From Anaerorhabdus furcosa (GTDB lineage: Bacteria > Bacillota_I > Bacilli_A > Erysipelotrichales > Erysipelotrichaceae): DNA of 64,000 bases. This document shows positions 1 to 64,000 of this stretch, piece after piece. Position 1 is the stretch's first letter. Every line of letters begins with the position of its first letter. The notes below the pieces were generated by a model. The model had not been told where the DNA came from. It did no database searches and worked only from the letters and a program-made list of their open reading frames with translations. Location: contig NZ_FUWY01000008.1 of assembly GCF_900167375.1 (NCBI RefSeq), positions 31,664 through 95,663 on the forward strand, read 5' to 3'. The translations under genes and the position numbers were made by a program.

Positions 1-1316
1 AACTCAATTGCACCTACATCCAAACCACGAGTAGGTTGTGAAGCTAAAATAAACTTAGGTTTATTGCATGTTTCTCTTGCTAGTATTATTTTTTGTTGAT
101 TACCACCTGATAAAGTAGATGCTAAACTATCTTTTGACATCGTACGGATATCAAAGTCCTTAATATTTTGTTCTGCAAAATCATTAATTGCATTGAATTT
201 TAAGAAATAGTTTTTTGCAAATGGTTCATGGTAATGCTGTCCCAAAATCATATTCTCAGCAACAGAATAATCCAAGACTAAACCATCACGATGGCGATCC
301 TCTGGAATATAACCTAATCCATCTGCTCTTACTTTTCTTACATTTTTTCGCTTGATGTTTTCACCATTTACTTCTACTTCACCCGTGTAATGTTTTAATA
401 AGCCACTGACAATTTCAATTAATTCAGATTGCCCATTACCATCAATTCCAGCAATACCCACAATCTCACCTGATTTAACATCAATATTAATTTCATCAAG
501 TGCTTTGTGATGTCCTTTAGTTAACGAAAGATTTTCAATTTTCAAAACTTCATCTTTTTTGATTGTTTCTTTTCTTTCTCTTCCACCAAGAACAACATCT
601 CTACCCACCATCATTTGTGTTAGCTTTGACTCATCTACTTCATTGGTATTTACTGTTCCAATCAACTTACCTAATCTTAAAACAGAAATACGATTACTAA
701 TCTCTAGTACTTCATTAAGCTTATGGGTAATGATAATTACTGTTTTCCCTTTTGATACAAGCAAACGAATATTTTCAAATAACTCTTCAATTTCTTGTGG
801 TGCTAAAACAGCAGTTGGCTCATCGAGAATCAATAAATCAACTCCTCGATAAAGAGCTTTTAATATTTCTACCCTTTGTTGCATCCCTACAGTTATTTCA
901 TCAACTCTTGCTTTTGGATCTACATGTAAGTTGTATTTTTCACATAACTCTTCAACTTCTTTAATTGCTTTTTTACGATCTAAGAATAATTTTGTACCTG
1001 TTTCTTGCCCCAGTACAATATTTTCTGCAATCGTTAAATTTTGAATGAGCATGAAATGTTGATGCACCATTCCAATTCCTCTTTCAATTGCATCCTTTGG
1101 ATTTTTTAAAGATACATCTTCTTCATTAATTCGAATATGTCCTGCGGTTGGTAAATATAAACCATAAAGGACATTCATTAAAGTCGATTTACCTGCTCCA
1201 TTCTCACCACAAATCGCATGTACTGTTCCTTTTTCAACATGAATTGTAATATCATCATTCGCTTTTAAGTTTCCAAAGTATTTGCATACATTAATCGCTT
1301 CTATTGCGTATGTCAT
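1..1316 (-). CDS. BMP-family ABC transporter ATP-binding protein, partial (C-terminus outside window)
   Basis: Not closed by a stop inside the window; I read it by translating the reverse strand from ATG at 1316, which has an AAAGGAGA ribosome binding site at 1320-1327. It has two ABC modules in one chain. The first shows a Walker A GENGAGKST near residue 35, the Q-loop region GMVHQHFML, an ITVGMQQR signature and LLILDEPTAVL. The second shows a degenerate Walker A (GIAGIDGNGQSE), ABC signature LSGGNQQK and PTRGLD at the window edge. Duplicated sugar/nucleoside-type ATPases of this kind (NupO/RbsA-like) energise importers that use BMP lipoproteins. The BMP lipoprotein gene lies directly upstream, so both presumably belong to the same importer. 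Permease genes should follow to the left of the window. Substrate cannot be read from the sequence; nucleosides are the usual one. Confidence 0.93.
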   Translation of the reverse strand, partial: MTYAIEAINVCKYFGNLKANDDITIHVEKGTVHAICGENGAGKSTLMNVLYGLYLPTAGHIRINEEDVSLKNPKDAIERGIGMVHQHFMLIQNLTIAENIVLGQETGTKLFLDRKKAIKEVEELCEKYNLHVDPKARVDEITVGMQQRVEILKALYRGVDLLILDEPTAVLAPQEIEELFENIRLLVSKGKTVIIITHKLNEVLEISNRISVLRLGKLIGTVNTNEVDESKLTQMMVGRDVVLGGRERKETIKKDEVLKIENLSLTKGHHKALDEINIDVKSGEIVGIAGIDGNGQSELIEIVSGLLKHYTGEVEVNGENIKRKNVRKVRADGLGYIPEDRHRDGLVLDYSVAENMILGQHYHEPFAKNYFLKFNAINDFAEQNIKDFDIRTMSKDSLASTLSGGNQQKIILARETCNKPKFILASQPTRGLDVGAIE

Positions 1317-1334
1317 TGATTCTCCTTTCTAAAA

Positions 1335-1356
1335 AGTTGTGAGTTTCCCCACAACT
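1335..1356 (-). terminator. intercistronic hairpin between BMP lipoprotein and ABC ATPase
   Basis: AGTTGTG (1335-1341) pairs with CACAACT (1350-1356). On the minus strand the stem is followed by a run of T before the ATPase ribosome binding site. It would cut transcription after the binding-protein gene, giving more lipoprotein than ATPase. Function inferred from position. Confidence 0.6.
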
Positions 1357-1361
1357 ACTTT

Positions 1362-2408
1362 TTATTTATTAAATGCTGCTAAATCTTCTTTTGTTAATGG
1401 AACCTTAATTTCTCCATTGATAACTTGTGTTCTAATTGCATCAACTTGAGCTAAGATTTCATCACTTGCTACAGTGTTTACTAATTCAGTATTTGGGTTG
1501 TACATAATATCAACGCCACCTTCATTAATACCACGAGTTGTAATACCTGCTGATGATTTTCCACTAATAAATTCGCTTAATGCGTTGTATACTGATAAAT
1601 CTACAGTTTTAACTTGAGAAGCAATAATTTTTTCTGGATTCTTATCAAATTGACCTAAAGCTGCTCCTAGTGCATATTTTCCTTCACCTGCATCTGTTGC
1701 AGCTTGGAAAACACCTAAGTTACATGCACCAGCAAATGATGCTACATAATCTGCTCCTTGAGTATATAAAGTGTTTGCGATTTCTTTACCCTTACCTACA
1801 TCATTGTAAGTACCAGCATATATACCAATTACTTTCCCTGTAGGATTTGTTGTCATAAATCCAGCTTCAAATCCATTTTTTGCACGTTCTTGTAATGGTG
1901 ATTCAACACCTGCGATATAACCAACTGTTCCCGTTTTTGTTACTAGACCTGCAAATGCACCAAGTACAAATGCTGCCTCTTCTTCTTTAAACATTGATGA
2001 TACAACATTTGCAACTCCATCAACTTCAGCATCAAATGCTAAGATTGTTTTGTCTGGATATTCATTTGCAACTTGAACAACTGCATCTGCGAATGATGCT
2101 CCTGCACAAATTGCTACGTCTGCACCGTCATTAAATACAGCACGTAAGTTGTTTGCGTAGTCACCAATTTCTTTTGACTCTACCATTTTTACTTCAAATC
2201 CTAATTCTTCTGATGCTTTTGTAATTCCTGAGTAAACTGCATCGTTATACCCTTGATCACCAAGACCTCCTGTGTCAGTAACAAACCCAACAACAATTTT
2301 CTTGTCGCCACCTGTTTGCCCTCCGTCAGTTTTTGGTGCCTCACTAGAACATGCTACAAGCGATGTTACTAATAATGCTGATAATAAGATTGTTAAAATT
2401 TTCTTCAT
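1362..2408 (-). CDS. BMP family substrate-binding lipoprotein
   Basis: A 348-aa secreted lipoprotein of the basic membrane protein (BMP/PnrA/Med) family. Residues 1-19 form a signal peptide and the lipobox ends in LVAC with the lipidated cysteine at position 20; an acidic and Gly/Thr-rich linker follows. The fold shows typical family segments: VGFVTDTGGLGDQGYND near residues 41-57, a GYIAGVESPLQERAKNGFEAGF region and a DAGEGKYALG segment. BMP proteins bind purine nucleosides or related small molecules outside the membrane and pass them to an ABC permease. It lies 15 bp after the sulfatase gene and 45 bp before the ATPase, so all three are likely one operon. Ligand is unknown. Confidence 0.93.
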   Translation of the reverse strand: MKKILTILLSALLVTSLVACSSEAPKTDGGQTGGDKKIVVGFVTDTGGLGDQGYNDAVYSGITKASEELGFEVKMVESKEIGDYANNLRAVFNDGADVAICAGASFADAVVQVANEYPDKTILAFDAEVDGVANVVSSMFKEEEAAFVLGAFAGLVTKTGTVGYIAGVESPLQERAKNGFEAGFMTTNPTGKVIGIYAGTYNDVGKGKEIANTLYTQGADYVASFAGACNLGVFQAATDAGEGKYALGAALGQFDKNPEKIIASQVKTVDLSVYNALSEFISGKSSAGITTRGINEGGVDIMYNPNTELVNTVASDEILAQVDAIRTQVINGEIKVPLTKEDLAAFNK

Positions 2409-2423
2409 TCCTTTTCCCCTTTC

Positions 2424-3917
2424 TTAACAAACCATATCTGAATCATTTGTTTTTACTTGCCATTTTCTTAGGCGTTCTAACAAATCATGCTTGATATCTG
2501 AATAATTAATATCCTCTGCTAAATTGTTTAATTCAAATGGATCATTTTCTAAGTTGTATAATTCATCGATTTGATTTTCAAACTTAACTAGTTTGTATTT
2601 ACCATGAACAATCATACGCCCATTGATTCGTTCAACATAACCATGGCCTGCTGTTTCACACATCAAATCATCACGCCACTCATCCGTATTGTGTGTTACT
2701 AGTGGTAATACACTCTCACCATGAGTTTCTTGTTTAAATTTAAGTCCTACCGCATCCATAATAGTTACAGGTATATCCATGTTACTTACAAGCTGATCAA
2801 ATTTTTGATTTGGTTCTATTACACCTGGCCATTTCATCGCCATTGGAATTCGCATAACTTCCTGTGACATATATGAGCACTTATCAAAATGTCCACCATG
2901 ACTTGCTAATGCATCACCATGATCAGTTGCCCAAACAATAACAGTATTCTTATCTAATCCTAATTCTTTAACTTTATCTAGAATCTTACCCGCTGCTGCA
3001 TCCAACATAGTGTTGTGTGCATAAGCATGAGCAAGTATTTCTTGCCAAGTTTCCCAAGGAACAGGATTTGGATAAATAATCTTTTGATTGTCATCACCAA
3101 TAAAACGATTGTCTTCTGTACGATGAACATCTGCACGATTTGCAAGATCATCTCTAAAGTTTCCATATTCTTTAATATCTTTTGGATTATACATGTCATA
3201 GAATTCTTTGGTTGGGAAGAATGGTTGATGAGGTCCCCAAAAGTCAACACGCATGTTGAATGGTTCCTCGTTTCCAGACTTAGCTAATTCTTCTAATTTT
3301 TCACATGCTAGATTTGCCAAAAAGAATGATTCATGAGTTTCTTTTGGTGTAACCGTTATACCCATCGCATGTTCCCCAGCCCAGCTTGATTCACATTTAT
3401 AATTTTCTCCTACTTTAATTTTAGGAAAATGCCCTTCATCAAACAAACGGTCTGAACAACAGTGCCATTCAATGAAATGTTCTGCTTCTGGTAAGTTGTA
3501 TCTTTTTAAGTATTCTTTGTATGTATCCGAAGTATAAGGATTACCATATCCATCACAGCTAAATCCTTCACAATGCTGATTTTCAACAGTTGTTGCATTA
3601 CCAGCACCTGCATGCCATTTACCAAAGTAGTAATTCTTATAGCCTTCTTTATATAAAGCTTCTAAGTATGTTTCCTCATCATATGGTGCAGCTGAAGTAT
3701 TGTAGTAATTCTTATGCTTATGTGCAAATTGACCATTCAACATTGTGCGTCGTACTGGTGCACATAACGGAGTTGCACAATAGGCATTTGTAAATTCTGC
3801 CCCTTCGCTCGCAAATTTTTCAAAATTTGGACGAATTGGCTTTACTCCTCCATCCCAGCCATGACGATAAAATGCTTGATGATCATTTAAAATAAAAATG
3901 ACATTTGGTTTATTCAC
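2424..3917 (-). CDS. sulfatase (cysteine type)
   Basis: A sulfatase-family hydrolase of about 497 aa. The signature CAPVR at residues 52-56 is the C-x-P-x-R motif whose cysteine becomes formylglycine. Metal-ligand segments are seen at FILNDH near the start and ATDHGDALASHGGHFDK in the second half. No signal peptide is visible, so the enzyme is probably cytoplasmic. A longer reading frame begins at a TTG at 3941, but the GTG at 3917 has AGAGGG about 8 bases upstream and starts directly at the conserved PNVIFIL strand, so I use 3917. It is the first gene of a likely operon with the BMP transporter and is divergent from the LysR genes. It needs a formylglycine-generating enzyme; none is recognisable in the window. 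The exact sulfate ester is unknown. Confidence 0.92.
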   Translation of the reverse strand: MNKPNVIFILNDHQAFYRHGWDGGVKPIRPNFEKFASEGAEFTNAYCATPLCAPVRRTMLNGQFAHKHKNYYNTSAAPYDEETYLEALYKEGYKNYYFGKWHAGAGNATTVENQHCEGFSCDGYGNPYTSDTYKEYLKRYNLPEAEHFIEWHCCSDRLFDEGHFPKIKVGENYKCESSWAGEHAMGITVTPKETHESFFLANLACEKLEELAKSGNEEPFNMRVDFWGPHQPFFPTKEFYDMYNPKDIKEYGNFRDDLANRADVHRTEDNRFIGDDNQKIIYPNPVPWETWQEILAHAYAHNTMLDAAAGKILDKVKELGLDKNTVIVWATDHGDALASHGGHFDKCSYMSQEVMRIPMAMKWPGVIEPNQKFDQLVSNMDIPVTIMDAVGLKFKQETHGESVLPLVTHNTDEWRDDLMCETAGHGYVERINGRMIVHGKYKLVKFENQIDELYNLENDPFELNNLAEDINYSDIKHDLLERLRKWQVKTNDSDMVC

Positions 3918-3941
3918 AATCTTATCCCTCTTTTCATGCAA

Positions 3942-3972
3942 ATTATAACAAACGACGACTTTCGTGTATAAT
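3942..3972. promoter_or_regulatory. overlapping divergent promoters with inverted repeat (sulfatase / LysR)
   Basis: A minus-strand promoter reads TATACA, 17 bp, TATAAT (-10 at 3942-3947) towards the sulfatase. On the plus strand TATAAT at 3967-3972 is placed as a -10 for the LysR gene; its -35 would fall on the other promoter's -10. The two outer elements form an imperfect inverted repeat, TTATAAC...TGTATAA. This is a plausible LysR operator that makes the two promoters mutually exclusive. The assignment rests on motif reading only. Confidence 0.5.
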
Positions 3973-4022
3973 ATGAATATAGATAATTTATCATAAGATT
4001 TTTGTTATGTATAGGAGGTATT

Positions 4023-4898
4023 ATGAATCATAGAAATTTAAAGATATTTTTAGAAGTATGTAAAACAAAAAATATTACAAAAGCTTCTAGTAATCTCTAC
4101 CTTGCCCAACCTGCTGTTTCATTGGCAATTAAAGAATTAGAAGACGAATACGCAACTACACTTTTCTTACGCAATACAAAATCCTTAACAATTACTGATA
4201 GTGGTATGAAATTAATGCACTATGCAACAGAAATCATGAAAATATACAACGAGATAGAAACTACATTTACATCAGGTAATAATGAAATATTGAACTTAGG
4301 TTCTTCCATTACAATTGCTGAACATTTTCTACCTCAGTATATTAAAGCATACAAACAGACACAAAATCCATCAACAATTCGCGTTACGATAGAAACTCCT
4401 GATATTATAATAAGAAAAATATTATCTAGAGAGATTGATTTTGCTTTTATTGATGCGGATCATCCAGATGATAAACTTGAGTGTACACCTTATTTTACTG
4501 ATCATTTTGTCGCAATTTCTTCAAAGAAGCATCACCTTACTCGAAAAGCAGAGGTTACGTTTGATGAATTTCTAAAATATGATTTATTGCTTCGTGAACA
4601 AGGTAGCGGTGAGCGTGAATTAATCGAAACTATTTTCAAGAAAAGAGGTATTCATAAATTACCTCTTTGGGAAAGTAGTAGTACAAAAGTATTAATTAAT
4701 GGTGTTACTGAAAATTTAGGGGTTACTATTCTCCCTCTAGAACTGATTCGAGATCGTTTGTATATTGATGATATCCAATGTATCAATATCACTGATGTCA
4801 ATCTTAAACGCTATTTCTATTTGATTAAACATAAGGATGCCATATTAAGCTCAACAATGAAAGAATTCATTGATATAGCAACAAATCTTTACAAATAA
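4023..4898 (+). CDS. LysR family transcriptional regulator (first of a tandem pair)
   Basis: A 291-aa LysR-type regulator: N-terminal winged helix-turn-helix (residues 1-60, with AQPAVSLAIKELE as the recognition region) and a C-terminal LysR substrate-binding domain. The start at 4023 is chosen because AGGAGG lies at 4013-4018; an upstream in-frame ATG at 4002 has no site and would put the AGGAGG inside the gene. It is divergent from the sulfatase-transporter operon, the classical position for a LysR activator of its neighbour. Ten bases separate it from the second LysR gene, so the two are co-transcribed. Effector unknown. Confidence 0.93.
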   Translation: MNHRNLKIFLEVCKTKNITKASSNLYLAQPAVSLAIKELEDEYATTLFLRNTKSLTITDSGMKLMHYATEIMKIYNEIETTFTSGNNEILNLGSSITIAEHFLPQYIKAYKQTQNPSTIRVTIETPDIIIRKILSREIDFAFIDADHPDDKLECTPYFTDHFVAISSKKHHLTRKAEVTFDEFLKYDLLLREQGSGERELIETIFKKRGIHKLPLWESSSTKVLINGVTENLGVTILPLELIRDRLYIDDIQCINITDVNLKRYFYLIKHKDAILSSTMKEFIDIATNLYK

Positions 4899-4908
4899 GG
4901 AGGATACG

Positions 4909-5811
4909 ATGAATTTAAATCACTTGAAAGTATTTATGTATGTTTGTAAACATAACAGTATCACCCAAGCTGCAAAAGAATTAAATATGAAACAACCACA
5001 AGTATCCTATGCGATTAAAGAATTAGAACATGAATTAAATACTTGTTTATTTTTTCGCGTCTCTCGTCATTTAGAAATCACTGACAATGGAAATCGATTA
5101 CTTAGTTTAGCCATGCGATTATTTGAATTGTGTTCTGAGATGGATCTTGCAATGAAATCTAAGAATGAAGAAACTTCCATTACAGTAGGTGCATCCATTA
5201 CCTTAGGAAAGCATTTTTTGCCTATTTATATTAGTAAGTTCAATAAAATTTATCCAAATGTTCATGTTAATCTTATTACTGATACAAACGAAAATATTGT
5301 AAGCTTCATCCTTACGGGAAAAATAACACTCGCTTTTATTGACGCAAACATTGATGAGCCAAAACTCAATGTACAACAATATCACAAAGATAAAATTGTA
5401 GCTGTTTGTCACAAGGATCATCCTCTTGCAAAGAAAACATCTGTATCACTAAAAGACCTCTACAAAGAAGAATTACTCTTAAGAACTAATGGTAATGGTG
5501 ATCGAGAAGCTATTAATCATGCTTTTCAAACTCTTGGCATAACCTACAACCCTGTTCTTGAAAACGATATTGGTGTTCTTCTATTAAATGCTACAGCCAA
5601 CAATTTAGGTATTTCATTGTTACCTAAAAACATCGCATTTGACTATGCAAATACTGATGAGACAAAAATACTTGAGGTTGAGGAATTATTACTTGATCGC
5701 TACTTTAGTTCTATTCATCTAAAAGATGTAAAATTAAGTGATATTCTTGAAAACTTCAACAAAGTCAGTATTGATCAAGACAACTGGATGTATATTAAGA
5801 AACATGATTAA
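4909..5811 (+). CDS. LysR family transcriptional regulator (second of a tandem pair)
   Basis: A 300-aa LysR-type regulator clearly related to its upstream neighbour: same NHLKVFMYVCKHNSITQAA-type N-terminus, KQPQVSYAIKELE recognition helix, GASITLGKHFLP at the domain junction and FIDANIDEPKL in the effector domain, matching FIDADHPDDKL in the first copy. The ribosome binding site AAGGAGG precedes the ATG. This is a tandem duplication; the pair could form hetero-oligomers or answer two ligands. It ends at a bidirectional terminator shared with galK. Control of the divergent sulfatase operon is inferred from position only. Confidence 0.93.
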   Translation: MNLNHLKVFMYVCKHNSITQAAKELNMKQPQVSYAIKELEHELNTCLFFRVSRHLEITDNGNRLLSLAMRLFELCSEMDLAMKSKNEETSITVGASITLGKHFLPIYISKFNKIYPNVHVNLITDTNENIVSFILTGKITLAFIDANIDEPKLNVQQYHKDKIVAVCHKDHPLAKKTSVSLKDLYKEELLLRTNGNGDREAINHAFQTLGITYNPVLENDIGVLLLNATANNLGISLLPKNIAFDYANTDETKILEVEELLLDRYFSSIHLKDVKLSDILENFNKVSIDQDNWMYIKKHD

Positions 5812-5819
5812 TTGATACT

Positions 5820-5851
5820 AAAAAGCCCTTCACAAATTTGAAGGACTTTTT
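5820..5851. terminator. bidirectional terminator between lysR and galK
   Basis: AAAAAGCCCTTCA (5820-5832) pairs with TGAAGGACTTTTT (5839-5851) with one mismatch and a 6-base loop. A-rich and T-rich flanks allow it to work for both converging genes. Confidence 0.85.
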
Positions 5852-5853
5852 TC

Positions 5854-7125
5854 TTAGATAATTTTATATCCACCTACAGGACGAATCGATAAGACAAAAC
5901 ATGATCCATCACCATAAATTTCATTCATTTGATTCTTATATTCTTCTAACATCGTTTTTGGTACAAATGCTTGAATTGTACCTGCTAAACCACCACCATG
6001 AACACGGTATGCACCTGAATTTTGAAGAAGTTGTTCAGATATCGCAAGAGCCAAGGATAAGTTTTGATTTTCAATATCTTTTGTTGTATACACATTTTGT
6101 AGATACATATATGAAGAATATCCAGATTCAATAATTAATTTTTTGAATGTTTCTAAGTCATTGTTTTTAAGTGCGTTAACTTGATCAATTACACGATCAG
6201 TTTCATTAAAGAAGTGAATTGCACGAAGAAGTGCACGATCGCTACATTGTTCACGAATTTTCTTGATATTTTTTAAGAACTCTTCTTTTGTACATTGAGA
6301 AAGAACTTCTTTACCTAAGACTTTTGCAACATCTTTCATCTCTTTTGGCATCAATCCATATTCATCAGATAAATCAGCATGCGAACCCTTTGTATCCACA
6401 AGGCACAATGCATAATCAGAATGTGCAAAATCAAATTTAACTTGTTCTACAATTGGATTTTGTTTATCTTTGAAATCAATAGTAACAAAACCACCTACAG
6501 AACATGCCATTTGATCAAGTAATCCACATGGTTTCATAAAATAATTGTTTTCTGCATATTGACCAATTTTTGCAATTTCTACATGATCAATTTTACCATC
6601 ATTATAAATTTCAGAAAGAATAGTTCCAAGCAATACCTCGAAAGCAGCACTTGATGATATACCAGAACCTTGTAAAACATTACTATGACTAATAGCTTTA
6701 AAACCACCAATGTGATAACCAAGTTCTTTAAAACGTGCTAAGGTGCCACGAATTAATGATTCAGAAGTAAATTTTTCTTCTTCTTTAATTGCTAAATCGT
6801 CAACACTTACAGGTTTTACTTCAAATCCTTCAGCGTAGTATTCACATGCATTTGCGCATGGCACAACGACTGTTGCAATATCCATGTTTACACTTGCTGC
6901 AAGTACTCGACCTTGCTGATGATCGGTATGGTTTCCCCCTACTTCAGTTCTTCCTGGAGCACAAATCAAATGAGCTTCATCATCACCAAATTTAGCCAAT
7001 GCTTGATCTAATAATTTTGCGTAACGATCTTTTTCATTTTCAATGTCATCACGACAATTAATCATTTTTAATTGTTCATCAAATTTTCCTGCAAGTAGGT
7101 TTTGTTTAATTTCTGTAATTTTCAT
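5854..7125 (-). CDS. galK: galactokinase
   Basis: GHMP-family sugar kinase, about 423 aa, phosphorylating galactose with ATP in the Leloir pathway. Visible motifs: the N-terminal galactokinase signature GRTEVGGNHTDHQQG (an atypical version of the GRxNLIGEHxDY consensus), the ATP-binding LQGSGISSSAAFEV in the middle, DQMACSVGGF, and the C-terminal RVHGGGLAGTIQAF. The frame is open up to 7176, but ATG at 7125 has AGGAGAG 6 bases upstream and begins the conserved part. It starts just after galM ends (10 bp apart), so galM-galK form one unit at the end of the recG-rnc gene string. No galT or galE is in the window. Confidence 0.93.
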   Translation of the reverse strand: MKITEIKQNLLAGKFDEQLKMINCRDDIENEKDRYAKLLDQALAKFGDDEAHLICAPGRTEVGGNHTDHQQGRVLAASVNMDIATVVVPCANACEYYAEGFEVKPVSVDDLAIKEEEKFTSESLIRGTLARFKELGYHIGGFKAISHSNVLQGSGISSSAAFEVLLGTILSEIYNDGKIDHVEIAKIGQYAENNYFMKPCGLLDQMACSVGGFVTIDFKDKQNPIVEQVKFDFAHSDYALCLVDTKGSHADLSDEYGLMPKEMKDVAKVLGKEVLSQCTKEEFLKNIKKIREQCSDRALLRAIHFFNETDRVIDQVNALKNNDLETFKKLIIESGYSSYMYLQNVYTTKDIENQNLSLALAISEQLLQNSGAYRVHGGGLAGTIQAFVPKTMLEEYKNQMNEIYGDGSCFVLSIRPVGGYKII

Positions 7126-7135
7126 AGCTTCTCTC

Positions 7136-8146
7136 CTAATTAAATATGAATTGTGTTTTATGATGCCAAACTTCACCTTTTCTTATAATCGGTTGAATTT
7201 GGTTTTTAGTTTGAATTGCGTTGGGATAAAATTGTGTTTCAAAACAAATTGAACTTCGCCTTGGAAATTCACCATTTTCTTTTGTATCGGTATAATTGCC
7301 TTCTAAGAAATTACTGGTATACATATGAAATCCAGGTAAATCAGAGAGGACCGTCATTTCAATCTCTTTTCCTTTGCATCTTGCGAATTCTCTAAAGCCT
7401 TCACCATCAACAAGGAAATGATGGTCATAACCATTACCATTTAGAAGTTGCTCTTCTTGATTGTTTATATCTTTTCCAATTGGTTTAAACGAAGTAAAAT
7501 CAAATGCTGTTTTCTTCACATCATAAACATCTTCATGTGTGCAACCATCAGCATCAACTCCTGCAAATTGAGTAGCATTGATTTTTACCTCATGTTCCAT
7601 TGCAGTCTTACTGGTTGGACCATCCAAATTAAAGAATGAATGATTTGTAACATTCAATAATGTATCTTCATCACTTTGCGCATCAACAATATAATTAAAT
7701 CCATTCTCGATTAATTCATAGGTTACCTTTACACGAACATTTCCTGGATAGCCTTCTTCCATGTGAGGGCTTACATATTCAAATGCAATTGAGTCTTCTC
7801 CTCCATGTGCTTTCCACATCTTCGTATCAAACCCAAATTCACCCCCATGCAAAGAATTTCCATTATTGTTAATTGGTACATGATAGGTTTTTCCATTTAA
7901 TTCAAATTCACCTTTACCAATACGATTGCATACACGACCAATTGTTTGTCCCATGTATTTTACTTGCGACTGGTACCCTTGAACATTTGTAAATCCTTGA
8001 ACAACATCAATTCCTTTATCCTTAATCACTAAAGATACTAAAGTTGCTCCATAATCTGTAACTGACATTTGAATCGTGTCATTTTCAATTGTATAAAGTG
8101 TTGCTTCCTGATTGAAGCTAGTAAGTCCAAATGATTTCATTTCCAT
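7136..8146 (-). CDS. galM: aldose 1-epimerase (mutarotase)
   Basis: A 336-aa galactose mutarotase-like protein interconverting alpha and beta anomers of aldohexoses. Family landmarks: NNNGNSLHGG with a substrate-binding histidine, the catalytic-acid segment NHSFFNLDG, YDHHFLVD, and the C-terminal FETQFYPNA whose glutamate is the predicted base. Its ATG overlaps the stop of rnc by one base (TAATG), so translation is coupled to rnc; a second ATG two codons on is an alternative start. It pairs with galK, supplying the alpha anomer that galactokinase uses. Confidence 0.94.
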   Translation of the reverse strand: MEMKSFGLTSFNQEATLYTIENDTIQMSVTDYGATLVSLVIKDKGIDVVQGFTNVQGYQSQVKYMGQTIGRVCNRIGKGEFELNGKTYHVPINNNGNSLHGGEFGFDTKMWKAHGGEDSIAFEYVSPHMEEGYPGNVRVKVTYELIENGFNYIVDAQSDEDTLLNVTNHSFFNLDGPTSKTAMEHEVKINATQFAGVDADGCTHEDVYDVKKTAFDFTSFKPIGKDINNQEEQLLNGNGYDHHFLVDGEGFREFARCKGKEIEMTVLSDLPGFHMYTSNFLEGNYTDTKENGEFPRRSSICFETQFYPNAIQTKNQIQPIIRKGEVWHHKTQFIFN

Positions 8147-8823
8147 TATTTCACCATCTTTTCAAAAGCATCTTTTGCTGCCATTTGTTCTGCTTTCTTT
8201 TTACTATTTCCAATTCCTTTTCCCAGTACAATATCATCCAATTTAACTTGGATTTCAAATCGCGGATTATTACTTGGTCCAGTCATTTTAATTACTTCAT
8301 AGGTAACTGTTTTTCTCGTATCAGACTGAACAAATTCTTGTAGTTTTGTTTTATAATCCATAACGATAACTTGATTTGGATCTTGTAAGCGCGAAGTAAT
8401 TACTTCATTTAGAATATTATCAATAGGGTCCATTCCACCATCCATGAATAAAGCACCCAAAAAAGCTTCAAACATGTCGGATACAATTGAATCTCTTTGT
8501 CTACCACCAGACTTTTCTTCTCCCGAACCTAGTAGTAAAAAATCATTTAATTTTAATTCTTTTGCATAAATAGATAATGCTTTCTCACAGACTAACTGAG
8601 CACGTAGTGTCGTCATATGCCCCTCGTCTAACGGTGGTTCAATTCTAAATATCTTATCAGAAATCCACAATTGAAGAACCGCATCTCCCATAAACTCAAG
8701 TCGTTCATTATCATTTTTGCTACGGTGTTCATTTACATAAGAAGAATGCATAAATGCTTGCATAATCAGAGGTTCATTATGTATTTCAATCCCTCTATTT
8801 TTTAACCATGATGTGATATTCAT
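8146..8823 (-). CDS. rnc: ribonuclease III
   Basis: A 225-aa double-strand-specific endoribonuclease acting on rRNA and mRNA precursors. The RNase III signature NERLEFMGDAVL is at residues 39-50, with metal-binding acidic residues, and the second acidic segment SDMFEAFLGALFMDGG follows. A double-stranded RNA-binding domain occupies about residues 155-225 (TKLQEFVQ... ending KKAEQMAAKDAF). Usual length. It lies 15 bp after recG, as in the extended Bacillus gene order where recG and rnc are near one another, and is coupled to galM by a one-base overlap. Confidence 0.96.
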   Translation of the reverse strand: MNITSWLKNRGIEIHNEPLIMQAFMHSSYVNEHRSKNDNERLEFMGDAVLQLWISDKIFRIEPPLDEGHMTTLRAQLVCEKALSIYAKELKLNDFLLLGSGEEKSGGRQRDSIVSDMFEAFLGALFMDGGMDPIDNILNEVITSRLQDPNQVIVMDYKTKLQEFVQSDTRKTVTYEVIKMTGPSNNPRFEIQVKLDDIVLGKGIGNSKKKAEQMAAKDAFEKMVK

Positions 8824-8838
8824 ATGTCATCTCCTTTA

Positions 8839-10857
8839 TTAATCCATGGTAGAAAGAGCGTTTTCATTGATTAAAAGCACTTTCTTAATTAATCGTTCAT
8901 TTTCAATATTCGTACTTTCATCCAAAATCTCTTGGACATCTTTTCTTGTTGTTTCAATGATTTTCGTGTCTTCTACTAAATTGCCCAATAAAAAGGCAGG
9001 TAAACCACTTTGTCTTGTCCCTAGTATATCACCAGGACCCCTTAAACGTAAGTCTTCAAAGGAAATTTCAAAACCATTGTTTGATTTTACTAAAACATTT
9101 AATCGTTCCAAACTCTCTTGTTCTTTACTATCTGTAAGTAAATAACATATCCCTTGGTGTGATCCTCTTTGTACTCTACCACGCAATTGATGCAATTGAC
9201 TTAGTCCAAAGCGATGGGCATCATAGATGATCATACATGTTGCATTGACTACATTAATTCCTACTTCAATTACAGTTGTAGAAACAAGAATTTGAATTTT
9301 ATTTTTCTTAAAATCTTGCATCACTTGTTCCTTTTCATCACTACTCATTTTGCCATGAAGAATACCCACTGTGGCAATCCCTTTAAATTGCTTTTGTAAG
9401 TTTTCATAAATATCCACAACATTTCGTGCTGAAAAGTTTTCACTTTCTTCAATTGCACTACAAACTACATAAATTTGTCGTCCTTCTTGAAGTATTTCTT
9501 TTACATCACTTAAGACACTTCGAAAGCTATTCTCTTCAATAAGAACTGTCTTTACTTCTTTTCTCCCGCTTGGCATCGTTTCAATCGTAGTGACATCCAT
9601 ATCACCATATAATGTATTAGCTAATGTTCTTGGAATGGGTGTTGCACTCATCAAAAGAAAATCTACTTTATCCCCTTTATCCAATAATTTCCTTCTTTGT
9701 TCAACACCAAATCGATGTTGCTCATCTGCGACAACAAATCCCAAATCTTTAAATACTACATCTGCTTGAATTAATGAATGCGTCCCTACTAAAATATCAA
9801 TTTTACCTTCTTTTAAATTTTCTAGAATTTCTTTTTTCTTGATGGTTGGTAGCGCTGAGTATAGAACTTCAATTTTTAAATCCGTTGAACGTAACAAATC
9901 TTTCAAAGATAGATAATGTTGTTTTGCAAGGATTTCAGTTGGAGCAAGTAATGCAGCTTGTTTTTTGGAATATGAACAAGCTACCATACCTAGTGCTGCA
10001 ACAACTGTTTTACCACAACCTACATCACCTTGTATTAAGCGATACATAACATGATCACTTTGTAAGTCTTCTAAAACATCATTTACTGCTTTCACTTGGT
10101 CTTTTGTAAGAGGAAATGGCAAATGATTCGCAAGTACAAAAACATCATCAAAATTAAAGTTTTTTCCTTGTTTGTGTTCAACCTTTTCATTTTGTTTCCT
10201 TATGAGTTGAATAGCTAAATGAAACTTTAAAAACTCTTCATATTTCAAGGTACGAATCGCTAAGCTAACATCAGTTGCATTCTCAGGAAAATGTATTTTT
10301 TCATAGGCATCTTTTTTATCTAATAAACGATATCGCTCTCTATACTTTGAAGGAACATCATTTTCAATTGTGGCTTTGCTATTATCAAAACAACGTCGCA
10401 GTACATCTTGCATGTTTTTTTGTGTTAAACCATATTTCAAAGGATAAACTGGTTGAATACCCAATTGTTCATTGAGTGGCCTAAAATTATATTGAATTGC
10501 TGTTACTTTACGATTACCTTCATATTTACCAATAATTGTAATAACTTGCCCCAATTCCATTTTATTAATCCATGGACGATTAAATAAAGTAATATCAAAA
10601 ACATCATCTTCATTCTCTACTTGGAATTTTGTCATTGTACGAGATCCTTTAAATCGAATACTTTTTGGATACGTAATAACGCGTGCCTCAAAGACAACTT
10701 TATCTTTTATTTGCCAATGATCATATTCTTTTAATTCAAGTTGTTCATAACGAAAAGGATAGTACGATAGTAAATCTTCTGCATCATATAGACTCATTTG
10801 ATTTAATATTTCAATTTTTTTAGGTGGTATCTTACACGCTTTCAATGAGAGTACCAT
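8839..10857 (-). CDS. recG: ATP-dependent DNA helicase RecG
   Basis: A 672-aa superfamily 2 helicase that remodels stalled forks and branched DNA. An N-terminal wedge/OB region is followed by the helicase core with Walker A GDVGCGKT near residue 280, the DEQH box in VVADEQHRFGVEQR, SATPIPRT, and the C-terminal QLRGRVQRG and GFEISFEDLRLRGPGDILGTRQSG segments that are RecG hallmarks. The start at 10857 is preferred to ATG at 10863: AGGAGG lies only two bases before 10863 but eight before 10857. It follows the LD-carboxypeptidase gene closely and is upstream of rnc. Confidence 0.96.
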   Translation of the reverse strand: MVLSLKACKIPPKKIEILNQMSLYDAEDLLSYYPFRYEQLELKEYDHWQIKDKVVFEARVITYPKSIRFKGSRTMTKFQVENEDDVFDITLFNRPWINKMELGQVITIIGKYEGNRKVTAIQYNFRPLNEQLGIQPVYPLKYGLTQKNMQDVLRRCFDNSKATIENDVPSKYRERYRLLDKKDAYEKIHFPENATDVSLAIRTLKYEEFLKFHLAIQLIRKQNEKVEHKQGKNFNFDDVFVLANHLPFPLTKDQVKAVNDVLEDLQSDHVMYRLIQGDVGCGKTVVAALGMVACSYSKKQAALLAPTEILAKQHYLSLKDLLRSTDLKIEVLYSALPTIKKKEILENLKEGKIDILVGTHSLIQADVVFKDLGFVVADEQHRFGVEQRRKLLDKGDKVDFLLMSATPIPRTLANTLYGDMDVTTIETMPSGRKEVKTVLIEENSFRSVLSDVKEILQEGRQIYVVCSAIEESENFSARNVVDIYENLQKQFKGIATVGILHGKMSSDEKEQVMQDFKKNKIQILVSTTVIEVGINVVNATCMIIYDAHRFGLSQLHQLRGRVQRGSHQGICYLLTDSKEQESLERLNVLVKSNNGFEISFEDLRLRGPGDILGTRQSGLPAFLLGNLVEDTKIIETTRKDVQEILDESTNIENERLIKKVLLINENALSTMD

Positions 10858-10870
10858 AGCCATTACCTCC

Positions 10871-11815
10871 TTACTTTGTTAAATCATATCTTATTTTCAA
10901 TTTTTTATCTTTAACTTCAACTTTTGCAAACCCACCATTTACAAATGGCATCGTTGGTGCAACATGTCCTACTTGCACTTGATAAATCACAGGTATCTTT
11001 ACATTTAAGTCATTGATTACATCTTCTAAAGATAAACCCAATACTTCTTCATCATATCTCATTTTACCAATAAGAATCGCTTGTACGTTATCAAAATACC
11101 CTAATTGGTTTAGTTGCCATAGACAGCGCTTTAATCCAGCAACCGTATAATCAAATGCTTCCAAGTACCAAATAATCTTTGATTCCTTTTTCATGAACTG
11201 TTTGATGTTATCATATTCTGTACCCAGTAAATTCATGATGATATCCAAATTACCACCCATCATTCTACCTTCAACATTGATTTTATGTTTCTTATTTGTA
11301 CAAACAAACTCATCAGCATACTGCGCAAATTCAGTTTTCTCATTCAACAATAAATTCAGTAAGTCATAAGATGCTTCCTCTGTTTGCTGACTAAAGCATT
11401 CCAACATATTCATCGCATGGATTGATGCAAGATTACTTTTAGTCGCAAGAGGTTGAATCATACTCGTATTGTCAGAGAACCCTACAAACCATTTTGCCTT
11501 ACTTTTTTTTAGTAAATCAAAATCTATATAAGGAAGAATTTCAATCATTCTCTCTCCACCACTCACAACCCAAAGAAAATCAATCGAATCATCCAAGTAG
11601 AATTTCATAAATTCTTTCGCTCTATTTTTTGGTGTATCACTTTGCGCCTTTATAAGCTCATCTATTTTTTTGCTTTCTACTATTTTAAAACCTAAATGTT
11701 CCAATTGTGCTTTACTTATCAAGTAATCATTTAAGTACTTCTCACTACCCACTCCACATGATGGTGCGATAACTCCAATTGTTGCATTTTCATTAATTGG
11801 TTTTGGTATCCTCAT
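10871..11815 (-). CDS. LD-carboxypeptidase (peptidase family S66)
   Basis: A 314-aa cytoplasmic serine peptidase of the S66 family (LdcA/MccF-like). The N-terminal IGVIAPSCGVG and the nucleophile elbow GFSDNTSM with Ser114 are present. The expected Glu (segment WYLEAFDYT) and His (QVGHVAPTMPF) of the catalytic triad are also visible. Members cleave the L-Lys/mDAP-D-Ala bond in recycled muropeptides, or hydrolyse microcin C-like nucleotide-peptide conjugates as self-immunity; the sequence alone does not decide. It ends just before recG in the same direction and is probably co-transcribed with it. Confidence 0.9.
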   Translation of the reverse strand: MRIPKPINENATIGVIAPSCGVGSEKYLNDYLISKAQLEHLGFKIVESKKIDELIKAQSDTPKNRAKEFMKFYLDDSIDFLWVVSGGERMIEILPYIDFDLLKKSKAKWFVGFSDNTSMIQPLATKSNLASIHAMNMLECFSQQTEEASYDLLNLLLNEKTEFAQYADEFVCTNKKHKINVEGRMMGGNLDIIMNLLGTEYDNIKQFMKKESKIIWYLEAFDYTVAGLKRCLWQLNQLGYFDNVQAILIGKMRYDEEVLGLSLEDVINDLNVKIPVIYQVQVGHVAPTMPFVNGGFAKVEVKDKKLKIRYDLTK

Positions 11816-11859
11816 TTTCTACACCTCTACTGTATTATTGTAACTTACACTTATAAGAA

Positions 11860-11879
11860 AAACCATCACTAGATGGTTT
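11860..11879 (-). terminator. terminator after nucleotidyltransferase gene
   Basis: AAACCATC (11860-11867) and GATGGTTT (11872-11879) form an 8-bp stem with a 4-base loop; the minus strand continues with T-rich sequence. It closes the accessory block and separates it from ldcA-recG. Confidence 0.8.
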
Positions 11880-11893
11880 CCTGCTTAACATTA

Positions 11894-12385
11894 TTAATTA
11901 CTCGATAATTCCTCTAAGCACTTCAAATCATGGATATCTGATTCTCTTAATTCATAACCACTGTGAAATACTTTTTGTCCCTCAATACTAATACATGGTA
12001 TTTTTCTTCCTTCAAAGATAGTTTGTCCAAAATACTTTGCATCAATGTTATAAAAACCACCCTCTAAATCTGATTGTTTACATGATCCATCTTCCTCAAT
12101 AATAAATGGATGAATGTCCAAGTAACCTAATTCTGGATGATATAATTCCGCTCTAACTGGCATCCAATCTGTTTCGACTTGATACCCTACTTTTATTAGC
12201 GTATCGAGTAATCGTTCTGTTTCATTCGCATCATAATTGATGTCTATATCCCGATGATGACGAGTTTGTTTACCTACTAAAGCATCCACACCCCAGCCAC
12301 CATCTAACCAATATGTAATTTGTATTTCTTCAAAAAGATCGATTACTTTCAATAAATCTTCTTTTGTTACGATTTCTTTTTTCAT
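11894..12385 (-). CDS. lincosamide nucleotidyltransferase-like protein (Lnu/LinA type)
   Basis: A 163-aa minimal nucleotidyltransferase. TYWLDGGWGVDALVGKQTR at 24-42 followed by HHRDIDI at 43-49 gives the GG and the two metal-binding aspartates (D46, D48) of the fold. The segments WMPVRAELYHPELGYLDIHP and RKIPCISIEGQ with FHSGYELRESDIHDLKCL near the C-terminus closely resemble, from memory, the LnuA/LinA proteins that adenylylate lincomycin and clindamycin. Length also fits LnuA (about 160 aa). Whether it confers resistance cannot be told from sequence; distant relatives in this family have unknown substrates. It is the last gene of a minus-strand block of acetyltransferase genes. Confidence 0.8.
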   Translation of the reverse strand: MKKEIVTKEDLLKVIDLFEEIQITYWLDGGWGVDALVGKQTRHHRDIDINYDANETERLLDTLIKVGYQVETDWMPVRAELYHPELGYLDIHPFIIEEDGSCKQSDLEGGFYNIDAKYFGQTIFEGRKIPCISIEGQKVFHSGYELRESDIHDLKCLEELSSN

Positions 12386-12398
12386 CTTTGATTACCTC

Positions 12399-12896
12399 TT
12401 ATAATTTTATACGGGTATAGTATTCTTTATCATCTTCATGATGAATGGTTGCTCCATTATTAAGTTGCGCTTTAATACTCCCTTGATTATCTTTGTTCAC
12501 TGATAAATAAGCTTCATCAATTCCCATTTTCTTAGCTTCATTTAAAACTAGTCGCAATCCTTTTGTTGCATAACCTTTTTGTCGATAATTTGGTGATATA
12601 CCATAACCAATATGCCCCGCACCATTGATTAAAAACTCATTTAAATAATGTCTCAAATTAAATATTCCTACATAATTTTCTTCATCATCTACCAAGACAA
12701 ATACGGTATCTGGAACATAGCCTTCTGCTAAATCAATACCGAGAGATGATTTTTCTCTTTTCTTAACATATTCTTTAAATTCATCCAATGTAAATCCATA
12801 AGCAATATTCATAAATCCATTTTCATCCTTTTCAAATGAACTTTGAAGTGCATATGCTTTTTCAAGGTTAGCTTCCCATAATTTTATTAATTTCAT
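12399..12896 (-). CDS. GNAT family N-acetyltransferase
   Basis: A 165-aa acetyl-CoA-dependent acetyltransferase. The acetyl-CoA-binding motif A region appears as IGYGISPNYRQKGYATKGL (about 96-114), followed by LSVNKDNQGSIKAQLNNGA, the typical motif B with Asn before the last helix. Small-molecule or protein substrate unknown. It lies 13 bp upstream of the Lnu-like gene and 9 bp after another GNAT gene, so the block is co-transcribed. Confidence 0.88.
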   Translation of the reverse strand: MKLIKLWEANLEKAYALQSSFEKDENGFMNIAYGFTLDEFKEYVKKREKSSLGIDLAEGYVPDTVFVLVDDEENYVGIFNLRHYLNEFLINGAGHIGYGISPNYRQKGYATKGLRLVLNEAKKMGIDEAYLSVNKDNQGSIKAQLNNGATIHHEDDKEYYTRIKL

Positions 12897-12905
12897 TTTC
12901 TTCCC

Positions 12906-13367
12906 TCATTTTCTAATCATTCGAACAAATGTACCAATACCTACATACGTTTCTTGTATTATTTCATCACCATCAATTTCAAACCCTACTTTTTTATAAC
13001 AATGAATGGCTCGTTTATTCCAATTTCTGACTTCTAAATACAGTGGTTTATTGGGATATAATTCATTGGCTTGCAGTATTGCCATTTTCATAAGTTCTTG
13101 TCCATACCCCTTATTACAAAGAGTTGGATTGACTCCAATTCCCATAAAAACCTCAGTGTCTTCTTCACAAATATTAGTAAAGCCAACTAAGCCCTCCTCA
13201 TTACGATAAGTCCTATACTTACTTCGTAAATTTGGGTTAAAGAATATTTTCTGTTCTTTTTTCATTTCTTCATAAGAGGGAAAATTATACATTGCATATT
13301 CACCCTCATATTTCCAATTACATATTTCTATTTTATCTTGATCGCTCAAGTTTGTTACTTTCAACAT
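12906..13367 (-). CDS. GNAT family N-acetyltransferase
   Basis: A 153-aa GNAT protein with the motif A segment GIGVNPTLCNKGYGQELMKMAI and motif B LEVRNWNKRAIHCYKKVGFE, which resembles RimI-like and antibiotic-type acetyltransferases. Substrate unknown. A ribosome binding site (AGGAGAT) lies upstream of the ATG at 13367. First gene of the tight three-gene set with the second GNAT and the Lnu-like gene. Confidence 0.88.
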   Translation of the reverse strand: MLKVTNLSDQDKIEICNWKYEGEYAMYNFPSYEEMKKEQKIFFNPNLRSKYRTYRNEEGLVGFTNICEEDTEVFMGIGVNPTLCNKGYGQELMKMAILQANELYPNKPLYLEVRNWNKRAIHCYKKVGFEIDGDEIIQETYVGIGTFVRMIRK

Positions 13368-13484
13368 GTGTTATCTCCTTTTCATCTATACAAAAATGAT
13401 TTTTAATTTATAAAAAACAAGTTAACCTTTATATCTTTTTCATTATGTCACATACTCAATATCTCTATTTAGATGCTATAAAAA

Positions 13485-13940
13485 CTATTTTCTTAATTTC
13501 ATCTCATTATTCAAAAGTTCAAAACCTAAACGCTGATATAAAGAGATTGCTTTTTCCTCTGCAGTTAAATATAAATTTGTAACACCCTTACTTTCTGATA
13601 ACCTTATTAACCCTTCAATTAGCTCTTTCATGATTCCTTGCCCACGAAATTCAGGAATCGTATAAATGCTATAAAGTTTACCTAATCGCCCTGTTGGACA
13701 AAATTCATCAGGTAATACTTCAAAAACACAAATTAAGCCCTTGGCAATAATCTTACCTTCTATTTCTGCAACTAAACCAAAACAGCTACCATCATAAAAG
13801 TGTTTTTTAAAATAAGCATCAATATTTATCCTTATATCACTTGGTAGTGGCGTAACCGCAATTTCTGTCAAAAAATCAATTCTTAAATCTATTATTTGAT
13901 TTAAATCTTTAGCCGTTATTTCCCTTAATGTATACTTCAT
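13485..13940 (-). CDS. GNAT family N-acetyltransferase
   Basis: A 151-aa GNAT protein starting MKYTLREITAKDL. Motif A is YTIPEFRGQGIMKELIEGL and motif B YLTAEEKAISLYQRLGFE. The frame is open from 13958, but GGAGGTGA at 13946-13953 points to the ATG at 13940. It forms a pair with the 68-codon gene upstream. Substrate unknown. Confidence 0.87.
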   Translation of the reverse strand: MKYTLREITAKDLNQIIDLRIDFLTEIAVTPLPSDIRINIDAYFKKHFYDGSCFGLVAEIEGKIIAKGLICVFEVLPDEFCPTGRLGKLYSIYTIPEFRGQGIMKELIEGLIRLSESKGVTNLYLTAEEKAISLYQRLGFELLNNEMKLRK

Positions 13941-13964
13941 GAAAATCACCTCCACCATTTATTT

Positions 13965-14171
13965 TTAAATTTTTTTATTGAATTCTACTGTTTTATTTTT
14001 CATTGAAATTTTCCCAACTTCATATCCATAATCTACTAATTCTTTCTTCGCATTGAGAAAGGCATGATCAATTGGAAATGATAAAATGTTTTGAATATCA
14101 TCAAAGCTCAAAACTAATTTTTCATTGCAATTTTCTTTTATATAGTTCCACAACTCATTATATTTTCCCAT
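13965..14171 (-). CDS. small protein of unknown function (68 aa)
   Basis: A 68-aa cytoplasmic protein, MGKYNELWNYIKENC..., with an alpha-helical N-terminal half (LSFDDIQNILSFPID) and a short basic C-terminus. A GAGGTGATAAC ribosome binding site precedes the ATG. I recall small Firmicute proteins with the same KY-xLxxYL ... LTFxEIExILGxPLP layout, but I do not know a function. Twenty-four bases before the GNAT gene, so probably co-expressed. Confidence 0.7.
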   Translation of the reverse strand: MGKYNELWNYIKENCNEKLVLSFDDIQNILSFPIDHAFLNAKKELVDYGYEVGKISMKNKTVEFNKKI

Positions 14172-14261
14172 GTTATCACCTCTAATTATCTTTCTTTAAT
14201 CTATTAGAAAAATTGTATCATGTTTTAAAGTGATAGAATATTAAATTTTAGAAAAGAAAAA

Positions 14262-14282
14262 CCTTAGCAAATTTTGCTAAGG
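14262..14282 (-). terminator. terminator after fakA
   Basis: CCTTAGCAA (14262-14270) and TTGCTAAGG (14274-14282) form a 9-bp perfect stem, followed on the minus strand by GTTTTTCTTTTC. It ends the yloU-fakA unit three bases after the fakA stop. Confidence 0.88.
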
Positions 14283-14284
14283 CT

Positions 14285-15919
14285 CTATTCAACACCAATA
14301 ATGAAACTATAAACTGGTTGATTTCCTTTTTGAGTATCTACTTCAACATCAAATGTTGATGCAATATAATCTTCTACTTGACTTACTTCATCATCGCTCA
14401 CATCTTCACCAACTAGTAATGTGATAATCTCACTATCACCATCAATCATTTTATCAAGTAATCTAAATGTAGATTCAAGTTTATCTTTTGTTGCGATAAC
14501 AATATCCTTTTCAAAGATTCCCATGTAATCTCCTTCAGAAATTGCTAATCCTTCAAATGTTGTATCCTTAATTGCATAGGTAACTTGACCTGTTTTCACA
14601 TGAGCAATTGCAGCTTCCATTTCAGCAAGATTGTCTTCAATTTCTGTTTCAGGATTGAACATAATACATGCAGATAATCCTTGAGGAATTGATTTTGTAG
14701 CAAGTACATGAATATTTTCATTTTCTAACACATCTTTTGCTTGTTGTGCTGCTAAGATAATATTTGAGTTATTTGGTAAGATGAAAATATGTTCTGCATT
14801 CAATTCTCTAATTGCGGCAACAAAATCTTCTGTTGAAGGATTCATTGTTTGTCCACCAGAAATTACTTTATCAACACGATATTCTTCAAATAGTGCTTTT
14901 AATCCATCACCTGCAGCAACTGCAATAATTGCATATTTCTTCTTTTCATTAGAAACTGGAGCTTTTGCTGGTGACTCAGCACCTTGTGTAATTGTGTTGT
15001 GTTGTTCTTGCATATTTTCAATTTTCAACTTAACAAATTCACCATAACGTTGTGCTAAATTCAATGCATCTCCTGGTGTTAATGTATGCACATGAACTTT
15101 AACAATTTCTTCATCTTGAACAACCACAATTGACTCACCAAGTTGTGCTAATGATTTTCTTAATTTTTCTTCTTTAAATGTTTTTAAACTTTCATTATTT
15201 AAACGAACAATAAATTCCGTGCAATAGCCAAAACCTTCGTTTTCCATTTCCATTGCAGCTGTATTTTGAACAGTACCTGTTTCTTCACTTGCAGCAATTG
15301 GATTACCTTCTAGTGCTGCTTTAAAACCTTCAAGTACAAGCAATAATCCTGCTCCACCACTATCAACAACACCCACCTCTTTTAATACAGGTAATAATTC
15401 TGGTGTTGAATCCAATGATTTTTTAGCTTCATTGCATAAAACAGTTAAGTATTCTAGAGGAGTACTTTCTGGATTCTCGTTTGCATATATTTGAGCCATT
15501 TCACTACTTTCGCGAATAACAGTTAAAATTGTACCTTCAACTGGACGCATAACCGCTTTATATGCAACACGACTTCCATTCATAAATGCTTCTGCAAGAT
15601 CAATTGCAGTTACTTCTTGTTTAGAATCAATTCCTTGATAGAAACCTCTAAAGATTTGAGATAAGATTACCCCCGAGTTACCACGAGCACCCATTAATAA
15701 TCCCTTTGATAGTGTTTTAGCGACAACTGATAAATCATCATTACCAGCTTGCATTACCTCTTTTACCCCATTAGTAAAGGTCATCGACATGTTTGTTCCA
15801 GTATCTCCATCAGGTACAGGAAATACATTCAGCGCATCAATTTCAGCGTGCTTATTGTTTAAATTGTTGGCTCCACTTTGAAGCATGTCTTTCAACATTA
15901 TTCCGTTAATTGTATTCAT
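14285..15919 (-). CDS. fakA: fatty acid kinase subunit A / DAK2-domain protein (YloV type)
   Basis: A 544-aa cytoplasmic protein with an N-terminal DhaL-like ATP-binding kinase domain (residues about 1-200; NVFPVPDGDTGTNMSMT at 31-47 and MGARGNSGVILSQIFRGF) and a C-terminal FakA domain (about 210-544). FakA phosphorylates fatty acids delivered by a FakB carrier, feeding exogenous fatty acids to PlsX/PlsY. It has an ACGGAGGAC ribosome binding site and sits 11 bp after the Asp23/Gls24 gene, the conserved yloU-yloV order of Firmicutes. No fakB or plsX is in the window. Confidence 0.93.
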   Translation of the reverse strand: MNTINGIMLKDMLQSGANNLNNKHAEIDALNVFPVPDGDTGTNMSMTFTNGVKEVMQAGNDDLSVVAKTLSKGLLMGARGNSGVILSQIFRGFYQGIDSKQEVTAIDLAEAFMNGSRVAYKAVMRPVEGTILTVIRESSEMAQIYANENPESTPLEYLTVLCNEAKKSLDSTPELLPVLKEVGVVDSGGAGLLLVLEGFKAALEGNPIAASEETGTVQNTAAMEMENEGFGYCTEFIVRLNNESLKTFKEEKLRKSLAQLGESIVVVQDEEIVKVHVHTLTPGDALNLAQRYGEFVKLKIENMQEQHNTITQGAESPAKAPVSNEKKKYAIIAVAAGDGLKALFEEYRVDKVISGGQTMNPSTEDFVAAIRELNAEHIFILPNNSNIILAAQQAKDVLENENIHVLATKSIPQGLSACIMFNPETEIEDNLAEMEAAIAHVKTGQVTYAIKDTTFEGLAISEGDYMGIFEKDIVIATKDKLESTFRLLDKMIDGDSEIITLLVGEDVSDDEVSQVEDYIASTFDVEVDTQKGNQPVYSFIIGVE

Positions 15920-15930
15920 GCTGTCCTCCG

Positions 15931-16290
15931 TTAGCCTATTACACGTACACCTTGAACATAGACATTTACAGCACTTAGCTCTAATTGAAGTGTCTTTTCA
16001 AGAACATATTTCACTTTCTTTTGTACTTCAGACACGACTTCCGATATTTTAACACCGTATCCTAATATTACATATACATCTAATTCCAATCCATTGTCCG
16101 TCTTACGCACAACGATTCCCTTAGAGAAATTTTCAATCTTTAATAATTCAGCCCAACCATCACGTAGGAACTTTCTCGAAGCCATTCCAACGACTCCATA
16201 ACATTCCGTAACAACTCCACCTGTTAGTGAAGCAATTGCTTCTTCAGAAATATTAATATTCCCAAGATTTGTTACCTTTTCAATAGACAT
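15931..16290 (-). CDS. Asp23/Gls24 family envelope-stress protein (YloU type)
   Basis: A 119-aa small protein of the Asp23/Gls24 family: NINISEEAIASLTGGVVTECYGVVGMAS at the start and LELDVYVILGYGVKISEV in the middle. No signal peptide. Members associate with the membrane or with fatty-acid metabolism; the gene is nearly always next to fakA in Firmicutes, as here. Ribosome binding site TAGGAGGAG. Confidence 0.92.
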   Translation of the reverse strand: MSIEKVTNLGNINISEEAIASLTGGVVTECYGVVGMASRKFLRDGWAELLKIENFSKGIVVRKTDNGLELDVYVILGYGVKISEVVSEVQKKVKYVLEKTLQLELSAVNVYVQGVRVIG

Positions 16291-16314
16291 AGTATCTCCT
16301 CCTAGCCTTACAAT

Positions 16315-16342
16315 ATTATACCAAAAACCTACTAATTATCAA
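16315..16342 (-). promoter_or_regulatory. promoter of yloU-fakA
   Basis: Minus strand TTGATA (16337-16342), 16 bp, TATAAT (16315-16320), 25 bp before the start of the Asp23-family gene. Close to the vegetative sigma consensus. Confidence 0.75.
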
Positions 16343-16443
16343 ATTTTACGCTAGTTTTTTGTATATTTTTCGCTACTTTTTGACTATTTAACATATTTTA
16401 TACAAATTTAATTCTTTTCTAACATCTAGTTATAAGTAATATT

Positions 16444-16905
16444 TCACTTTTTATTTGCTTCTTTGATTTCTTTCATAATCTGTTTTGTTACTTCAATTAC
16501 ATATTTTGTGTCTTTATTTACAAAGACATAAATATAGGCAAACAGGATTGCGATAACCAATACAATTTCAAGAATACACATAAAAATACCCAGTGAATTC
16601 AACCTATTTAAATATGTTGTAAAAATTACAATTACCCCAACTGCACCAATTGAATTCATAATCAAAAAGAAAATCATGAATGTTTTATAACCTGTACTTA
16701 GAGCTAAAATTGCAAGTGTTCGCATTAATATCGAATACATTAATTGCAAGCTCATTGGAATTTTACCTAATATTATTGATAAACCATAAAATAGTACTAA
16801 AATGATTAATAACCCTATTTGTATGTGTTTAATCACCTTTAATCCTTTTTGAAATAAAACATCATCTTTAATCTCTGGTTTTACCTTTGCAAGTGAATTA
16901 AACAT
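16444..16905 (-). CDS. multi-pass membrane protein, paralogue of upstream gene
   Basis: A membrane protein of about 153 aa with four predicted transmembrane segments. The start at 16905 is chosen for its GAGGAGGAAA site; the frame stays open to 16959 inside the preceding gene. Its N-terminus (VKPEIKDDVLFQKGLKVIKHIQIGLLIILVLFY) has the same plan as that of the preceding gene (YPVLLTDQQYQRGKKTIYLVQIILLLLTIGY), so the two are probably distant paralogues. It overlaps that gene by eight bases. Function unknown; co-transcription with murG-murB-ftsQ hints at an envelope role. Confidence 0.8.
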   Translation of the reverse strand: MFNSLAKVKPEIKDDVLFQKGLKVIKHIQIGLLIILVLFYGLSIILGKIPMSLQLMYSILMRTLAILALSTGYKTFMIFFLIMNSIGAVGVIVIFTTYLNRLNSLGIFMCILEIVLVIAILFAYIYVFVNKDTKYVIEVTKQIMKEIKEANKK

Positions 16906-17755
16906 TGATAATTTCCTCCTCTTTTCTAATTTCATAGATAGATAATTTTGAAATATCAAAGTGTTTTAATGGATCCATAAATCGAAAGAATTTCTTTATT
17001 AAAATTTCTATTCCTAAACAAATGAAGTATAGAATATACAAGGCTATTACACCCGTAAATCCATATGTCATTGCTTCAGATAATGGTGTTAACACAACAA
17101 TTATTGCAACGATAATTAAGCAAAACAAAATCATAATCACTCTTTTAAATAATTTGGTTTGCGGTGACTTTAAAAAATAAATTATGTTTGCAACAGCTAC
17201 TCCAACTAGAATAATTGCTGAAAATGGATTCATCGATAATGCATAAAAGAAACACGGAATATAGAGTAACGATATAATAATCAAAGAAATTGGATATTTT
17301 GGCATACTTATTCTATTTGCATCTCTTTTTGTATACTCAATCGTTTTATCTATATAAGACACATCACGATGAATTAGTAAAAAGAAACATAGCAAACAAT
17401 AAAATGCCATCAAAATTATTTCATAAATATATATTTGATAAAATGGTGTTCCTTTTACTGCATTATAAATATCATAATACTGAAAATTTAATACAAAAAT
17501 AATAACATTAAAAACAAGAACACCCACCATTACACTTCTTTTTCCTGTAAATAAAAGCGCAATGTATATCAAGCGTAAAGCTAAAGAAGTATAGGTTGTA
17601 TACAAAACAAATATATTTAAGTACTTGGAAAGATAAACACAATATCCGATTGTTAATAACAGTAAAATAATTTGTACTAAATAGATTGTTTTCTTACCTC
17701 TTTGATATTGCTGATCTGTCAGCAAAACTGGATAGTTCTTGATTAGTTTATTCAT
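16898..17755 (-). CDS. multi-pass membrane protein of unknown function
   Basis: A 285-aa integral membrane protein with about eight hydrophobic segments and short loops. Not recognised. It begins two bases after the ftsQ stop, using GGGGAATAAGT as ribosome binding site, so it is translationally coupled to the cell-wall/division operon. It is followed by a shorter relative. Confidence 0.8.
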   Translation of the reverse strand: MNKLIKNYPVLLTDQQYQRGKKTIYLVQIILLLLTIGYCVYLSKYLNIFVLYTTYTSLALRLIYIALLFTGKRSVMVGVLVFNVIIFVLNFQYYDIYNAVKGTPFYQIYIYEIILMAFYCLLCFFLLIHRDVSYIDKTIEYTKRDANRISMPKYPISLIIISLLYIPCFFYALSMNPFSAIILVGVAVANIIYFLKSPQTKLFKRVIMILFCLIIVAIIVVLTPLSEAMTYGFTGVIALYILYFICLGIEILIKKFFRFMDPLKHFDISKLSIYEIRKEEEIINV

Positions 17756-17757
17756 AC

Positions 17758-18750
17758 TTATTCCCCACTATTATTAAGATAAGCTTCATAATCATCTTCT
17801 TGTCCCATTGGAATTAAAATCTTGTTTCCATTACCATCGAGAATGAACTCTCCTTGGTCATTTGTAAAATATTTCTTTTCTACTGGATCTCCATATTGAT
17901 TTACAACGATATTTCCTAATTCATCAATCCAGTATTCTTTTTCTTCTGCAACTAGATTCCATGGACAAGTCGATGTAAATGCAACCTTTAAACTATCATC
18001 AGAATAAATGCATAATCCACTCTCTGTAAAATCTGATGCGATTTCATTATAAGAATTCACTGTTGATAAAGAGTAATAACTTGCGAAGAAATTATTACCA
18101 TCCCTCATAAATAATCTTAATGTATTTTCATCATATGACATCGGATATTGTGATACTTCTGATATTGATTCAATGATACTTCGATCAACTTTTTGGAATG
18201 CCTTAGCAATTCGTTCTAACTGTTCTTCTGTTTCAAAGCCATCAATATAAGGAACCTTTGCAATGATATCCAAGTATTCACTTTTTAATTCAACTGCTTT
18301 TCCTGATGTTAATAAGATTTCACCTACATCCAAATAGCGATATCCAAAAGGTGTTTCCTCTTCAATTGTGATTTCAATTACTCCTTGATCTTTATGTTTA
18401 ACAGTCGCATTTTTAATTAGTTCCGATTCTTCGAGTTTCTTTTCTACAAAGTAATCAATAACCAAGTAATAGCGATTTTCTAACGTTAATCCTGATAATT
18501 CTTTAATATAATCTTTATCTAAATAATAATTATTCTTAATTGAAATTGATTTTACTTTTGATACTGGAGAAAAATAATAACCTACTGCAATAACGATAAG
18601 ACCTAAACATACAGCCAGTATAAAAAGAAGAGGTTGAGCTTTTCTAAAACTAAAATCAGCTTTTATTCTCTTCCGACGATCAAAGACTTCATCAACAGCA
18701 CTTTTTTCTTCTTTGATAGGTTCAATTTTTTGTTTCCTTTTTAATCCCAA
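17758..18750 (-). CDS. ftsQ: cell division protein FtsQ/DivIB
   Basis: A 330-aa bitopic membrane protein of the divisome. A basic cytoplasmic tail (1-40) precedes one transmembrane helix (about 41-59) and a POTRA domain (from about 66: VKSISIKNNYYLDKDYIKELSGL), then the beta domain and an acidic C-terminal tail. It links the FtsB-FtsL complex and septal peptidoglycan synthesis. It overlaps murB by ten bases, in the murG-murB-divIB order known from Bacillus. The C-terminal tail is longer than in many homologues. Confidence 0.92.
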   Translation of the reverse strand: MGLKRKQKIEPIKEEKSAVDEVFDRRKRIKADFSFRKAQPLLFILAVCLGLIVIAVGYYFSPVSKVKSISIKNNYYLDKDYIKELSGLTLENRYYLVIDYFVEKKLEESELIKNATVKHKDQGVIEITIEEETPFGYRYLDVGEILLTSGKAVELKSEYLDIIAKVPYIDGFETEEQLERIAKAFQKVDRSIIESISEVSQYPMSYDENTLRLFMRDGNNFFASYYSLSTVNSYNEIASDFTESGLCIYSDDSLKVAFTSTCPWNLVAEEKEYWIDELGNIVVNQYGDPVEKKYFTNDQGEFILDGNGNKILIPMGQEDDYEAYLNNSGE

Positions 18751-19643
18751 TTAAATTTCTCCACTTCCATGATTAATTCGCGACCAAGTTTTTCTTTTGC
18801 TTCTTTTTTGATTTCACAAACTAATTCGTAAAATTCAGTTGCTGTTGCATGATCAGCATTCACAATAAAATTAGCATGTTTATCTGATACAAACGCACCA
18901 CCCTTTTTCTTACCACGATATCCTAATTCTTCTATAATTTGCCACGCAAACTTATCTTCTGGATTTTTAAAAATACTTCCTGCAGATGGGTATTCTAATG
19001 GTTGTGTTTGTAGACGTCTTTCTCTACGATTATCCATTAACTCCCGAATCTCATCTTCATTACCTTTTTTAAGACGCATTTTAACCGCAACAATAATCCA
19101 ATCTGGATGACTATGGAAAATAGAATGACGATATTCAAATTTGCATTCTTCTTTACTTAACCATTCAAACTTATCATCACGAAATACAAAAACTTCTTCA
19201 ATGATATTTGACATATTGCTTTTGTAGGCACCCGCATTCATAAAGGTAACACCACCTACTGATCCTGGTATTCCACTTGCGAATTCTAGACCCGATAAAC
19301 CATGTTTCATCGCATCATAAGCAATTGAAATAATTGAAGCTCCTGCTTGTGCAGTACATACTTCATCATCAAAATAGAAATCATCAAAAGTACGATCTAA
19401 ACGAATGATAATTCCTTCAAATGTTTTATCTGAACAAAGAATATTGCTTCCCTTCCCTAATACTTTATAAGGAATATTAAATTCTTTAATTGTTCTCATT
19501 AATTCATTTAATTCTAAGCTTGTTCTTGGATAAACCACATATTTTGCAATTCCTCCAAGACGCAGTGTTGTCATTGTAGATAGTGGTATATCACATTCTA
19601 CATCACAATATTTAACTAATTCATCAATTAATTCATTACTCAT
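18741..19643 (-). CDS. murB: UDP-N-acetylenolpyruvoylglucosamine reductase
   Basis: FAD-dependent enzyme of about 300 aa that reduces the enolpyruvyl group to give UDP-MurNAc. FAD-binding segments GKGSNILCSDKTFEGIII and ASGIPGSVGGVTFMNAGAY are present, with YRHSIFH and the catalytic serine in PSAGSIFKNP; the C-terminal GGAFVSDKHANFIVN completes the family pattern. It looks like a type II MurB, as in Gram-positives. GTG at 19652 is an alternative start; ATG at 19643 is better placed after AGTAGGTGAT and overlaps the murG stop by eight bases. Confidence 0.95.
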   Translation of the reverse strand: MSNELIDELVKYCDVECDIPLSTMTTLRLGGIAKYVVYPRTSLELNELMRTIKEFNIPYKVLGKGSNILCSDKTFEGIIIRLDRTFDDFYFDDEVCTAQAGASIISIAYDAMKHGLSGLEFASGIPGSVGGVTFMNAGAYKSNMSNIIEEVFVFRDDKFEWLSKEECKFEYRHSIFHSHPDWIIVAVKMRLKKGNEDEIRELMDNRRERRLQTQPLEYPSAGSIFKNPEDKFAWQIIEELGYRGKKKGGAFVSDKHANFIVNADHATATEFYELVCEIKKEAKEKLGRELIMEVEKFNWD

Positions 19644-20727
19644 TACGATCACCTACTAAATCTTTTATCCATTCCATCATATCATGACTTGCATTAGGTT
19701 TCCCTAGCTCTTTTGCATGAAGTGACATTTCCTTTTGTAAAGCTTCATTTGATAAAATTTCATCAATTTTTTCCACTAAATTTTCTGCCGTTAAATCTTT
19801 TTCCTCAATCATGATTGCTGCATTTTTATTTTGTAATGCCAACGCATTCATAACTTGATGATTATTTGGAACATATGGACTAGGAATAATAATTGATGGT
19901 AATCCTAGTGCAGTAATTTCTGCAGAGGTTGTTGCTCCACCACGAACTACAACAAGACTGGCAAGACACATCACCTCAATACCTTCAATGTAAGGTACAA
20001 TATGAACATGCCCAGTACTCTTGCATGATTCAATAAACTCATCATATCCTTTTTTGCCTGTAACAACTAAGGCTTGATAATTTTTACCATCCATTCGTTT
20101 GCTAGCTTGTTTTAATACTTTGTTGACGCTCTCAGAGCCTAAAGACCCCATAACAATCACGACCAAAGGAAGATTATCTACCAATCCATATTTTTTAAGA
20201 ATGGTTTTATCTTGAATCATCTTTGCTGCTTCACTTGCTCTAGGGTTTCCTAAAATTCTTGTCTTTTGACTTGGAAATTGACTTAAGTTTTCTTCATAGC
20301 ATCCTACAACTGCATCGGCAGATTTCGCAAGCATTTTATTTGCTTTACCCGCATATGAATTTTGCTCATGCAACATAACAGGTATACCCAATGATTTTGC
20401 AGCCCAACATACAGGAACACTAATATAATTACCAAAACCAATTACAATATCTGGTTTAGCTGTTTCTAGAATTGTTTTACATTTTTTCTCAGCTTTTTTT
20501 AATAAATAAAAAGCCTTTATTTTAGAAAGTATTGAGCCATTCATGCCAATGACATCAATTCCTTGATACTTATATCCAGCATTAGGAATTTCTGTAGCTT
20601 CCATTCGATTTGTAGAACCAATGAACAGAAACTCAGCAGAAGGATCTTCTTCTTTTATTGCCTTCGCTAAAGATAAAGCAGGATAAATATGACCTCCTGT
20701 ACCTCCAGTTGCAATTACGATACGCAC
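19636..20727 (-). CDS. murG: undecaprenyldiphospho-muramoylpentapeptide N-acetylglucosaminyltransferase
   Basis: A 363-aa peripheral membrane GT28 glycosyltransferase that adds GlcNAc to lipid I to make lipid II. The N-terminal glycine-rich loop GGTGGHIYPALSLA (8-21), IGFGNYISVPVCWAAKSLGIPVMLHEQN and the UDP-GlcNAc-binding RGGATTSAEITALGLPSIIIPSP are typical. First gene of murG-murB-ftsQ. An extended -10 (TGCTATAAT, hexamer at 20750-20755) lies just upstream on the minus strand. Confidence 0.95.
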   Translation of the reverse strand: MRIVIATGGTGGHIYPALSLAKAIKEEDPSAEFLFIGSTNRMEATEIPNAGYKYQGIDVIGMNGSILSKIKAFYLLKKAEKKCKTILETAKPDIVIGFGNYISVPVCWAAKSLGIPVMLHEQNSYAGKANKMLAKSADAVVGCYEENLSQFPSQKTRILGNPRASEAAKMIQDKTILKKYGLVDNLPLVVIVMGSLGSESVNKVLKQASKRMDGKNYQALVVTGKKGYDEFIESCKSTGHVHIVPYIEGIEVMCLASLVVVRGGATTSAEITALGLPSIIIPSPYVPNNHQVMNALALQNKNAAIMIEEKDLTAENLVEKIDEILSNEALQKEMSLHAKELGKPNASHDMMEWIKDLVGDRNE

Positions 20728-20808
20728 AAATAACCAACTCCTTCAACCTATTATAGCATGCTCACTCTGTCTATTGAAGAAAAAAAGTCCGTTTTCACTA
20801 ACCATAGA

Positions 20809-21036
20809 TTAGTTCAAACTAGACTTATCTTTTACGATTTTAGGATAATATTTATTGGATAAAATCCATGTAATGGGCGGATTTACAATAATTAATAGGA
20901 AAATTGTAAGTATTGGCAAAACTGCTCCTTTTATTTGTAATAGCGTGAATGCAAAACTAAATAGTGCATTTTCTAAAACAAATAGAAGTAAATAGATAAA
21001 AAAGCAAGTAAAAAAGAAGATAATTTTTTGTTTCAT
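20809..21036 (-). CDS. small membrane protein (75 aa)
   Basis: A 75-aa protein with two predicted transmembrane helices (about 4-30 and 36-60) and a lysine-rich C-terminal end. Its ATG overlaps the stop of the LexA-like repressor gene (TAATG), so it is translated with the repressor. Function unknown; a membrane partner or anti-repressor is only a guess from position. Confidence 0.72.
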   Translation of the reverse strand: MKQKIIFFFTCFFIYLLLFVLENALFSFAFTLLQIKGAVLPILTIFLLIIVNPPITWILSNKYYPKIVKDKSSLN

Positions 21037-21647
21037 TAATATTTAATCTTATTGTGAATCAATTTACCTATAATCTTGATTCCCTTTTCTTCAATTTCTT
21101 CCTTTGAAAATACCATTGGCTTATAATCATCATTCTCCGGTTGAAGAATCATTTCATCTTTTTTAAAGAAAACACGTTTCAATGTAACTTCGTTATTCTC
21201 CAATAAAACTACTGCAATTTCACCATTTTCTACACTGTCTTGTCGACGAATGTATACGCAATCTCCCTCCATGATACGAACATTCTTCATGGAATCCCCT
21301 ACTACATTCAAATAAAAATATTCACGTAGTTCATCATTTCCTGCAACATACTCATACCCAGAAATATTTTCTTCTGCAAATAAACCCAATCCTGTCTTAA
21401 CAGTACCCAACACAGGTACAGGTTGCAATTCAACAATATCTCGCGATAAGTTTTTATTAATCATGTCTTCAATTGGCAATTCAAAAAAATTAGCTAATTT
21501 TTGAATCACTGGCATTGGTGGAATTGATGTTCCATCCTCCCATTTTTGAATGGTTGTAAATGACTTATAACCTAAAAATTTCGCAAGCTCATCTTGAGAT
21601 GTTTTATAAATTCGACGTAATGCTCTTAAGTTCTCTCTAAAATACAT
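21036..21647 (-). CDS. LexA/HdiR-like repressor: XRE HTH fused to S24 peptidase
   Basis: A protein of about 203 aa with an N-terminal XRE helix-turn-helix (YKTSQDELAKFLGYKSFTTIQKWE) and a C-terminal S24 peptidase domain. The nucleophile serine is in VVGDSMKN and the general-base lysine in VTLKRVFF, so self-cleavage chemistry is intact. The expected cleavage site (Ala-Gly in LexA) reads KTG in VLGTVKTGLG. Proteins of this layout (HdiR, ImmR-like) are inactivated in the SOS response. It is divergent from a Y-family polymerase and three dyads lie between them, so it very likely represses that cassette. Start at 21647 follows ATGGTGATAAAT; the frame is open further upstream. Confidence 0.88.
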   Translation of the reverse strand: MYFRENLRALRRIYKTSQDELAKFLGYKSFTTIQKWEDGTSIPPMPVIQKLANFFELPIEDMINKNLSRDIVELQPVPVLGTVKTGLGLFAEENISGYEYVAGNDELREYFYLNVVGDSMKNVRIMEGDCVYIRRQDSVENGEIAVVLLENNEVTLKRVFFKKDEMILQPENDDYKPMVFSKEEIEEKGIKIIGKLIHNKIKY

Positions 21648-21699
21648 ATTTATCACCATCTTCATTTTATAAGACAATTTCAACTTTTTCAATGTTTAT

Positions 21700-21744
21700 T
21701 TGAAAAATATTCAAGTTTCACTTGAACTTGATTAATTTTCAAGT
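21700..21744. promoter_or_regulatory. three overlapping inverted repeats: SOS-cassette operator
   Basis: Three dyads built from the same half-site (CTTGA/TCAAG): TTGAA-5-TTCAA (21700-21714), TTCAAG-5-CTTGAA (21710-21726) and ACTTGA-7-TCAAGT (21726-21744). The last touches a polymerase promoter TTGAAC (21722-21727), 16 bp, TAAAAT (21744-21749). The repressor gene starts on the other side. Repressor binding is inferred. Confidence 0.72.
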
Positions 21745-21767
21745 AAAATGTAGGTGGAGGTGATGAT

Positions 21768-23009
21768 GTGGAACGAATTATCCTACATTCTGACTTAAAT
21801 TGTTTCTATGCCGCTGTTGAAATGTTATACAATCCTGAATACAGAACTGTACCTATTGCTGTATGTGGTGACATTGAAGAAAGACATGGTATTATCCTTA
21901 CTAAAAATGCTTTAGCCAAAGAATGCAACATCAAAACTGGTGAAGCTATCTGGCAAGCCAAACAAAAATGTCCTAATTTAATCTGTGTAAAAGCAAACTT
22001 TTCTCTTTATTTACGTTACGCAATGAAAGTAAAGAAAATATACCTCGATTATACCGATTATGTAGAATCTTTTGGTATTGATGAATCCTGGCTAGATATC
22101 AGTGATTGTCATCATCTATACCCCTCTGCAATAGAATTAGCTAACACCATCAAAAATCGAATCAAATTCGAACTTGGTTTAACTGTATCCATTGGCATTA
22201 GTTACAACAAAGTCTATTCAAAATTAGCATCTGACGCAGCTGAAGTAGATAGCATTTATACTATCTACAAAGAAGAACGTGAACAAAAAGTATTTCCCCT
22301 ATCAATTAGAGATTTGCTTTTTATTGGACATTCAAACGCTAAGAAATTAAAGATGTATGGTATTTACACTATTGGTGATCTTGCAATGACATCTGTATCT
22401 ACTTTAGAACACATCTTTGGTAAAGTTGGTCTTACCTTACATGCTTTCGCAAATGGTTATGAGACCTCTCTAGTAGCTCATCATACCACTAGTGGTTCCT
22501 TGAAGTCTATTGGAAATAGTACTACCTGCCCTAAAGATCTAACTACCCTTGAAGAAGTGAAAATTATTTTTACGATTCTATCAGAAAGTGTTTGTGCTAG
22601 AGCCCGTGAGCAAGGTTTTTATGGCAAAACAGTTACAATATCAATTCGTGATCATCAACTTGTAACAGTAACTCGCCAAATGCAATGTGAAATACCTACT
22701 GATTGTACTGATATTGTCGTAAAACATGCACTTTGTCTTTTTGAAAAACACTATTCATTTTCTAATCCAATAAGAAGTCTTGGTGTCCGTTTGTCCAACT
22801 TTACAAAAACTGCCCCTACCAAACAAATTTCTTTCTTTGATAAGAAAAAAGATTTAACTGTTAAACAATTAGAACTCGCTTTTGATGAAATACGAAATCG
22901 CTTTGGTCATTTCAAAATCCAACGAGGTTGTGTTCTACAAGATGCTGATCTCAACCGACTAGATCCAAAATCAGATCATGTTATCTTTCCAGAAAGTTAT
23001 TTTAAATAA
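21768..23009 (+). CDS. Y-family DNA polymerase (UmuC/DinB-like)
   Basis: A 413-aa translesion polymerase. The catalytic palm motifs are HSDLNCFYAAVE at the N-terminus and ESFGIDESWLDIS around residue 104; the fingers segment GIILTKNALAKECNIKTGEA and the helix-hairpin-helix GHSNAKKLKMYGIYTIGDLA follow, then the little-finger domain. Start is GTG, with GGAGG at 21756-21760 seven bases away. It is divergent from the LexA-like gene and leads a three-gene unit with the 77-aa protein and YedK, so it is probably the SOS-induced mutagenic polymerase rather than housekeeping DinB. Confidence 0.93.
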   Translation: MERIILHSDLNCFYAAVEMLYNPEYRTVPIAVCGDIEERHGIILTKNALAKECNIKTGEAIWQAKQKCPNLICVKANFSLYLRYAMKVKKIYLDYTDYVESFGIDESWLDISDCHHLYPSAIELANTIKNRIKFELGLTVSIGISYNKVYSKLASDAAEVDSIYTIYKEEREQKVFPLSIRDLLFIGHSNAKKLKMYGIYTIGDLAMTSVSTLEHIFGKVGLTLHAFANGYETSLVAHHTTSGSLKSIGNSTTCPKDLTTLEEVKIIFTILSESVCARAREQGFYGKTVTISIRDHQLVTVTRQMQCEIPTDCTDIVVKHALCLFEKHYSFSNPIRSLGVRLSNFTKTAPTKQISFFDKKKDLTVKQLELAFDEIRNRFGHFKIQRGCVLQDADLNRLDPKSDHVIFPESYFK

Positions 23010-23023
23010 AAGGAGACCCGCTT

Positions 23024-23257
23024 ATGAACCGCTGTTATGTTGAAGTTCTTTGTAGGCATACCCTACAAGGAGAAATTCGACCTGTATCCATTATTTGGAA
23101 TAATGGAGTCGAATATAAAATTGATCGCATATTGCAATGTTGCCCCGCTGCATCCTTAAAATCCGGAGGTGCTGGAATGCGTTATACTTGTTTATTTAAC
23201 CAAGAATGTAGATACTTATTTCATGATCATGATAAATGGTTTATAGAAAAGAGGTAG
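23024..23257 (+). CDS. small conserved protein of SOS cassette (77 aa)
   Basis: A 77-aa soluble protein, starting MNRCYVEVLCRH, with the segment VEYKIDRILQCCPAASLKSGGAGMRYTC. I recognise this as a small protein repeatedly found beside Y-family polymerases in Clostridia-like genomes, usually annotated hypothetical. Ribosome binding site AAAGGAGACC. It lies between the polymerase and the YedK gene with 14-bp and 4-bp gaps, so it is co-translated. The predicted short beta-barrel fold suggests a nucleic-acid or polymerase-binding accessory, which is inference. Confidence 0.82.
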   Translation: MNRCYVEVLCRHTLQGEIRPVSIIWNNGVEYKIDRILQCCPAASLKSGGAGMRYTCLFNQECRYLFHDHDKWFIEKR

Positions 23258-23261
23258 CCCT

Positions 23262-23789
23262 ATGTGTGGACGTTATTTATTCTCAGATGGAAAAAATCCA
23301 ACACTACTAAAAATCAAAAAATATTATCAAGAAAAACTCTCCTTTGATTTATACAATCAAATTAGTTTTGAAGAAGTATTCCCTAGTCAAAAAACAGTAG
23401 TATTCCTCATGGATGATGAAAACAAACTTCATCCAACAATTATGAAATGGGGAATCACATTAAATAAAAAACAAGTAATTAATCTTAGAGATGAAAATAA
23501 AATCGCTTCCCGATACAAACCTTGTATCATTTTAGCGAGTGGATATTATGAATGGCAAAAAAGCACAAAACAAAAGCATTTCTTCACTACCAGTACTGGT
23601 ATGATTTGTTTAGCTGGTTGTTATAATGATGAAAATGAATTTGCGATTATTACAGAAGAAGCAAATGATGACTTATCTAAAATTCATTCCCGAGTACCCT
23701 TTACCTTATCACAAGAAGATTTCAATGATTACTTCAAACGTGATATTGTCTATTCAAATCAATACAAGATTATTGATAAAACCAATTAG
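23262..23789 (+). CDS. SOS response-associated peptidase (YedK/HMCES, SRAP domain)
   Basis: A 175-aa SRAP protein. It begins MCGRYLF, so Cys2 becomes the N-terminal nucleophile that forms a thiazolidine crosslink to abasic sites in single-stranded DNA. Other family landmarks are PSQKTVVFL, IMKWGI, the catalytic glutamate in ASGYYEWQK and the histidine in SKIHSRVPF. It is somewhat shorter than the usual 200-220 aa. Being in the same unit as a translesion polymerase fits abasic-site protection during damage tolerance. Confidence 0.93.
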   Translation: MCGRYLFSDGKNPTLLKIKKYYQEKLSFDLYNQISFEEVFPSQKTVVFLMDDENKLHPTIMKWGITLNKKQVINLRDENKIASRYKPCIILASGYYEWQKSTKQKHFFTTSTGMICLAGCYNDENEFAIITEEANDDLSKIHSRVPFTLSQEDFNDYFKRDIVYSNQYKIIDKTN

Positions 23790-23817
23790 CTATTATAATC
23801 CATCACAAATAGAAAAA

Positions 23818-23847
23818 GTAAAGCGTTGACTAATCTCAACGCTTTAC
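23818..23847 (+). terminator. terminator of SOS cassette
   Basis: GTAAAGCGTTGA (23818-23829) and TCAACGCTTTAC (23836-23847) form a perfect 12-bp stem with a 6-base loop, 28 bp after the YedK stop. There is no long T run. A second 10-bp hairpin, AAAATCTATC / GATAGATTTT, follows at 23861-23883. Confidence 0.8.
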
Positions 23848-23860
23848 CTATATATTGGAC

Positions 23861-23883
23861 AAAATCTATCCTGGATAGATTTT
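23861..23883. terminator. second hairpin between SOS cassette and accessory region
   Basis: AAAATCTATC (23861-23870) and GATAGATTTT (23874-23883) form a perfect 10-bp stem with a 3-base loop, ending in T4-5. It could terminate either the plus-strand cassette or the minus-strand 192-aa gene, or be an old insertion-element end. Confidence 0.6.
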
Positions 23884-23916
23884 TGGGTACAAATTGAATA
23901 ATACTTTCATTTATGT

Positions 23917-24495
23917 TTATTTAATTAATTTCAAACTATTATTTTGATAATATGAATTACTAATAAAGCCATAGAAATTTATATCAGAAATTCGATATTT
24001 AAAATATATTTCATCTTTATTTTGTTTATAATTTATTTTCAATTTTTCATCTTCCATTAAATCCACTAAACTATTAAAATCATATTCTAAGAAAATTGCT
24101 TCTTTCTTAGATATTTCTATCGCATACATAAGACTTCCATCAAAAATTGGAAATAATGCACTTTTATTCATTTCCATCATAGATGTATACATCCACGCAT
24201 TTTCTATACTATCAATTTCTTCAAAATCTTCGAATCTTTGATTAAACAAATCGATTGTTTGCTGTTTTGGATTATCTAGTAAAAACACAGCGACACCACA
24301 TAGGATTAACTTAAAAACTAAATACTTATCATTTTTTATAGATAGTAAATAATTCGCGAAAACAATACACATCATGAACATCATAAACCAAAACAAGAAA
24401 TTCAGAGTGAAATTATAAAACTTAATTTGCATCATAATGTTAGTTGTATAGATAAATAGGAACCCTAATAATAAAGAATAAATGTTTTTTTTCAT
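23917..24495 (-). CDS. membrane protein of unknown function (192 aa)
   Basis: Three hydrophobic segments in residues 1-95 are followed by a soluble domain of about 100 aa with no recognisable motif. It starts six bases after the end of the secreted 241-aa protein, so the two form a secreted-protein plus membrane-protein pair. Very low GC, like the other genes in this region. Not recognised. Confidence 0.72.
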   Translation of the reverse strand: MKKNIYSLLLGFLFIYTTNIMMQIKFYNFTLNFLFWFMMFMMCIVFANYLLSIKNDKYLVFKLILCGVAVFLLDNPKQQTIDLFNQRFEDFEEIDSIENAWMYTSMMEMNKSALFPIFDGSLMYAIEISKKEAIFLEYDFNSLVDLMEDEKLKINYKQNKDEIYFKYRISDINFYGFISNSYYQNNSLKLIK

Positions 24496-24501
24496 TTTTG
24501 A

Positions 24502-25227
24502 TTACATTGCTCCTGATTGGTACGGATAACTAGTAGTTAATGCTCTACAAGCTGCAGGATAACCATAATTACTTGGATCGCCTACCCAAAAATATGATTT
24601 TTTTGTAATTGTGGAACCAGTTTGTGTTCCTTTGCTCCAAGAACTTCCATCATATATGGCTTTAAATAATTTAATATCAGTTTTACTTGTCAAAATTGAA
24701 CATTGGGAGTACGTAGCCATGCTATAGGATATATATACATATTGCGGCGAGTTAAGTGAATCAACTATCAACGATCCCCAAGAAGTTATTAATCCTGGCC
24801 ACACCCCTATTGCAGAAGCAGCTAGTGCTACTGCTGTCGCAGGGCTATTGGTATAGTTCAAATTAACTAAAACCGGTAACAGTTGTGTATAGGAACTCCA
24901 TGTAGATCTAGGTTGAATAAGTTCTCTTTCTATTTCTCGAGTATCAATTTTATTAATTATAATTAAGTCCCCATTAACTTTTTCATAAATATAGTCATTA
25001 TATTTATAGAATTCATTAATCCCCTCTTTTCCTTCCACCGTAAATAACAACCCCTCTTCAACATTAAGATAATATATAAGTATCTCTTCTCCAATTTGAA
25101 TTACTTCTTTGGTTTTTTTCTCTTTTCCCACTATTTTTTCTTGTCCTTGTTCTGCAAGTAAATTTAATGGCATAATAAAACTAGCAATAAGCATTGATGA
25201 TAAAACTAAGCAGATAATTTTTTTCAT
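24502..25227 (-). CDS. secreted protein of unknown function (241 aa)
   Basis: A classical signal peptide (1-25, cut after NLLA) and a mature part of about 216 aa. Residues about 130-165 form a long small-residue-rich hydrophobic stretch (ATAVALAASAIGVWPGLITS), which may insert into membranes. The C-terminus is rich in Ser, Tyr and Thr. AGGAGGAAGC precedes the ATG. Not recognised. Together with the following membrane protein it could be an exported effector and its partner; there is no direct evidence. Confidence 0.75.
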   Translation of the reverse strand: MKKIICLVLSSMLIASFIMPLNLLAEQGQEKIVGKEKKTKEVIQIGEEILIYYLNVEEGLLFTVEGKEGINEFYKYNDYIYEKVNGDLIIINKIDTREIERELIQPRSTWSSYTQLLPVLVNLNYTNSPATAVALAASAIGVWPGLITSWGSLIVDSLNSPQYVYISYSMATYSQCSILTSKTDIKLFKAIYDGSSWSKGTQTGSTITKKSYFWVGDPSNYGYPAACRALTTSYPYQSGAM

Positions 25228-25346
25228 ATTAGCTTCCTCCTCATTTTTATTAAATTTAATCGCTAAATCTTTCTATTGATTAAATACATAAAGAATTTTT
25301 TACTTTCGAATCAAGTGGCTCTTGCAGTATTAGATTTTGTGTAACT

Positions 25347-25560
25347 TCAATCAATCATAAACCATACTTTATTGTCTCTCATATAATCAAAAACTTCTGT
25401 ATAATTATTATTTAAATATTCATCTTTTGTATTTAAACAAAATTGTTCTGTAATGATATTATTGTCACCATCATAAATTATATAGTTTTCATAATTATCG
25501 CCATAAAACTCTGATCATTTACAATCGTATTATTATCTAATATTAAAATTAGTTTTTTCC
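25347..25560 (-). pseudogene. frameshifted gene remnant
   Basis: On the minus strand one frame reads LILILDNNTIVNDQS and, after a frame change, continues FYGDNYENYIIYDGD up to ...RDNKVWFMID and a TGA at 25347-25349. The two pieces together look like the C-terminal part of one protein broken by an indel. No start or ribosome binding site is left. Identity unknown. Confidence 0.5.
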
Positions 25561-25584
25561 TTTGCAAACGTTTTAAATACAGAC

Positions 25585-25756
25585 AGTAGCCCAAAATAGA
25601 ATTCTAAAATACTCACTATTGATATTTACCAATGATAATACAAGTACTAATATTCCAACAATTGCATTAAAATTATACTCTATCGATGTCTTCTTCACAA
25701 AGAAATTTTTTGTGTTTTTCACACTATCTTTCAGAGCTAGTTTAAAATATTAAAAT
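25585..25756 (-). pseudogene. decayed partial copy of the 190-aa membrane protein gene
   Basis: About 172 bp closely matching 27464-27635, the 5' part of the intact 190-aa gene and its leader. In the copy, the start ATG is GTG, the ribosome binding site GGAGGA has become GAAAGA, and the reading frame ends at TAA after ILFWATVCI, about 49 codons in. It is therefore a truncated duplicate. It overlaps a second remnant frame on the same strand that ends at TAG 25737-25739 (segment YKKREPYLVELCNNRKFL). Confidence 0.8.
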
Positions 25757-25868
25757 CATATACTTTGCGAATTCTAGTTAAAAATTTTCTATTGTTACAC
25801 AATTCTACTAGGTAAGGTTCTCTTTTTTTATAACTGAATTCCTAACTGCTTGTGTTTACACATAATAT

Positions 25869-26141
25869 TCATACTATATCTTTCTTCTCAATAAATTTAA
25901 TAGAAGTCAATATAGTAATAATTCCTAAAACAATGAGAAATACCAATAATATATCATAAATGAAAAGTGATGTTTCCTTAAAAAATAAATCGAATTCACT
26001 TTTGAATGTAATTGAATTTACAGATATACCAGAAACATAAATCGCTACACCGATTAGTGTTCTCATTGATACTTGGATTAAAATGGCGATTGTTGATATA
26101 CATATTCCCATTTTAAATAATTCTATATTTTTTATTTTCAT
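25869..26141 (-). CDS. small membrane protein (90 aa)
   Basis: A 90-aa protein with two transmembrane helices (about 10-35 and 58-80) and a charged C-terminal end. The ribosome binding site is weak. It follows the secreted 147-aa protein by 24 bases, repeating the secreted-plus-membrane pairing seen on both sides. Not recognised. Confidence 0.6.
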   Translation of the reverse strand: MKIKNIELFKMGICISTIAILIQVSMRTLIGVAIYVSGISVNSITFKSEFDLFFKETSLFIYDILLVFLIVLGIITILTSIKFIEKKDIV

Positions 26142-26165
26142 TTATTAACTAAAATCTAATTACCA

Positions 26166-26609
26166 TTAGTAATTGTATTTAACATCCTGCGTAAGACCGA
26201 CAAGAACCTTTGCCGTTCCGGAATCTTCATATGTTCCAAAAAGATGTCTATCATACGAATAATTTTGATATTTAGAGAAATATGTAATTGTACATGATCT
26301 AACTGTTTTATTTGCGTAAGTTTTTGAATAAGTTATAGATGAACTAGTAGATAGACCAATTGTAGTGTTAATGTTTTTCGCTACTTCATAAGACCAACCT
26401 ACGGTCATTGTACTCTCATCTGTTCTACTTACATAAAATCGCTTGGATCCACCTGCTGCAACATCATCGCTCGATACAACAATATTATAGTCCGTAAATT
26501 GTGAAGTAGCTTTTATGTTTTTATTAGAATCTTCCGCATATGTAACTGTTGGAGTTAGAATTCTAGTAAATAAAAGTGTAGATAGTATAATTCTTGTAAT
26601 CTTTTTCAT
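26166..26609 (-). CDS. small secreted protein of unknown function (147 aa)
   Basis: A signal peptide (1-25, cut after VTYA) and a mature domain of about 122 aa rich in Ser, Thr and Tyr, beta-strand-like in character. Strong AAAGGAGGAAA ribosome binding site. TATAAT occurs at about 26663-26668 upstream on the minus strand. Not recognised; probably extracellular. Confidence 0.75.
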   Translation of the reverse strand: MKKITRIILSTLLFTRILTPTVTYAEDSNKNIKATSQFTDYNIVVSSDDVAAGGSKRFYVSRTDESTMTVGWSYEVAKNINTTIGLSTSSSITYSKTYANKTVRSCTITYFSKYQNYSYDRHLFGTYEDSGTAKVLVGLTQDVKYNY

Positions 26610-27028
26610 TAAAATTTCCTCCTTTTAATGAAAATTTTTTTTGATTCTATTAGAATATTATAATGGCTAAGATTAATTTTTATAATCTGAATGTTTTACA
26701 TATATGTTAATAAAACTGGGTTACCAATGAAATAAAATTACAATAGGCTATGCTCTTTTTTATTTTCATTCTTTTAAGAATTAATTGGATACTGTAAATA
26801 ACTATTTAAATCAACATTTTATTCATATAACAACAAAGCATGATTCGCAATAATATAAGAAATCTATACGCTATTGAACTATTAGCTTGTAAACATCGTA
26901 TTGCTAAATACATCCAAAATGCATTGCATAGTGCAAATAACCAAGTCATCTATAGTTCCTCATCAATCAAAGTTAATTGTAAATAACTTACATACAACAA
27001 ATTCAAAGTTCTACGATTATCGATAATC
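26610..27028. other. 419-bp intergenic region with one weak small ORF
   Basis: Very AT-rich. It holds the 26609 gene's leader and a plus-strand frame 26840-26986 (48 codons, MIRNNIRNLYAIELLACKHR...) that has no ribosome binding site and looks like a fragment of a larger coding sequence. I see no RNA gene or terminator with confidence. Confidence 0.4.
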
Positions 27029-27601
27029 TCAAAATCTACTTTTTACAGAACTGCTCATAAGATCAGCTAGGTTTGTGGGAACATATTCAGAGTTCTTATC
27101 TTGGAAGACAATAGAATTATTTTTTGTCTGCAAGAAATTCAATATTTTTTGTGCTACATCATTATCTAGTACAGGAATCAAGATTTCTTGGAGATTTGAT
27201 TTAATATAAATCTTGTGGTTTCCCTTATATCCTGGACGTGTAATTTCAAACACATTTGAGTCATGTCTTGCAATTACAATATCTTTGTATTCAATAGCAA
27301 CATACTTCTTAAAGCTATATGCTAAAACTACATTTTCAAAGAACAATGCATTCTCAAATGTTTTGTAACTATCATCGACTAAATTACTTACACTCATCAT
27401 AAATTTATTTAATCTATTCAATTTAATAAGGAATAATATAACAATAATAAGTTCAAAACAAATAGTAGCCCAAAATAGAATTTTGAAATACTCACTATTG
27501 ATATTTGCCAATGATAATACAAGTACTAATATTCCAACAATTGCACTAAAACTATATTCTATTGCTGACTTTTTTACAAAGAAATTTTTTATGTTTTTCA
27601 T
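27029..27601 (-). CDS. membrane protein of unknown function (190 aa)
   Basis: Two transmembrane helices (about 15-60) followed by a cytoplasmic domain of about 130 aa that looks like a small beta-rich domain (VAIEYKDIVIARHDSNVFEI...). Good GGAGGATAGT ribosome binding site. It lies 27 bp after the secreted 247-aa protein and is probably the last gene of the agrD operon. A decayed partial copy lies at 25585-25756. Not recognised; an immunity-like role for the secreted neighbour is a guess from position. Confidence 0.75.
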   Translation of the reverse strand: MKNIKNFFVKKSAIEYSFSAIVGILVLVLSLANINSEYFKILFWATICFELIIVILFLIKLNRLNKFMMSVSNLVDDSYKTFENALFFENVVLAYSFKKYVAIEYKDIVIARHDSNVFEITRPGYKGNHKIYIKSNLQEILIPVLDNDVAQKILNFLQTKNNSIVFQDKNSEYVPTNLADLMSSSVKSRF

Positions 27602-27628
27602 ACTATCCTCCGCAGTTAGTTTAAAATA

Positions 27629-28372
27629 TTAAAAACCTATACCTATTGCATTAACACCACTAGATAATACAGATAGAGTGGCATTCCCACTACTTGATGG
27701 AGTAACCTTTAATTGAAGATATGCTGAATAACTATACGCATCTTTATTAGCTGTATAACTATAAAATCCATAAGCACTAGAAGTTTTATTATTTCTAATA
27801 CTAGAGGTTTTATCAATTCCTCCCCAACCTCCAGTAAATTCTGCTTTTACAGAAGATATTACAAATTTAGAATCATCCATACTCCAAGAAATTGTATTAT
27901 CACAAGTTATCACGGTTCCGTGTCCTGTTGCAGAATATGAATATGATAACCTCTTTGTATAAGTTGTTGCTCTAGTCATACTTGAATTTTCAATTTCAAT
28001 TGTACCAACTATATTTGCTTTTGGGTCATACCCTTGTGCATATAATTGAGTACGCAATTCACCTGCAAATTCTGGAAATTCATTAGGAACAAGTTCGAGA
28101 ACAAATGCTGGATCCCATAATAAGTTTCCCTTTTCAAATTCATTCATTTTTTCAACTATTTGATTTCTTACTATCGCTTTTATCTCTTTATAAGTTAAGT
28201 TTGAAATATCCGATTGAGTTTTTATATTTGTTTCATTATCATTCAATTCAGAATACATACCATATGACAGTAATTTTTGTTTCAATACATCTTCATTATC
28301 TTCAGCAAAAACATTAGGTGTGATAAAAGTAAAAATTAACAATATGCTTAGTAACAACTTTATTTTTTTCAT
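27629..28372 (-). CDS. secreted protein downstream of agrD (247 aa)
   Basis: Signal peptide 1-23 (cut after NVFA), an acidic helical region about 24-125, and a C-terminal domain about 130-247 rich in Ser, Thr, Tyr and Gly (SYSYSATGHG, TGGWGGIDK) with a small-residue, hydrophobic end. AAGGAGAAG ribosome binding site. It starts 58 bp after the AgrD-like gene, so it should be on the same quorum-controlled transcript. Not recognised. It could be a large secreted bacteriocin-like effector; searching it against large secreted bacteriocins such as geobacillin 26 would test this. Confidence 0.78.
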   Translation of the reverse strand: MKKIKLLLSILLIFTFITPNVFAEDNEDVLKQKLLSYGMYSELNDNETNIKTQSDISNLTYKEIKAIVRNQIVEKMNEFEKGNLLWDPAFVLELVPNEFPEFAGELRTQLYAQGYDPKANIVGTIEIENSSMTRATTYTKRLSYSYSATGHGTVITCDNTISWSMDDSKFVISSVKAEFTGGWGGIDKTSSIRNNKTSSAYGFYSYTANKDAYSYSAYLQLKVTPSSSGNATLSVLSSGVNAIGIGF

Positions 28373-28430
28373 TTTTCTTCTCCTTTTTCATATTTCTTAG
28401 TAACAATTCTAGATATTTTAATATATTTAC

Positions 28431-28538
28431 TTAATATTTTTCTGGTTGATACCAACCAAATGCTGACATAGTTCCATTTCCTACAACTGCAACAAACATC
28501 AACACAGTACCAAGAAAGTTTAAAATTTTCTTTTTCAT
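28431..28538 (-). CDS. agrD: AgrD-like cyclic lactone autoinducer peptide precursor (35 aa)
   Basis: A 35-codon gene with a perfect AAAGGAGG site before the ATG at 28538. Layout matches AgrD precursors: an amphipathic, basic N-terminus (MKKKILNFLGTV), a hydrophobic helix, then SAFGW (25-29) followed by YQPEKY. Clostridial AgrD proteins typically carry a five-residue ring ending in an aromatic, followed by a YQP-E tail. Here the ring-forming residue would be Ser25, giving a lactone rather than a thiolactone. AgrB, AgrC and AgrA are encoded 4-6.6 kb away. The promoter carries the same repeats as the modified-peptide operon. A longer overlapping frame at 28369-28599 lacks these features. Confidence 0.85.
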   Translation of the reverse strand: MKKKILNFLGTVLMFVAVVGNGTMSAFGWYQPEKY

Positions 28539-28569
28539 ACTCTGCCTCCTTTCTATTTTCTTCATCATT

Positions 28570-28638
28570 ATCATATATAAATAAATCAAAGATACGCAAT
28601 GGGTTTGGTTCGAATAGGCAAATTCTTGGTTTGAATAG
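28570..28638 (-). promoter_or_regulatory. agrD promoter with tandem AgrA-type repeats
   Basis: Minus strand: CTATTCAAACCAA (28626-28638), 8 bp, CTATTCGAACCAA (28605-28617), 5 bp, TTGCGT -35 (28594-28599), 18 bp, TATGAT -10 (28570-28575). The repeats are 21 bp apart, two helical turns, as expected for LytTR dimers. The same arrangement occurs before the CCCG-peptide gene. Confidence 0.78.
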
Positions 28639-28660
28639 ATATATATAAGTTTAGTTAATC

Positions 28661-28681
28661 AAAAAAAAAAAAAAAAAAAAA
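28661..28681. repeat. 21-base poly-A tract
   Basis: An uninterrupted run of 21 A, 23 bp upstream of the distal AgrA-type repeat. Homopolymers this long slip during replication. Confidence 0.9.
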
Positions 28682-28730
28682 CTAAACCATACTCACCTTT
28701 TATAATCTAAATATATTGAAGCAGGATAAA

Positions 28731-28771
28731 ATACTCTTAGATAAGGCAAAGAATCTAATATCTAAGAGTAT
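28731..28771 (-). terminator. 12-bp perfect inverted repeat downstream of the exporter gene
   Basis: ATACTCTTAGAT (28731-28742) and ATCTAAGAGTAT (28760-28771) pair perfectly around a 17-base loop. It lies about 200 bp after the ABC exporter stop and before the agrD promoter, so it may end the peptide operon; there is no U tract, so a protein-binding site is also possible. Confidence 0.5.
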
Positions 28772-28967
28772 CGATTGTTCAATAGACTATCATTTACTAT
28801 GCTTCACTTTTACTTTTATTTCATGTGCGCAAGATATTGAGTTCTTTTAATCATTAATAATATTTTTACATGAAGAATAATTTTTTTGTTTAATAGTATT
28901 TATCTTTACCACTTAATCGAAGATAATGCTGTATAATAGATAATTACTTCACGTGACTATTAGCAAC

Positions 28968-30623
28968 TTATAAAGTTTGGTTGAGAATGAGATTTTTGAA
29001 TTGCTTGCATTCATTATAAAGTTTTTGATAATCTCCTTTCATAATGATTCTACCTTCTGAAAACAATATAATTTCATCAAATTGCATCATGACTTCCTTA
29101 TCAATTCTATGAGTTACAATAACTATCGTTTTATCCAGTTTTAGAATACGTTGTTCTATCATACTAGATGAAATTCTATCTAACGCTGAAGTTGGTTCAT
29201 CCATAATGATAACATTAGAATCTCTAAGTATAGCTCTCGCTAATAAAATACGTTGTTTTTCTCCACCAGACAACTTATTAGAATCAATGTGTGAAGTTAA
29301 AGACAATTTTCTTTTTTTCATAATATCAAGAAAACCCGTTATATCAAGGACTTTTTCAACATCAACCCAATTATATTCATCACTCAACAATGTAACATTA
29401 TCAAAGATGCTTCCTTCAAATATAAAATCACTTTGAAGAACAAAACTTACTTGATTTCTAAATGAACTTAGATTAATATTTTTGGAATTAATCGTTGAAA
29501 TAGTATAATCACCTTTGCAATCTTCACAAGGATTCAAAAGCAAATGCAAAGTTGTAGATTTTCCAGAACCACTTTCTCCAACAATGGCATATTTTTTATT
29601 TTTATATATTTCTAGATTTACATCCTTAATCGAGAACTCAGAATTTTCTTTGTGAAATGATACATTTTTCAAACTAAATACTGATTCGTTAAGCGATGTA
29701 ACTAAAACTTCATTATTTTTAAAATCTATGTTAATTAAGTAATTAAGTCTTTCTCTTATTTTCTTCGTTGATATAATTTTATTAATATCTTTAGCTATAT
29801 TTGTAATAGGAAAAACAATATTATTAGACAATTGAATTGATGCAATAAGGATTCCAATTGTCAAATATCCATTTAATGTCATATATGTACCAATGATAAA
29901 TAGTGATATAAACACAGAGTTACTGAATAACGATGATAACGCAGAATACTTGCTTAAAAAATTATTATAATCAATGTTTTGCTTTTCAGAATTATTGACT
30001 TTTTCCTCAGCTTTTTTATAAAACTGCTTATGAGCATTATATCCTCTTATAGTAAGCAATCCAGAGATAACATTTTTTATAAAATTCAATTCATTGATTT
30101 TTGTATTTGAAACATCCATTTTCATTTTTGAATTTCTTGTAGATATTATCTTTGTTATAATCAAAGGCATACTCGAAAGTATTACTGTGATTAGGAAAAT
30201 AATTATTGAATAATTCATTAAAATGACAATAGACGATATGCTCACAATTAATCCTCTAGCAATATTTATAATGCTTTTTAAGTAATCATTTTCATAACTG
30301 ATCATGTCATTCGTTAATATTGATAAATAGCTATCACTGCTATTATTATCTTCTCCATAAATTAAATTTTGAAGAATCTTACATTTCATGTCTTTAATAC
30401 TTCTAAATATATATTCATTCTGGAGTAATTCAGCAATGTACTGTGATATAGAAAACCATACCAATAATATTATCGAGATAATTACAATTGATTTATATAA
30501 TTCTAAATTTTTATATACTACACTATCAATTATTTTTTGTTGAATCACAGCAAAAAGCACCATATTAAATGAATCAAACATTGCGAATATAATAGTAATC
30601 ACAAATAGTATTTTATTTTTCAT
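28968..30623 (-). CDS. ABC exporter (fused membrane and ATPase domains)
   Basis: A 551-aa half-transporter: six transmembrane helices in the first 290 residues, then an ATPase domain with Walker A GESGSGKST near residue 350, Q-loop VSFVLQSDF, signature LSGGEKQRILLARA and DEPTSALD. There is no N-terminal C39 peptidase, so it does not cut the leader itself. Ribosome binding site GGAGGTAAAT. It is downstream of the radical SAM enzyme in the same direction with a 92-bp gap. By context it exports the modified peptide and may give self-protection. Confidence 0.9.
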   Translation of the reverse strand: MKNKILFVITIIFAMFDSFNMVLFAVIQQKIIDSVVYKNLELYKSIVIISIILLVWFSISQYIAELLQNEYIFRSIKDMKCKILQNLIYGEDNNSSDSYLSILTNDMISYENDYLKSIINIARGLIVSISSIVILMNYSIIIFLITVILSSMPLIITKIISTRNSKMKMDVSNTKINELNFIKNVISGLLTIRGYNAHKQFYKKAEEKVNNSEKQNIDYNNFLSKYSALSSLFSNSVFISLFIIGTYMTLNGYLTIGILIASIQLSNNIVFPITNIAKDINKIISTKKIRERLNYLINIDFKNNEVLVTSLNESVFSLKNVSFHKENSEFSIKDVNLEIYKNKKYAIVGESGSGKSTTLHLLLNPCEDCKGDYTISTINSKNINLSSFRNQVSFVLQSDFIFEGSIFDNVTLLSDEYNWVDVEKVLDITGFLDIMKKRKLSLTSHIDSNKLSGGEKQRILLARAILRDSNVIIMDEPTSALDRISSSMIEQRILKLDKTIVIVTHRIDKEVMMQFDEIILFSEGRIIMKGDYQKLYNECKQFKNLILNQTL

Positions 30624-30715
30624 ATTTACCTCCAGATAATAGTTTAAATATATAAATAAGAATAAACTTCTAATTTGAAAACTATATAAATTAAAGATAC
30701 TTAAAGTTTTCAGCC

Positions 30716-32047
30716 TTATTTATTTTGGACTGCTATTCTTATGTTTTTCTTGAAATCTTTCAAGTCTTCTCCTTTAATTAGGCACAATTTTTCGATAATT
30801 CTATTAAATAGTATTTTTTCAGTATAACATCTACTATCGATTGGTATATTAATGGAATCATTATTAAGGAAATTTAATCCTTTGCACCAAACACCACAAA
30901 AATTCCTTACAGTGCACTCTTTACAGGTATCAACATTGGTACGATATGCATTAAAATCACTAAATAAAGACGATTCTCCACAATTCACTTTAAAACTATC
31001 TATATGCATTCTATAGTTTGTATCGTTAACAAACATTTGGCAAGGATAAATATATCCATCATTTGAAATAGTTATAGATCTACCTGACCCACAATCTTTT
31101 TGATATATTTTATTAATAATACCGTACACCATTTTTAATATTTTAAGATTCAAATAACTTTTCCCATGAATGATGTCATCAAAAAATATATCAACAAACT
31201 CTTCAAATAAATTCTTAATTTTTTTTAATTCCTTAGAATTATATTTTATTGATTTATCTACTACTAAAAATGTCGCATATCCATTGATTTCAAATCTTTC
31301 AAATATTTTCAACCATTTTTCAGCGCAACCTTTACTGTAATGTTTTATATGCTCATCTGTTATCGTCATCTCAATAGTCGGCTTAATTCCAATGAAATTG
31401 AGTTCATCAATAAAGTGACTAACAATATCAAAAGTCCCATGATTATTTGAATCTATACGATTTATATCATTAATATCCTTTGGACCATCTAAACTTACAG
31501 TAATTTTAAACTTTTGTTTTTTTAACATTTCAAATATCTCTGGATTCGTTATTGTTCCATTTGTAACGATTGAATATTCATGATACTTTTGTTGTTCATA
31601 TAGATTATCTATGAATTTTTTAATTTCTATAAAATTTAATAATGGTTCTCCTCCAAAAAAGGAAATAGTTTTTATTCCACCACTATATTTTCTTGAAATT
31701 TCATTATAATATTTTAAATATTTATTGTAGTCAAAAAATTTATTTACTAATTGACTATTATATGTACCTTCATTAGCATAACAATATTTGCATTTCATAT
31801 TACAACACTCTGATGACATAAACTGCAATGATGCTAATGTATTAGTAACCTTTAATTGATTTTTACTTATGTCGCAAGATTTGTCTATATATTCATTAAT
31901 CTCATCATTAATAATTTCAATAGAGTTTTTGGTAAGTTTAAAATCTTCTCTAGATAGGTTCATGAAAATTCCTGTAGATATGTGATATAGAAAATTTTCA
32001 TCTTCACCAATCAACATATACTCATCATTTTTAAATTTTTTCGCCAT
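30716..32047 (-). CDS. radical SAM/SPASM peptide maturase
   Basis: A 443-aa enzyme. Residues 1-75 resemble a PqqD-like peptide-recognition region. The radical SAM cluster motif CNMKCKYC gives C82, C86 and C89, and FFGGEPL follows. The SPASM domain supplies C319, C336, C356, C375, C378, C384, C388 and C407, enough for auxiliary iron-sulfur clusters. Such enzymes install thioether or C-C crosslinks in RiPP precursors; others mature sulfatases. Its place 71 bp after a 29-codon Cys-rich peptide gene, and before an exporter, argues for peptide modification. No other function is supported. Confidence 0.92.
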   Translation of the reverse strand: MAKKFKNDEYMLIGEDENFLYHISTGIFMNLSREDFKLTKNSIEIINDEINEYIDKSCDISKNQLKVTNTLASLQFMSSECCNMKCKYCYANEGTYNSQLVNKFFDYNKYLKYYNEISRKYSGGIKTISFFGGEPLLNFIEIKKFIDNLYEQQKYHEYSIVTNGTITNPEIFEMLKKQKFKITVSLDGPKDINDINRIDSNNHGTFDIVSHFIDELNFIGIKPTIEMTITDEHIKHYSKGCAEKWLKIFERFEINGYATFLVVDKSIKYNSKELKKIKNLFEEFVDIFFDDIIHGKSYLNLKILKMVYGIINKIYQKDCGSGRSITISNDGYIYPCQMFVNDTNYRMHIDSFKVNCGESSLFSDFNAYRTNVDTCKECTVRNFCGVWCKGLNFLNNDSINIPIDSRCYTEKILFNRIIEKLCLIKGEDLKDFKKNIRIAVQNK

Positions 32048-32083
32048 ATATTTCTTGATCCTTTCACCTATAATTCATAAAAT

Positions 32084-32106
32084 GGGAGAATTTATTAGAT
32101 TCTCCC
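32084..32106 (-). terminator. hairpin between precursor peptide and radical SAM gene
   Basis: GGGAGAAT (32084-32091) and ATTCTCCC (32099-32106) form an 8-bp stem with a 7-base loop, 13 bp after the peptide stop. The following sequence is only ATTTTAT, so it probably acts as a partial terminator or mRNA stabiliser, raising precursor over enzyme. Confidence 0.65.
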
Positions 32107-32118
32107 TGTTTTTTAATT

Positions 32119-32208
32119 TTATCCACAGCAACAAACTGCAATTCCAGCTGCGAAATAATCATCAAGTTCTACATCTGCTTCTATACTAAAATCAACTATT
32201 TTTTCCAT
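32119..32208 (-). CDS. RiPP precursor peptide with C-terminal CCCG (29 aa)
   Basis: A 29-codon gene with an excellent AGGAGGTGA site before ATG 32208. The N-terminal two-thirds is acidic and leader-like (MEKIVDFSIEADVELDD). The C-terminus is FAAGIAVCCCG, with C26, C27 and C28 as three consecutive cysteines. It is the first well-supported gene upstream of a SPASM radical SAM enzyme and an ABC exporter, so it is the likely substrate. The cysteines could be thioether-linked to residues of the FAAGIAV stretch; that is inference. I do not recognise the peptide family. Confidence 0.85.
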   Translation of the reverse strand: MEKIVDFSIEADVELDDYFAAGIAVCCCG

Positions 32209-32240
32209 TATGTCACCTCCTCTCAAATTAAGTCATTCAT

Positions 32241-32366
32241 CTATTTACTAGTACTTAAATACTGCTTTATTGAATTAATACGGGCTAAACGATGATTTAT
32301 TTCTATTTCATAAGAAGGAATAAATATTATTTCTATTCCAAATAAAACAAAAGTTCTTTCTTTCAT
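32241..32366 (-). CDS. possible small ORF in leader of the RiPP transcript (41 aa)
   Basis: A 41-codon frame (MKERTFVLFGIEIIFIPS...) between the predicted promoter and the precursor gene, on the same strand. It has only a distant AGGAT upstream and no good ribosome binding site. It could be a small accessory peptide or merely an open stretch in a long leader. Confidence 0.3.
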   Translation of the reverse strand: MKERTFVLFGIEIIFIPSYEIEINHRLARINSIKQYLSTSK

Positions 32367-32398
32367 TTAATTGATTTTTTATCCTAAACTTTAAATAC

Positions 32399-32466
32399 AT
32401 CATAGTTATTTAATCTGTTCAAAACAAGGTTCAATGCTCGAATAGTCATTATTTTGGTTCGAATAG
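32399..32466 (-). promoter_or_regulatory. RiPP operon promoter with tandem AgrA-type repeats
   Basis: Minus strand: CTATTCGAACCAA (32454-32466), 8 bp, CTATTCGAGCATT (32433-32445), 5 bp, TTGTTT -35 (32422-32427), 17 bp, TATGAT -10 (32399-32404). Geometry matches the agrD promoter. On the plus strand the 17-mer TCGAATAGTCATTATTT is repeated exactly at 32438 and 32459. Predicted start near 32392, leaving a leader of about 185 bases. The region also lies upstream of agrA, which could be autoregulated. Confidence 0.78.
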
Positions 32467-32476
32467 TCATTATTTC

Positions 32477-32493
32477 AAATCACACAGTGATTT
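32477..32493. promoter_or_regulatory. short dyad upstream of agrA
   Basis: AAATCAC-ACA-GTGATTT, a perfect 7-bp inverted repeat directly beside the tandem repeats and 43 bp before the agrA start. Possible operator; nothing further is shown. Confidence 0.35.
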
Positions 32494-32536
32494 AATCATG
32501 ATAAAATTAAATTATATACTTGGGAGGAAATTTAAA

Positions 32537-33232
32537 ATGATAAAAATCGCAATAATTGATGATGACAATTTATTTATTTCTCTTTGTGAAGAGTATTTTA
32601 AAAATACAGATAAATACATCATCATTCCATACTCTGATTCTAAGTTATTTTGCGAAGAATACTTTTCTAATAGCTTTGATGTAATATTTTTGGACATAGA
32701 AATGCCTTTTTTTAGTGGATTAGAGGTTCATGAATTTTTGAAAAATAACAATTCTACATGCTTAATTATTTTTGTATCAAATCAAGACAAATACATATTA
32801 AACTGCTTTGATATCAATGTAATTGGGTTCATTCAAAAATCGAAAATTCATTTACAATTACCTACTGCTTTAAATAAAATCGAAAATATTTTCATGCATT
32901 CAACTTTTACTTTTCAAACAAAAAATGAGTTTATTAATCTCTCGAAAAATGAGATATGTGTTATTGAAGTTGTTAATCGTAAAATTGAATTGCATACAAA
33001 TAATCAAATTCATATACTAAAAAATGGAAAAATAAGTACAATATATTGTCTTTTAAATGATGATTTTTTCTTGATTAATCGATCAACAATTATAAACATG
33101 CATAAAATTATATCTATTACAGGAAATCAAATTTTTATCAAAAACATAAAAAAAGCTTTCCTACTAAGCAAATATAGAAAAAAAGATTTTTACTCCAAAT
33201 ATTTCAGTTTAATAAAAGCGAGGAATTTGTAA
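32537..33232 (+). CDS. agrA: LytTR response regulator, AgrA-like
   Basis: A 231-aa regulator: receiver domain (1-120) with acidic residues D8-D10 and phospho-acceptor D53 in FLDIEMP, and a LytTR DNA-binding domain (about 125-231) with FFLINRSTIINMHKI. The start at 32537 follows GGGAGGAAATTTAAA; the frame is open from 32498. It is first in an agrA-agrC-agrB operon. LytTR proteins bind pairs of direct repeats two turns apart, which is what the two peptide promoters carry. Confidence 0.92.
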   Translation: MIKIAIIDDDNLFISLCEEYFKNTDKYIIIPYSDSKLFCEEYFSNSFDVIFLDIEMPFFSGLEVHEFLKNNNSTCLIIFVSNQDKYILNCFDINVIGFIQKSKIHLQLPTALNKIENIFMHSTFTFQTKNEFINLSKNEICVIEVVNRKIELHTNNQIHILKNGKISTIYCLLNDDFFLINRSTIINMHKIISITGNQIFIKNIKKAFLLSKYRKKDFYSKYFSLIKARNL

Positions 33233-34512
33233 TGATTATATTGAATTTTATTTATTGTTTTGTCGAGCTAAATACATTGTTTATCTTATGCAATATTTTC
33301 ATTGATAAAAAATACGGTGATTTGATTAATGGTTTTACCATATCTTTATTTTCTATTATTAACTTTTTGATAACTCAAATATATCCAAATACTTTAGGAA
33401 CAATTTTTCTTGTATTATTTGCAACTATTATGTGTTTTATACTATTTCAATACAAAATCAAAGAAATTATTTTCCTATCCTTTATATTTTTTATAGTTGT
33501 TGGAATAATTTCCACCATTACAATTAATATTATTTCATTAACATCTGGTTTATCATCACATGAATTACTAAATAATTCATTAATTTATTTATTTGGTGGC
33601 ATATTTAATAAACTAATCCCCCTAGTTCTTGTATTTTCAATTAGAAAATATAGAAAGAATAATGAAATTATTGAAATACAGAATATCATAATCTTTTTTT
33701 CATTAATCATTTTTCTCTTTATCATAATTGTCGCACAATATTCTCTCGTATTGACTATTCGAGATGAAAAATCAAGAATTTTATCTCTATTAATTTCATT
33801 ACTATTAATAATTATTTTTACTATTATAGTAGTTATTTTATCCAAGTATAATAACTTACAAAAAAATAGCTTAACTTCACAATACAATAATAATATCCTA
33901 GCACTCTACAAAGACTACGAAATTAACTTAATTAGAAATAGAGAGGAGCTTATTATGATAAAACACGACTTAAAACACCATGATCAATTATTTAAAACAC
34001 TAATTCTTGAGAAACACTATGATAAAGCAATTAGCTCTATTAATCAATTGATCGAAAAAACAAATTCTATATCATCAACGGTATTTAGTAATAATATTGT
34101 ATTAGATAGTATTATTAATAATTTTATTACTGAATATTTAAACATCAAATTTACAATAAATATAAATACTTCTTTATCTTTGCTAGATGAGTTGGACACT
34201 TGCATTTTATTTTCAAATTTGCTAAGTAATGCAGCACATAGTGCACTAAAATCAGATAAAAAAATTATTGAACTTATAGTATTGGAAAATGAAAACTTCT
34301 ATGTAATTGAAGTAATAAATTCAATGGAATTTGAATTTATTGACATTAATATCACTTCAAAAAGAAAAAATAGCAATCACGGATATGGTCTAAAAAATAT
34401 TTACTCCATTATCCACAAATTTAAAGGAAATTATCATATTGATCAAACTAATCATCTATTTAGCTTTAAAATATTATTTCCTAAAGGAAGTATTCAAAAT
34501 GAAAAAAATTAG
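33232..34512 (+). CDS. agrC: sensor histidine kinase, AgrC-like
   Basis: A 426-aa kinase with six or seven transmembrane helices in residues 1-205 and a HPK10-type cytoplasmic part. The phospho-acceptor is His245 in KHDLKHH, the N box is NLLSNAAHSA (N333), and the G box is HGYGLKNIYSI. Its ATG overlaps the agrA stop (TAATG). It is expected to sense the AgrD-derived cyclic peptide at the cell surface and to phosphorylate AgrA. Confidence 0.92.
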   Translation: MIILNFIYCFVELNTLFILCNIFIDKKYGDLINGFTISLFSIINFLITQIYPNTLGTIFLVLFATIMCFILFQYKIKEIIFLSFIFFIVVGIISTITINIISLTSGLSSHELLNNSLIYLFGGIFNKLIPLVLVFSIRKYRKNNEIIEIQNIIIFFSLIIFLFIIIVAQYSLVLTIRDEKSRILSLLISLLLIIIFTIIVVILSKYNNLQKNSLTSQYNNNILALYKDYEINLIRNREELIMIKHDLKHHDQLFKTLILEKHYDKAISSINQLIEKTNSISSTVFSNNIVLDSIINNFITEYLNIKFTININTSLSLLDELDTCILFSNLLSNAAHSALKSDKKIIELIVLENENFYVIEVINSMEFEFIDINITSKRKNSNHGYGLKNIYSIIHKFKGNYHIDQTNHLFSFKILFPKGSIQNEKN

Positions 34513-35080
34513 CGAGAAAATTGCAATTTACATCAATGATAATGTTAATCAGTCATTTCCATTAAATAAATTAAGATATGGTATCGAATTATTTCTTAGT
34601 CAATCCATATTAATAATAAGCATGGTCTTGATTTCCTTGATGATAAACAAATTAAATTCTGTAATGCAATTTATGATTCCATTAATATTCATTAGAACTT
34701 TTTGTGGTGGATATCATACAAAAACATTTTTTGAATGCTTCATAATCACAAATAGTATTTGTTTTTTCAGTGTATTCTTTGCAGAGTATTATATAAATCC
34801 TATCTTCTATCTATTCCTATCGATTATTTCCTTAATTATTATTTTCATATTTACTCCTCTTATTAATCACGATACAAATCTACCGCGGAAAAAGATAAAT
34901 TGTTTCATTGCGTATATAATCTCAAGTTTTTTCTCATTATTTGTATTACTTCCTATTGATATCTTAAATATAAATAAAAACATTATCTCACTGGTTTTAG
35001 TAGCTGTTGCAATTTCGTTATTAATTCAATATTTTATAAAAAAAAATAGAACATTCTATCTTTTGCAATTATTTAGTTAA
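34499..35080 (+). CDS. agrB: AgrB-like peptide-processing membrane endopeptidase
   Basis: A 193-aa membrane protease with five or six helices. The AgrB signature RTFCGGYHTKTFFEC has catalytic His73 and Cys80. AgrB removes the C-terminal tail of AgrD and forms the (thio)lactone ring. Start at 34499 has AAAGGAAG upstream and overlaps the agrC end by 14 bases. No agrD gene is adjacent on this side; the only AgrD-like gene is at 28431-28538 on the other strand. Confidence 0.92.
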   Translation: MKKISEKIAIYINDNVNQSFPLNKLRYGIELFLSQSILIISMVLISLMINKLNSVMQFMIPLIFIRTFCGGYHTKTFFECFIITNSICFFSVFFAEYYINPIFYLFLSIISLIIIFIFTPLINHDTNLPRKKINCFIAYIISSFFSLFVLLPIDILNINKNIISLVLVAVAISLLIQYFIKKNRTFYLLQLFS

Positions 35081-35184
35081 CACTTTAGTATTTTTACTTT
35101 TATTTATACTATTGCAAATTAAAAAATAATTCTATGAAATTCATTTTCAGAGAAAAAAATAACTATTCAATTTCTTCTTGAATT

Positions 35185-35706
35185 TTAAAAATATCTCTTA
35201 ACACTTTTCATATACTGGATGTATTCCTCTTTAAATTGGTCCTTACACCATTTCTCCTCAGATAGGATAATCCAATGTGAAGATATTTGAAAAATGAGTA
35301 CAATAATAAGCAATAGAATGGATTCTGTTAAGAGTGCACATCCCACAAAGATGAAGAAGTAAGAAACATACATTGGATTCCTTGAATATCGGTATATTCC
35401 ATTTCTATTTATACCTGTTGAAGATGGTTTTGCAAAGTCATGAATTGTTAGTGTACATAGGATTAAGCCTAAACAATAGATTATAACTCCACTAAAAAAA
35501 AGCCAGCTAGTATAATTATCAATTTTCAAAAATATTAGATAGAGGCACAATCCTATCGTTGAAAATTGATAAATATAGTAAGCAATGACTTCATATCCTT
35601 GCATATTTGGAAAATGTGCTGCACGCTTTATTGCATGCTTGTTTAATTTTGATAAATAAACAAATCGAATAAGTAAAAATGGCACAAGTAACCAGAATCC
35701 ATTCAT
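35185..35706 (-). CDS. isoprenylcysteine carboxyl methyltransferase-like membrane protein
   Basis: A 173-aa integral membrane protein of the ICMT/PEMT-like methyltransferase family, with about five helices. The SAM-binding signature GIYRYSRNPMYVSYFFIFVG and the C-terminal EEKWCKDQFKEEYIQYMKSVKRYF are characteristic. Bacterial substrates are mostly unknown (lipids or isoprenoids). It is convergent with agrB, and a link to the peptide system cannot be shown. Confidence 0.85.
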   Translation of the reverse strand: MNGFWLLVPFLLIRFVYLSKLNKHAIKRAAHFPNMQGYEVIAYYIYQFSTIGLCLYLIFLKIDNYTSWLFFSGVIIYCLGLILCTLTIHDFAKPSSTGINRNGIYRYSRNPMYVSYFFIFVGCALLTESILLLIIVLIFQISSHWIILSEEKWCKDQFKEEYIQYMKSVKRYF

Positions 35707-35726
35707 AATAGAAATCCTCTTTTTAT

Positions 35727-36296
35727 TTATTTTAACACATTACAATCTGATTTCTCATATTTGTTGTGTCCTTGAAGACTTTTCTTATATCTCCAACATT
35801 TTATTGCATCTTCTAAAGATTTGCCTTTATTGTCTTGAAAGAAAGCTCGAATATAGGTATTGTATTCAAATTGTTTATCAATGGCTGCACCTTGTTTCTT
35901 TTTGATATTCAATAGAATTGGATAGGCATCTATTGCATCTTGAAATGTTTTACCTGAATTTTCTTTTAACCATCTTTGAAAAGGAACATTGAATGAAAAT
36001 GTTGGACCTAGATATTGTTTAAAGAAAGCTCTATGCTTTTCAGAGTATCTCATATGAGGTAAAATCACAGTCGCTAATGAGAAAGTTTGATTAACTTCAA
36101 TAGTTCTTTGTTTCTTATTTGTCTTTAATACAGATCCATCTTTTAAATATTGTTGGATACGGTTAGTTAATTCTATTTTCCCTCCACTTGTAGGAAGATT
36201 ATAGTCTCTACAAAATTGAATTAATTCTTCTTTAAGATAATAGAATTCAGTGAACAATTGACTATCTAAATTCTTATCCAGGATGGGTCTATTCAT
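35727..36296 (-). CDS. SAP-domain / DUF6434-like protein
   Basis: A protein of about 189 aa. An N-terminal SAP-like helical motif (YYLKEELIQFCRDYNLPTSG followed by KIELTNRIQQYL) is typical for binding nucleic acid. The C-terminal part (about 85-180; HRAFFKQYLGPTFSFNVPFQRWL) resembles the DUF6434 proteins. ATG 36296 is preferred over GTG 36311 because AGGTGG lies 10 bases before it; the gene overlaps the preceding one by eight bases. Function unknown. Confidence 0.75.
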   Translation of the reverse strand: MNRPILDKNLDSQLFTEFYYLKEELIQFCRDYNLPTSGGKIELTNRIQQYLKDGSVLKTNKKQRTIEVNQTFSLATVILPHMRYSEKHRAFFKQYLGPTFSFNVPFQRWLKENSGKTFQDAIDAYPILLNIKKKQGAAIDKQFEYNTYIRAFFQDNKGKSLEDAIKCWRYKKSLQGHNKYEKSDCNVLK

Positions 36297-36729
36297 CTTG
36301 AGATTTACCACCTATTTGATTCGTTGCTTTCATTGTGAGTAGAAGTTTAAGATCCGTCAAATCGTTTAAATTAAGAATACGAAAATGTATCCAACCACCA
36401 TCACTACATGGATATTTATTTTGAATTAACTCTTGGGTATCTTTAGATACACTATGAAATACATGATCAAATTGTTTATTATCCATTCTTAACATCACTG
36501 TAAAAGCATCCTTCTCCGCAAAAATATCACAGATATGTTTATTTTTACTAGCGTATTTCATTCCCCATCCATACTGATTACCATAAGGAAATCTCAAATT
36601 CTTCTTCAACTTTAATTCATCTATTAAAAATTGATCAATTTGAATAAAGTATTGTTTTCTTTTGCCACAAGTTTCTATAAACTCTTCAATCGAAGGCATC
36701 GTTTGTTTATCTAGCATTCTTTCATACAT
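36289..36729 (-). CDS. DUF3788 family protein
   Basis: A 146-aa cytoplasmic protein with the family pattern GNQYGWGMKYASKNKHICDIFAEKDAFTVML and a C-terminal GGWIHFRILNLNDLTDLKLLL. Members are of unknown function and common in Firmicutes and Bacteroidota. It overlaps the SAP-domain gene and follows the YoaP-like gene by one base, so the three are one unit. Confidence 0.8.
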   Translation of the reverse strand: MYERMLDKQTMPSIEEFIETCGKRKQYFIQIDQFLIDELKLKKNLRFPYGNQYGWGMKYASKNKHICDIFAEKDAFTVMLRMDNKQFDHVFHSVSKDTQELIQNKYPCSDGGWIHFRILNLNDLTDLKLLLTMKATNQIGGKSQDE

Positions 36730-36730
36730 A

Positions 36731-37474
36731 TTAAATTCCTAATACTTTCTTTGCTATATTAGCATTTAACATTAAATGTGTTTCATATTTTCCTTGATTA
36801 AAAACAGCCCAGTTATTAAATAAGCAAGGAATATTTTTTGCTATTTCTAATGTATCTATCACAATTAAATCCAAAGCTACTTTGTTTTCCTTGCACACTG
36901 TTTCAACTTCTTTAATACAGTTTTGTGTAAATGGACATTGTGGACTATAATAAATCGTTAATTTCTTACTCTTAATTTTCATTTCTTTTGCAGTATCCAT
37001 AAAGCTTGGTTTTGTGCCATCAAAGGATAGAGCCATTAATTCGTAATCACCTATTGAATCCACCACTTCAAATCCATAGTGTTGTAAAAACTTCTTTTCA
37101 GATAAATAAGGTGTTTTCTTCTTAGACGATAAAATACAAATACCTGATTTCTTCTTTTTCTTTGCATCTTGTATGCAATATTCTAGTAAATTCTTCGCAT
37201 GTCCTTGTCCTTTAAAAGAGCCAGAAACCCATAGACAATAAATATAAAAATAGTTATTTCCTTGAACAGGTATCCATGCTTTTTCTAGTGGTGCATATTC
37301 AATAAACACTTTCCCTTGAGCATTTAATTTTCTAAATACATGGCCCTCTTTCATTCTAGATTTTAGCCATTCTTTTTTTATTTCTACCCCTTGTTGATGT
37401 TTTTTATCACTGATTGCACAACATATGTGTTCTTCATTGATATTATCTTTCGTTAGATTAATATATTCATTCAT
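36731..37474 (-). CDS. GNAT acetyltransferase with thioredoxin-like YoaP domain
   Basis: A 247-aa two-domain protein. The N-terminal GNAT domain (1-150) has LWVSGSFKGQGHAKNLLEYC as motif A and FLQHYGFEVVD near its end. The C-terminal domain (about 170-247) is thioredoxin-like with YYSPQCPFTQNC, a CPxT-type site, then IDTLEIAKNIPC. Architecture and length match B. subtilis YoaP. Substrate unknown. Confidence 0.85.
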   Translation of the reverse strand: MNEYINLTKDNINEEHICCAISDKKHQQGVEIKKEWLKSRMKEGHVFRKLNAQGKVFIEYAPLEKAWIPVQGNNYFYIYCLWVSGSFKGQGHAKNLLEYCIQDAKKKKKSGICILSSKKKTPYLSEKKFLQHYGFEVVDSIGDYELMALSFDGTKPSFMDTAKEMKIKSKKLTIYYSPQCPFTQNCIKEVETVCKENKVALDLIVIDTLEIAKNIPCLFNNWAVFNQGKYETHLMLNANIAKKVLGI

Positions 37475-37534
37475 TGTTATTCTCCTTTATTTAAATCTAT
37501 TATAACGAGATAAACATGACATCAAGTGTCATGT

Positions 37535-38284
37535 TTAGTTATCTTCTAATAAATATTTTAACATCCTTTCAGGACAGTTTAAAAATTCTTTAGTTAAAAT
37601 CACATGTTCACAATCCTGATACTCAACATGTCTAATTTCATTATCTTTGATTTCATAGATAAGTGCACCTGGATAGGAAAGTAAAATAGGTGAATGTGTT
37701 GCGATAATGAATTGAGAATTCTTTTTAACCAACAGATGGATCTCTGATAAAAGTGTCAATTGCCTTGATGGTGATAAAGCTGCCTCTGGTTCATCTAGAA
37801 TATACAGACCTTTTCCAAAGAAACGATTTTGTACTAATGCCATAAAACTTTCTCCATGGGATTGATTATGCAATGACTTACCACCATATTGATCAACCAG
37901 CATTGAACCACTTGAATCCTCATCCAAATCATCAATATTGGTCGCAACATTATAAAAACTCTCAGCTCGCAAAAAGAAACCATCCTTTGGATAATCATTT
38001 CTTGCGATTGTTAAGTAATTGGCTAGGGTTGATGTTGTATTCCTTGTTTCAAATAGAAAATTTCGTGAACCCCCTTCTGCATTGAATCCTGCTTGAATCG
38101 CAATTGCTTCGACTAGTGTTGATTTACCTGTGCCATTTTCACCAACTAAGAAAATTACATCGCAATCAAAACTCAAACGTCCTTGATTAAGCAAATCTTT
38201 TACAACTGGTAAGTCTTTCACATAGGATTCATCATCAATTTGTTTGATAAGAATACTCTCAATATATCGTTTACTCATCATCAA
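37535..38284 (-). CDS. AAA family ATPase (ABC-like, AAA_21 type)
   Basis: A 249-aa soluble ATPase with Walker A VGENGTGKST at about 46-55, HGESFMALVQNRF as signature-like region, Walker B LYILDEPEAALSPSRQ and the His switch IATHSPILLSYPG. Such stand-alone ATPases occur in uncharacterised defence or phage-related contexts but also alone. Nothing around it indicates a partner. Translation may begin at any of three close ATGs. Confidence 0.85.
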   Translation of the reverse strand: MMMSKRYIESILIKQIDDESYVKDLPVVKDLLNQGRLSFDCDVIFLVGENGTGKSTLVEAIAIQAGFNAEGGSRNFLFETRNTTSTLANYLTIARNDYPKDGFFLRAESFYNVATNIDDLDEDSSGSMLVDQYGGKSLHNQSHGESFMALVQNRFFGKGLYILDEPEAALSPSRQLTLLSEIHLLVKKNSQFIIATHSPILLSYPGALIYEIKDNEIRHVEYQDCEHVILTKEFLNCPERMLKYLLEDN

Positions 38285-38285
38285 A

Positions 38286-39059
38286 CTAAATTAGCTTTCT
38301 ACTCATTAAACTTCGAATCATATTTTTACCATTCATCCTTTGTACAAATGTCCTATAATCTAGTATATTTTCTTGTATTTCAAGTCGTTTTGCCCAGTTG
38401 ACTAACTCTTCTTGGTGAATAAAATTTCGATTTATCATTATCTCGATGGCATTAATAAACCTTTCATCTTCCTCATGTGTAAAGATTGTCAAAGGATTTG
38501 TAAATACAGTGGATGCACTATCTAATATTTCAATGCAATCATTTTTATTTGCATCCAAACTGAGTACGATTTCTTCTATTGCATCTGAGCAATGTGCAAT
38601 TGCATGAATCCAACCCCACTGTTCACTATAGCCACGATAATCTTTTTCCTTTTTAAAATAGTCGAATACACTTTGTTTCGTAGTTTGAAATTCTTCTCTT
38701 GATAAAAATGGATTTAATCGATTTCGATGCAAAATCAAAGCAACTACGAGTACAGAAAATGAACGAGTCAATACTCCTTGATTCTCTGATTGATTCATTC
38801 GGTAAAATAAATAGCGATCACTAATTAATTTTTGTAGTAATTCTTTGCACATAGGATTAGATATTTCTTTTCGTTCTACAATGAGTGTATAAAATGTCTT
38901 ATAAATAAGTTTATCTCTTAATTTTGGATCTTCATCTCCAATATAAAATAACATGTTATTTAATAATTCATCTTCATTGATTGTTACTATCTTTTCTTCT
39001 AGTATTTCTTTCAATATTTTTGAAAGCTCTACTCTTGAATAAACATTTCTTTCTTCCAT
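38286..39059 (-). CDS. DUF2785 family protein
   Basis: A 257-aa helical protein starting MEERNVYSRVELSKIL. Typical DUF2785 segments are present: DPKLRDKLIYKTFYTLI, GVLTRSFSVLVVALILHRN and EQWGWIHAIAHCSDAIEE. Start at 39059 is supported by GAGGTACTGTTT; the open frame further upstream runs into ruvB. Function unknown. Confidence 0.82.
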   Translation of the reverse strand: MEERNVYSRVELSKILKEILEEKIVTINEDELLNNMLFYIGDEDPKLRDKLIYKTFYTLIVERKEISNPMCKELLQKLISDRYLFYRMNQSENQGVLTRSFSVLVVALILHRNRLNPFLSREEFQTTKQSVFDYFKKEKDYRGYSEQWGWIHAIAHCSDAIEEIVLSLDANKNDCIEILDSASTVFTNPLTIFTHEEDERFINAIEIMINRNFIHQEELVNWAKRLEIQENILDYRTFVQRMNGKNMIRSLMSRKLI

Positions 39060-39123
39060 AAACAGTACCTCTTTTATTTTAGTATAGCGTACAAAATAAA
39101 AGAATGAAACTAAAAGCCTCATT

Positions 39124-40125
39124 CTAAAATAATTGATCATTATATGTAATTTGTAGATGTTCATATGCCTTTGGCGTTGCAACTCTGCCTCGTGCTGTAC
39201 GATTAATAAATCCAATTTGAATCAGATAAGGTTCATATACATCTTCTAGTGTTAAAGGTTCCTCACCAATTGAACTTGCTAGAGCTTCAAGACCTACAGG
39301 ACCTCCTCTAAAACGCTCAATTACACCTCTTAAATAATGAATATCCACTTCATCTAAACCCAATGCATCTACTTTTAATTGATCTAATGATGATTTCGCA
39401 ATTTCAATTGATATGATACCATTGTTTAAAACTTGTGCAAAATCACGAACTCTTCGAAGTAAACGATTTGCGATACGTGGTGTTCCACGAGATCTTTTTG
39501 CGATTTCAACTACTGCTTCATCCACAATTTCAACATTTAAGACACGTGCAGTACGTCGTACAATATCACCTAATTGTTCAATTGTATAATAGTCTAATTT
39601 AGATACAATACCAAAACGATCACGTAAAGGTGCTGTTAAATCACCTGCTCTTGTTGTTGCACCTACTAGAGTAAATGGTGGTAAATCCAAACGAATGGAG
39701 CGAGTTGTTGCGTCTTTTCCAACGACAACATCAATGCAAAAATCTTCCATTGCTGGATAAAGTACTTCTTCTACAACTTTAGGCAAACGATGAATCTCGT
39801 CTACAAACAACACATCTCCAGCTTCAATCATTGAAAGAATCGCTGCCAAATCACCTGGCTTTTCAATACTTGGACCACTGCATGTTCTTACTTTACCCTT
39901 CATTTCATTACCTAGAATATAAGCAAGTGTTGTCTTACCTAAACCCGGTGGACCATACAACAACACATGGTCCAGTGTTTCATTTCTTCCAAGTGCTGCT
40001 TGGATAAAAACTCTTAAATTATTTTTTAGTGAATCTTGACCAACATATTCATCTAGCCATTGAGGACGAAGTGTTTCTTCTTCATCTTCATTTTCTACAT
40101 TTGCAGATACAAGTCTCTCTTCCAT
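39124..40125 (-). CDS. ruvB: Holliday junction branch migration helicase RuvB
   Basis: A 333-aa AAA+ motor. Walker [10 protein letters not shown], Walker [11 protein letters not shown], sensor 1 GATTRAGDL, the arginine-finger region and a C-terminal winged helix ([13 protein letters not shown]). It starts one base after the ruvA stop. RuvB drives branch migration with RuvA; ruvC is absent, as in many Firmicutes. Confidence 0.97.
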
Positions 40126-40126
40126 T

Positions 40127-40705
40127 CTAACCTCCTACTTTCTTTTTCATTAAAAGTTGAAGTCCTAACTTCAAGTATTCATCACTTGATAAGCCTGGTC
40201 TTTCACTTAAACTATTCGCAACAGATTGAATTTCTCCTTGTTTATATCCTAAAGATTTTAATCCTTCTAATGCATCTTGTATTTCAGTTGATACAGGTTC
40301 ATTTTTATTTGCACTAACCAGTTTACCCTTTAAATCAAGTATAATTTGACTTGCAGTTTTATTTCCTACACCAGGCATTCCTTTTAAGAAACTAATATCC
40401 CCGTTTTCAATGGATTGAACAATTTGGGTATATGGAAATTTACTACACATTGCCATTGCTGTTCTAGGCCCTAGTCCTTTAACCGAAATCAGTTTAAGAA
40501 ACAATTCTTGTTCTTCCAAAGATAAAAAACCATATAAACTAAGTTCATCCTCACGTACATGTTGATACGTAAATATTTGAATTTCTTGATTTAATTTTAC
40601 AGATTCTGGATGACCAAAATTAATACGATAACCAATCCCTTGATTATCCAATATTATCCAATCAATTCCATAAGCAAATACTTTTCCTCGAATAAAAGCT
40701 ATCAT
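40127..40705 (-). CDS. ruvA: Holliday junction DNA-binding protein RuvA
   Basis: A 192-aa protein: OB-fold domain I ([13 protein letters not shown]), tandem helix-hairpin-helix domain II ([13 protein letters not shown] and [13 protein letters not shown]) and a C-terminal RuvB-binding three-helix domain. ATG 40705 has AAGGAAGG eight bases upstream; the GTG at 40714 is too close to the site. Forms an operon with ruvB. Confidence 0.96.
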
Positions 40706-40754
40706 ATTTATCACCTTCCTTATTTTACCATAATTTGTATAGTGTAACCAAAGA

Positions 40755-40778
40755 AAAGAAGAACCTTTGTTCTTCTTT
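40755..40778 (-). terminator. terminator after the 146-aa membrane protein gene
   Basis: AAAGAAGAAC (40755-40764) and GTTCTTCTTT (40769-40778) form a perfect 10-bp stem with a CTTT loop, then TTCTTT on the minus strand. Confidence 0.85.
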
Positions 40779-40789
40779 CTAACTTGAAA

Positions 40790-41230
40790 TTATTCTTTAC
40801 TTTGAATCTCTTCAATAATTTCTATTTCTTCATCATCGATATCATCTGGTTTATCTTCATATTTCAAAGCATTCGCAATATCATTTTCTAATTCATTTGT
40901 TTCAACGCATTCTTTGCGTATTGTCGAAACATCATCTTTAACAAGTAAAGCTAAATCATTTTGATTGCTGACCATACGTTTAATTCCTTTAAGTTCTTGC
41001 AAACTTTCTTCTTGAATTTCAATAAGTATTGCAAATCCATATAGTGATGCACTTGTCAAAATTGTCATGAATAATGTAGCAACAAATGCTGTTACATTAA
41101 ATTGAGCTTCTACAAAGTATCGCATCATACCTCTCATTGACATTGTTGATAAACCGATTGATGCAACAATTCCAAATACTAAAAATAAAACTGCTAAAAC
41201 CTTCAATGTTATAATAATAATTTTTCTCAT
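40790..41230 (-). CDS. membrane protein of unknown function (146 aa)
   Basis: Two transmembrane helices (about 5-30 and 45-68) and an acidic cytoplasmic tail (about 75-146) with a coiled-coil-like stretch (EIQEESLQELKGIKRM). AGAGGTGAAAAT ribosome binding site. Single gene with its own terminator. Not recognised. Confidence 0.75.
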   Translation of the reverse strand: MRKIIIITLKVLAVLFLVFGIVASIGLSTMSMRGMMRYFVEAQFNVTAFVATLFMTILTSASLYGFAILIEIQEESLQELKGIKRMVSNQNDLALLVKDDVSTIRKECVETNELENDIANALKYEDKPDDIDDEEIEIIEEIQSKE

Positions 41231-41331
41231 ATTTTCACCTCTTGGACATTCTGGTCTAGTAAATAAGAATGCTTCCTTATCCTAATTTGACTGTAACACC
41301 AAGATTTTGAAAATACAATGAAAACGATTAT

Positions 41332-41724
41332 TCAAATTAAGAAACATAGCAGGATAAGAATAGCCCAAGGATTAAGTACAATTAGTGTTAGTGGAACAAC
41401 ATAAATTGCAAGTGAATAATCAATAACCAAGAATAATATTAATCCCATGTAGATAAGGATAACCCACCATTTATATTGAATAACAGAATCTTTAAATTCA
41501 TATAAATCTTTCTTTCTCATTTGCCAAAGAATTATTGAAACAATAAAAGTAACAAACAATAAAATACAAATAAGATAAAACCACAACCCACCTTGTATTT
41601 CAGAAAAGTAAAGCTTTGTTGGTCCAAAATAAACATCATTGAATGCAACAGTTATAAAATATGTATTGAATATTGAAAACAATATAAGCACAAGCAACAT
41701 TGACTTGAATTTTTTTGATTGCAT
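41332..41724 (-). CDS. membrane protein of unknown function (130 aa)
   Basis: Four hydrophobic helices in about 130 aa and almost no loops. ATG 41724 follows AGAGGTGGTTTT; the frame is open to 41751. Not recognised. Confidence 0.72.
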   Translation of the reverse strand: MQSKKFKSMLLVLILFSIFNTYFITVAFNDVYFGPTKLYFSEIQGGLWFYLICILLFVTFIVSIILWQMRKKDLYEFKDSVIQYKWWVILIYMGLILFLVIDYSLAIYVVPLTLIVLNPWAILILLCFLI

Positions 41725-41787
41725 AAAACCACCTCTTCGCAATGATAACATAATTTAATTCAAATCACGTGTCTAATACCCAAATTA

Positions 41788-41807
41788 AAACTCACTTGCG
41801 TGAGTTT
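41788..41807 (-). terminator. terminator after obg
   Basis: AAACTCAC (41788-41795) and GTGAGTTT (41800-41807) with a 4-base loop. The stem begins at the obg stop codon, and TTTTAATTT follows on the minus strand. Confidence 0.8.
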
Positions 41808-43086
41808 AATCTAAATATTCAAATTGGAAATCATTAATGAAAACAAGGTCTCCTTCAGTAGCACCTGCATCATGCAATGCTTCATCAACACCAATTTTCT
41901 TTAATGTTGAAGCGAAACGATAAACTTCTTCCTCTTTTTCAAAATCAATTGAAGCGAATAAACGCTCAACACGTTTTCCTTCAATGCGCCATTGACCATT
42001 ACCTAGATTATGAACAGTAAAGTCTGGTGCTTTTGGTTTGAATTTGAACAATACACCTTCCTGTTTCTCTTCCTCACCTGTTAATGGGAAGTCTGGTGTA
42101 ACTGCAAGTAAATCCGCAATACGATATAAGACTTGATCTAAACCTTCATGAATAATTGTCACTGTTGGAAATATTTCTATGTTTGGATATGCTTCTTTAA
42201 AACGTTTCAAATTTTCTTCTGCAGCATCCAAATCCATCTTATTTGCGATAACCACTTGTGGTCTTTCAGTTAGTCTTAAATGATATTGTTCAAGTTCTTT
42301 ATTAATGATGCGATAATCTTCAATTGGATCGCGCCCATCATGACCACCCATATCAATGACATGAACAAGTACACGACAACGTTCAATATGGCGTAAGAAT
42401 TGGTGTCCCAATCCTTTACCCTCACTTGCACCTTCAATTAATCCTGGTAAATCAGCCATCACAAAACTTCTTCCATCACTTACTTGTACCATCCCCAAAT
42501 TTGGAGTAATTGTTGTAAAGTGATATTCAGCAATTTCTGGTTTTGCTTTACTTACAACTGAAAGCAAAGTAGATTTTCCAACTGATGGAAATCCAACTAA
42601 TCCTACATCCGCAAGTAGTTTAAGTTCAACAGTAACTTCCTTACTCTCTCCCTCATCACCAAGTTCGGCATAATCAGGAGCATTGTTTCTTCCTGTTGCA
42701 AAGTGCCAGTTACCACGACCACCTTTACCACCTTGAGCAATCACTGCTCTTTGGTCAGGCTTTACAAGGTCTGCAACTAAACCACCTGTTTCAAGATCTT
42801 TTACCATTGTTCCTTGTGGAACTTTAATAATGATATCTTCTGCATCTGGACCATGCATTTTATTACCACGTCCATTACCACCAGGTTGAGCTTTGATTAA
42901 ACGGTTAAAACGAAGATCAAGTAAAGTCGATTTATTCGTATCAACTTCAAAAATGATACTTCCTCCTTTTCCGCCATCTCCTCCTGCAGGTCCTCCTAAA
43001 GGTACATATTTTTCACGACGAAATGCGACAAGACCATTGCCCCCATTACCCGCTTTTACTTTTAATTTGACGCGATCAATAAACAT
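41806..43086 (-). CDS. obg: GTPase Obg/CgtA
   Basis: A 426-aa GTPase of ribosome assembly and stress signalling. An N-terminal glycine-rich Obg fold (GGNGLVAFRREKYVPLGGPAG) is followed by the G domain with GFPSVGKST, DLPGLIEGA and NKMDLD, and a C-terminal OCT domain (from about 345; FKPKAPDFTVHNLGNGQWRI). ATG 43086 has GAAGGAGGA upstream; the frame extends to 43122 without a site. It lies after rpmA as in most Firmicutes, separated by a hairpin. Confidence 0.96.
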   Translation of the reverse strand: MFIDRVKLKVKAGNGGNGLVAFRREKYVPLGGPAGGDGGKGGSIIFEVDTNKSTLLDLRFNRLIKAQPGGNGRGNKMHGPDAEDIIIKVPQGTMVKDLETGGLVADLVKPDQRAVIAQGGKGGRGNWHFATGRNNAPDYAELGDEGESKEVTVELKLLADVGLVGFPSVGKSTLLSVVSKAKPEIAEYHFTTITPNLGMVQVSDGRSFVMADLPGLIEGASEGKGLGHQFLRHIERCRVLVHVIDMGGHDGRDPIEDYRIINKELEQYHLRLTERPQVVIANKMDLDAAEENLKRFKEAYPNIEIFPTVTIIHEGLDQVLYRIADLLAVTPDFPLTGEEEKQEGVLFKFKPKAPDFTVHNLGNGQWRIEGKRVERLFASIDFEKEEEVYRFASTLKKIGVDEALHDAGATEGDLVFINDFQFEYLD

Positions 43087-43114
43087 GTTTGGTCCTCCTT
43101 CTAAAGAAATAAAA

Positions 43115-43133
43115 ATCCCCAAATGTTGGGGAT
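43115..43133 (-). terminator. intercistronic terminator between rpmA and obg
   Basis: ATCCCCAA (43115-43122) and TTGGGGAT (43126-43133) with a 3-base loop, followed by TTTTATTT on the minus strand, 7 bp after the rpmA stop. It should give more ribosomal protein than GTPase mRNA. Confidence 0.82.
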
Positions 43134-43139
43134 AATTTA

Positions 43140-43424
43140 CTAAGCTTGTGGATAGACAGAAACTTTAGTTTTGTCTTTTCCTAAACGTTCAAATTTAACG
43201 ATACCATCAACTTTTGCGAACAAAGTATCATCACCACCACGGCCAACATTTGTACCTGGGTGAATTTTTGTACCACGTTGACGATATAAGATAGAACCTG
43301 CTGACGCAAATTGTCCATCTGCTTTTTTAGAGCCTAAACGCTTTGAATGAGAGTCACGTCCATTTTTAGTTGAACCTACCCCTTTTTTCGAAGCGAAGAA
43401 CTGAATATCTAATCTAAACTTCAT
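43140..43424 (-). CDS. rpmA: 50S ribosomal protein L27
   Basis: A 94-aa large-subunit protein near the peptidyl-transferase centre. It starts with the Firmicute-type extension [11 protein letters not shown], which the protease Prp removes between FF and ASKKG; prp is the next gene upstream. The body [22 protein letters not shown] is highly conserved. Confidence 0.97.
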
Positions 43425-43428
43425 GGTT

Positions 43429-43743
43429 TTACACCTCCTGTTTACTTAATTTTATAAAATCACTATAGCTTTCTTGAATAGTTTCTAACTGGATAATTCC
43501 AGTTTGTAGAATAATTTGTGTTTGGTCATTGTTCGTATTATTTACAAGAACCGAAATTTTGTTGTCATTCATTGCACAAGCACAATCAGCTTGTAAGATA
43601 TCTAATGCATTAAGTAGTCCAATCGCAATACTGCTGACACCTGCACACACTATATCTTCACCATACTCTTTGTACTTTGCATGACCACTTATATCCAAAC
43701 TAATTACTTTATTTTCATGAGTTTGAATACGAATCTTAATCAT
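43429..43743 (-). CDS. prp: ribosomal-processing cysteine protease Prp
   Basis: A 104-aa protease (YsxB/Prp). The catalytic dyad is visible: His21 in [13 protein letters not shown] and Cys33 in IVCAGVSS. It cleaves the N-terminal extension of L27, encoded 4 bp downstream, and is essential in Firmicutes with such L27. Two-base gap from rplU. Confidence 0.95.
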
Positions 43744-43745
43744 AA

Positions 43746-44057
43746 TTAAGCCTCGATTTTTTCAACAACCAATTTTGTATATGGTTGTCTATGACCTTGT
43801 TTACGATGAGAAGAACCTTTTTTAGCTTTGTATTTGTAAATTACAATTTTCTTAGCTTTACCTTGTTTTTCAACTTTACAAGTTACTTTAGCTCCATCTA
43901 CATATGGAGTACCAACTTTAATTGAACCGTTAGAATAAGCTACTACCTTGTCAATTACAACTTCAGCTCCAGCCTCAACTTCTAATTTTTCAACGTAAAT
44001 TGTTTGTCCTTCTTCAACACGTAGTTGTTTACCACCTGTTTCGATCACTGCGTACAT
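43746..44057 (-). CDS. rplU: 50S ribosomal protein L21
   Basis: A 103-aa 23S-binding protein, starting [18 protein letters not shown] and ending with [26 protein letters not shown] 44057 follows AGGAGGTGCACGA; a longer frame up to 44114 covers the leader and is not coding. First gene of rplU-prp-rpmA-obg. Confidence 0.97.
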
Positions 44058-44169
44058 TCGTGCACCTCCTACTCTTTTTAATGAATCTCTAGACTCGCCA
44101 AGATAAGGGGGCAATTAGCACTTAAATCCCTTTATTGAGCGGTTATAGACCCTAGTGAGGGCATATAAC
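44058..44169 (-). promoter_or_regulatory. L21 leader RNA
   Basis: A structured-looking leader of about 110 bases before rplU, with short GC-rich complementary runs (CCCTCACTAGGG, GCCCCC, GGCGAGTCTAGAGATTC). Its place matches the L21 leader family that autoregulates the operon in low-GC Gram-positives. Assigned by position and general features, not by folding. Confidence 0.6.
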
Positions 44170-44175
44170 ATAGGG

Positions 44176-44205
44176 AGTATAACACAAACTGAATAACGCA
44201 GTCAA
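44176..44205 (-). promoter_or_regulatory. rplU operon promoter
   Basis: TTGACT (44200-44205), 18 bp, TATACT (44176-44181) on the minus strand; predicted start near 44169. Confidence 0.8.
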
Positions 44206-44233
44206 TAAGATTCTCTTTAAAAGCCCCCTAAAT

Positions 44234-44554
44234 TCAATGAAATTTCGTATTTTTAGCGATAATTAAAATTTGAATTGTGCCTAGTACTACCCCTATTGCT
44301 AAAATAAACCATGAATATTCAAACGTAGTTGAGCTAAGTCCTGCTTCATCTTTCAAACACCCTAGAAATAACATCAAACTACAAATTCCTAATCCTGATA
44401 AAATGGAAATCGTAATACCCCAACTTTTGATTACTGTTGGAAATTTAAATGTAATATATGTCATTCCAATGATAACTAATAAAAACATAACTTGAGCAAA
44501 TGTGATTAATTTTGAAACACTCACAAGATTTGCGATTTGATTATATGTACTCAT
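44234..44554 (-). CDS. membrane protein of unknown function (106 aa)
   Basis: Three predicted transmembrane helices (about 14-35, 42-65, 80-102) and few charged residues. A GAGGGATAAGAA site precedes the ATG. No relative recognised. Confidence 0.7.
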   Translation of the reverse strand: MSTYNQIANLVSVSKLITFAQVMFLLVIIGMTYITFKFPTVIKSWGITISILSGLGICSLMLFLGCLKDEAGLSSTTFEYSWFILAIGVVLGTIQILIIAKNTKFH

Positions 44555-44666
44555 TTCTTATCCCTCTTTATCTATTTTCATTATAAATCAAACAAGACAA
44601 TCACACAAAGAAATAGTTATGTTACAAACATCCAATATAGTTTTAGTCTGTGTATACAAATCATAT

Positions 44667-44704
44667 AAAAATCCCCAAACACTTTTATGGTGGTTGGGGA
44701 TTTT
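44667..44704. terminator. hairpin between the HAD gene and the 106-aa membrane protein gene
   Basis: AAAATCCCCAA (44667-44677) and TTGGGGATTTT (44694-44704) form an 11-bp stem. It follows the HAD gene of the dgaE operon and can act as its terminator; symmetric A/T flanks allow both directions. Confidence 0.78.
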
Positions 44705-44772
44705 ATACTACCTACGCTGATTCTTGATAATAAACTATGGATTAATTCATTTATAGTAATCCACGTGTTTTT

Positions 44773-45438
44773 TTATTTATCAATTTCTTCCAATAAATTG
44801 ATAAGATCACTTAATTGTTCAATTTTATGAATGGGTGTATCACAATATGCAGTCTTTATATTTGTAATCCAAATAGGAAGACAACCTGCTCGTTTCGCAC
44901 CAAAGATATCATTTGAAAATGTATCACCTACATAAATAGTTTCGTGGGGTTCTACTTGAAGTTGTTTACATGCTTCATGAAATAAATGTGGATCTGGTTT
45001 ATGAACACCATAACTTCCACTAACAACAAGACAATCTAAGTAAGGCAATAGTCCTGCTGCTTCAATTTTCTTGGTTTGTCCATCTTGTGGACCATTGGTA
45101 ATCATACCAATCTTATACTTCATTTTAAGCTTATCTAAGACTTCAATCGCATCATCCGCAAGTTCTGTATACTCCCAAAAATTAGATTCCCAGAATTCAT
45201 TAAAATCACCCATAGGTAAAACTATCCCATGCTTCTTTAATACTTTTTCTTTTACATAGTTTTTGTTTGTATTTCCATATTGATCCCACACAACCATATC
45301 TTGTAAAATAGCTTCAAATTCAAAATCGTTTACTTCTACTTTAACTATGTCTTGAAGAATATGTTTATACATAGCGTAAGCTGCTTTTTTACGATTTCCT
45401 AATGTATCATCAAAGTCAAAACATATCGCTTTTATCAT
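44773..45438 (-). CDS. HAD superfamily hydrolase (YjjG-like, subfamily IA)
   Basis: A 221-aa phosphatase-like HAD protein. Motif I is CFDFDDTLGN with both aspartates, motif II ITNGPQ, the motif III lysine in HKPDPHLF, and motif IV VGDTFSNDIFGAKRAG. Substrate unknown; nucleotide or sugar phosphates are typical. It begins one base after dgaF, so it may dephosphorylate an intermediate of that pathway, or simply be the last gene of the operon. Confidence 0.88.
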   Translation of the reverse strand: MIKAICFDFDDTLGNRKKAAYAMYKHILQDIVKVEVNDFEFEAILQDMVVWDQYGNTNKNYVKEKVLKKHGIVLPMGDFNEFWESNFWEYTELADDAIEVLDKLKMKYKIGMITNGPQDGQTKKIEAAGLLPYLDCLVVSGSYGVHKPDPHLFHEACKQLQVEPHETIYVGDTFSNDIFGAKRAGCLPIWITNIKTAYCDTPIHKIEQLSDLINLLEEIDK

Positions 45439-45439
45439 A

Positions 45440-46174
45440 TTAACCTAGTATCTCTTTTACAAGATTCATTAATGTTTTTACATCTTCAATGCGAGTATTA
45501 CCTGATGCTTTATCTATAATCGAACTATAAACATGAGGAATTACTTTTTTAACACCCTGATTTAAACTAATCTCTACAATTTCTTTAAAATTATCTAAAT
45601 CTATCCCGCCTGTTGGCTCTAATATTAAATCATTAGCGGCACATGCTTTAGCAACTTCAATAAGTTCTTCTTTACAACTTAAACCTTTCATTGGGAAAAA
45701 TTTCAATGATGTACCACCCATATCAATGCACATCTTTGCCGCAACATCCACAGGGACAATAGCAGGCTCAGTCGCAGTTGAACTAAGTGGACCTGTTGAT
45801 ATCTTCACATACCCTGGTTTTCCTGTTGGTGAAACTAAACAATTGATTAATGATGTGTCATTTCCAACATTTGCACGTGTATAAGCTACTGAAGTAAATA
45901 CTTGATTAAAGTGATTAGCTTTAATTTCTTTTGCAATATCCCCGACAACTAGACATTGTTTAGGATTCCCTGCACCAAGTCCTACCGATAAGTTACCTTC
46001 TAAAATATCCATGTAGTCTTTCATATCATTAACGGCACTTTTTACATTTGGATAATCAATTGACAATACACCAACTAAAACGCATTTCTCTGCCGCTTCA
46101 TAAATTTCTTTGGCATTTTCTTTTGATCCTGCAAGTACATTTAAGCAAACTTGTTCTTTGTAATAATGTATCAT
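45440..46174 (-). CDS. dgaF: KDGP aldolase family protein (DgaF / EF_0839 type)
   Basis: A 244-aa lyase of the family that includes Salmonella DgaF, which splits 2-keto-3-deoxygluconate-6-phosphate into pyruvate and glyceraldehyde-3-phosphate. Visible family segments: SVGLGAGNPKQCLVVGDIAKEI, VNCLVSPTGKPGYVKISTGPLSS-like middle and KFFPMKGLSCKEELIEVAKAC with the presumed Schiff-base lysine. Start at 46174 follows GGAGGGATAAC. It is one base from dgaE. Confidence 0.88.
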   Translation of the reverse strand: MIHYYKEQVCLNVLAGSKENAKEIYEAAEKCVLVGVLSIDYPNVKSAVNDMKDYMDILEGNLSVGLGAGNPKQCLVVGDIAKEIKANHFNQVFTSVAYTRANVGNDTSLINCLVSPTGKPGYVKISTGPLSSTATEPAIVPVDVAAKMCIDMGGTSLKFFPMKGLSCKEELIEVAKACAANDLILEPTGGIDLDNFKEIVEISLNQGVKKVIPHVYSSIIDKASGNTRIEDVKTLMNLVKEILG

Positions 46175-46175
46175 G

Positions 46176-47282
46176 TTATCCCTCCACAATCTTTCTTAGT
46201 TTCTCTACAATCAATTCCTTATCACCCTCAACCATAGGACGAGGATCAAATGAAAGAATTCCTTGCGTTAGTAGATGTGTACGACAATGAATTGATGGAT
46301 TTCCTTCACATAGAAGTTTATCAATTTCTACTGCTGTTTTACCTACATTTTTTTCATCAATCACAACTTGAGAACGGTAAATTTCTCTACCTGCTTCATC
46401 TTGAATTTCTCTTGCTGAACAACCTTTGATTTTACTAATTTCATCATTAAGATAACTTACTATTTCATGTTGTCGTTTGACATAACTCACTAAATCTTTA
46501 TTGGTATAATTTTCTAAAGCTTGAAGTAAACCCATAATACCTTCTTTACCAATCTTCATTGGTCTTGCAATTCCTTTATATTGTTTCTTACAATATCCAA
46601 TTAATGTTTTATTTCCTGTGATAAATCCTGAAGTTGTTGCCTCTAGTGCTTTAGCCCCACTATAAATGACAAGGTCAGCATTCATCTTAATATATTTTGT
46701 CATATCTTCTTCAGCAGCAGCATCAATAATGAGTGGAAGGTTATGCTTGTGAGCAATCTCAACCATTTTCTCAATGCTAATCATTCCTTTTTGAATGCAA
46801 TGATGACTCTTAATATAAATTAATGCACAGGTCTTATCGGTAATTGCTTGTTCAACATCTTCAATAGCCACACTATTTGCCATACCCACTTCAACTGGAA
46901 CACCACCACCTAAACGAATCATCGAAGTAATGGGTGCACCAAATTGCACTACATGTCCTTTTTGAAGAATAACTTCATTACAAAGACCTGTTGAATCAGG
47001 TAATCGTTCAATAATTGACTTTTTTCCTTTTGAAATAATACCAGCAACAGAAATTGCAATACCTGCAGATGCACTGCTTGTAACACAACTATCTTCACCA
47101 CCAGTATATTTCGAAATGATTTCTCCTGCTTTATCAATTAAATCATCAATAACAACATAAGAGCTACCACCCTCAATTGCAGCTTTTGCTACACTTTCAT
47201 TTAGTGTTGAAACACCAAGTGCAGTCATACGACCACTTGCATTGATTACTCTTTGTAATCCTATTTTTTCATAACAATTCAT
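46176..47282 (-). CDS. dgaE: D-glucosaminate-6-phosphate ammonia-lyase-like (DgaE, SelA-like PLP enzyme)
   Basis: A 368-aa fold-type I PLP enzyme related to SelA. The N-terminus GLQRVINASGRMTALGVSTLNESV and the PLP-lysine segment DLVIYSGAKALEATTSGFITG are characteristic. DgaE converts D-glucosaminate-6-phosphate into 2-keto-3-deoxygluconate-6-phosphate and ammonia; DgaF, next in line, would then cleave it. In Salmonella these are paired with a mannose-type PTS, but here DUF4310/4311/4312 genes lie upstream instead. Confidence 0.88.
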   Translation of the reverse strand: MNCYEKIGLQRVINASGRMTALGVSTLNESVAKAAIEGGSSYVVIDDLIDKAGEIISKYTGGEDSCVTSSASAGIAISVAGIISKGKKSIIERLPDSTGLCNEVILQKGHVVQFGAPITSMIRLGGGVPVEVGMANSVAIEDVEQAITDKTCALIYIKSHHCIQKGMISIEKMVEIAHKHNLPLIIDAAAEEDMTKYIKMNADLVIYSGAKALEATTSGFITGNKTLIGYCKKQYKGIARPMKIGKEGIMGLLQALENYTNKDLVSYVKRQHEIVSYLNDEISKIKGCSAREIQDEAGREIYRSQVVIDEKNVGKTAVEIDKLLCEGNPSIHCRTHLLTQGILSFDPRPMVEGDKELIVEKLRKIVEG

Positions 47283-47296
47283 CTTCTAGCCTCTAT

Positions 47297-47941
47297 CTAT
47301 AGGAATATAGCACCTAAAATCATTGCTCCAATAATTGCACCACCAGTAATTTCTTTTTCTAATTTGTAGAAAATTGCACTTCCAATTAATGCTCCTAAAC
47401 CTGCATATACATTGTATTGAGTAGCTGCAATGATAATAAGTGGTCCAAGGTATCTACCAGCTGAGTTTCCAGCACCCATCATGATACTTGTTCCTCCAAC
47501 CGCAACACCCTTTGGCACAAATTTTCTAATAGCAATAATGATAAGTCCTAACACTAATCCAATTAATGCTCCAGCAATTAAAGCGAATAGAAAGTTATTA
47601 AATGGTAATGTAATATTCATTGATAGTAATAATGCTGGAATACCAATCCCTACACCAGTCATTAATGATCCACCAATATCCAAGATACCAACAAGTGGTC
47701 CCTCAAGTATACGAGCGATCAAGAAACCTGCAGCAAATCCAGCTGCTGCTGAATAACTACCCCCGTCAATACCTTCTTTTAACATAGCAACAATTGAAAC
47801 ATCATTGAATGCTCCAGTACCAAATTTGATATACATGAATGTTCCTGCAAAAATTGCAGCGGCAGCACCCATAATTAGTAAAATAAATGTTTCATCTTTT
47901 AATAAGAATTTGTTTAACTTTTCAGTAAATGTATTTTTCAT
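47297..47941 (-). CDS. DUF4310 family membrane protein
   Basis: A 214-aa multi-pass membrane protein (about seven helices), very rich in Gly, Ala and Ile (AAGFAAGFLIARILEGPLVGILDIGGSLMTGVG). The gene order PRD protein, SFCGS, DUF4312, DUF4311, DUF4310, dgaE, dgaF matches the EF_0829-EF_0839 locus. It is likely an integral subunit of an uncharacterised transporter together with DUF4311. Confidence 0.85.
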   Translation of the reverse strand: MKNTFTEKLNKFLLKDETFILLIMGAAAAIFAGTFMYIKFGTGAFNDVSIVAMLKEGIDGGSYSAAAGFAAGFLIARILEGPLVGILDIGGSLMTGVGIGIPALLLSMNITLPFNNFLFALIAGALIGLVLGLIIIAIRKFVPKGVAVGGTSIMMGAGNSAGRYLGPLIIIAATQYNVYAGLGALIGSAIFYKLEKEITGGAIIGAMILGAIFL

Positions 47942-47955
47942 TTTCTCATTCTCCC

Positions 47956-48675
47956 TTAAAATCCAAATTGATTGAAGAATCCTCTGAAGTAAGCAATCGC
48001 AACAAACATAATAACAACGATAGCAATTAGAATTTGAACAATGCTACTCTTGTAACCATTTTCTTCAGCCGATTTACCAATCAAAATACCTAATACAATT
48101 CCAGGAACAGCGTTTCCAGATACAAGTGCAGAAACACCTCCTAAAATAGTTCCCCAAAGTCCAGTTGTTTTTCCAGCATCCATTGCAGCTAACCAGAAAA
48201 TACCAGGCATTACAGGATTTAATAACCAGTTTGCTGCAGGTGTTAATACATTCCCTGCTATCATCGCAAGTTTTTCTGGAATCATACTTGCAGCTGTATT
48301 TAAAACCGTAACAACTACTGCACCTACTCCTGCTCCTGTAAGAAACATTTTTCCAGGATTATATAAAGTTTCATCTACTTTCTTATTTCTAAGTAATAAG
48401 ATACCTGCAGACCAGTTTGGAATAATACGGTGGAATACGTCACCTGACATAGCCCCTGCTGCTACAGCTGATGCAGCTGCATTAAAGAAAAATCCTAAAC
48501 CAAATCCAAAGTGCGCAACTGGGTCACCAGCACAAGCATTTAACTCACCAAGAGTTCTAAATGCTCCCATAGCTTGAATCTCTGGAGCATGGAACATACG
48601 CGCAGCCCCTGCAGCAATACATCCACCTCCAACAGCACCAATAATTAGTGAATAAATAATGATCTCTATTGACAT
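47956..48675 (-). CDS. DUF4311 family membrane protein
   Basis: A 239-aa polytopic membrane protein with many small residues (IIGAVGGGCIAAGAARMFHAPEIQAMGAFRTLGELNAC is split by a conserved His-Pro-Glu). About seven helices. AGGAGGGTATAGA site. Co-encoded with DUF4310 and soluble SFCGS/DUF4312 proteins, a layout reminiscent of a two-membrane, two-soluble-subunit permease such as a mannose-type PTS; this analogy is inference. Confidence 0.85.
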   Translation of the reverse strand: MSIEIIIYSLIIGAVGGGCIAAGAARMFHAPEIQAMGAFRTLGELNACAGDPVAHFGFGLGFFFNAAASAVAAGAMSGDVFHRIIPNWSAGILLLRNKKVDETLYNPGKMFLTGAGVGAVVVTVLNTAASMIPEKLAMIAGNVLTPAANWLLNPVMPGIFWLAAMDAGKTTGLWGTILGGVSALVSGNAVPGIVLGILIGKSAEENGYKSSIVQILIAIVVIMFVAIAYFRGFFNQFGF

Positions 48676-48686
48676 TCTATACCCTC

Positions 48687-48977
48687 CTATTCAAGATCAA
48701 TATATTTAACTATTACATTAATTCTTGCAGTAATAGTAAAATAATCTTTTTTTCTTGGCATAAAAACAAATAAGAATTTTTCAGTCTTTTCTGTTTTTTG
48801 CACATCATCAAAATATACTTCTTCGGTATCCATTTGAATCACTGGTTTACCTATTTCCTGAAACACTTCTTTGCGCATACATTGAAATAGTTTTCCAACT
48901 GTATCATTGAAGTCATTACCAGAAATAGATACTTTGACTTCCATTTTTTTTGTTTTTAAAACTTGTGTTGATTCCAT
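48687..48977 (-). CDS. DUF4312 family protein
   Basis: A 96-aa soluble protein with TKKMEVKVSISGNDFNDTVGKLFQ and an EKFLFVFMPRKKDYFTITARINVIVKYIDL C-terminal half. ATG 48977 follows ATGGGGAATAAT; the longer frame to 49013 lies inside the preceding gene. Function unknown; always found with SFCGS, DUF4310 and DUF4311 proteins. Confidence 0.82.
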   Translation of the reverse strand: MESTQVLKTKKMEVKVSISGNDFNDTVGKLFQCMRKEVFQEIGKPVIQMDTEEVYFDDVQKTEKTEKFLFVFMPRKKDYFTITARINVIVKYIDLE

Positions 48978-48978
48978 A

Positions 48979-49344
48979 TTATTCCCCATGAAGTTGCTTA
49001 TAGGTTTGTACAAGTTGATATCCTAAATCTTCTACATCCATAAAACCAAGACCAACAACTTTGCACCCTTCACGTAATGCTTGACAAGCACCTTCAATTG
49101 AGCGAATTTCTGATTTTACTTTCCATCCATATTTGTTTGCTGCAGTGATTGCACCTGCTCCACCACTTCCACAAAAACTAATACCAAATGTTGCATCATT
49201 CTCTTTCATAACATCGCCTAACTTCATATCTGCAGCCATACCAGGAATAACAATTGCCTTACCACCAGCTTTTTCAATGCCGCGTGCCACTGCTTCTCCT
49301 TTACCCATTCGGTGTCCAATTACTACTAAAATTTCATTTGCCAT
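48979..49344 (-). CDS. glycine-rich SFCGS family protein
   Basis: A 121-aa soluble protein containing the name-giving segment ATFGISFCGSGGAGAITAANKYG, and an N-terminal VVIGHRMGKGEAVARGIEKAGGKA. The cysteine in a tight Gly-Ser loop resembles the phosphocysteine loop of PTS EIIB proteins in general character, but no homology is shown. Start at 49344 is nine bases from AGGAGG. Co-translated with its neighbours. Confidence 0.84.
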   Translation of the reverse strand: MANEILVVIGHRMGKGEAVARGIEKAGGKAIVIPGMAADMKLGDVMKENDATFGISFCGSGGAGAITAANKYGWKVKSEIRSIEGACQALREGCKVVGLGFMDVEDLGYQLVQTYKQLHGE

Positions 49345-49705
49345 TTTCATTCTCCTCCTCTTTATTCATTTCGATGTGTGTTGCAATGAGAAAACTTTCT
49401 GTTTTATTCATCTCTAAGTTATTTTTACTTAGTACACTCCTGACAATTGAGTCTGCAGTATCACGTGCAAAACTCGATAATTCTTCAATCCCACATAATT
49501 CCATTTCTTCAATTAATTCTTTCGATACAATTCTTTTACTTAATACTAAGATGTGATTAAGAAACATCATTTCATGTGTTCCTTCTTTGAATGTCACACC
49601 ACTTTCTACGCATTGCTTAACTATTTCTTCGTAGATTTCTTTTACTCTAGAAAGTTCGAATCCTTCACTTTCGATTTGACTCAATTGACTATTTATAAAT
49701 TCCAC
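49334..49705 (-). CDS. small PRD-domain protein (EF_0829 type)
   Basis: A 123-aa stand-alone PTS-regulation-domain-like protein: an all-helical domain with GTHEMMFLNHILVLSKRI and SFLIATHIEMNKEEE, whose histidines resemble PRD phosphorylation sites. GTG 49705 is chosen for its GAGGT site; GTG 49714 is too close. It overlaps both neighbours. Its presence suggests that the operon answers PTS-type phosphorylation. Confidence 0.75.
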   Translation of the reverse strand: MEFINSQLSQIESEGFELSRVKEIYEEIVKQCVESGVTFKEGTHEMMFLNHILVLSKRIVSKELIEEMELCGIEELSSFARDTADSIVRSVLSKNNLEMNKTESFLIATHIEMNKEEENENGK

Positions 49706-50804
49706 TTTTTTCACCTCTACTTACAATTAAACATTGGGGTTCAATTTTAGTACGAAGTAAAATCTTATCTCCCATTGAATCTACCACTTCTTCTTCAACA
49801 TCTTTCATCTTGAAAATAAATATATCTGCATAATACCCTTCTTTTAATTCACCCAACTTCTCTAAATTAAAATGTCTTGCAGGAACAGAAGTTACCTTAG
49901 CAATTGCATCGACTAATGGTTCACCACAATTAACCATTTTGCTGACAACATCCATGAGTGTATATACTGGTCCTTCATAGTTTTCACTATGTAAATCAGA
50001 TGAAATAAGATCACAATCAAAATCAAGTTCTCTTGCTTTTTGATATACTTTTGAGCTAAAACTCGCTGACCCATGACCTATATCAAACAACACACCCCGA
50101 CTTCTGGCACTTGTTGCTTCTTTGATAATTGATGATTGGTCTTCAGTTAAAATATTCCCAACTTTCCCATGATATGCATGGGTTACAATATCACCTTGTT
50201 CTAAGCAATTAAGTACATCTTCTAAATGTGGTGGATAATTGCCTACATGAACCATTAATGGTTTATTTACTGCATGTGCAATTTCAGCTGCTTTGCGTAT
50301 TGGTAATATATCTAAATCTTGTACTACACTTTGACTTGCTCTTGCTTTTAATCCCACAATCACATTAGGATATTGTTTTATTATTTCAACAATGTTTTTC
50401 TCATTAATTTTTGCCATGTCATTTAATTCATGTTTAAATGCCAGTCCTAAACTTGATACATTAAGCAAAGCATACACCCTCGTATTGCATTTCTTAATTG
50501 CATGTTCATAGAAATCTTCAAAGTTACCAGCACCTGATGTTCCTGCATCTAAGATTGTACTCGCCCACCGCTTTACACCTAAAACATCTGGATCTAATCC
50601 TAAATCACCAATTGGATAGCAATGCGTATGAATATCGATAAATCCTGGTGATACATAACAACCTGTTGCATCAATTACATCATCGACTTCATCTAGAATT
50701 TCATCGTCAATTTTGACAATCATATCCCCTTCAATGAGTATGTCTTTTTTTACACATTCTTTATTTGGCAGTATACATGTTCCCTGCTTAATCAATCGTT
50801 TCAT
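49689..50804 (-). CDS. amidohydrolase/deacetylase family metallohydrolase (EF_0837 type)
   Basis: A 371-aa TIM-barrel metallohydrolase. The metal-site motif GFIDIHTHCYP, a likely carbamylated lysine in VGLKARASQS, histidines in MVHVGNYPP and THAYHGKVGN, and the catalytic aspartate in LISSDLHSENY are all present. ATG 50804 follows GAGGGAGAGAAACA. It probably removes an acyl or amide group from the substrate before DgaE acts; the exact substrate is unknown. Confidence 0.88.
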   Translation of the reverse strand: MKRLIKQGTCILPNKECVKKDILIEGDMIVKIDDEILDEVDDVIDATGCYVSPGFIDIHTHCYPIGDLGLDPDVLGVKRWASTILDAGTSGAGNFEDFYEHAIKKCNTRVYALLNVSSLGLAFKHELNDMAKINEKNIVEIIKQYPNVIVGLKARASQSVVQDLDILPIRKAAEIAHAVNKPLMVHVGNYPPHLEDVLNCLEQGDIVTHAYHGKVGNILTEDQSSIIKEATSARSRGVLFDIGHGSASFSSKVYQKARELDFDCDLISSDLHSENYEGPVYTLMDVVSKMVNCGEPLVDAIAKVTSVPARHFNLEKLGELKEGYYADIFIFKMKDVEEEVVDSMGDKILLRTKIEPQCLIVSRGEKSGIYK

Positions 50805-52698
50805 TGTTTCTCTCCCTCTCACTTAATATGTACATATAAAACGCATATCTTTCTCTTCTTGAAATTGTTATAAGTAAGCTTTTTTCAACAAGTTCGAAGA
50901 ATTTTTCCATGATCATATAAATATCATTGTGCTCTTTTATAATCCGTTCATATCCTTTTTCAACTTCTTCATCAAATTCTGAATCATCACTCGCAAACCA
51001 CCTTGGAATTGCCATATTCATGTGAATCACAACACCCAATAAAACCGAAGAATTCAAATGAACTAATTCAGAAACCATGGCTAGGTATTCAAGTAAAGTT
51101 AATGTTAATTTACTCATGATGTTTGATACATCATTTAACTCTTTTTTACCTATTCCTACTTTTGTATCCATTAAATTAAATGGATCAAGTTTATTACTTT
51201 CGTGGTAGGTTGTTTGCTGTATTGGTACCTTATCAGCAACACTTCCCAAATTAATGAACTCTTGTATTCTTTTAATATCTTCATCAGCCAAAACTATTGA
51301 AACTTTAACTACTGGTATTTTGATATTGGGAAGATTTACTGTTGAGATAATAAAGTCAACCTCTTCATCAATTTTTGATAAACCATAAACACTTGTTTGT
51401 CCTATAATTTCCAACTGTGGAAATATGTTTTGAATACGTGTAGTTAGTAAATTGGATAATCCCTTTCCCGTTGCACAAGCTACATATACTTTTAGTGCTT
51501 TCTTTTTGGTACTGATTAAGTTTTTATAGATGTAAATCGCAACATAACTAATTTCTGTTTCATCCATTTTGATATCAAACTTTTTTTCAAAAAGTACTAA
51601 CGCTTTTTTTGCAATCATAAAGATTTTTGCATACTTACTTTTAATTTCTGTTAAAACCAAATTATCTTCCAATTGAATATCATATTTTTTCAATTTAAAG
51701 TAATGAGATAAATGCAAATGTAAGTCTTGAATTAGTTTATCTTTTTTTAATTCAAGTGAAATTGCATTGCATCTTTTTTCAATATCATCAACAAGTTCAA
51801 TTACATCGTATTCAATTGCAGAATACACTTCTTTTTCAATGGGTGTAATCACACCATTTCGCAACATACAATCTACTAATAGTTTTATTTCATTTAAATC
51901 AATTTCACTTTGATTGTTTACCTTTTTTAGTATTTCACTTGCGTAACTCATATCCTCATCATTTTGTATTGCATCACAACAACTGGGATGATTTTGATTT
52001 CTTCTTTTTTGAAAAATACAATAACTCAATAAATTTAGATACCCTATATTTGAAACCCAAACATTGTATTTACCATTCACTTCTTTAATGATTTCACTAG
52101 TTGAAATGACCTCATCCTTAGAAATTGTTTGTTTAACTATGATGGGTAAAACATCATAACCCTCTTCAATCGTTGATTCTCGATTTAAATAAGATGAGAG
52201 TAAGTAGGATGTTGCTAATCTAATTTCATATTCATTACCTGCTAATTCATATCCCTTTTTCCCTTTTACGATTTTGATTTTGTCATGAGTCAAATTGACT
52301 TTATTGATCATCCTTAGTAAAGTTGATGGACTAATTGCTAAATCTTCACTGCAGTCATCTGCTTTCTTATCTTCACTTGCCAAAGCAAAGTACAATAAGA
52401 TTTCATCTGGTAACTCATCATTATTCCTATAGTTTGCACCTATTTGCTTGTTTTCATGTTTTTTTATGAAATCAATGCATCGCTGTTTCTCAACAACAGG
52501 AATGTAATAACCTTGCTTTGATTTAATTCTCAAATTTATATGATGTACTTTAATAAGTTTTCTTAGTTCAATCACATCATAGTGCACTGTTCTTTCACTC
52601 TTACCAAATTTCATCATCAACATTTAAGTACTTACAGGTTTCGGTGATGTAACTAGAATTTTTAATAATTCAAGTTGTCTTGGTTTAATATTTTCCAT
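50788..52698 (-). pseudogene. BglG/MtlR-type PRD regulator interrupted by an in-frame stop
   Basis: A transcriptional activator of the PTS-regulated family. From ATG 52698 (site GAGGGAGAG) the frame reads MENIKPRQLELLKILVTSPK and reaches TAA at 52624-52626 (codon 25). It is immediately reopened in the same frame by ATG 52621-52623 and continues for 611 aa. The stop sits inside the N-terminal helix-turn-helix (recognition helix SERTVHYDVIELRKLI just after). The remainder has a second HTH region, PRD domains and an EIIB-like domain with a CATGKGLSN cysteine loop (near residue 392). Either the gene is damaged, or a shortened protein is made by reinitiation. Confidence 0.8.
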
Positions 52699-52726
52699 GA
52701 TGTTCTCTCCCTCTTGTCAAAAGTTT

Positions 52727-52753
52727 AACATTCTAACTCAAAGTTGAATGTTT
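52727..52753. promoter_or_regulatory. large dyad upstream of PRD regulator operon
   Basis: AACATTC T AACT - CAAA - AGTT GAATGTT: an 11-pair inverted repeat with one bulged base, 29 bp before the original regulator start. Likely operator. Confidence 0.5.
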
Positions 52754-52760
52754 ACTTGAT

Positions 52761-52787
52761 TGCAAAAAAATCATCTTTTTTTGCAAA
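52761..52787. repeat. perfect 11-bp inverted repeat TTGCAAAAAAA / TTTTTTTGCAA
   Basis: Arms 52761-52771 and 52777-52787, loop TCATC. Lies between the pyrI terminator and the regulator promoter. Could be an operator or an AT-rich hairpin. Confidence 0.5.
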
Positions 52788-52831
52788 ATTGCAATTTTTC
52801 ATAATTATCCCATATTTTCAAGACAAAAAAA

Positions 52832-52851
52832 GATTAAGCATCAGCTTAACC
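52832..52851 (-). terminator. terminator after pyrBI
   Basis: GATTAAGC (52832-52839) and GCTTAACC (52844-52851) with a 4-base loop and one wobble pair; the minus strand continues with T7. The stem includes the pyrI stop. Confidence 0.85.
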
Positions 52852-53262
52852 TTTCTTTGTTTCACAATAGATACAACGATATGTTTGTGTTTCTTCATCT
52901 GCAAGATAGAAGATATGATCTAATTCTTGTTCAATTGAAGTAATACATCGTGGATTTTTACATTTGTGAATATTTTTAATTTGTTTAGGTAATGTTAATT
53001 TCTTCTTTTCACTTACCTTACCATCTTTAATGATACATACTGAGATATTAGGATCAATGTATCCTAATACATCAAGGTTTACTTCAAAGTCATCATCTAT
53101 TTTTAAGATGTCTTTGCGCCCCATCTTATTACTTTTAACATTCATAATCATTGCAACTGAGCAATCAAGTTTTGCAAGTTCTAGACTTTCATAAACTTCC
53201 ATGGCTTTACCTGCAGTAATGTGATCTAAAACGATTCCGTTTTTTATGCTATCTATATTCAT
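52846..53262 (-). CDS. pyrI: aspartate carbamoyltransferase regulatory chain
   Basis: A 138-aa regulatory subunit. The nucleotide-binding N-terminal domain (KNGIVLDHITAGKAMEVYESL) and a C-terminal zinc domain with C101, C106, C130 and C133 (CKNPRC and YRCIYC) are intact. PyrI gives allosteric control of PyrB by nucleotides. Bacillus lacks PyrI, so its presence separates this organism from Bacillales. Twelve bases after pyrB. Confidence 0.96.
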   Translation of the reverse strand: MNIDSIKNGIVLDHITAGKAMEVYESLELAKLDCSVAMIMNVKSNKMGRKDILKIDDDFEVNLDVLGYIDPNISVCIIKDGKVSEKKKLTLPKQIKNIHKCKNPRCITSIEQELDHIFYLADEETQTYRCIYCETKKG

Positions 53263-53274
53263 CTTATGCTCCTC

Positions 53275-54195
53275 CTATTTTAATCCCAACATCTTCATAA
53301 TCAATGCCATACGAATGTATTTACCATATAGCGCTTGTCTAAAGTATGCTGCACGTGGATCATCATCCACTTGTACTGAAATTTCGTTTACACGTGGAAG
53401 TGGGTGCATAATTGTTAAATCTTTTTTTGCTTTTTTTAGTTTCTCTAAATCCAAGATATAAGAATCTTTTAAACGAATGTAATCTGCTTCATTAAAGAAA
53501 CGTTCTTTTTGTACACGAGTCATATAAAGGATATCTAATTTATCCATGACTTCTTCCATTGTACGTGCTTCTTCAAAAGTTACATTTGATTTCTTTAATA
53601 CATCTTCAATGATGTATTCAGGTACTCTTAATTCCTCTGGTGAGATAAGAATAAAATGAATATTCTTATAACGTGTTAATGCTTTAATCAGTGAATGAAC
53701 TGTTCTACCAAATTTTAAGTCACCACATAATCCAACTACTAGATTATCAAAGTGTCCTTTTTCTCTATGGATTGTTAATAGGTCAGTTAGGGTTTGTGTT
53801 GGATGGTTGTGTCCACCATCACCGGCATTAATAATTGGTACCGTTAACCCTCTAGTCGCAACAAACGGTGCCCCTTCTTTTGGATGACGCATCGCAATGA
53901 TGTCTGAGTAACACGCAACTGTTCTAGCTGTATCTGTTACACTTTCACCTTTTGCGGCACTACTTGAATCTGCTGATGAAAATCCTAATACATTTCCACC
54001 TAGTTCGAGCATCGCTGCTTCGAAGCTTAATCTTGTTCTTGTACTTGGCTCAAAGAAACAGGTTGCTAACGTCTTGTACTTACACACGTCTCTGTACTTC
54101 GTTTTGTCTAGGATGATATCATCTGCCAAGACAAGCAGATCGTTGATCTCCTCTACTGTTAAGTCCATTGGATCAATCAAATGCTTCATATTCAC
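53275..54195 (-). CDS. pyrB: aspartate carbamoyltransferase catalytic chain
   Basis: A 306-aa enzyme that condenses carbamoyl phosphate and aspartate in pyrimidine synthesis. The carbamoyl-phosphate loop [42 protein letters not shown] and [10 protein letters not shown] are present. GAGGAGGAAAAAGTG gives the ribosome binding site. Forms an operon with pyrI; no other pyr genes are in the window. Confidence 0.97.
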
Positions 54196-54207
54196 TTTTT
54201 CCTCCTC

Positions 54208-54232
54208 ATAGTGAACTCTCTTGGATCACTAT
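54208..54232 (-). promoter_or_regulatory. candidate PyrR-type hairpin beside the pyrB ribosome binding site
   Basis: On the minus strand ATAGTGA - TCCAAGAGAGT - TCACTAT forms a 7-bp stem. Its loop resembles the PyrR anti-antiterminator consensus (UCCNGNGAG) with one extra base. It directly precedes GAGGAGG, so binding could block translation. Not folded or compared with a profile. Confidence 0.4.
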
Positions 54233-54285
54233 TGGAATAATTATAGCAGTTAAAACAAGTTTTGTATTCCTAACTTTAAAAGAAA

Positions 54286-54307
54286 ACACAAAATTTTCAT
54301 TTTGTGT
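54286..54307 (-). terminator. terminator after the tRNA methyltransferase gene
   Basis: ACACAAAA (54286-54293) and TTTTGTGT (54300-54307), followed on the minus strand by TTTCTTTT. Confidence 0.75.
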
Positions 54308-54309
54308 CT

Positions 54310-54960
54310 TTATCGACTTAAATATCGAGGTTTTTCAATCAAAATCTGATTATTTTTGCCCTTTACTATCTCAAACAAGCTACTTGTAGAATATTCCTTA
54401 TTGTCATCAAATACTTGTTTCATTCTTTTTATTTTAAACCCATGACGAAGGGCTTCTTCAACAATTTCAGTTAAGCGCATCGAACGATGGACTAAGTAAA
54501 ATCGGCCATCCTCTTTTAGTAATCTCTTTACTTGGTCAAATAGCTCCGCTAATGTCAACATTTCTTCATGTCTTGCTATCCTTAAGTATTCACTCTCATT
54601 TACATTTGAGTTCTCATCTACTTTAAAAAATGGTGGGTTACATACAATAACATCAAAAGCAACATGTTGAAAATCTTGAATTTTACTACAATACAATGTC
54701 GCTTCTACTTTATTGTGTATAAAATTTTCTTGTGCTAAATCGATTGCTTCTTGAAAATAATCTACACCGACAAGTTCTTTTGGGTGAAATAAACTAGCAT
54801 ACAAAAGAAGTGCTCCATTGTTACACCCTATATCCAATACGGTTTCATTTTCTTTTACATCAATAAATTTACCTAAAAAATGCGTATCAGAATTCATTTT
54901 GAACATATCTTTTCTTTGTTTTATTTCGATTGTAGTTTCTGGTAAATAATCAAAAGACAT
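54310..54960 (-). CDS. tRNA1(Val) (adenine37-N6)-methyltransferase-like protein
   Basis: A 216-aa SAM-dependent methyltransferase. The SAM motif VLDIGCNNGALLLYAS and the N6-adenine catalytic motif CNPPFFK are clear; HEEMLTLAELFDQVKRLLKEDGRFYLVHR follows. This is the TrmN6/YabB type. It overlaps the end of the histidine kinase gene by 11 bases. Confidence 0.88.
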   Translation of the reverse strand: MSFDYLPETTIEIKQRKDMFKMNSDTHFLGKFIDVKENETVLDIGCNNGALLLYASLFHPKELVGVDYFQEAIDLAQENFIHNKVEATLYCSKIQDFQHVAFDVIVCNPPFFKVDENSNVNESEYLRIARHEEMLTLAELFDQVKRLLKEDGRFYLVHRSMRLTEIVEEALRHGFKIKRMKQVFDDNKEYSTSSLFEIVKGKNNQILIEKPRYLSR

Positions 54961-56407
54961 TTTCTTGTGCTAGTTCAAACCAGAATGTTGAACCTTTTCC
55001 TTCCTCACTAACAACACCATATTGTGCTTCATGGTTGTCTAGAATTGCTTTAACAATAGCTAATCCCAACCCTGTTCCAACAGTTGCACGCTTAAATGAT
55101 TTATCAATTTTATAATAACGATCCCAAATATAAGGAATACTTTCTTCAGGTATTCCTGATCCCTCATCTTCAACTTCTATTCTCACACAATCATCTTTCT
55201 TAATGATTCTTACAAATATTTTTCCATAATCATCAGAATGTTTGAATGAATTGGATAAGAAATTATAAATAACTTGGCCAATTTTAATTTCATCTGCATA
55301 AAGAATAATACTTTCATCACTTTCAAGTGAAACTTGGAAATGATGCTCATCAATAAGCACTTGAAATAACGTTAGAATGCTTTTTATCTTTTCAACAATA
55401 TCAAAATTCTTGCGATTTAATTCGTAATTACCTGATTGCATCTTAGATAATTCTTGCATATCTAGTACTAAATGATCTAAATAATCTACTTCTTGGATAA
55501 TCACATCCAAATGTTCTTCCCTTTTCTTTGGATTATCACCCGAGATATCTCTTATCATTTCGGCATAGGCTTTAATCATAGTTAGCGGTGTCTTGATATC
55601 ATGTGATACATTTGCAATTAAATCCTTACGTAACTCATCTACTTTTTCTAGTTTGTGGGTTGCTTCATTAAGTGTTGTCGCTAGGTCATTGATTTCTCTA
55701 AAATATGAACCCTCAAAATGCGTGTTTTCATAATCTGCTTTTGACAGAGAATCCGCAGATGATTTCATCTTCACAATTGGTTTTGATAAACCATTTGAAA
55801 TAAAAACTGAAATCAAAATTGAAAATCCAATAATAATTAAAGTATAAAAGAAATATTGTTCTTGGAAAAAACTTATAATCGAGTCTACTGGTTCTAGTGG
55901 ACTATTAATATACAAATATAAATTACCTAAATTTGATTCTATTTTTTCACCAAACAAAATCATCTCTTGTTTACTTTTTGAATTGATTAATACCTCTGAG
56001 AATGAATTGAAATTAGCATCTACATGTTCATTCAACGCTATGCCATCATCAAAAGGAACAATTTCTTGTTCTTGTAATGTTATCTTTTGATTGAAAATGC
56101 AACTTTGGCCTAATCCATCTGCACTGTAAACAAGTTTGCCTTGTTCATTGAAGATAGCAGCACATACACTGTTGTTTACAGCTACTTGAAATGCTTTATC
56201 TACTAGATATTCACTACTTCCATCATTATCCACAATATACGATTCAAGCTTAGTTGCTACTTCTTGAATTGTCGTAATTTTATTATTGCGGTAATACGGT
56301 TTAATTAGTGAAAACTGTAGAATTCCAAGAATAAGTAATATCGCAAGTGCAAATAAGAAGAAATCCAACCAAACATTGAATTTTATTCCTCTTAATCTAT
56401 GCCTCAA
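54950..56407 (-). CDS. sensor histidine kinase
   Basis: A 485-aa two-component sensor: N-terminal helix (about 12-35), an extracellular sensor region of about 140 aa, a second helix (about 183-205), HAMP, HisKA with NVSHDIKTPLTMIKAY as phospho-acceptor site, and a HATPase with NFLSNSFKHS and GTGLGLAIVKAIL. It starts at TTG 56407 after GGGATATAAA, overlapping the response regulator end by 11 bases. Stimulus unknown; the overall layout resembles PhoR/VanS-like envelope sensors. Confidence 0.92.
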   Translation of the reverse strand: MRHRLRGIKFNVWLDFFLFALAILLILGILQFSLIKPYYRNNKITTIQEVATKLESYIVDNDGSSEYLVDKAFQVAVNNSVCAAIFNEQGKLVYSADGLGQSCIFNQKITLQEQEIVPFDDGIALNEHVDANFNSFSEVLINSKSKQEMILFGEKIESNLGNLYLYINSPLEPVDSIISFFQEQYFFYTLIIIGFSILISVFISNGLSKPIVKMKSSADSLSKADYENTHFEGSYFREINDLATTLNEATHKLEKVDELRKDLIANVSHDIKTPLTMIKAYAEMIRDISGDNPKKREEHLDVIIQEVDYLDHLVLDMQELSKMQSGNYELNRKNFDIVEKIKSILTLFQVLIDEHHFQVSLESDESIILYADEIKIGQVIYNFLSNSFKHSDDYGKIFVRIIKKDDCVRIEVEDEGSGIPEESIPYIWDRYYKIDKSFKRATVGTGLGLAIVKAILDNHEAQYGVVSEEGKGSTFWFELAQENVF

Positions 56408-57059
56408 ATTTATATCCCATTCCTCTCACCGTAACAATAAAATCACGGTAGTTTCCTAAATTGTGTCTTAGCATCTTCACATGGGTATCGACAGTACGAT
56501 CATCCCCAAAATAATCATAATCCCATACTTCTTCTAAAAGTTTCATTCTTGACAATGCAATGTTTTTATTTTTAACCATATACAATAACAAATCAATTTC
56601 TTTTGGTGTTAAATTAACTTTTGCTCCATCAACCATTACACTTCGACCATCTACATCAATGGTTAAGCCATCAAATTTTAGAATTTGATTTTCTTTATTA
56701 CGGCCACGTTCTAAAATGACTTTTACACGTGCCATTAACTCTTTAGGTGAAAATGGCTTAATAACATAATCTTCCACACCCAGTTCAAATCCAAACAACT
56801 TATCATATTCTTCTTGTCTTGCAGAAAGCATAATCACAGGAATATTTTTAATCTTCTTGATTTGTTTACATGCTGAGAATCCATCTAATTTTGGCATCAT
56901 GATATCCAAGATAATACAATCAAAATCTTGCACCTCAACAAGTTGAATTGCTTCCAAGCCATCACTTGCTTCAGCTACCTCATAACCATTTAATAATGCA
57001 TATTCACGAACAACTTCTCTTATTTTTAATTCATCATCTACGATTAATAACTTTGGCAT
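56397..57059 (-). CDS. OmpR/PhoB family response regulator
   Basis: A 220-aa regulator: receiver domain with D8/D9 and phospho-acceptor D52 (IILDIMMPKLDG), and a winged-helix output domain (about 125-220; LTPKEIDLLLYMVKNKN, DRTVDTHVKMLR, VTVRGMGYKFE). Partner of the overlapping kinase. The dnaE stop is only 12 bases upstream, so the pair may be transcribed from dnaE. Confidence 0.93.
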   Translation of the reverse strand: MPKLLIVDDELKIREVVREYALLNGYEVAEASDGLEAIQLVEVQDFDCIILDIMMPKLDGFSACKQIKKIKNIPVIMLSARQEEYDKLFGFELGVEDYVIKPFSPKELMARVKVILERGRNKENQILKFDGLTIDVDGRSVMVDGAKVNLTPKEIDLLLYMVKNKNIALSRMKLLEEVWDYDYFGDDRTVDTHVKMLRHNLGNYRDFIVTVRGMGYKFEA

Positions 57060-57070
57060 CTTAAAACCTC

Positions 57071-60000
57071 CTATTTGTCATCCTCTAACAACTGAATTTT
57101 ATTGACTAAACACGATTCTTTTTCATCTACTTTACCTTCAAAGTAAATATAATTTCCTTTTTGTAACATCACTTGTGCTTTTTGATAGATGTTAGGCATA
57201 AAAACTAAATCAAGTTCTCCTGATTCATCATATCCTTGCACAAATGCCATTAAATCACCTTTCTTAGTGCGGTGTTGACGCATTCGTAATATACAACAGA
57301 ATCCCTTCACAAATCCTTTTGTATGTTTTAATTTTACTAGTGGTTCTAATAAAATGCTATGTTTTTTCTTAATATCGATAATTGGATGTGATCCTAGATA
57401 GAAACCTAGAACTGCTTTCTCCCTATCACTTTTCTCAATTGGATCTTCTTTTATCTGATATAGAACTGGTTTTGATACAAGACCTAAATCAATTCGTGAT
57501 TGTCCATCTGTTTCGATTCTCACCAAATCAGCATAGCGAATTGCATCGTCTAAAGACGCCAACATACTCTTACGATTAATTTTAAATTCATCCAATGCTC
57601 CTGCATCAATCAAACATTCAATCACTTTACGATTTACTTTCCTTGTCATAATTCGTGCAATGAAATCATGAAAATCAGTAAATTCAGATTTACTTCTTTC
57701 ATCAATAATTTCAGTAATTGCACTTCCCCCTACATTTTTAATAGCAAGAAGTGGGAAACGTATTTCATGATTCACTAAATCAAATGTAGTTGTACTGTAA
57801 TTCACTGATGGCGATAAAATAACAATGTTCTTCTTCCTACACTCATCAATGTATTCAGCAGTTTTACTTTCTGAACCAATAACACTGTTTAAAAGTGCAC
57901 AATAAAATTCATAGGGATAGTTCGCTTTTAAATAAGCCATTTGATAAGCAATTAGTCCATAGGCTACTGAGTGTGCTTTATTAAATCCATAACCTGCAAA
58001 TTTTAGAATCAAGTCAAAGAGTTCATGTGCTAACTTTTGATTATACCCATTTCGCAAACACCCTTGAATAAAATCTTCTTCAAGTGATTTTAAATCACTT
58101 ACTTTTTTCTTAGACATTGCTTTCCTTAAAATATCCGCTTTTCCTAAAGAGAAACCAGCCATGACTTGTGCTACTTGCATTGTCTGTTCTTGATAAATCA
58201 TTATGCCATAGGTATCTTTTAAAATAGGTTCTAAATTTGGATGCAAATAAGTAATCTCATTGGGTTTCTTTCGTGCTTCTAAATAAAGTGGAATATTCTC
58301 CATTGGTCCTGGTCTAAATAACGCGATGGTCGCAACAATATCTTCGAATCGTGTTGGTTCCATTTTTCGTACTAGACTTTTCATTCCATTTGACTCAAGT
58401 TGAAATACACCTACAGTATCTACCCTACTTACTAAATCATAAGCAGGTTTGTTATCTAATGGAATTTGCAAGATATTGAAATTGGGTTGTTCTAGTTTAA
58501 TTTTTTCAACTACTTGATCAATGATTGTTAGATTTCTTAATCCTAAAAAATCCATCTTGATTAAGCCTAATGATTCAAGATGTTCCATTGTATATTGTGT
58601 TGATACCATATCTTGTTCAATTTGAATTGTTGGTATAACCTCATTTAACGCTTTACTTGACATGACAATACCTGCAGCATGTGTACTTGCATGACGTGGT
58701 AACCCCTCAAGTTTTAGTGCATATTTAAAAAGTTCTGTAAATCTTCTATCTGCATCAATGTATTGTCTTAAAACACTTGATTCATCATAAGCTCTTTTTA
58801 AGGTCATTTTAGGTGCAAATGGAACAGCTTTACAAATCATATCAATTTCTCTTAAAGGTATATCTAAAACACGACCAACATCCCGTAATACCTGTTTTGC
58901 CGCTAATGTTCCAAAGGTAATAATGTGGGCTATATGTTCTTTTCCATAGGTTTCATATACATACTGGATAACCTCATCACGTCGATCATCTGGAAAATCA
59001 GTATCAATATCAGGCATTGATATTCTTTCCGGGTTTAAGAAACGTTCAAAGAGCAAGTTATGTTCAATTGGATCAACATGCGTAATCCCTAAGCAATAAG
59101 CAACAAGTGATCCCGCTGCACTACCACGACCGGGTCCAACATAAATCCCCTCTTTTTTAGCAAATCGAATAAAATCATATACGATTAAAAAATAATCCTC
59201 AAAATGCATGGAAATAATAATATCCAATTCATATTTCAAACGATCTGCATATATCTTTGATACATGGTTATCCAATCGTTTTTTAAGACCTGCAATACAC
59301 AATTGCGTTAAGTAATTCTTACCATCAATGTTATTGGGTGTTTTGAATTTAGGAATAGATGTATGAAATTCTTCAAAACTAAAATTGCATCGTTTAGCTA
59401 TATTCTCTGTTTCTTGTAAATCATCTTGATCATATAACTTTTCCATCTCTTCTTTGCTTCGGATATATCGCCCTTGTATTGATGGCAGTGAATAATCGTT
59501 AAGTGTTTTTGCAAGACGAATGCCCGAAACTATTTTATAACAAATTGCATCTTCTTCTGTTTCATAATAAATTTTACTTAATGCTACTGTCTTACCACCA
59601 CATTCAATCACATGCTTTTTTAACATTTGATTCTTTATCTTCCAATAAGATGCATCATTGAGTGACAATGCAAAAACACAATCATCAAAAGCTTCAAGCA
59701 TTTCTCTAATTCTTTTTTTACATTCACTTTCATTTTCATTGACGAGTGCTGATTCTACTACACCACCCTCACCATAAACAATGACCACATTATCCACTGC
59801 ATACTCTTTTAACTGTTCAAATGATAATTGGTTTTGCGAACTTGATACATAACTTGAGCATAAAATACAGTTTCTATATCCATTATTATTTTTAGCAATA
59901 AGTAAGAAGTTTACATTCTCCTCATTTAATTCACAAGTAACTTCAAGACCAAAAATAGGCTTTATTTTAGCCTCTTCACAAACTTTATAAAATTCATATG

Positions 60001-60133
60001 CACCAAACATGACATTATTATCCGTTAAAGCACATGCTGAAAAATTCAACATTTTACTTGTTTTCACAAGTTGTTGAATTGTGAGTGTGCTATTTAGTAA
60101 TGAATATGAACTTCTAGCGTGTAAATGAATCAT
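57071..60133 (-). CDS. dnaE: DNA polymerase III subunit alpha
   Basis: A 1020-aa replicative C-family polymerase. N-terminal PHP domain (HLHARSSYSLLNSTLTIQQL), active-site aspartates in PDIDTDF (374-380) with GPGRGSAAGSLVAY before, GYGFNKAHSVAYGLIAYQ in the fingers region, and a C-terminal OB-like domain. The length and lack of a proofreading exonuclease insertion match the short Firmicute DnaE, which works alongside PolC. Confidence 0.96.
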   Translation of the reverse strand: MIHLHARSSYSLLNSTLTIQQLVKTSKMLNFSACALTDNNVMFGAYEFYKVCEEAKIKPIFGLEVTCELNEENVNFLLIAKNNNGYRNCILCSSYVSSSQNQLSFEQLKEYAVDNVVIVYGEGGVVESALVNENESECKKRIREMLEAFDDCVFALSLNDASYWKIKNQMLKKHVIECGGKTVALSKIYYETEEDAICYKIVSGIRLAKTLNDYSLPSIQGRYIRSKEEMEKLYDQDDLQETENIAKRCNFSFEEFHTSIPKFKTPNNIDGKNYLTQLCIAGLKKRLDNHVSKIYADRLKYELDIIISMHFEDYFLIVYDFIRFAKKEGIYVGPGRGSAAGSLVAYCLGITHVDPIEHNLLFERFLNPERISMPDIDTDFPDDRRDEVIQYVYETYGKEHIAHIITFGTLAAKQVLRDVGRVLDIPLREIDMICKAVPFAPKMTLKRAYDESSVLRQYIDADRRFTELFKYALKLEGLPRHASTHAAGIVMSSKALNEVIPTIQIEQDMVSTQYTMEHLESLGLIKMDFLGLRNLTIIDQVVEKIKLEQPNFNILQIPLDNKPAYDLVSRVDTVGVFQLESNGMKSLVRKMEPTRFEDIVATIALFRPGPMENIPLYLEARKKPNEITYLHPNLEPILKDTYGIMIYQEQTMQVAQVMAGFSLGKADILRKAMSKKKVSDLKSLEEDFIQGCLRNGYNQKLAHELFDLILKFAGYGFNKAHSVAYGLIAYQMAYLKANYPYEFYCALLNSVIGSESKTAEYIDECRKKNIVILSPSVNYSTTTFDLVNHEIRFPLLAIKNVGGSAITEIIDERSKSEFTDFHDFIARIMTRKVNRKVIECLIDAGALDEFKINRKSMLASLDDAIRYADLVRIETDGQSRIDLGLVSKPVLYQIKEDPIEKSDREKAVLGFYLGSHPIIDIKKKHSILLEPLVKLKHTKGFVKGFCCILRMRQHRTKKGDLMAFVQGYDESGELDLVFMPNIYQKAQVMLQKGNYIYFEGKVDEKESCLVNKIQLLEDDK

Positions 60134-60343
60134 AAAATCTCCTTTGCTTTATTTTACCATAGATTCCTTTTATTTCTAGAATATCATTCAAGTTACGAAT
60201 GAAAACCCTATCATTTTTTTCTACGCTAATTTCGGTGTAACTGATTAGTAAAAGATTGATATTTCACATTTTTTTGATAGTTTTTAAAGGCAAGATAGTT
60301 AATTCTGTGATAAAATAGATAGGCACATGTTTGGAGTGATAAA
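60134..60343. other. intergenic region dnaE / PBP1A
   Basis: Divergent 210-bp region. AT-rich, with GATAAAATAG near 60309 as a possible -10 for the PBP gene and GGAGTGATAAA as its ribosome binding site. No clear -35 or RNA element seen. Confidence 0.4.
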
Positions 60344-63300
60344 ATGGATGACAAAATAAAGGTAACTCAGAGTGATACATTGAATGAGAATCCTAAAACA
60401 GAAAAGAAAAAAGCAACAGGAAATAGTAAACCTAAACAAAGTACTTCAAAGAAAAGTACTTCTAAGAAATCCAATGATTTGATAAAGGATGATTCTAAGG
60501 AAAAAGCAACCACAAAAAAGACAAATAAAAGTGTGGCTGCCAAAACAACTAAAGCAGCAACTGCAAAGAAAAAGAATGAATCAGTAAGTAATCCCTCTGA
60601 TTCAATTTTAAGCGTTGATCAACCATCCACTAAACAAAAAACAAGGTCTAAAGTCGATAAGAAATCTACTAAGAAATTCATTGAAGAAGGATTTGCAGAT
60701 TTTGAATCAAGATTAAAAGATATTTCATTAACAATTAATGAAACTCCTGAGTCCTCTAAAACAAAAGAGGATCAAGAGGATACTGTTTCTATCTTACCTA
60801 TAAATAAGAAAACCGTTTCTAAGAAAGATAAGTCACTTAACGAAGTTGAAGATCTACCTAAAAATAAAAATGAAGGCATTCTAGAAGAAATACCAATGAA
60901 GTCACATGTTGAAGAAAAAAAGGAAGATACTCCTACTCAAGATGATGAAATCATCAATAACGAAACACCTAAACAAACGGATGAACCTATTCATATCTAC
61001 AAAGATCCTGAACCTGAAATTGATTATATTGATGAGGGTGATGATGATGATAGTTCTTCAAAAGAAGAACACAAATTAAAATTACCTCTTTCTTTACCAA
61101 CAAAGAAAAGTAAAAAACAAGATCCTTTAGAAGAAACAATACTATTAAAGAAAATCACACCTGATTTTGATGAAGTTCATAAACCTAGTAAAAAATCAAA
61201 ACCATCCAAGACAAAACAATTCTTTGCTGGATTAATCATTGTGATTCTTTGTATTGGATTAATTGTTGGTGGTGTTGGTTTAGGTATCGTAGGTAAAATA
61301 TTATCCAATACCCCTGAATTAAACTTAACTGATTTCACTGGAGCTGAATCATCTAAAATTTATGATGCTAATGGTGAATCTGTTGCCGAGTTAGGTGCAT
61401 ACCTTCGTGAGAACATTACTTATGATGATTTACCTGAATCTGTAGTGGATGCATTTGTTGCTATTGAAGATTCACGTTTCTTTACTCACCCTGGTTTTGA
61501 CTTACCTCGTTTTACAAAAGCATTTATTGAAAACATTAAATCAGGTAGTTTTGCACAAGGTGGCTCAACTTTCACAATGCAACTTGTTAAGAATACTTAT
61601 TTCAGTATTGATGATATCAACAATTCAACAGTTGCAGAGAAATCAATTGATCGTAAAGTTCAAGAAATTTACTTAGCACTAAAAATTGAAAGAGATTTTA
61701 ATAAACACGAAATCTTTGAAAAATATTTGAACAAATTAAACTTCGGTGGAAATATCCGTGGTATTCAAAAAGCTTCGCTTTATTACTTTGGTAAAGATAT
61801 ATCAGAAGTTACATTAAGTGAAGCAGCACTACTTGCTGGTATTGTTAACTTACCTAACAAGTATAACCCCTACAATTATTTAGATTTAGCTACTCAAAGA
61901 AGAGATAGTGTTATCGATATGATGGCTTATCATGGCTACATCACTAAAGATGAAGCTGATTTAGCTAAAGCTATTAAAGTTGAAGATTTACTTATTGGAG
62001 AAGAAAATACTTACAATCGTACTGAGAGTCAATATCAAAGTTATATTGATGCAGTTATCAGTGAAGCACAAACACTGACTGGAAAAGATCCAGCACTTGC
62101 TAGTATGAAGATTTACACTTATATGAATAAAGATGTTCAAGAAGTTATTGATTCAATTCAAGACGGTACTGCTGGAATTCCATTCCCTGACGATTTAATC
62201 CAAACTGCTATGGTTTGTATGGACAATCGTACTGGTGCTGTCATTGGCGTTGGTGGAGGTAGAAATTATGAAGGTGCTCGTCTATTAAACCGTGCAACAT
62301 CTGGATTTAGACAACCAGGATCTGCAGTAAAACCTTTCTTATCTTACGCCCTTGCATTTGAAAACTTATATTGGTCAAGCAAACACGTATTAACTGACCG
62401 TCCTTATACTTATCGTGGTAGTAGTCTTGTACTTAAAAACTTCGATGGCAAATACCGTGGTGATGTTATTGTCGATCAAGCTGTTGCTCAATCATTAAAT
62501 ATCCCTGCAATTGATACCCTTCAACAAGTTCTAGATGAAATTGGTAAAGAAGAAGTTGTAAAATATTTACAAACAATTGGATTTAGTAAAGTAACTAATG
62601 AAAACTTTGATATTAGTTATGCAATTGGTGGTTCATCATTTGAAACAACCGTTTTTGAAATGGCTGGTGCTCATGCAATGATTATTAATGGTGGTGTTTA
62701 TAACCAACCACATACAATTCAAAAGATTGTTATGCAAGATGGAACTGTGGTTTATCCAGAAAATCAAAACGTGAAAGTCCTAAGTTCTGGTTCTGCTTAT
62801 TTAGTCGCTGAATTAATGCAATATGCAGTTGATGGTCCTTATTTCAACTACATGCAAGTATTAAAACGTGATTATCCTGTTTATGCTAAAACAGGTACAT
62901 CGGACTGGGCTAAAGATGGTTTAGTTTATAACATCCCTAAAGGTGCAGCAAAAGATAAATGGATGATTGCATCCTCAACACAATTTACAAATGCAGTATG
63001 GGTTGGTTACGATAAAGGTGTTAAAGATAAGGGAACTTACTTTAACGGCTATAAGAGTGGACTCAATCTTACTGGTAAAATAAGTGTTAAACTTATGAAT
63101 GCTGTTGAAAAAACATCTTCAACAAAACCTACTGCAATTCAACGACCAAACGATATTGAAGATATTACTTATATTCTTGGTTCTTATCCATATGCTTATG
63201 CCGATGGAATTCATCAAACAGTTACTGCTGAAATTCGTAAAGGACATCCTGCACTAACTGATGTATCTGAAAGTTATACTGAGAATTCTAATTTAAATCT

Positions 63301-63637
63301 TGGTGGAATTTCTGCTAGTATTCTTCCAGATGGTAGCTTATCAGTATCGTGGTATGGTGGTGGCGGTTGTTCTAACGGTGTTAAAGATTTAACATTAAAC
63401 GATGGCAAAAATTATATTCCTGCTTCTGGTGCATGTATCTTTGACCGCTCAGCTTCAGCTGGAGCTAGTTATTACGCAACAGTCTACATCGATGAAGTAC
63501 CTCTATACAATATATCAAGCGGCTCAAGTTATTATCAAGGATGGCCAGGAGATTTATATGGAAGTATTAAGGTATGTGGTGGTTTCAGTACTGCAAGTGG
63601 TTCAAGTAATACACAATGTGCCTATGTTACATATTAA
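60344..63637 (+). CDS. class A penicillin-binding protein (PBP1A-like)
   Basis: A 1097-aa bifunctional peptidoglycan synthase. Residues 1-290 are a very long cytoplasmic tail, first Lys/Ser/Thr-rich, then acidic, with no fold predicted. A transmembrane helix (292-318) follows. The GT51 domain has the catalytic Glu in AIEDSRFFTHPGFD (E375) and GGSTFTMQLVKN. The transpeptidase has S660 in SAVK, SLN at 717-719 and KTG at 849-851. The last 100-130 residues form an extra Cys-containing domain (GGGCSNG, GACIFDR, VCGGF, QCAYVTY). The long charged tail and the cysteine domain are unusual. Confidence 0.93.
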   Translation: MDDKIKVTQSDTLNENPKTEKKKATGNSKPKQSTSKKSTSKKSNDLIKDDSKEKATTKKTNKSVAAKTTKAATAKKKNESVSNPSDSILSVDQPSTKQKTRSKVDKKSTKKFIEEGFADFESRLKDISLTINETPESSKTKEDQEDTVSILPINKKTVSKKDKSLNEVEDLPKNKNEGILEEIPMKSHVEEKKEDTPTQDDEIINNETPKQTDEPIHIYKDPEPEIDYIDEGDDDDSSSKEEHKLKLPLSLPTKKSKKQDPLEETILLKKITPDFDEVHKPSKKSKPSKTKQFFAGLIIVILCIGLIVGGVGLGIVGKILSNTPELNLTDFTGAESSKIYDANGESVAELGAYLRENITYDDLPESVVDAFVAIEDSRFFTHPGFDLPRFTKAFIENIKSGSFAQGGSTFTMQLVKNTYFSIDDINNSTVAEKSIDRKVQEIYLALKIERDFNKHEIFEKYLNKLNFGGNIRGIQKASLYYFGKDISEVTLSEAALLAGIVNLPNKYNPYNYLDLATQRRDSVIDMMAYHGYITKDEADLAKAIKVEDLLIGEENTYNRTESQYQSYIDAVISEAQTLTGKDPALASMKIYTYMNKDVQEVIDSIQDGTAGIPFPDDLIQTAMVCMDNRTGAVIGVGGGRNYEGARLLNRATSGFRQPGSAVKPFLSYALAFENLYWSSKHVLTDRPYTYRGSSLVLKNFDGKYRGDVIVDQAVAQSLNIPAIDTLQQVLDEIGKEEVVKYLQTIGFSKVTNENFDISYAIGGSSFETTVFEMAGAHAMIINGGVYNQPHTIQKIVMQDGTVVYPENQNVKVLSSGSAYLVAELMQYAVDGPYFNYMQVLKRDYPVYAKTGTSDWAKDGLVYNIPKGAAKDKWMIASSTQFTNAVWVGYDKGVKDKGTYFNGYKSGLNLTGKISVKLMNAVEKTSSTKPTAIQRPNDIEDITYILGSYPYAYADGIHQTVTAEIRKGHPALTDVSESYTENSNLNLGGISASILPDGSLSVSWYGGGGCSNGVKDLTLNDGKNYIPASGACIFDRSASAGASYYATVYIDEVPLYNISSGSSYYQGWPGDLYGSIKVCGGFSTASGSSNTQCAYVTY

Positions 63638-63709
63638 ACAAATAAAAAAGTATCTACATTTTAGTAGTAAACTATACCCCTTGTCAAGGACACAAGAATA
63701 AAAGATATG

Positions 63710-63736
63710 AAGCAGGTGAATAAAAATCATCTGCTT
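63710..63736. terminator. hairpin between PBP1A and IS3 transposase genes
   Basis: AAGCAGGTGA (63710-63719) and TCATCTGCTT (63727-63736) pair with one wobble and are followed by TTT. Serves the PBP gene or the transposase. Confidence 0.65.
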
Positions 63737-63739
63737 TTA

Positions 63740-64000
63740 CTATAAATAAATGATTGATTGAGGAACAATCACAGGCAGATATTTCACCAATGTTTTATCT
63801 GTCAGATACTGATCAACTTCATAAGGAGTCTTCTTATGAAGTCGTTTCTGTGGTCGATCGTAATTATAGTAATTGATATAATCAGTTATCGCAAAAGCCA
63901 TTTCCTCATAAGTCCTATACTTCTTTAAATCCATTTCTGTTTTTAATATCGCAAAGAATGATTCTTGTGGTGCATTATCCCAACAATTACCTCTTCTAGA
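63740..64000 (-). mobile_element. IS3-family insertion sequence, transposase 3' end (partial)
   Basis: The C-terminal end of an OrfB-type DDE transposase, open to the right window edge. The minus strand reads SRRGNCWDNAPQESFFAILKTE at the edge, which contains the catalytic glutamate, then YRTYEEMAFAITDYINYYNYDRPQKRL and a stop at 63740. This is the IS150/IS3 pattern. The terminal inverted repeat may lie near 63680 (TTGTCAAGGACAC), but the other end is outside the window. Confidence 0.88.

Follow-up and report, generated by a model that had tools for sequence, protein, structure and literature searches.

Quorum control of radical SAM peptides by Rgg/SHP and agr control of a lanthipeptide are both already documented. 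The streptococcal wgk/tryglysin, streptide and streptosactin systems place a radical SAM enzyme, its short precursor and a transporter under Rgg/SHP control, and in these RaS-RiPP systems one predicted regulator site is described as common to the signal and RiPP promoters (PMC8092268). Agr control of the lanthipeptide epidermin in Staphylococcus epidermidis is cited in PMC10301443, where clostridial lanthipeptide clusters are also described as containing agr genes. The passages of that paper on CA_C0082, a LanM-like protein encoded behind agr in Clostridium acetobutylicum, describe it as lacking the conserved catalytic residues and report that the genome has no further lanthipeptide genes; a figure legend lists a radical SAM protein among the neighbouring gene products (PMC10301443).

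The locus studied here lies in a 64,000-nucleotide stretch of DNA (the window) from the low-GC bacterium Anaerorhabdus furcosa, of the family Erysipelotrichaceae. As in the Rgg/SHP RaS-RiPPs, so far as that account describes them, a modified peptide would be under peptide quorum control through a site common to the signal and RiPP promoters, with agr in control here. In the Rgg/SHP systems a linear peptide serves as signal and is taken back up to meet cytoplasmic Rgg, whereas here a predicted lactone would be sensed outside the cell by AgrC; the larger frames of the locus included no Rgg-type regulator and, by comparison with streptosactin, the enzyme does not reach the GggB cut-off. With the agr-lanthipeptide cases, as presented in their source, the locus shares an agr system tied to modified-peptide production, and with CA_C0082 a RiPP-type enzyme gene adjoining an agr locus. 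However, the chemistry there is that of lanthipeptides, and the title of Kies 2003, as cited in PMC10301443, places the control of epidermin at precursor processing and not at a shared promoter element. The original prediction, whose author knew of no agr system controlling such a peptide, was broader on novelty than the literature allows, agr control of epidermin having already been cited (PMC10301443).

The peptide operon

All the genes listed in the original prediction, namely an AgrD-like gene, a CCCG peptide gene, a SPASM radical SAM enzyme, an ABC exporter and agrA-agrC-agrB, were found where it had placed them within 28431..35080: the peptide, enzyme and exporter genes share one strand, agrA-agrC-agrB is divergent and agrD lies beyond. 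The open frame of the peptide gene (32119..32208, minus strand) encodes a 29-aa precursor, MEKIVDFSIEADVELDDYFAAGIAVCCCG, that ends in CCCG; it has the ribosome site AGGAGGTGA upstream and lies 71 bp before the enzyme gene. A hairpin with a weak T-tract between the two genes (32084..32106, minus strand) is a possible partial terminator; two terminator-like sites were found against 1.5 expected, thus the hairpin is not significant by itself. On the other side of the peptide gene, towards the predicted operator, a 41-codon frame (32241-32366) was rejected as a gene, having no good ribosome site and no NCBIfam match, and folding of the leader RNA there was no better than that of shuffles (168 of 200 as good).

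The radical SAM/SPASM peptide maturase (30716..32047, minus strand; 443 aa; PF04055) carries radical SAM cysteines C82/C86/C89 (CxxxCxxC) and SPASM cysteines C319, C336, C375, C378, C384, C388 and C407, each of them conserved without exception in an alignment of 23 sequences. Among the PapB/CteB ranthipeptide maturases it finds its best curated model, that of PapB (NF047865), and the nearest solved fold to its structure model (pLDDT 84.7), CteB; however, its score of 147.1 bits falls well short of the 340 bits required by the PapB model, and the cysteines of the precursor are three adjacent C-terminal residues, not spaced ones. The N-terminal domain is small and strand-rich, a possible RRE region, modelled with a block pLDDT of 47-77. 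The ABC transporter (28968..30623, minus strand; PF00664, PF00005) has membrane and ATPase domains, lacks a peptidase domain and is a predicted exporter; it scored 182 bits with the model of the streptosactin exporter GggC (cut-off 750). Neither the enzyme nor the exporter reaches the cut-off of any named NCBIfam model listed. As expected of a RaS-RiPP locus, a short precursor gene adjoins the enzyme gene and a transporter is present.

The agr system and its probably displaced signal gene

AgrB, AgrD, AgrC and AgrA are all present at the locus. The agrA gene (32537..33232, plus strand) encodes a response regulator (PF00072) with a LytTR DNA-binding domain (PF04397), agrC (33232..34512, plus strand) a membrane GHKL sensor kinase (PF14501) with seven hydrophobic spans in its N-terminal half, and agrB (34499..35080, plus strand) a predicted AgrD peptidase/cyclase (PF04647, 80.8 bits, cut-off 23) in which H73 and C80, catalytic-type residues, are invariant across nine aligned AgrB. 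The 35-aa AgrD, MKKKILNFLGTVLMFVAVVGNGTMSAFGWYQPEKY (28431..28538, minus strand), scored 31.4 bits with TIGR04223 against a cut-off of 19. Compared with the canonical agrBDCA, agrD lies at least 4 kb off and on the opposite strand, leaving the order A-C-B, and the predicted ring residue is a serine, not the cysteine found in S. aureus.

Two genomes of another genus (loci L134 and L135) carry the same agr type in one block, A-C-B-D, in which agrD is contiguous with agrB; their AgrB and AgrC are related to those of the window, and the two genomes are so closely related that together they amount to hardly more than a single witness. The AgrD core S-AFGW-YQPE aligns with theirs (S-QWGW-YQPE), and from this match, together with the blind test described below, we consider agrD very likely to be the cognate signal of agrA-agrC-agrB, displaced from its block. 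The position of agrD beside the cassette, and not beside agrB, would also suit a radical SAM enzyme acting on AgrD, the autoinducer then being a doubly modified peptide; but AgrD has no cysteine, a separate precursor gene with a strong ribosome site stands directly before the enzyme gene, and L134 and L135 have AgrD of similar sequence but no such enzyme, which makes this reading barely plausible. That AgrC instead recognises the modified CCCG peptide, with AgrD as a second or relic signal, would fit a peptide operon directly divergent from agrA and a displaced agrD; we find it scarcely credible, since the related AgrC and AgrB of L134 and L135 are accompanied by a similar AgrD but by no peptide gene of this type.

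A promoter element common to agrD and the peptide operon

A tandem 11-bp repeat with a period of 21, 32 bases in total, lies upstream of both agrD and the peptide operon and ends 7 bp before the -35 box in either case. Predicted operator 1, before agrD (28607..28638, minus strand), reads CTATTCAAACC-N10-CTATTCGAACC and precedes a predicted core promoter TTGCGT - 18 - TATGAT (28570..28599, minus strand); predicted operator 2, before the peptide operon (32435..32466, minus strand), reads CTATTCGAACC-N10-CTATTCGAGCA and precedes TTGTTT - 17 - TATGAT (32399..32427, minus strand). A search pattern derived from the two operators has two matches in the window, where 0.02 would be expected. The whole 2.4-Mb genome holds three perfect sites, all with this promoter layout, the third being upstream of a decayed second agrD; one further match, with three mismatches, is chance-like. 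When the agrD site alone served as query over the whole genome, with up to three mismatches, the same three places were recovered and the reversed control gave none. A lone tandem repeat is not rare in shuffles of the two regions (39/200 and 59/200); the evidential weight lies in the sharing between promoters, which is beyond chance.

A blind test took as input the entire DNA between agrB and agrD in L134 and L135, aligned to each other alone, cut into 83 blocks of 32 bp and matched against the window. The two best window matches were the peptide-operon and agrD promoters for ten of the 83 blocks and for every one of the eight top-scoring blocks; the best scores were 23.3 and 19.5, the next place in the window reaching 10.3. 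Judged by its sequence, a counterpart of the element precedes agrD in these two genomes of another genus. Because the blind blocks find both promoters, the peptide operon is probably under the same regulator as agrD.

That regulator could be another than the adjacent AgrA, such as an AgrA encoded at one of the other agr loci (L083, L084 or L086), as the source genome has five AgrB matches, several followed by LytTR regulators. However, the genome scan gave no element match at those loci, and in L134 and L135 the element adjoins an agr set resembling that of the window, so we regard this as very unlikely. Concerning tandem repeats in general, the one before agrB in L083 is notable (3/200 shuffles have one), a weaker one in L084 is not (32/200), and none was found in L086. 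With up to two mismatches, 17 of the 272 family genomes had an element match, all sites outside the source genome with two mismatches; these 18 sites, against about 20 in the reversed control, were set aside as noise.

Relatives of the locus and the proposed circuit

By the terms of the original prediction, a consistent absence of such peptides and agr genes around relatives of the enzyme would speak against it. The opposite was found: enzyme relatives occur beside short Cys-ended peptides, which we take to include SCIFF-like peptides, and in L003, the nearest named relative, agrC, agrA and agrB adjoin the enzyme, the sole AgrB of that genome lying 1.4 kb from it. Despite its agr genes, L003 has no tandem repeat of this kind, and no element of the same type was found in L003 or L136. 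Nevertheless, the pairing of agr and enzyme is not general, because AgrB was found at only one of 80 named loci, most relatives of the enzyme having no agr nearby, and HTH regulators adjoin the cassettes of three relatives instead (L004, L056 and L079; L004 and L079 keep the peptide-enzyme-exporter order). A kinase/regulator pair in L015 was rejected as agr, that locus having no AgrB. The contig of P0105, a 72% AgrC relative, is 9.6 kb long, a length shown by none of the listed enzyme relatives; P0002 is a 52% relative of the enzyme, and distant enzyme matches, all below 60% identity, occur in 73 plasmid and 30 phage records. The full combination of agr, element and peptide operon was seen in the source genome only.

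Alternatively, a low-GC island (25.5% over 23.9-35.1 kb, 32.3% across the rest of the window) may contain two independent systems as neighbours, with the peptide operon controlled otherwise. Agr loci without these peptide genes (L134, L135 and L136) and related cassettes with HTH regulators would agree with such an arrangement. We nonetheless think it unlikely, given the nearly unique element common to both promoters, the blind test, and the lack of an HTH regulator gene among the larger frames of 23.9-35.1 kb. On balance we find it probable that AgrA binds the 32-base repeat and activates agrD and the peptide operon as the predicted AgrD lactone accumulates. The single circuit of the original prediction is supported by a promoter element common to its two branches, which that prediction had not named, and by an AgrD that matches those of contiguous A-C-B-D loci; lactone formation, AgrA binding, activation and peptide modification remain predicted steps.

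In this circuit agrA-agrC-agrB would run from a promoter of its own, because the operator between the divergent genes is oriented and spaced to suit the peptide operon. AgrB would cleave AgrD and use Ser25 to form a lactone, the likely ring being S-AFGW; AgrC would sense it and AgrA would then bind the repeat, amplifying agrD and activating the peptide operon. The predicted action of the enzyme on the 29-aa peptide is to cross-link its C-terminal cysteines, with thioethers as the likeliest bonds. The product, which may be an antimicrobial or serve as a second signal, would leave the cell through the ABC protein. In a crowded population the signal and the predicted modified peptide would likely come on together. 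If agr also drives radical SAM peptides, this widespread lactone system would be a handle for waking silent operons, and a synthetic lactone could induce production. The element is in addition a searchable signature that could mark targets of one agr type in this bacterial family, and, with a displaced agrD that has retained it, simple promoter reporters would suffice to test the wiring.

The locus probably reaches left beyond 28431, because two genes closely follow agrD. The first (27629..28372, minus strand) encodes a 247-aa protein with an N-terminal hydrophobic signal-like segment and begins after a 58-bp gap in which no terminator-like site was found; it is probably co-transcribed with agrD. 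The second (27029..27601, minus strand), with a GGAGG site and a 27-bp gap, encodes a 190-aa protein with two predicted membrane spans and no Pfam match, and is probably the final gene of the agrD transcript. Both would probably be amplified together with agrD. A wider reading, which we advance tentatively and at somewhat less than even weight, is that a radical SAM RiPP has been captured by an agr circuit: the agrD promoter element found in two genera would also drive a PapB-like maturase, as yet unclassified, that would knot the three adjacent cysteines at the C-terminus and, together with agrD, the secreted/membrane pair, giving a density-triggered circuit with several outputs.

Profile scans gave no family above cut-off for the 247-aa protein, which was present in one of the 272 family genomes, the source genome alone, and no relatives above cut-off for the neighbouring secreted proteins. 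The three neighbouring secreted proteins resemble each other solely in their signal-like starts.

Genes of the locus and chemistry of the enzyme

All frames named in the original prediction were present and matched the expected families. The agr genes comprise agrD on the minus strand (28431-28538), matching TIGR04223 (NCBIfam), and, on the plus strand, agrA (32537-33232; response regulator and LytTR domains), agrC (33232-34512; GHKL kinase) and agrB (34499-35080; PF04647), all by Pfam. The minus-strand peptide operon contains the gene of a 29-aa CCCG peptide (32119-32208) with a AGGAGGTGA ribosome site, followed after 71 bp by the enzyme gene (30716-32047) and then by the exporter gene (28968-30623), whose products match the radical SAM and ABC transporter families of Pfam. 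A weak hairpin lies between the peptide and enzyme genes. The GC content of the 23.9-35.1 kb stretch is 25.5% vs 32.3% in the remaining window, which is consistent with acquisition.

The enzyme carries three cysteines in its radical SAM core and seven of the SPASM type, all invariant across 23 aligned sequences. Among curated models PapB scored best (147 bits, below the cut-off of 340); the best solved relative by sequence was 5wgg, and the predicted structure (pLDDT 84.7) was closest to CteB (5why; TM 0.66 by query length). The likeliest product is predicted to be a thioether on the terminal cysteines of the peptide. No leader protease gene was recognised within the operon.

The enzyme is rare. 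Among the candidates scored, namely the 7,996 with most words in common, its closest relative (P0002, 52% identity) comes from Anaerorhabdus sp., a genus within Erysipelotrichaceae, and the remaining 101 relatives at E 1e-30 are all at or below 37% identity. At E 1e-50 the enzyme was present in 1/294 genomes of the order, and P0002 as query matched 1/272 family genomes at E 1e-35; both times this was the genome of the window. One relative of the window AgrB (47%) is named Erysipelotrichaceae bacterium.

A promoter element shared by agrD and the peptide operon

Read on the minus strand, a 32-base tandem repeat precedes agrD (28607-28638; CTATTCAAACC-N10-CTATTCGAACC) and also the peptide operon (32435-32466; CTATTCGAACC-N10-CTATTCGAGCA). 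In both cases a predicted promoter begins 7 bases further on, with a TTG-type -35 box and then TATGAT. The period of 21 agrees with LytTR-type direct repeats. A degenerate pattern derived from both sites matched twice in the window (0.02 expected) and, in the 2.4-Mb genome, at one further perfect site (locus L089) and one site with 3 mismatches. The agrD site alone, allowing up to 3 mismatches, found three places only in the genome, and the reversed control none. In other genomes of the family, sites carried 2 mismatches and were as frequent as in the reversed control.

The L089 site lies ~70 bp ahead of a 35-codon AgrD-like frame (60% identity) that has lost the WYQPE end (GWYQPE to GRCQLE) and no longer matches TIGR04223. 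This frame (1327-1434 of L089, in C2 of the same genome) appears to be a second, decayed agrD bearing a perfect copy of the element; a secreted 114-aa protein is encoded further downstream (384-728).

At E 1e-12 the window AgrC matched 55/315 genomes of the order, its own included, and the neighbourhoods of the three best matches outside it (L134, L135 and L136) were compared. L134 and L135 both belong to a single further genus of the family. They have one agrA-agrC-agrB-agrD block and an AgrD core of S-QWGW-YQPEED vs S-AFGW-YQPEKY in the window, so that the window agrD very likely encodes the cognate signal; upstream of agrD they carry CTATTCGCTCC-N10-CTATTGGYTCC at an equal distance to TATAAT. 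In L136 agrD stands ahead of agrA, with no such element before it.

Because the L134 and L135 sites were first spotted through their likeness to the window element, the test was repeated blind. The entire DNA lying between their agrB and agrD was aligned solely to each other, and 83 blocks of 32 bp were each converted to a matrix and scanned on both window strands. For all eight top-scoring blocks the two best places were the peptide-operon and agrD promoters (23.3 and 19.5 for the top block; next place 10.3). Both promoters ranked as the best two for 10/83 blocks, and the best-scoring block pointing elsewhere reached 17.0. By this ranking, the agrD promoter in this agr type has long carried the element, and the peptide operon bears it too; the two loci are closely related and weigh little more than one witness. 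Judged from sequence, the parts of the locus are ordinary and their wiring uncommon, and the promoter evidence, which the original prediction lacked, adds to the case for one predicted circuit that would switch on both the agr signal and a modified peptide.

Relatives of the enzyme and their regulators

At least 498 relatives of the enzyme were confirmed on named genome contigs, and 80 loci were kept. The proposed neighbourhood search with the enzyme and AgrB gave a divided answer: L003 pairs both, but AgrB occurred in just 1/80 kept loci by a profile that contained L003's own AgrB (the window AgrB alone had matched it at E 1e-4). L003 is also the nearest relative (33%) among the matches listed and carries agrC and agrA homologues; no AgrD above cut-off and no tandem repeat of the window type were found there. 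A PF04647 search in 12 of the 80 genomes found AgrB in 8/12, the L003 genome having exactly one, ~1.4 kb from the enzyme. Near the related enzyme, L003 (6697-10537) also encodes a possible unrecognised AgrD (...GKSIIAGMFEFEIPKEC...), a peptide ending GSIGCCNN and a metalloprotease-like protein with weak daptide/LiaK protease matches.

A short frame with a ribosome site and at least two C-terminal cysteines was found near the enzyme in 27/48 loci (48 of the 80). Chance clearly accounts for some of these frames, and roughly 12 presumably resemble SCIFF peptides. L004 (peptide ...HCLGLLACC) and L079 (peptide ...ACGGMACGNVIC) share the order peptide-enzyme-exporter, and an HTH_3 regulator lies upstream in L004, L056 and L079 (TPR matches in the latter two fall under cut-off). 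The cassette would thus seem to be a module recruited by differing regulators, agr being the one in the window.

Locus L015 carries five tandem precursor genes (6800-7685; 39-44 aa, three ending ...FGIICGGGCWGIGC..) ahead of a related radical SAM enzyme. It also encodes a GHKL kinase paired with a LytTR regulator (3360-5375), and no AgrB.

Precedents, and neighbouring genes

The original prediction knew of no described agr system controlling such a peptide. Full-text searches, with most subscription journals outside their reach, gave no paper on agr-controlled radical SAM RiPPs among the matches listed. For lanthipeptides, PMC10301443 cites agr control of epidermin and places agr systems in lanthipeptide clusters of some clostridia, which lowers the novelty of the locus. 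A study by Chen in 2020 reportedly deals with SCIFF ranthipeptides in clostridial quorum sensing. PMC8092268 describes wgk under SHP/Rgg control, with one predicted site at the shp and wgk promoters. A term search of PMC13361665 gave 0 occurrences of 'agr' as a whole word.

Behind agrD, a 247-aa protein with a signal-like start follows after 58 bp and a 190-aa protein with two spans after a further 27 bp, with no terminator-like site from agrD through to the 190-aa gene; this pair would be a second output of the circuit. Two more tandem secreted/membrane pairs (241+192 and 147+90 aa; 23917-26609) lie beyond the agrD transcript, their likeness restricted to the signal-like starts; they are possibly toxin/immunity-like pairs. 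No family scored above cut-off in NCBIfam (247-, 147- and 90-aa proteins) or Pfam (247-, 147- and 190-aa proteins), and a PHROGs scan of the proteins behind agrD gave weak matches only, of unknown function.

Additional agrB genes occur elsewhere in the genome at L083, L084, L086 and L087, three of them with LytTR regulators behind. The AgrB match of L086 contains in-frame stops, and at L087 an AgrD-like 36-aa frame adjoins AgrB at the contig end.
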